A DNA stretch of 15,664 bases from Pseudomonadota bacterium (GTDB lineage: Bacteria > Pseudomonadota > Alphaproteobacteria > Rhizobiales > Methylopilaceae). The notes beneath the pieces are model-generated. The model worked only from the letters and a program-made list of their open reading frames with translations, was not told where the DNA came from and ran no database searches. Where the stretch lies: positions 1 to 15,664 of the forward strand of contig JAEWEX010000061.1 of assembly GCA_023389135.1 (NCBI GenBank). Reading direction: 5' to 3'. Below are positions 1-15,664 of the stretch, one piece after another (the stretch's first letter is position 1; each line of letters starts with the position of its first letter). Both the position numbers and the translations under genes were made by a program.

Positions 1-1165
1 CCTCCGCCTCCGCCGCCGCGGGCCGCCACGGCTCGGCGGTGACCGGCGCGCCGGGGCGGATCTTCTGGAAGCCTTCCACCACCACGCGCTCGCCGGCGGC
101 CAGGCCGTCGTCGATGACCCAGCGCTCGCCGATGACGCGCCCGGCGACGACGGTGCGCAGCTCCACGGCGCCGTCCTCCGCGACCACGTAGACCTGCGCG
201 CGCCCGCCGGTGTCGCGCTGCACCGCCTGCTGCGGCACGGCGATGGCGTCGGGCTGGATGCCCTGCTCAATCAGGACGCGCACATACATGCCCGGCAGCA
301 GGTCGCCGTCGGGGTTGGGGAACTCGCCGCGCAGCGTCACCTGGCCGGTGGTGGCGTCCACCGCCGCCTCGGAGAACAGCAGGCGGCCCCGGTGCGCATA
401 TTCCCGGCCGTCGTCCATGAGCAGCCGCACCGTCGCCTCGCCGGGATCGGCGCTGGTCAGCGCGCCGAGCTTCATGGCCTGGCGCAGCGCCAGCAGGGCG
501 CTGGCCGACTGGGTGAAGTCCGCATAGACCGGGTCGAGCTGCTGGATGGTGGCGAGGTTCTCGCTGCTGCCGGCGCCGATCAGGGCGCCCTCGGTGATGA
601 GGGCCCGGCCGATGCGGCCGCGGATCGGCGCCTTGACCTCGGAATATTGCAGGTCGAGCTCGGCGGCGGCCAGGCCCGCGCGCGCCGACGCCACGTCGGC
701 GTCGGCCTGGGCGAGCTGGGCGACGGCGGTCTCGAACTGCTGGGCCGAGGCGACCCTGCGGTCGCGCAGCTCGGTCTGGCGCTCGGCCTGCTGGCGGGCC
801 TGCAGCTGCACCGCCTCGGCGCGCTGCAGCGTCGCCCGCGCGCTGGCCACCTGGACCTTGAACGGCTCGGGATCGATCCGGTAGAGCACGTCGCCCGCCT
901 CGACCATGCTGCCCTGCTCGAACACGCGCTCGGTCAGGATGCCGGAGACGCGCGGGCGCACCTCGGCGATGCGGGTCGGCGCGATGCGCCCCGGGAGTTC
1001 GTTGGTGATGGCCAGCGTCTCCGGGGCGATGCTGACGACGCCGACCGTGGGCGGCGGGGGCGCGGCGGCGGCGGGGGTCGCCGGCTCGGTCTCGGAGCAT
1101 GCGGCGACGAGAACGAGGAGCGCCGTGGCGAGCATCGCTCGCGACGCGGATCGGGAGAATGGCAT
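1..1165 (-). CDS. RND efflux pump periplasmic adaptor (HlyD/AcrA family), lipoprotein, partial at the left edge
   Basis: Membrane-fusion subunit that would link an inner-membrane RND pump to an outer-membrane channel for drug or solvent export. The minus frame is open for 388 codons from the ATG at 1165 and runs off the window, so the C-terminus is missing. The N-terminus is a lipoprotein signal: basic start, hydrophobic stretch ALLVLV, then lipobox VAAC with Cys23 as the lipidation site. It is followed by a Pro/Ala-rich linker, the first half of a lipoyl-like domain (ELPGRIAPTRIAEVRPRVSG, then EAGDVLYRIDPEPF), a Gln/Ala/Glu-rich helical hairpin (about residues 110-165), the second lipoyl half (EVKAPIRGRIGRALITEG) and a beta-barrel region (GQVTLRGEFPNPDGDLLPGMYVRV). 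These are textbook AcrA/MexA landmarks. The 54-bp gap from the upstream TetR gene suggests an operon; the pump gene is expected just outside the window. Family sure, substrate unknown. Confidence 0.93.
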   Translation of the reverse strand, partial: MPFSRSASRAMLATALLVLVAACSETEPATPAAAAPPPPTVGVVSIAPETLAITNELPGRIAPTRIAEVRPRVSGILTERVFEQGSMVEAGDVLYRIDPEPFKVQVASARATLQRAEAVQLQARQQAERQTELRDRRVASAQQFETAVAQLAQADADVASARAGLAAAELDLQYSEVKAPIRGRIGRALITEGALIGAGSSENLATIQQLDPVYADFTQSASALLALRQAMKLGALTSADPGEATVRLLMDDGREYAHRGRLLFSEAAVDATTGQVTLRGEFPNPDGDLLPGMYVRVLIEQGIQPDAIAVPQQAVQRDTGGRAQVYVVAEDGAVELRTVVAGRVIGERWVIDDGLAAGERVVVEGFQKIRPGAPVTAEPWRPAAAEAE

Positions 1166-1219
1166 CGGGTCTGGCCTTGGGGTCGGGTATGGGTCAGGCG
1201 GCTTGGCGGGCAGGCGCGG

Positions 1220-1807
1220 TCACGGGTCGCCGCCCGGCGGGGGCGTGGGCGGGGGCGTCTGGCCGGCCAGCCAGCGCATGTCCCGCCCGAGCTCGTCGCG
1301 CTCCGCCGCGCTCCATTCGCGGAGGCCGAACCACTCCAGAAGCTTCATGCCCTCCGCCGCCAGGAAGGCGAGGCGGGCGCCGCGCGGTGCGGCGGAGGTG
1401 GCCTCGATCTCGTCCATGACGCGCCGGACCGCGTCCTGGATCGGCCGCCGCAGTTCGGCGTCCTGGGCCAGCGCCGCGCACAGGCTGAGGGCCACCGCGC
1501 GATCCTCGTCGGGCCGGGTGCGGAAGGCGGCTGCGATGCGGCCGCGGATCGCGGCGTCGGGTTCGCCCGCGAGGCGGTCGATGGTGTCGCGGGCGTGGGC
1601 CTCCTCCAGGGCGACCCGGCGCTCGATGACGGCGCGGATCAGGGCCTGCTTGTTCCTGTAGTCATAGAGGACGCTGGCCTTGCTGATGCCGGCCTCTGCC
1701 GCGACCGCCTCCAGCGTCAGGCCGACGGCGCCGTCGCGGCTGACCACGCGCTGGGCGGCGTCCAGCACGCCGTCGCGGTCGATCACCCTGTTGCGGCCCA
1801 TGGCCAT
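1220..1807 (-). CDS. TetR/AcrR-family transcriptional repressor of the adjacent efflux operon
   Basis: DNA-binding repressor of 195 residues. The N-terminal helix-turn-helix spans about residues 13-60 (GVLDAAQRVVSRDGAVGLTL, EAVAAEAGISKASVLYDYRN, KQALIRAVI), the standard TetR layout. The remaining helical part would bind ligand and dimerise. The tail is proline-rich (TPPPTPPPGG), which is unusual but may be disordered. Two starts are possible: ATG 1807, or the in-frame ATG 1801, which has GGATGG six bases upstream and may be the better start (193 residues). It precedes the RND adaptor gene by 54 bp on the same strand, so it probably controls that pump. A strong palindrome overlapping the promoter just upstream (1815-1842) predicts autorepression. 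The inducer cannot be read from sequence. Confidence 0.93.
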   Translation of the reverse strand: MAMGRNRVIDRDGVLDAAQRVVSRDGAVGLTLEAVAAEAGISKASVLYDYRNKQALIRAVIERRVALEEAHARDTIDRLAGEPDAAIRGRIAAAFRTRPDEDRAVALSLCAALAQDAELRRPIQDAVRRVMDEIEATSAAPRGARLAFLAAEGMKLLEWFGLREWSAAERDELGRDMRWLAGQTPPPTPPPGGDP

Positions 1808-1814
1808 CCATCCG

Positions 1815-1842
1815 ATTTATTTCCGACCGGACGGATATAAAT
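1815..1842. promoter_or_regulatory. Palindromic operator, probably for the TetR gene at 1220-1807
   Basis: Centred between 1828 and 1829 on CCGG, 12 of 14 base pairs are symmetric (the mismatches are A1826/A1831 and T1821/T1836). The core is TCCGACCGGACGGA, flanked by ATTTAT and ATAAAT arms. It begins eight bases upstream of the repressor ATG at 1807 and covers the predicted -10 and transcription start. Size, symmetry and position fit a TetR-dimer operator. Symmetry is seen directly; binding by this repressor is inferred. Confidence 0.8.
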
Positions 1843-1863
1843 TATCATGCTGCACTGCGTCAA
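1835..1863 (-). promoter_or_regulatory. Sigma70-type promoter of the tetR-RND adaptor operon
   Basis: On the minus strand TTGACG (1863-1858) is followed by exactly 17 bases and TTATAT (1840-1835). The hexamers match consensus at five and four positions. The -10 lies inside the right arm of the palindrome at 1815-1842, so a bound repressor would block polymerase. The expected start is near 1828, leaving a leader of about 20-28 bases. Confidence 0.7.
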
Positions 1864-1935
1864 CGGCCGCTCACCGGTTTGTGTGCGGTGCGCCATCGCT
1901 GGCGCATGGCCGGACTGCGTGGCATCGTCCGGGCC

Positions 1936-2436
1936 ATGCCGGTTCCGCCACTGCACCCCGCATCGCTCGACTGGTGGATCGATTTCGGCATCCCCCGGGC
2001 GGATGCCGGGCGCTGCAATTTCGATGCGGTGGCCGACTATCTGCGTCGCGAGCGCGTGTGGGCCGCCGACGGTGTGCGGATCGAGGTGGACGAGCCGGTG
2101 ATCGGGACGGGCGCGCCCGGGCTCGCCGCGCGCTCGGCCTTCACCTGGACCGCCGGCGATGGCCGTTCGGGCAGCGGCGCGGTCGACATCGCCATGGCCC
2201 GGGACGGCTGGGTGCGCGTCGACGTCGCGGCCGGCGGCTTCAGCCTTCGCATGTGGCACGACCGCGTCTGGGAGGAGCACGAGTTCTGGCCGGACGGCGC
2301 CGACACTTCGGTGCGGTCCGCCGATCCGCCGGGCCGGGGCGGCAAGCGCGGCAACTGGATCCAGATCGACACCGAACACTGGCCGCAGCTGCAGCGCTAT
2401 GGCCGCTACCTGTCCATCGAGACGCCGGAGGCGTGA
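1936..2436 (+). CDS. Hypothetical protein of about 166 residues, not recognised
   Basis: I do not recognise the family. The protein is soluble, with no signal peptide or membrane segment. It is rich in Trp and acidic residues: LDWWIDFGIP near the N-terminus, then RREVW-like and WTAGDG segments, MWHDRVWEEHEFWPDG in the middle, and NWIQIDTEHWPQLQRYGRYL at the C-terminus. Alternating hydrophobic/polar segments such as GAVDIAMARDGWVRVDVAAG suggest a beta-rich fold. Evidence for coding is the protein-like composition, the open frame to TGA 2436 and the fit between neighbours. The start is uncertain: in-frame ATG 1906, GTG 1888 and TTG 1879 also exist and none has a convincing ribosome-binding site; 1936 just precedes the part that looks like folded protein. 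It is divergent from the first TetR gene and converges on the dehydrogenase gene with only seven bases between stop codons. Confidence 0.7.
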   Translation: MPVPPLHPASLDWWIDFGIPRADAGRCNFDAVADYLRRERVWAADGVRIEVDEPVIGTGAPGLAARSAFTWTAGDGRSGSGAVDIAMARDGWVRVDVAAGGFSLRMWHDRVWEEHEFWPDGADTSVRSADPPGRGGKRGNWIQIDTEHWPQLQRYGRYLSIETPEA

Positions 2437-2443
2437 GGCGCGC

Positions 2444-3325
2444 TCAGTCGCCGTAGGACTTGATGAGGGCCTGGGTGCCGGCGCGGCCGTCGCCCGCTTC
2501 CGCCAGCGCGCGGTAGCGGCCGAGCGCGGTCGCCAGCCCCGCGAGATCGAGGCCGGCCGCCTCGGCCTCCGCCAGCGCGATGCCCATGTCCTTGACGAAA
2601 TGCTCGATCATGAAGCCCGGCGCGAAGTCGCCGTCGACCATCTTCGGCCCCAGCCCGTTGAGCAGGAAGCCGGAGGCGGCTCCGGTGCCGATGGAGGAGA
2701 GCACGCGGTGCGGATCGAGGCCGGCGCGGCGGGCGTAGCTCAGGCCCTCGGCCACGCCAAGCATGGTGCCGGCGATCACGGTCTGGTTGGCCATCTTGGT
2801 GTGCTGGCCGGCCCCGGGGCCGCCCTGCAGCACGATGTTGGCGCCCATGGCCTCCAGCACGGGACGCGCGCGCTCGAACGCGTCCGCGTCGCCGCCGACC
2901 ATGATGGACAGCTTTGCCGACTTCGCGCCCGCCTCGCCGCCGGAGACCGGCGCGTCCAGCGCCGCAAGGCCGCGGGCGGCGGCGGCCTCGTGGATGCGGA
3001 TCGCCAGCGAGGGGCTCGACGTGGTCATGTCGATCAGGATCGCGCCCGGCTTAGCGCGCTCGATGATGCCGCCCGCGCCCAGATAGACCTGCTCCACGTC
3101 GCTGGGCAGGCCGACGATGGTGATGACGATGTCGGCCGCCGCGGCGGCGGCGCCCGGGCTGTCGTGCAGCACCGCGCCGTTCTCCACCAGCGCGGCCGCC
3201 TTGGCGGCGGTGCGGTTGTAGACATGGAGCGCGTGGCCCGCGGCGAGCACGTGGCCGGCCATGGGACCGCCCATGATGCCGAGCCCGATGAAGGCGACGG
3301 CGGGCTTTTCGGGGGTGTCGGTCAT
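2444..3325 (-). CDS. NAD(P)-dependent beta-hydroxyacid dehydrogenase (3-hydroxyisobutyrate dehydrogenase / tartronate semialdehyde reductase family)
   Basis: Cytoplasmic oxidoreductase of 293 residues, the usual family length, interconverting a beta-hydroxyacid and its semialdehyde. The N-terminal Rossmann motif is FIGLGIMGGPM (GxGxxG at 14-19). NR at 37-38 after the second strand is often seen in NADP-preferring members. The substrate loop DAPVSGG is at 124-130, the catalytic lysine is K178 within GAGQHTKMANQ, and FVKDMGIA is at 243-250. The glycine-rich stretch after SGG reads EAGAKSAKLSIMVGG where many relatives have GTLTIMVGG. ATG 3325 is chosen because the Rossmann strand begins nine residues in and because it overlaps the hydroxylase stop codon by four bases (ATGA). 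It is the last gene of the run, so it probably processes a product of the hydroxylase pathway. The exact substrate is unknown. Confidence 0.93.
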   Translation of the reverse strand: MTDTPEKPAVAFIGLGIMGGPMAGHVLAAGHALHVYNRTAAKAAALVENGAVLHDSPGAAAAAADIVITIVGLPSDVEQVYLGAGGIIERAKPGAILIDMTTSSPSLAIRIHEAAAARGLAALDAPVSGGEAGAKSAKLSIMVGGDADAFERARPVLEAMGANIVLQGGPGAGQHTKMANQTVIAGTMLGVAEGLSYARRAGLDPHRVLSSIGTGAASGFLLNGLGPKMVDGDFAPGFMIEHFVKDMGIALAEAEAAGLDLAGLATALGRYRALAEAGDGRAGTQALIKSYGD

Positions 3326-5670
3326 GTCTTGCCTCGCAGGAGTGAACGCAGATAGGGCGGGCTGAGCGGCTGGCGCTCCGCCACGACGCCGAAGGGCGCG
3401 AGCGCGTCGTTGACGGCGCTTGTGAGTGCGCCGATCGCGCCCATCACGCCGCCTTCCGACATGCCCTTGCTGCCGGTGGGCGTGCGGCGGCTCGGGGTGG
3501 AGAGCGTCACCACGTCGATGGGCGGGATCTCCACGGCGGTGGCCACCGAATAGTCGGCGAAGCTTCCGGTCAGGTTCTGGCCCTCGGCGTCGTAGACCAC
3601 TTCCTCCATCAGCGCGCCGGACAGCCCCATGGCCACCGCGCCATGCTGCTGGCCGCGCACGATGGCCGGGTTGAGCACGCGGCCGCAATCCTCCACCACG
3701 GTGTGGCGCTCGATGCTTACGCGGCCGGTGCGCACGTCGACCACCACCTCGCAGGCATGGGCGGCGTTGGAATAGGTCATGGGCGGCGGGTCGTAGGCGC
3801 GCGTGGCCTCCAGCCCCGGCTCCATGCCCGGCGGCAGGCGGGTGGGATCGAGATGGGCGATCTGGGCGATGGCCGCCAGCGTCAGCTCCGTCGGCCGCCA
3901 TTCACCGCCCAGGTGCCGCTCCACCCGGCCGGCGCGGAGCCGCAGCTCGTCCGCGGCGTTGAGCGCCAGCAGGGATGCGGCGATGGCCAGCGCCTTTTCA
4001 CGCACGGAGGTTGCCGCCAGCAGCAGCACCCCGCCGCCGGCCGTGCCGCCGCGGGCGCCGCGGGTGCCCATGCCGTAGGGCGCGACGTCGGTGTCGCCCA
4101 TGAGCACGCGCACGTTTTCCGGCTCGACGCCGAGGCCCTCGGCCACCACCTGCGCGAACGCGGTCTCGTAGCCGTGGCCCGACCCCATGAGCCCGACCGA
4201 GGCGGTGACGCCGCCGGCGGGGTCGACGCGCACCCAGCCCGCCTCGTGGCCCGAGCCGGGGATGGCGGCGGCCTTGTAGAACGCCGAGCCGTAGGTGGTG
4301 GGCTCCACCACCGAGCAGATGCCGAGCCCGCGATGGACGCCCCGGGCCCGGTCCGCCGACTGCCGGGCGCGGAAGCCGGCATGGTCGATGCGCGCCAGCA
4401 GCGCGTCCAGCGCCGCGCCCGGCGTCACGTCCTCGACGACCTCGCCGGTGGGCATGGTGTGGGGCAGGTCCTCCGGCGCGAGCATGTTGGCGCGGCGCAC
4501 CTCGATCGGGTCGAGCCCGAGCCTGCGGGCCACCGCCTCGATGGTGCCGTCCATCACCCAGGACGTGATGGCCATGGGCGCGCGCATGGGGCCGGAGCCG
4601 CACTTGTTGGTCAGCGCGACCTTCACCTCGTAGGCGTAGTTGCGGATGCGGTAGGGGCCGGTCAGCACCATGGCGACCACGCGGGCGATGTAGTTCGCCG
4701 GGTAGAAGCAGTAGGCGCCGAAATCCTCCTCGATCAGCAGCGTCAGCGCCTGGATGCGCCCGTCCGGCGTCACCGCCGCGCGCGTCGTGACGGTCTCCTC
4801 GCGGGCGTGGGCGGCGGCGATCAGGTTCTCGGTCCGGTCCTCGCGCCAGCGCACCGGCCGGCCGAGATGGCGGGCGAGCGCCGCCACCGTCAGCTCCTCG
4901 CGCATCAGCGCGATCTTCTGGCCGAAGGCGCCGCCGATGTCGGGGCACACCACGCGCACCTGCGATTCCGCCAGGCGCAGCCGGCGCGCGAGCTGCGAGC
5001 GCAGCGGGTGCGGCGCCTGGTTGCCGGTATGGAACGTCAGGCGCTCGGCGCCTGCGTCCCAATCCGCGAGGCAGCCGCGGGTCTCCACGGGGACATGGGT
5101 CTGCCGGTGCTGGTGGAAGCGCGCTTCCACCACGATCTCCGCCGCCGCGAGGATCGCCTCCGGGTCGCCGGCGGAGAAGGTCTGGTGCGACACGAGGTTG
5201 GTGGGCAGCGCCTCGTCCACCAGCGCCGCGCCGTCGGCCAGCGCGGCGGCGTAGCTGGCGACCGCGGGCAGGGGATCGTAGTCGACCTCCACCAGTCCCG
5301 CCGCATCTTCCGCCAGGTAGCGGTCGGTGGCGACCACGCAGGCGACCGGATCGCCGATGAAGCGCGCCTTGTCCACGGGGAGCGCGCCGAATTCCACCGG
5401 CAGCAGGCCTTCGATGGCCGGCGCCACGCGCTGCGGCAGCGTCCACCGCGCCAGCTCGGCGCCGGTCACCACGGCGACGACGCCCTCCGCCGCCCGCGCG
5501 GCGTCGGCGTCGATGCCGCGGATGCGGGCATGGGCGTAGGGGCTCCTGACGAAGCAGGCATGCAGCGCGCCGGGCGACGCGATGTCGTCGAGATAGCGCC
5601 CGCGCCCCGTGAGCAGCCGCCGGTCCTCCCGGCGCAGCATGTCGCGGCCGATGATGGCGTTGCCGCTCAT
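3322..5670 (-). CDS. Molybdopterin-binding large subunit of a xanthine dehydrogenase-family / CoxL-like hydroxylase
   Basis: Catalytic subunit of 782 residues of a three-subunit molybdenum hydroxylase acting in the cytoplasm with the FAD and [2Fe-2S] subunits encoded just upstream. The N-terminal a/b hammerhead domain (GRDMLRREDRRLLTGRGRYL onward, to about 140) is followed by cofactor-binding domains: GGAFGQK at 246-252, SGHGYETAFAQ near 498, GDTDVAPYGMGTRG near 525-538, and the general-base glutamate E739 in KGMSEGGVMGAIGA. The active-site loop reads CGSGPMRAPMA (357-367). R363 is kept, but the AYRCSFR loop of true CO dehydrogenases is absent and so is the usual YRGxGRPEA, so calling it CO dehydrogenase would be wrong. 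Start ATG 5670 overlaps the preceding stop by four bases. The substrate is probably an aldehyde, N-heterocycle or other small organic compound. Confidence 0.95.
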   Translation of the reverse strand: MSGNAIIGRDMLRREDRRLLTGRGRYLDDIASPGALHACFVRSPYAHARIRGIDADAARAAEGVVAVVTGAELARWTLPQRVAPAIEGLLPVEFGALPVDKARFIGDPVACVVATDRYLAEDAAGLVEVDYDPLPAVASYAAALADGAALVDEALPTNLVSHQTFSAGDPEAILAAAEIVVEARFHQHRQTHVPVETRGCLADWDAGAERLTFHTGNQAPHPLRSQLARRLRLAESQVRVVCPDIGGAFGQKIALMREELTVAALARHLGRPVRWREDRTENLIAAAHAREETVTTRAAVTPDGRIQALTLLIEEDFGAYCFYPANYIARVVAMVLTGPYRIRNYAYEVKVALTNKCGSGPMRAPMAITSWVMDGTIEAVARRLGLDPIEVRRANMLAPEDLPHTMPTGEVVEDVTPGAALDALLARIDHAGFRARQSADRARGVHRGLGICSVVEPTTYGSAFYKAAAIPGSGHEAGWVRVDPAGGVTASVGLMGSGHGYETAFAQVVAEGLGVEPENVRVLMGDTDVAPYGMGTRGARGGTAGGGVLLLAATSVREKALAIAASLLALNAADELRLRAGRVERHLGGEWRPTELTLAAIAQIAHLDPTRLPPGMEPGLEATRAYDPPPMTYSNAAHACEVVVDVRTGRVSIERHTVVEDCGRVLNPAIVRGQQHGAVAMGLSGALMEEVVYDAEGQNLTGSFADYSVATAVEIPPIDVVTLSTPSRRTPTGSKGMSEGGVMGAIGALTSAVNDALAPFGVVAERQPLSPPYLRSLLRGKT

Positions 5671-6170
5671 TCCGCCGCCGCCCGGCCGAGCCGGCGCGCC
5701 GCGGCCGCCGAAAGCACGGCGTCGACGATGTTCTGGTAGCCGGTGCAGCGGCACATGTTGCCCGACAGCGCCTCGCGCACCTCGTCCTCCGACGGGTCGG
5801 GATGATCGTCCAGCCAGGCCTCCATGGTGACCACGATGCCGGGCGTGCAGAAGCCGCATTGCAGCCCGTGCGCCTCGTGCAGCGCCTGCTGGACCGGCGA
5901 CAGCCGGCCGCCGCGGTCGTAGGCCTCGATGGTGGTGACGGCCCGGCCGTCCGCCTGCACCGCATAGATCAGGCAGGAGCGCACCGGCCGGCCGTCCATG
6001 AGCACGGTGCAGGCGCCGCAGACGCCGTGCTCGCAGCCCACATGGGTGCCGGTCAGCCCGCACTCCTCGCGCAGCGCGTCCGACAGCAGCCGGCGCGGCT
6101 CGACCTCGATGGCCCGGGCCGCGCCGTTGGCGGTGAGCGTCACCCGCATGCGGTCCGCCGGCGCGCTCAT
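5667..6170 (-). CDS. [2Fe-2S] small subunit of the molybdenum hydroxylase (CoxS-like)
   Basis: Electron-transfer subunit of 167 residues that passes electrons from the molybdenum site to FAD. Two iron-sulfur domains are visible: a plant-ferredoxin-type cluster with C46, C51, C54 and C66 (GCEHGVCGAC then SC), and the alpha-helical second cluster with C105, C108, C140 and C142 (QCGFCTPG and MCRCTGY). All eight cysteine ligands are present and length is normal. ATG 6170 overlaps the FAD-subunit stop, and its own stop overlaps the large-subunit start, each as ATGA, so the three subunits are translationally coupled. The C-terminus is a short Ala/Arg tail. No signal peptide is seen, fitting a cytoplasmic complex. 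Confidence 0.97.
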   Translation of the reverse strand: MSAPADRMRVTLTANGAARAIEVEPRRLLSDALREECGLTGTHVGCEHGVCGACTVLMDGRPVRSCLIYAVQADGRAVTTIEAYDRGGRLSPVQQALHEAHGLQCGFCTPGIVVTMEAWLDDHPDPSEDEVREALSGNMCRCTGYQNIVDAVLSAAAARRLGRAAAE

Positions 6171-7003
6171 CGCGCGGCCCCGGCATCGGCGAGCGCGTCC
6201 TCGACCATGGCGGCGAGGATGTCGCGGCGGTAATCGGCCGGCATGCGCGCGGTGTCCTCGATGTCGGCGGCGTCGGCCACCGCGCGCGCGGCGCGGGCGG
6301 CCCAGCCGGCGTCGGCGGCATCGAACTCCGGCAGCGCCTCGTCCATGCGCACCGGCACCGGCCCGACCGCGCCGACCGCGATGCGGATCGCGCCCCCCGT
6401 CGCCAGCACGGCCACGCCCGCCTCGGCATAGTCTCCCGCGCGGCGGTTGAAGAGGCGGAAGCCCCAGCGGTCGCCGGGCCGCAGGGCCGGAACGCGGACC
6501 GCGGTCACGATCTCGGCGGGCTCCAGCACGGTGGTGAAGACGGATTCGAAGAACCCCGACACCGGGATGCGGCGCCCGCCGCCGGGGGAGGCGGCCTCGA
6601 TCACGGCGTCGAGCACCGTGCAGACCAGCGGAAGCTGGGCCGCGGGGTCGGCATGGGCGAGGCTGCCGCCCAGCGTGCCGCGGTGGCGGATCGCCACATG
6701 GCCGATGGTGCCGGCGGCATGGGCGAGGATCGGGCAGCGCCGGCGCACCAGCGGGCTCGCGGCGAGGTCGGCATGGCGCACCAGCGCGCCCAGGACCAGC
6801 GTGTCGCCGTCCTCCGCCATGCCGTCCATGCCGGGGATGCGGTTGATGTCCACCAGGTGCTCGGGCTGCGCGAGCCGCATGTTCATCATCGGCGCGAGGC
6901 TCTGGCCGCCCGCGATGATCCTTGCGTCGTCATGGGCGGCCAGCGCCGCCAGCGCCCCCTCCAGCGTGGCGGGCGCCTCGTAGGAGAAGCGCGCAGGCTT
7001 CAT
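6167..7003 (-). CDS. FAD-binding middle subunit of the molybdenum hydroxylase (CoxM-like)
   Basis: Flavin subunit of 278 residues that receives electrons from the [2Fe-2S] subunit and hands them to the terminal acceptor. Family marks are AGGQSLAPMMNMRLAQP (31-47), which binds the FAD diphosphate, and TLGGSLAHADPAAQLP (110-125), the second FAD motif, followed by the typical C-terminal CO-dehydrogenase flavoprotein domain (EIVTAVRVPA, GFRLFNRRAGDYAEAGVAVL). Length matches CoxM-type proteins. The order FAD, FeS, Mo subunit is common in this family. ATG 7003 overlaps the stop of the ABC ATPase gene by four bases, so hydroxylase translation is tied to the transporter. The electron acceptor is not visible here. 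Confidence 0.96.
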   Translation of the reverse strand: MKPARFSYEAPATLEGALAALAAHDDARIIAGGQSLAPMMNMRLAQPEHLVDINRIPGMDGMAEDGDTLVLGALVRHADLAASPLVRRRCPILAHAAGTIGHVAIRHRGTLGGSLAHADPAAQLPLVCTVLDAVIEAASPGGGRRIPVSGFFESVFTTVLEPAEIVTAVRVPALRPGDRWGFRLFNRRAGDYAEAGVAVLATGGAIRIAVGAVGPVPVRMDEALPEFDAADAGWAARAARAVADAADIEDTARMPADYRRDILAAMVEDALADAGAAR

Positions 7004-8097
7004 GCGGCCGCCGCGGCGATGTTGGCGCCGCTCGCCTTGTCGAAGATGTGCAGCCGCTCGGGCACCAGCCCGATGCGCAGCCGGTCGCCCTCGCGGTAGC
7101 GCGCCTCCTTGCCGACGCGGACATAGAGCTCGGCGTCGTCCAGCTTGAGGCCGAGATAGCGGTCGGAGCCCACGGGCAGCACGCTGTCCACCAGCCCCTC
7201 GACGCTGGGCCCGCCGCTGCGCAGCGGATCGACGTCCTCGGGGCGGATGCCGATCACCACCTCGCCCTCGCCGCCCCTGATGCGGGCGCGGGTCGCCGCG
7301 TCCAGCGGCAGGTTCACCGTGCCGCTGCGGAAGGACAGCACGCCGCTCTCCTCCGACAGCCGACCGTGGAGGTAGTTGATGGGCGGGCTGCCGAGGAAGG
7401 AGGCCACGAACATGTTGGCCGGCCGCTCGTAGATCTCGTCGGGCGAGCCGATCTGCTGCACCACGCCGTCCTTCATCACCACGATGCGGTCGGCCAGCGT
7501 CAGCGCCTCCGCCTGGTCGTGGGTGACGTAGACGAAGGTGGTGCCCATGGCGGCGTGCAGGTGCTTGATCTCCGCGCGCATGGAGATGCGCAGCGCCGCG
7601 TCCAGGTTGGACAGCGGCTCGTCCATGAGGAACACCGCCGGCTCGCGCACCATGGCGCGCCCCAGCGCGACGCGCTGGCGCTGGCCGCCGGAGAGCTGGC
7701 CCGGGCGGCGCTCCATCAGGTGCTCGATCTCCAGCTTGCGGGCGGCGTCGCGCACCCGGCGCTCGATCTCGTCCTTCGCCACCTTCCGCATGCGCAGGCC
7801 GAAGGCGATGTTCTCGTAGACGTTCTTGTGCGGGTAGAGCGCGTAGCTCTGGAACACCATGGCGACGTCGCGCCGGTGCGGCGGAAGCTCGGTCACGTCC
7901 AGATCGTCGAAAAGCAGCGTGCCGTCGGTCGGCTCCTCCAGACCGGCGATCATGTTGAGCGTGGTGGACTTGCCGCAGCCCGAGGGGCCGAGCAGCACCA
8001 GGAACTCGCGGTCCCTGATCTCCAGGTTCAGCGTGTCCACGGCGACGACGCCGCCGGCGTAACGCTTGGTGATGTCCTGGAAGAGAATGCGGGCCAT
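7000..8097 (-). CDS. ugpC: ABC transporter ATP-binding protein, UgpC/MalK type
   Basis: Energises the import system encoded just upstream. The 365 residues contain all nucleotide-binding elements: Walker A GPSGCGKST (37-45), Q-loop Q83, signature LSGGQ (135-139), Walker B VFLMDE (155-160), D-loop SNLD (163-166) and switch His H193. A C-terminal regulatory/TOBE extension follows, with GIRPEDV at 283-289 and GLVPERLHIFD near 343-353, which defines the MalK/UgpC/MsmX branch for sugars, polyols and glycerol phosphates. ATG 8097 is preceded by AAGGGTGAGG, in which the permease stop TGA is embedded, with five bases to the start. Its own stop overlaps the FAD-subunit start. Some ATPases of this branch serve several transporters, but placement makes dedicated use likely. 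Confidence 0.96.
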   Translation of the reverse strand: MARILFQDITKRYAGGVVAVDTLNLEIRDREFLVLLGPSGCGKSTTLNMIAGLEEPTDGTLLFDDLDVTELPPHRRDVAMVFQSYALYPHKNVYENIAFGLRMRKVAKDEIERRVRDAARKLEIEHLMERRPGQLSGGQRQRVALGRAMVREPAVFLMDEPLSNLDAALRISMRAEIKHLHAAMGTTFVYVTHDQAEALTLADRIVVMKDGVVQQIGSPDEIYERPANMFVASFLGSPPINYLHGRLSEESGVLSFRSGTVNLPLDAATRARIRGGEGEVVIGIRPEDVDPLRSGGPSVEGLVDSVLPVGSDRYLGLKLDDAELYVRVGKEARYREGDRLRIGLVPERLHIFDKASGANIAAAAA

Positions 8098-8104
8098 GGG
8101 AGCC

Positions 8105-9046
8105 TCACCCTTTGACGGCGCCGGCGGTCAGGCCGGAGACGATGTAGCGCTGGAACAGGATCGCCAGCACCACCGGCGGCACGATGGCGAGCACGCCGGC
8201 GGCGTTGATGAACGAGAACGAGATGGTGAAGTCGGAGGTGAACGACGCCACGATGATGGGAAGCGTCTGCGACGCCGCGGTCTGGGTGAACATCAGCGCC
8301 AGCAGGAACTCGTTCCAGCTCGTCAGGAACGCGAACAGCGACAGCGCCACCAGCGACGGCGCCGCCAGCGGCAGGTAGACCCGCGTCAGGGTCTGCAGCC
8401 GCGAGCAGCCGTCCACGCGCGCGGCCTTGTCCAGTTCGTCGGGCAGCTGCTCGAAATAGTTGGTCAGGATGAACACCGAGAACGGCACCGTCACCGCCAG
8501 GTAGGTGATGATGAGCGAGCCCAGCGAATCCAGCAGGCCCAGATTGCGGATGAACAGGAAGAACGGCACCACCAGCGCGATGTCCGGGATCACGCGCGTG
8601 GTCAGGATGGCGTAGACCGACATGCTGCGCCCGCGGAAGCGGATCTTCGCCAGCGCGTAGGCGGCCGGCACCGCCACCAGCAGGTTCAGGATCACCACCG
8701 AGACCGAGACGATGAAGCTGTTGCCCATGGCGGGCAGCAGGCTCGACGCGGTGGAGGGGATGAAGCCGCCGCTGGCGGGGTCCGCGCCGCTCCTGGTCTC
8801 GTAGGTCACGTCCCGGTCGTCGCCGGCGGAGAAGATCACGCGGAAATTCTCCAGCGTGGGGTTCTCGGGGATCCATTGCGGCGGGATCGACGTGATCTCG
8901 GCCTCCTGCTGCACCGAGGAGGACACCAGCCAGGCGACCGGCGCCAGCACGTAGAGCAGGAACATCACCGAGGCGAGGGCGAGCCCGAGGCCGCGCCACA
9001 GCGAGATGCCGCGGCGGCGGGGGCGCGAGGTTGACGCTGCGGCCAT
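8105..9046 (-). CDS. Carbohydrate-type ABC transporter permease (MalG/UgpE-like)
   Basis: Inner-membrane permease subunit of 313 residues with about six membrane segments (for example 20-42, 109-134, 146-168, 176-196, 230-250 and 282-303). The cytoplasmic EAA loop that docks onto the ATPase is ELDKAARVDGCSRLQTLTRVYLP, about 204-226, and the C-terminus ends in the MalG-like RYIVSGLTAGAVKG. The first periplasmic loop is longer than usual: about residues 73-105 (from SAGDDRDVTYE to STASSLL) add a polar stretch. The start ATG 9046 has GGAGGA seven bases upstream, inside the end of the previous permease gene; one base separates that stop from this start. It forms a heterodimer with the next permease. 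Confidence 0.95.
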   Translation of the reverse strand: MAAASTSRPRRRGISLWRGLGLALASVMFLLYVLAPVAWLVSSSVQQEAEITSIPPQWIPENPTLENFRVIFSAGDDRDVTYETRSGADPASGGFIPSTASSLLPAMGNSFIVSVSVVILNLLVAVPAAYALAKIRFRGRSMSVYAILTTRVIPDIALVVPFFLFIRNLGLLDSLGSLIITYLAVTVPFSVFILTNYFEQLPDELDKAARVDGCSRLQTLTRVYLPLAAPSLVALSLFAFLTSWNEFLLALMFTQTAASQTLPIIVASFTSDFTISFSFINAAGVLAIVPPVVLAILFQRYIVSGLTAGAVKG

Positions 9047-9047
9047 G

Positions 9048-9956
9048 TCAGATCCTCCGCCCGAGGGTGCGGATCACGACATAGGCCAGCGCCAGCGTCG
9101 CGATGGCGAGAATGTAGGACATGGCCGCGCCGGTGCCGAAGGACAGGTTGCGGAAGGTCTCCACATAGATGCGCCAGGCGACCACGTGGCTCGCATCCGC
9201 CGGCCCGCCCTCGGTCAGGATGAAGAACAGGTCGAAATGGCGGATCGCCATCATGCTCTCGTAGAGGATCACGAGCATGAATCCCGGCTTCAGCGCCGGC
9301 AGCGTGACGTGGAAGAAGCGCCGCAGCGCGTTGGCGCCGTCGACCTTGGCGGCGGCGTAGAGGTCGGCGGGGATCGCCTTCATGGTGACCAGCAGCAGGA
9401 TGGTCGCCAGCGGCACCTCCTTCCAGACGAAGGCGTTGGCGATCAGCGCCAGCGTCTTGTCGGCGTCGCCGAGCCAGACCATGTAGCGGTCGATGAAATC
9501 CAGCTGGTAGAGGATGCCGTTCAGCGCGCCGTAGTTGGAATCGTAGATCCACTTCCACATCAGCGCATTGGCGACATATGGGATCGCCCAGGGGATCAGC
9601 AGGATCGCGCTCAGGAACTTGCGGCCGGGGAACTCCTCGTTGAGCAGCAGCGCCATCAGCAGCGCGATCACCGAGATCGCCGCGACCGACATGACCGAGA
9701 AGCTGACGGTCTTCAGCACCGCGTCCCAGAAATGCGGGTCGGCCAGCACGCGGACATAGTTGTCGAGCCCGACGAAGGGCACCCGGTTCGGGCGCGTCAG
9801 CTTCAGGTCGAACAGGCTGACATAGAACGAATAGACGATGGGGAACACGGCGACCGCGAACAGCACCGCGGCCACCGGCGCCAGCAGCAGGAAGGCGCTG
9901 CGGTCGTCATGGCTCAGGAAGGACTTGCCGCGTCGGGCGAGGCTTGGTGCGGTCAC
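9048..9956 (-). CDS. Carbohydrate-type ABC transporter permease (MalF/UgpA-like)
   Basis: Second inner-membrane permease subunit, 302 residues. The first membrane helix is at about 21-44 (AFLLLAPVAAVLFAVAVFPI), followed by the conserved FVGLDNYVRVLADPHFW periplasmic segment, further helices (about 84-105, 113-133, 168-193, 225-248 and 278-297) and the EAA loop YAAAKVDGANALRRFFHVTLP (200-220). The start is a GTG at 9956 (MTAPSLARRG); no in-frame ATG lies early enough, and upstream ribosome-binding sequence is weak (GGGA about 12 bases away), so translation may be modest compared with the binding protein. It is separated from the binding-protein gene by 125 bp that hold two strong hairpins. The substrate cannot be told from the permease. 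Confidence 0.95.
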   Translation of the reverse strand: MTAPSLARRGKSFLSHDDRSAFLLLAPVAAVLFAVAVFPIVYSFYVSLFDLKLTRPNRVPFVGLDNYVRVLADPHFWDAVLKTVSFSVMSVAAISVIALLMALLLNEEFPGRKFLSAILLIPWAIPYVANALMWKWIYDSNYGALNGILYQLDFIDRYMVWLGDADKTLALIANAFVWKEVPLATILLLVTMKAIPADLYAAAKVDGANALRRFFHVTLPALKPGFMLVILYESMMAIRHFDLFFILTEGGPADASHVVAWRIYVETFRNLSFGTGAAMSYILAIATLALAYVVIRTLGRRI

Positions 9957-9983
9957 GTCTCAGGATATCCCGTGGATCGGTCG

Positions 9984-10051
9984 CGGCGCGACGGGCCGGC
10001 GATGCGGCCCGGCGTCCCGCCCGCCGCGCGCCATGGCGCGCAGCGGACGGG
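9984..10051 (-). other. Two strong inverted repeats between binding-protein and permease genes
   Basis: The 125-bp gap (9957-10081) has two stems. The larger, 10016-10051, is symmetric at 16 of 18 pairs around CCATGG (10031-10036), with a perfect inner 16-mer GCGCGCCATGGCGCGC. The smaller has GGGCCG and CGGCCC arms around a GCGATG loop (about 9993-10010). No T-run follows on either strand, so they are not classical terminators. In ABC operons such stems often protect the upstream binding-protein mRNA from 3' decay; that role here is inferred. Confidence 0.7.
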
Positions 10052-10081
10052 CGCTGGGCCCGAGGCGAGAGGGGGCTGGCC

Positions 10082-11407
10082 TCAGGCTTCCTTCTTCAGC
10101 TCGTTCCACTTGTCGGCGGAGGTCTTGAGGGCCTCCTCGGCGGTGGCGCGGCCGAGCACCGCCTGCTGCCAGGCGCTGCCGTTGACGTCGTTCCACTCGC
10201 CGAACCACGGCGTGATGACGTCCTTCTTGCGGGCGAGGTTCTGCTGCTCGGCGATCAGGTCGACCTCGCCGAACTCGTCATAGCCGGCGCGGATCTCCGG
10301 ATCCTCGAACAGCGACTTGACGCCGAAGCCGAGGCCGAGATCCTTGAACAGCATCTTCTGGATCACGTAGTCGTCGCCGGCCTTGCCCCCGAACCATTCG
10401 ATGGCCTTGACGGTGGCCTCGGCGCGGGCGTCGTTCTCCTGCGCGCGCGGGGTCATGCCGTAGAAGCGCATCCAGCCGACGGTGGCGTGCGAGCCGCCGT
10501 CGCCGGCGGGCATCAGCGCCTGCCTGATCTTGCCGGCGGCCGGGCTCTGGGCCGGGTCGTTCAGCATGCGCAGCCGGTATTTCGGGATCAGCGCGAAGGC
10601 GTGCTGGCCCGCGCCGAACGACTTCAGCCCGGCCAGCTCGCCGGTCTCGACGCAGGAGCCCGGCAGGATGCCGCTTTCCACCGCGGCGCGCAGCCACTTC
10701 AGGGTGGAGACGGCGCCGCCCTGCGGGTCGGCCATGACGGCGTCGCCATTGTCGTCGGTGAAGCGGCCGCCATTGGAGAACACCATGGCCGAGAGGAACT
10801 CGATCAGCCAGCTCTCCTGGGCCAGCGCGATCATCAGCGGGGCGTCGGCGATGCCCTTGTCCTTGATGATGCGGGCCTGGTCGGTCACCTCGGCCCAGCT
10901 CTTGGGCGGGGCGGCGATGCCGGCCTTCTCCAGCATCTCTGCGTTGTACAGGAAGGCCATGTAGTCGTTGTAGTAGGTCAGGCCGTACTGCTTGCCGCCA
11001 TACGTCATGGAGTCGATGCAGAACTCGTCGGTGTCGGCATTGTACTTCATGAGCTGCTCGTACTCGTCGACCGGGGCGAGCCAGCCGGCCTCGGCCCATT
11101 CCGGCAGCCAGGTGTCGGCGACCCACAGCATGTCGACCGGCGCGCCGCCGATGAACTTGGTGATGGTGCTCTCGCGATACTGCGCCCAGGGGGCGTTCGA
11201 GTAGGCGATGGAGATGCCGGGATTGGCCGCCTCGAAGGCGGCGATGTGGGCCTTCACATTGTCCACCGCGGCGGACCAGGTGGCGAAGTTGACGGTCTCG
11301 GCGGCGAGGCCGCGGCCGGGGAAGGTCAGGCCGGCGGCGCCGGCGAGGGCGGCGGCCGAGGTGCCCTGGATGAAGGCGCGGCGGTTGAGGATGAACGGCT
11401 TCGTCAC
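10082..11407 (-). CDS. ABC transporter family-1 (carbohydrate-type) solute-binding protein, Tat-exported
   Basis: Periplasmic receptor of 441 residues for the import system. The start is GTG 11407: it has AGAGGGGA eight bases upstream and puts a twin-arginine signal at the very N-terminus (LNRRAFIQG with R9 and R10, hydrophobic stretch AAALAGAAGLTF, cleavage near GLAA/ET about residue 36). Longer upstream frames would bury that signal. The mature part has family-1 marks: VNFATWSAAVDNVKAHIAAF, ANPGISIAYSNAPWAQYRES, VDMLWVADTWLPEWAEAGWL, YGLTYYNDYMAFLYNAEMLE and the late PWFGEWNDVNGSAWQQAVLG hinge region. This fold binds sugars, polyols and related hydroxylated compounds; many Trp/Tyr residues are compatible with that. 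Tat export means it is probably folded before export. The substrate is not determinable from sequence. Confidence 0.95.
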   Translation of the reverse strand: MTKPFILNRRAFIQGTSAAALAGAAGLTFPGRGLAAETVNFATWSAAVDNVKAHIAAFEAANPGISIAYSNAPWAQYRESTITKFIGGAPVDMLWVADTWLPEWAEAGWLAPVDEYEQLMKYNADTDEFCIDSMTYGGKQYGLTYYNDYMAFLYNAEMLEKAGIAAPPKSWAEVTDQARIIKDKGIADAPLMIALAQESWLIEFLSAMVFSNGGRFTDDNGDAVMADPQGGAVSTLKWLRAAVESGILPGSCVETGELAGLKSFGAGQHAFALIPKYRLRMLNDPAQSPAAGKIRQALMPAGDGGSHATVGWMRFYGMTPRAQENDARAEATVKAIEWFGGKAGDDYVIQKMLFKDLGLGFGVKSLFEDPEIRAGYDEFGEVDLIAEQQNLARKKDVITPWFGEWNDVNGSAWQQAVLGRATAEEALKTSADKWNELKKEA

Positions 11408-11415
11408 GGCGGAAG

Positions 11416-11423
11416 TCCCCTCT
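11416..11423 (-). promoter_or_regulatory. Ribosome-binding site that fixes the GTG start of the binding protein
   Basis: On the minus strand AGAGGGGA lies eight bases before GTG 11407. It is the only good Shine-Dalgarno match near the plausible starts and supports the Tat-signal start over longer frames. Confidence 0.7.
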
Positions 11424-11438
11424 GTTCGGTTGACGGGC

Positions 11439-11459
11439 CCGGCGCGCCTCGCGCGCCGG
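11439..11459 (-). other. Perfect 9-bp hairpin in the leader of the binding-protein gene
   Basis: CCGGCGCGC (11439-11447), loop CTC, GCGCGCCGG (11451-11459). All nine pairs are G-C or C-G. It lies about 31 bases upstream of the GTG start and about 16 bases upstream of the ribosome-binding site. There is no following T-run, so it is not a standard terminator. A 5' stabilising stem or a translational control element are both possible. Confidence 0.6.
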
Positions 11460-11487
11460 CGATGCAGGCGTGAACAGTTGGGACCGC

Positions 11488-11516
11488 ACTGTAGCCGCAT
11501 TGCGGTAAGTCGTAAA
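11488..11516 (-). promoter_or_regulatory. Candidate sigma70-type promoter of the transporter-hydroxylase operon
   Basis: On the minus strand TTTACG (11516-11511), a 17-base spacer, then TACAGT (11493-11488); each hexamer matches four of six consensus positions. The -35 lies inside the operator-like palindrome 11506-11527. The predicted leader to GTG 11407 is about 75 bases. Confidence 0.45.
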
Positions 11517-11527
11517 TTGACGATTTA
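11506..11527. promoter_or_regulatory. Operator-like palindrome upstream of the transporter operon (site 1)
   Basis: Twenty-two bases with 9 of 11 symmetric pairs: outer TAA/TTA, TCGT/ACGA, inner AATT. It overlaps the stop codon of the TetR gene at 11525-12256 and the -35 of the candidate transporter promoter. It shares TAAGTCGT-N3-TTGACG with site 2 at 12288-12309 (15 of 22 identical bases). Binding by the neighbouring TetR protein is inferred. Confidence 0.65.
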
Positions 11528-12256
11528 GATTTCCTGGACGGCGCCGGCCGATTGTCGAGACCGTGTCTCGAGCGCGCGGGCGGCGGCGCAGGCGGCAGGG
11601 AAACCGTTGAGGAACGAGGCGATGTGCAGCGACATGATCTCGCCCGGATCGAGGTCGCGGCTGGCGCCGTAGAGATAGCGCCGGATGGCGAAGTGCGACA
11701 CCGCGCCGTGCAGGATCCAGCCGATCTCGTGGACGTAGTGGTCGTCGCGGGGCAGCTCGACCCGCAGCTCGGCGGCCGCCTCCTCGACGATGGTGACGAG
11801 CATCTGCTTGATGATCGCCTGGATGTAGTTGGGCGCCATCTCGACCTCGCCCAGCGAGGAATATAGGAACAGCCTCAGCCACTTGCGGGTGAGGACGGTC
11901 TCGAAATAGTCGTCGTAGAAGCCGTTGAGCCGGCGCTCCAGCGGCGTCGAGCGGTCCTTGAGCTGGGCGAGCCAGACCGCCTTGAAGGGCGACAGGATCG
12001 CCTCGTCATAGACCGCCGACAAGAGCGCGGCCTTGGAGGGGAAATAGCGATACAGCAGCCGCTGCGCCACGCCGCATGCATCCGCCAGCGCCCGGGTCTG
12101 CGCGGTCAGTCCGTACTCGGCGAAGAACTCGGTGGCGCGCTCGAGGATCTGCGCGCGCCGCTCGGCCGCCCTCAGGCGCGGCACCGGAGTCTTGGACTCT
12201 GTCGCGACCGCCGGCCGCCCCGCGCGTCCGCTGAGGAGCTTGGAGCGGGCCCTCAT
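11525..12256 (-). CDS. TetR-family transcriptional regulator of the transporter/hydroxylase cluster
   Basis: Regulator of 243 residues. After a basic, probably flexible N-terminal extension (about 30 residues) the DNA-binding domain starts at RAAERRAQILERATEFFAEY and the helix-turn-helix is TRALADACGVAQRLLYRYFP (about 54-73), followed by SKAALLSAVYDEAI, all typical for TetR. The C-terminal two thirds is helical and would bind an effector. ATG 12256 has GGGAGG eight bases upstream. It is the first gene of the minus-strand run; the stop codon lies inside operator-like site 1, 117 bp before the binding-protein start, and site 2 lies upstream of its own start. The likely effector is the transported compound or a pathway intermediate, which is inference. 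Confidence 0.93.
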   Translation of the reverse strand: MRARSKLLSGRAGRPAVATESKTPVPRLRAAERRAQILERATEFFAEYGLTAQTRALADACGVAQRLLYRYFPSKAALLSAVYDEAILSPFKAVWLAQLKDRSTPLERRLNGFYDDYFETVLTRKWLRLFLYSSLGEVEMAPNYIQAIIKQMLVTIVEEAAAELRVELPRDDHYVHEIGWILHGAVSHFAIRRYLYGASRDLDPGEIMSLHIASFLNGFPAACAAARALETRSRQSAGAVQEI

Positions 12257-12287
12257 CCGATTGTCCTCCCGGGATCCGATCTTGCAT

Positions 12288-12309
12288 TAAGTCGTCGGTT
12301 GACGGCAAA
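12288..12309. promoter_or_regulatory. Operator-like sequence between the TetR and NIPSNAP genes (site 2)
   Basis: It lies in the 129-bp divergent intergenic region. It is identical to site 1 at 15 of 22 positions, including TAAGTCGT and TTGACG at the same spacing. Internal symmetry is weaker than in site 1; the best part is CGTC-GGTT-GACG (12293-12304 area). Its position allows control of the regulator itself and of the divergent NIPSNAP gene. Confidence 0.55.
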
Positions 12310-12373
12310 TTCGAAATCGAGCCTCGTCTTCGGGGATGTTATGACCCAGGCGGCGCGAAAGATCGATGGCCCC

Positions 12374-12378
12374 GGAGG
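12374..12378 (+). promoter_or_regulatory. Ribosome-binding site of the NIPSNAP gene
   Basis: GGAGG seven bases before ATG 12386; it decides this start against the longer in-frame reading from TTG 12299. Confidence 0.75.
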
Positions 12379-12385
12379 TGCGACG

Positions 12386-12697
12386 ATGATCTACGAGATG
12401 CGGACCTATCAGGTCTCGCCCGGCAAGGCGCCGGAGTTCCTGAAGATGTACGAGGCGGACGGGCTGCCGCTGATCGGCAAGTATGCCAAGCTCGTCGGCT
12501 GCTGGGTCAAGGAGACCGGGGTGCTGAACTCGGTCGTGTTCCTGTGGGCCTATGACGATCTCGGCCACCGCACCTCGCAGCGCGCCAAGCTCGGCCAGGA
12601 CGCGGAGTGGCAGGCCTTCGTGCCGCGCATGCTGCCGTATCTGGTGCACCAGGAGAGCGTGTTCATGACGCCTGCCGCGTTCTCGCCGGCGCGTTAG
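12386..12697 (+). CDS. NIPSNAP-family protein
   Basis: Small soluble protein of 103 residues with one dimeric alpha/beta ferredoxin-like (ABM/NIPSNAP) domain. Typical marks are the N-terminal MIYEMRTYQVSPGKAPEFLK, a central GCWVKETGVLNSVVFLWAYD strand pair and the region HRTSQRAKLGQDAEWQAFV near 61-79. ATG 12386 is chosen because GGAGG (12374-12378) lies seven bases upstream and because the family nearly always begins with this strand; the in-frame extension back to a TTG at 12299 runs through the operator-like region and is rejected. Function of bacterial NIPSNAP proteins is poorly defined, and several lie in catabolic clusters. Divergent orientation and the shared operator region suggest it belongs to the transporter/hydroxylase regulon. 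Its stop directly abuts the stop of the convergent DUF934 gene. Confidence 0.93.
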   Translation: MIYEMRTYQVSPGKAPEFLKMYEADGLPLIGKYAKLVGCWVKETGVLNSVVFLWAYDDLGHRTSQRAKLGQDAEWQAFVPRMLPYLVHQESVFMTPAAFSPAR

Positions 12698-13186
12698 TCA
12701 GCCCAGGCGCGCGCGCCGCATGGTCGGCGCGCCGTCGGCGGCGGGCTGGTAGAAGCGGCGGTAGCGCTGGAGCGCATCCGACAGTGCGTCGATGTCGCCG
12801 GCCTTGGTGATCTCGAAGGCGTCGAACCCCGCCCGCGCCATCAGCAGGAACTGGTCGCGCAGGACATTGCCGGTCGCCCGCAGCTCGCCGGTCCAGCCCA
12901 ACTGCTCGCGCAACTGCCGCGCCTGTGTGTAGGCGCGGCCGTCCTTGAAGGTCGGGAACACGAGCGCCACCAGCGCCAGCCCGTGCAGGTACGGCGCCAG
13001 TTCGGCGACCGGCCTGTCGTTGGGCCAGACCACGCCGAGCGGGGCGGTGCGGCCCGCCGCAACCCCCGCATTCGCCAGCAGGCGCGCGCCGTCGACGAGC
13101 GCCGCCCTGTCGGCTGGCACGGGCTCGTCGCCGAGGATGCGGGCATACGGATCGTCGATCCGCCGGCCGTGCTTAATGAGCGGCAT
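12698..13186 (-). CDS. DUF934 family protein associated with sulfite reduction
   Basis: Cytoplasmic protein of 162 residues, last gene of the sulfite-assimilation operon. The conserved core is visible: VALVFPTFKDGRAYTQARQL followed by REQLGWTGELRATGNVLRDQ and FLLMARAGFDAFEI (about 75-126). The family is nearly always next to sulfite reductase or PAPS reductase genes and is annotated as a possible accessory oxidoreductase, but no enzymatic activity is proven to my knowledge and no cysteine or cofactor motif is visible. ATG 13186 lies 14 bases inside the end of the sulfite reductase gene, in a different frame, so it is translationally coupled. The stop codon touches the stop of the NIPSNAP gene on the other strand, with no room for a separate terminator. 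Confidence 0.92.
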   Translation of the reverse strand: MPLIKHGRRIDDPYARILGDEPVPADRAALVDGARLLANAGVAAGRTAPLGVVWPNDRPVAELAPYLHGLALVALVFPTFKDGRAYTQARQLREQLGWTGELRATGNVLRDQFLLMARAGFDAFEITKAGDIDALSDALQRYRRFYQPAADGAPTMRRARLG

Positions 13187-14828
13187 AGGCGCGGTCCTTG
13201 AATGGCGCGACGCCGAGCCGCTTCACCGTTTCCACGAAGATCTCGTCGCGACCCTGCCGGAGTTCCAGGTAGGTCTCGACCACGCGCTCCACCACATCCA
13301 CCACCTCGGCCTCCGGGACGGCCGGCCCGAGAAGCTCGCCCAGCGCGGCGTCCTCGTCGGCCTTTCCGCCCAGCGTCATCTGGTAGAACTCCTCGCCGTT
13401 CTTCTCCACGCCGAGGATGCCGATATGGCCGATATGGTGGTGGCCGCAGGCATTGATGCAGCCGGAGATGTTGACGTGGAGCCGGCCGACGTCGTTGGCC
13501 CGGTCGAGGTCGGCGAAGCGCTGGGTGATGGCCTGCGCCACGGGGATCGAGCGGGTGTTGGCGAGGCTGCAATAGTCGAGCCCCGGGCAGGCGATGATGT
13601 CGGTCACCAGGTTGACGTTGGGCGTCGCGGCGCCGATGGCGTCCAGCGCCCGCCACAGCTCCGGCAGATCCTTCTGGCGGACATGCGGCAGGCACAAATT
13701 CTGCTCGTGGCCCACGCGCACCTCGCCGGAGGCGTAGCGGTCGGCGAGGTCGGCGATGGCGTCCATCTGGTCCGCGGTCGCATCCCCCGGAGGGCCGCCC
13801 ACGGGCTTCAGCGACACGGTGACGATGGCGTAGCCCGGCACCTTGTGGCGGTGGACGGAATTGGCGTGCCAGCGTGCGAAGGCGGGGTCCATCAGCGCCA
13901 CCACAAGCTCCGGAGGCGCGTCCTTCAGCGTCTCGAAAACGGGATAGACGAAGCGCGAGCGGATGTCGGCCACGGTCGCCGCGTCCAGCCGCAGCGCGCC
14001 GTCGCGGATCGCCTGCCACTCGGCCTCGACGCGCCGGCCGAACTCGTCCGCGCCGATCTCGTGGACCAGGATCTTGATGCGCGCCTTGTAGATGTTGTCG
14101 CGCCGGCCCTCGGCGTTGTAGCAGCGCAGGATCGCCTCCAGATAGGTCAGCAGATCGTCCACGGGCAGGAACTCGCGGATCACCTTGCCCACGAACGGCG
14201 TGCGGCCGAGGCCGCCGCCGACGGCGACCCGGAAGCCTGGCCGGCCGTCGGCGTCGCGCAGCATCCTCAGCCCGATGTCATGGACCATCACCGCCGCCCG
14301 GTCCTCGTCGGCGGCGGAGACCGCGATCTTGAACTTGCGCGGCAGGTAGGTGAATTCCGGGTGCAGCGTCGACCACTGCCGGATGATCTCGGCCCACACG
14401 CGCGGGTCGTCGACCTCGCCCGGAACCGCGCCGGCCCACTGGTCGGTGGTGGTGTTGCGGATGCAGTTGCCGGAGGTCTGGATGCCGTGGATGCCGACGA
14501 AGGCGAGTTCCGCCATGGCGTCGGGCAGTTCCTCAAGCTTGATCCAGTTGAACTGGATGTTCTGGCGGGTGGTGAAGTGCCCGTAGCCCCGGTCGTAGCG
14601 CCGGGCCACATGGGCGAGCATGCGCAGCTGCGGCGTCGAAAGCGTCCCGTAGGGAATGGCGATCCTGAGCATGTAGGCGTGGAGCTGAAGGTAGACGCCG
14701 TTCATGAGACGAAGCGGCTTGAACTCGTCCTCGCTCAGCGCGCCGGACAGGCGGCGGCCCACCTGGTCGCGGAACTCGGCGACGCGGTCGCCGAGGAAGG
14801 CATGGTCGAACTCGTCATAGACATACAT
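13173..14828 (-). CDS. cysI: Siroheme/[4Fe-4S] sulfite reductase hemoprotein (nitrite/sulfite reductase family)
   Basis: Reduces sulfite to sulfide with six electrons for cysteine synthesis in the cytoplasm. The 551 residues hold two sulfite/nitrite reductase half-domain pairs. The siroheme-iron-sulfur ligands are C414 and C420 (IIACPGLDYC) and C457 and C461 (GCINACGHHHIGHIGI), giving the C-x5-C...C-x3-C pattern. Anion-binding basic residues are visible: R88 (TTRQNIQFNW), R124 (GNCIRN), K165 and K167 (RKFKIAVS). The start ATG 14828 has AAGGA nine bases upstream, overlapping the stop of the DUF2849 gene. Neighbouring siroheme-synthesis, DUF2849 and DUF934 genes argue for sulfite rather than nitrite. 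No flavoprotein partner (CysJ) is adjacent, so reductant may come from ferredoxin or an unlinked protein. Confidence 0.94.
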   Translation of the reverse strand: MYVYDEFDHAFLGDRVAEFRDQVGRRLSGALSEDEFKPLRLMNGVYLQLHAYMLRIAIPYGTLSTPQLRMLAHVARRYDRGYGHFTTRQNIQFNWIKLEELPDAMAELAFVGIHGIQTSGNCIRNTTTDQWAGAVPGEVDDPRVWAEIIRQWSTLHPEFTYLPRKFKIAVSAADEDRAAVMVHDIGLRMLRDADGRPGFRVAVGGGLGRTPFVGKVIREFLPVDDLLTYLEAILRCYNAEGRRDNIYKARIKILVHEIGADEFGRRVEAEWQAIRDGALRLDAATVADIRSRFVYPVFETLKDAPPELVVALMDPAFARWHANSVHRHKVPGYAIVTVSLKPVGGPPGDATADQMDAIADLADRYASGEVRVGHEQNLCLPHVRQKDLPELWRALDAIGAATPNVNLVTDIIACPGLDYCSLANTRSIPVAQAITQRFADLDRANDVGRLHVNISGCINACGHHHIGHIGILGVEKNGEEFYQMTLGGKADEDAALGELLGPAVPEAEVVDVVERVVETYLELRQGRDEIFVETVKRLGVAPFKDRAYAAH

Positions 14829-14840
14829 GAACGGAAATCC

Positions 14841-15155
14841 TTACGCCGCGCCGGGGAGCGCGAATGTCGGGCCCTCGCTGCGGATGCGCTCGCGCAGGTC
14901 GAAGGGACGTGCACGACCCTGGGCGTCGGGAGCGACGCGGGCGACATAGGGGCCGACGGCCAGGTCGCTGTCGGCTTCGGCGGCGCGAAGCAGCGCAAGC
15001 GCGCCGTCGGGGTCGGTCGCGACGGCGGCGTCCGCCATGCGCTCTGACCACTCTTCATGCGCCGTGAGCCAGATGACGGCGCCGTCGCCCAGCCGGTTGG
15101 CCGTGATGGAGACGGGACCCTTGATCTTCAGCTTCTTCTGCTGCGGGGCGGTCAT
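14841..15155 (-). CDS. DUF2849 family protein in the siroheme-sulfite reductase operon
   Basis: Small soluble protein of 104 residues. N-terminal SITANRLGDGAVIWLTAHEE and the later GPYVARVAPDAQGRARPFDL with RERIRSEGP are family marks. DUF2849 proteins are short and, in alphaproteobacteria, typically lie between the uroporphyrinogen methyltransferase and sulfite reductase genes, exactly as here. A role in siroheme delivery or reductase assembly is guessed from context only. ATG 15155 is chosen because AGAGGA precedes it with a short spacer and the protein starts MTAPQQKKLK like relatives; a longer frame back to 15212 would overlap the upstream gene and add an Arg-rich stretch. It is eight bases after the methyltransferase stop and 12 bases before the reductase start. 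Confidence 0.9.
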   Translation of the reverse strand: MTAPQQKKLKIKGPVSITANRLGDGAVIWLTAHEEWSERMADAAVATDPDGALALLRAAEADSDLAVGPYVARVAPDAQGRARPFDLRERIRSEGPTFALPGAA

Positions 15156-15163
15156 GGCGTCCT

Positions 15164-15664
15164 CTAGCCTGCGAGCGCGACGTCGGCGCGCGCCAGCGCC
15201 TGTTCGCGCCACGGGTCGGAAAGGGCGGTCGCCTCGCCGATCACGAGAAGTGCCGGGCCGTCGCCGGCGCGCGCCGCCAGTGCGGCGAGTTCGTCGAGGC
15301 GGCCGGTGAGGGCGGTGGCGTCCGGGCGGGTGCCGTTGGAGATGACGGCTGCTGGCGTGGACGTGTCGCGACCGGCGGCGATCAGTCCGCGGGAGACGGC
15401 GCCGGCGGCGTCGCGGCCCATATAGACCACCACCGTGGTGTCGGCGCGCCCGAGCCCGGACCAGTCGGCATCGGAGCCGTCCGCGCGGCTCGCCGTGACC
15501 AGCGCGATGCGGCTCGCGACCCCGCGATGGGACAGCGGAAGGCCGGTCTGTGCGGCGCAGCCGAACGCGGCCGAGATGCCGGGGACAATGGCGGTTTCGA
15601 TGCCCTCGGCGCGCAGGTGCTCGAGCTCCTCGCCGCCACGGCCGAACACGAACGGGTCGCCGCC
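15164..15664 (-). CDS. cobA: Uroporphyrinogen-III C-methyltransferase (siroheme synthesis), partial at the right edge
   Basis: SAM-dependent methylation of uroporphyrinogen III to precorrin-2, the first step toward siroheme for the sulfite reductase downstream. Only the C-terminal 166 residues are in the window; the frame is open to the right edge. The visible part begins at the SAM-binding motif GGDPFVFGRGGEE and continues with GISAAFGCAAQTGLPLSHRG and the strand TTVVVYMGRDAA, then AVISNGTRPD, all characteristic of this family. Whether the full protein is a single-domain methyltransferase or the trifunctional CysG with oxidase/ferrochelatase domain cannot be told because the N-terminus is outside. 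It is the first visible gene of the operon, eight bases before the DUF2849 start. Confidence 0.94.
   Translation of the reverse strand, partial: GGDPFVFGRGGEELEHLRAEGIETAIVPGISAAFGCAAQTGLPLSHRGVASRIALVTASRADGSDADWSGLGRADTTVVVYMGRDAAGAVSRGLIAAGRDTSTPAAVISNGTRPDATALTGRLDELAALAARAGDGPALLVIGEATALSDPWREQALARADVALAG

Follow-up and report, generated by a model that had tools for sequence, protein, structure and literature searches.

A conserved proteobacterial gene unit that seems to combine import and molybdenum-enzyme oxidation of a sugar-like compound

What does a sugar-type ABC importer do in one run of genes with a molybdenum hydroxylase and a beta-hydroxyacid dehydrogenase? The question was raised by a 15,664-nucleotide stretch of contig JAEWEX010000061.1 (assembly GCA_023389135.1), from an alphaproteobacterium of the Methylopilaceae, which as a whole is called the window here. 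A first-pass annotation made from the letters alone had read nine minus-strand genes in this stretch, and the coordinates and Pfam domains obtained by us agreed with that reading for all nine. Up to twelve neighbouring genes, whose order is kept across many proteobacteria, seem to serve the import and Mo-enzyme oxidation of a sugar-like compound. The features of the locus in the window were as follows.

12299..12697, plus strand: NIPSNAP-family gene, divergent from the TetR gene (PF07978, 1.4e-26)
12288..12309, no strand: weaker operator-like palindrome in the NIPSNAP/TetR gap (5 mismatches in 22)
11525..12256, minus strand: TetR-family regulator (PF00440)
11506..11527, no strand: operator-like palindrome before the importer operon (2 mismatches in 22)
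10082..11407, minus strand: solute-binding protein, Tat-type and MalE-like, GTG start (PF01547/PF13416)
10012..10054, minus strand: strong RNA hairpin of 43 bases between the binding-protein and PerA genes (z -3.59, 141-base stretch)
9048..9956, minus strand: ABC permease A (PerA), GTG start (PF00528; nearest NCBIfam UgpA/GlcT, under the cut-off)
8105..9046, minus strand: ABC permease B (PerB) (PF00528; nearest NCBIfam GlcU/MalG/UgpE, under the cut-off)
7000..8097, minus strand: MalK/UgpC-type ATPase (NF008653, 450.7 bits, cut-off 432; OB_MalK and TOBE_2 domains)
6167..7003, minus strand: FAD subunit of the Mo hydroxylase (PF00941, PF03450; ATGA overlap)
5667..6170, minus strand: FeS subunit with two [2Fe-2S] clusters (PF00111, PF01799; eight Cys)
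3322..5670, minus strand: Mo (molybdopterin) subunit with a GPMRAP loop (PF01315, PF02738, PF20256; Glu739 and loop residues)
2444..3325, minus strand: HIB, a beta-hydroxyacid dehydrogenase of the HIBADH family (PF03446, PF14833; Lys177, Asn180, Arg38)

The frame of the binding protein could also be read from an alternative ATG at 11500 (10082-11500), which adds 31 residues. The GTG at 11407 is the likelier start, because it has the ribosome-binding site AGAGGGGA and gives about 440 residues, as in the best relatives. The NIPSNAP gene was called as 12341-12697 by a codon-model gene caller, and its true start is probably the ATG at 12386 or that of the frame from 12341. All four ATGA overlaps (7003-7000, 6170-6167, 5670-5667, and 3325-3322) were confirmed; the earlier description of the importer and enzymes as "fused" by translation coupling holds for translational overlap and not for the proteins, none of which was a fusion. 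The gap of 125 bases between the binding-protein and PerA genes contained the strong hairpin, and an Rfam search gave no match at gathering scores. Beyond the locus, the minus strand at 12698-15649 carried genes for DUF934, a nitrite/sulfite reductase-type hemoprotein, DUF2849, and a tetrapyrrole methylase, which look like an assimilatory sulfite reductase cluster. Toward the other end were minus-strand genes for an RND efflux periplasmic adaptor (3-1135) and a second TetR regulator (1220-1807), and a plus-strand open frame of 185 residues without a Pfam match (1879-2436; called as 1906-2436 on the same strand by the codon-model caller).

The window was compared with relatives in a set of 71 loci, consisting of 68 genome contigs, two plasmids, and the window itself. 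The 68 genome loci were obtained by scanning a single genome of each species with a Mo-subunit alignment and were recruited by the exact peptide patterns NKCG[NSY]GPM or [EVA]DFG[AG]YCF, so they are not an unbiased census; some of the 71 (Thioclava, Paraburkholderia) are near-copies, and cut contigs lower every count. Genes were counted by tblastn with strand and position checked, in place of codon-model gene calling and clustering, because the codon-model caller had missed genes (in the low-GC L014 and others) and had admitted distant paralogues (HIB in L013, the ATPase and PerB in L034 and L040, and FeS in L030). The overlap, distance-correlation, and residue-conservation counts given below rest on the codon-model gene calls.

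The complete order of binding protein, PerA, PerB, ATPase, FAD, FeS, Mo, and HIB was found in 33 of the 71 loci, and in 31 of the 51 that had long flanks (at least 7 kb before and at least 1.2 kb after Mo); the part from the binding protein to Mo was kept in 39 of 71. Such recurrence of the eight-gene order is not a product of chance. The gene order that the first-pass annotation had proposed to survey is thus not confined to the strain of the window. Each gene was present in the following numbers of loci (those among the 51 with long flanks in brackets): FeS, 58 (46); FAD, 55 (46); HIB, 49 (42); ATPase, 48 (40); NIPSNAP, 46 (43); PerB, 45 (39); PerA, 44 (38); binding protein, 42 (38); CoxG, 40 (36); TetR, 34 (33); M20 amidohydrolase, 28 (27); and porin, 9 of the 71. 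These, namely the nine genes of the window, NIPSNAP, CoxG, M20, and porin, were the gene families found in at least nine loci, and each neighbour family after this recurrent set occurred in at most six (codon-model clusters). The NIPSNAP gene stood divergently beside the TetR gene in 24 loci; the one at 12299-12697 on the plus strand belongs to the unit, which is therefore larger than nine minus-strand genes. The extent of the operon had been read correctly for the nine genes, and the divergent NIPSNAP gene, the palindrome, and the CoxG and M20 genes of the wider family had been overlooked.

According to record titles and the tree, the hosts were Rhodobacterales, Hyphomicrobiales, Rhodospirillales/Acetobacteraceae, Burkholderiales and other Betaproteobacteria, and one SAR324 MAG. 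Inter-locus distances of the other subunits tracked those of Mo with r of 0.65-0.96, versus a maximum of 0.33 after shuffling, part of this signal being plain shared ancestry. ATGA-type overlaps were found in relatives at 16 of 42 ATPase-FAD, 31 of 52 FAD-FeS, 24 of 53 FeS-Mo, and 24 of 49 Mo-HIB junctions. Since the overlaps were only partly kept, the case for a unit rests on the conserved order and on a shared palindrome.

This palindrome, with the consensus TAAGTCGTCAATTGACGACTTA, was common to the NIPSNAP/TetR and TetR/binding-protein gaps. A scan of the window for the site at 11506-11527 gave one match, versus 0.00 expected in shuffles. When up to five mismatches in 22 were allowed, 31 of 42 loci had the palindrome 5' of the binding-protein gene and 18 of 24 had it within the NIPSNAP/TetR gap. 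It also preceded 4 of 10 other TetR genes and, in loci that lacked the binding protein, 5 of 15 FAD genes; it occurred in none of 91 shuffled regions. Because the consensus had been read from the same gaps that were scored, a scan of whole genomes is the less circular test. Twenty of 28 genomes had sites with at most three mismatches, at 29 places in total, and 28 of these places, checked letter by letter, fell in loci of the set; the reversed palindrome, used as a control, gave no match in the 28 genomes. The eight genomes without a site at this limit had weaker sites in their gaps, with 4 to 7 mismatches. The sole match outside a locus of the set was at G1097:C92:161805-161826, with 2 mismatches. 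We infer that the TetR protein binds the palindrome.

On this genomic comparison, the importer, the three-subunit Mo hydroxylase, and the HIBADH-family dehydrogenase make up a single conserved unit that has palindromes in common. It is natural to read such a unit as acting on one compound and on what is made from it. The earlier claim that hydroxylase and dehydrogenase act on the imported compound is supported to that extent, and the action of all parts on a single compound is an inference.

The importer had the features of the CUT1 (MalK-type) class: an SBP_bac_1 binding protein, two BPD_transp_1 permeases, and an ATPase with MalK OB/TOBE domains. The predicted model of the binding protein (pLDDT 87.5) showed a MalE3/TMBP/SmoF-like fold, and its RR motif was present in 37 of 42 loci. 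Sequence and predicted fold thus support a sugar-type (MalE/CUT1-like) importer, as first annotated, the fold giving the class and not the ligand. To E<=1e-30, the binding protein had one match per genome in nine of ten carrier genomes, and none in the tenth, a Gluconacetobacter genome whose locus is without the importer. Wider searches at E<=1e-60, in which up to five candidates per genome were scored and the centre was included, gave one match in 385 genomes (the class of the genome of L003), four in 345 (the family of that of L009), and two in 349 (the family of that of L017). All seven were at loci of the set (L003, L009, L022, L002, L015, L017, and L018). In a plasmid collection, the binding protein and the Mo subunit were found in the same two records and in no others at the limits used. 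At these thresholds, the binding protein was seen only inside this locus, and the reverse searches indicated that the system is rare and patchy.

All three subunits of the hydroxylase had Pfam domains of the xanthine oxidase family above gathering scores, and no NCBIfam cut-off was reached by the FAD, FeS, or Mo subunit. The eight Cys of the FeS subunit were invariant in 55 of 55 aligned sequences. The Mo subunit retained the Gln of GAFGQK, and its catalytic Glu739 was present in 67 of 71 rows (three gaps, one Ala). Its loop in the window was CGSGPMRAPM, and P-M-R-A-P was found in all 71 loci, the constancy of G-P-M being partly built in by recruitment with exact peptide patterns. The best NCBIfam score of the Mo subunit was 521.9 bits for CODH group 5, whose cut-off is 950. 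Neither the motif (A/S)YRCS(F/L)R of form I Mo-Cu CO dehydrogenase nor the motif AYRGAGR of the putative form II was present in the Mo subunit; according to a 2026 survey, the former motif is diagnostic of form I, and form II, whose activity it describes as unresolved, has the latter (PMC13240472). CO, which had been listed among the possible substrates, is unlikely because neither CoxL signature was present.

The last enzyme, HIB, had the Rossmann domain, SGG, catalytic Lys, and C-terminal helical domain of the HIBADH superfamily, and retained the glycine motif, SGG, Lys177, and Asn180. Arg38 was present in 49 of 50 aligned sequences; Arg at such a position goes with NADP use, and this residue suggests that HIB would use NADP. 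Fifteen loci extended for more than 1 kb downstream of Mo and showed no HIB after it. In L010, a D-2-hydroxyacid dehydrogenase gene lay beside NIPSNAP and no HIB followed Mo; the same gene was present in L007, where the contig ends after Mo.

Neither a FAD nor a FeS gene lay next to Mo at 12 of the 68 loci that had 600 bases or more before it (L004, L016, L027, L030, L032, L034, L040, L048, L056, L057, L062, and L068). Nine were long enough for the tree and grouped as a single branch with an SH-aLRT of 99, in the region that is sister to the window and L001; the "noFADFeS" label in the Mo tree is wrong or unsure for L014, L031, L042, L045, L046, and L049. In L030, L032, L056, and L062, an ATGA overlap joined the ATPase gene to the Mo gene, so the importer-enzyme link was kept while the electron-transfer subunits left. 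FAD-like and FeS-like genes were found elsewhere in all 12 genomes. Of ten such regions, L118 and L119 had a FAD-FeS pair and no Mo gene, L120-L124 and L127 had their own Mo gene (34-41% identical to that of the window), L126 had part of one, and in L125 FAD alone was seen. The pair at L118:773-5282, in the genome of L032, adjoined genes for a HIBADH-family enzyme, a D-2-hydroxyacid dehydrogenase, and an MFS transporter, and it may be a trans partner.

Additional proteins were encoded at many of the related loci. CoxG followed in 40 of 71 loci, and M20 was present in 28; neither was found in the window. In a study of CoxG homologues, these were shown to recruit a glycerol-3-phosphate dehydrogenase to the membrane and apparently take no part in electron transfer; the study cites the same role for CO dehydrogenase and a proposed one for 3-hydroxypyridine dehydrogenase (PMC11962113). 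The solved proteins nearest to M20 were YxeP, ILL2, and N-acyl-glutamine aminoacylase, and its presence in relatives speaks for an amide at some point of the route. No oxygenase (ring-cleaving ones included), kinase, or aldolase was found among the gene clusters common to at least nine loci. Same-strand neighbours of single loci included an SDR with an SMP-30/gluconolactonase (L026), an arabinonate-dehydratase-like enzyme with an Azf-like dehydrogenase and a GntR gene (L028), a GH1 glycosidase together with a second CUT1 importer (L023), an HSL-type esterase (L025), and an amidase (L063); an aldo-keto reductase beside L040 was of a cluster also found in L034 and L068. Acetoin dehydrogenase genes (E1 alpha, E1 beta, and E2, the last with 487.8 bits versus a cut-off of 307) lay directly 5' of the importer-Mo genes or of the Mo gene alone in L032:2416-5574 and L048:4976-8116. 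Together, these variable neighbours point to oxidation of hydroxyaldehydes and hydroxyacids more than to ring cleavage. No informative neighbour occurred in more than three loci, however, and each could be coincidental; clusters in four to six loci were named in part. In four Gluconacetobacter loci (L052, L054, L055, and L067), the importer was absent and a TonB-dependent receptor gene preceded FAD; NIPSNAP and an ArgE-like M20 gene lay upstream (named in L052).

The explanation that we tentatively prefer, with slightly less than even confidence, is a TetR-controlled, non-phosphorylating oxidative pathway in which the Mo enzyme oxidizes the aldehyde or lactol of an imported sugar-like compound and HIB handles the product. 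The importer would bring in a small sugar- or polyol-like compound, and the Mo enzyme would add water-derived oxygen to its aldehyde or lactol carbon to give an acid. Electrons would pass from Mo through the [2Fe-2S] clusters and FAD to the quinone pool at the membrane, where CoxG may hold the Mo enzyme in relatives. HIB, as a predicted NADP-type dehydrogenase, would interconvert a hydroxyacid and a semialdehyde, and in relatives the M20 amidohydrolase, or in single lineages the esterase or amidase, may remove an acyl or amino moiety. Binding of the compound or an early product would release TetR from the palindromes. The conserved order, the correlated distances, the locus-bound binding protein, the palindrome, and the CUT1-type fold count for this pathway, as do CoxG in 40 of 71 loci, the absence of oxygenase, kinase, and aldolase, and variant neighbours of the oxidative-carbohydrate type. 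Against it count the nearest solved large subunit, which is that of an N-heterocycle enzyme, quinoline 2-oxidoreductase; M20 in relatives, which points to an amide and not to a plain sugar; the absence of CoxG and M20 from the window; the thin evidence from neighbours, which may be coincidental; and the loci in which HIB is missing after Mo (15) or FAD and FeS are missing beside it (twelve). A sugar-like aldehyde is the most likely substrate. Homarine was also considered and was dropped, as no link was found.

One alternative is an N-heterocycle or other aromatic pathway, in which a polar heterocycle would be imported and its ring hydroxylated by the Mo enzyme, M20 then splitting an amide formed later. 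The match of the Mo subunit to quinoline 2-oxidoreductase (473 bits), M20 in 28 of 71 loci, and the fact that TetR regulators often sense hydrophobic compounds would all fit it. CoxG would fit as well, having been proposed for 3-hydroxypyridine dehydrogenase also (PMC11962113). However, the clusters common to at least nine loci include no ring-cleaving oxygenase, the binding protein is MalE-like, the substrate loop of the Mo subunit is unlike that of quinoline oxidoreductase, and the variant neighbours are of carbohydrate type. We regard this pathway as rather unlikely; N-heterocycles, which the first-pass annotation had placed among the possible substrates, are made less likely because the recurrent set includes no enzyme for ring cleavage.

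If M20 acted first, the substrate could instead be amide- or N-acyl-linked, such as an N-acyl amino acid or an amino-sugar conjugate, and the Mo enzyme and HIB would act on the released hydroxy-aldehyde. The YxeP/ILL2/N-acyl-glutamine aminoacylase-type M20 in 27 of 51 long-flank loci, the ArgE-like M20 beside the Gluconacetobacter locus, and the amidase in L063 argue for such a substrate, but M20 is absent from the window and from 24 of the 51 flanked loci, so the operon does not require it as a neighbour at every locus, and this order of events is quite unlikely. Detoxification or signal turnover, in which the operon would serve to clear a toxic aldehyde sensed by TetR and not to feed on it, would agree with the presumed TetR control and with the RND efflux adaptor gene further along the window (3-1135). 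It is improbable, since a high-affinity type importer kept with the enzyme (33 of 71 loci) would be odd for a toxin and RND genes lie outside the recurrent set beyond six Paraburkholderia loci. A CO dehydrogenase or CO-scavenging system with the importer as a bystander is extremely improbable: relatives are labelled carbon-monoxide dehydrogenase large subunit in source annotations, CODH group 5 gives the best NCBIfam score (521.9 bits), and CoxG is in 40 of 71 loci, but the cut-off of 950 is missed, the form I and form II signatures are both absent, Ala stands in the Mo subunit at the position of the CoxL loop Cys that binds copper, and the importer and palindrome are kept with the Mo enzyme.

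Open full-text literature searches gave no description of this gene set, in agreement with the earlier view of it as a candidate for an undescribed system. A fuller proposal, which we consider doubtful, is that of an undescribed, patchily spread, non-phosphorylating pathway for a possibly N-acylated, sugar-like compound, with a new quinone-linked subfamily of Mo aldose/aldehyde oxidoreductases, and marked by NIPSNAP and by a TetR operator of the GTCGTCAATTGACGAC type. Many proteins that have no assigned substrate carry labels such as "carbon-monoxide dehydrogenase large subunit" and "xanthine dehydrogenase family". Since this Mo subfamily comes with its own binding protein, confined to this locus at the thresholds used, ligand screening of a single soluble protein could reveal what the whole subfamily acts on, and the palindrome is a ready reporter for the inducer.

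Among known systems, quinoline 2-oxidoreductase (1t3q) had the nearest solved large subunit, with 473 bits over residues 7-774, and its substrate loop is GAYRGVG versus GPMRAPM in the window. For the FAD and FeS subunits, the highest NCBIfam scores were those of archaeal glyceraldehyde dehydrogenase (NF041018-NF041020), which came a close third for the Mo subunit, with scores below the equivalog cut-offs in each case (215.2 versus 350, 214.8 versus 290, and 502.4 versus 790 bits, respectively). Tartronate semialdehyde reductase (TIGR01505) was the best NCBIfam match of HIB and shares the Rossmann Gly motif, SGG, Lys, and Asn, at 243.6 bits versus a cut-off of 340.75. Aerobic Mo-Cu CO dehydrogenase operons (coxMSL with coxG) share the order FAD-FeS-Mo as M-S-L, with large subunits matching at 401-465 bits, and contain coxG, which is also found in many relatives of the window locus. 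Form I CoxL has AYRCSFR, whereas the loop in the window is GPMRAPM, and the importer, HIB, NIPSNAP, and TetR replace the other cox maturation genes. The Thioclava loci do, like cox operons, carry XdhC/CoxI and MobA-like genes, which in L022 were at the locus ends and are fitting for cofactor maturation. The MalE/TMBP/SmoF-type CUT1 importers resemble that of the window in fold, ATPase type, and gene order, the binding protein being 15-23% identical to the solved proteins listed. Unlike in those importers, the binding protein of the window was tied to this operon in the genomes searched.
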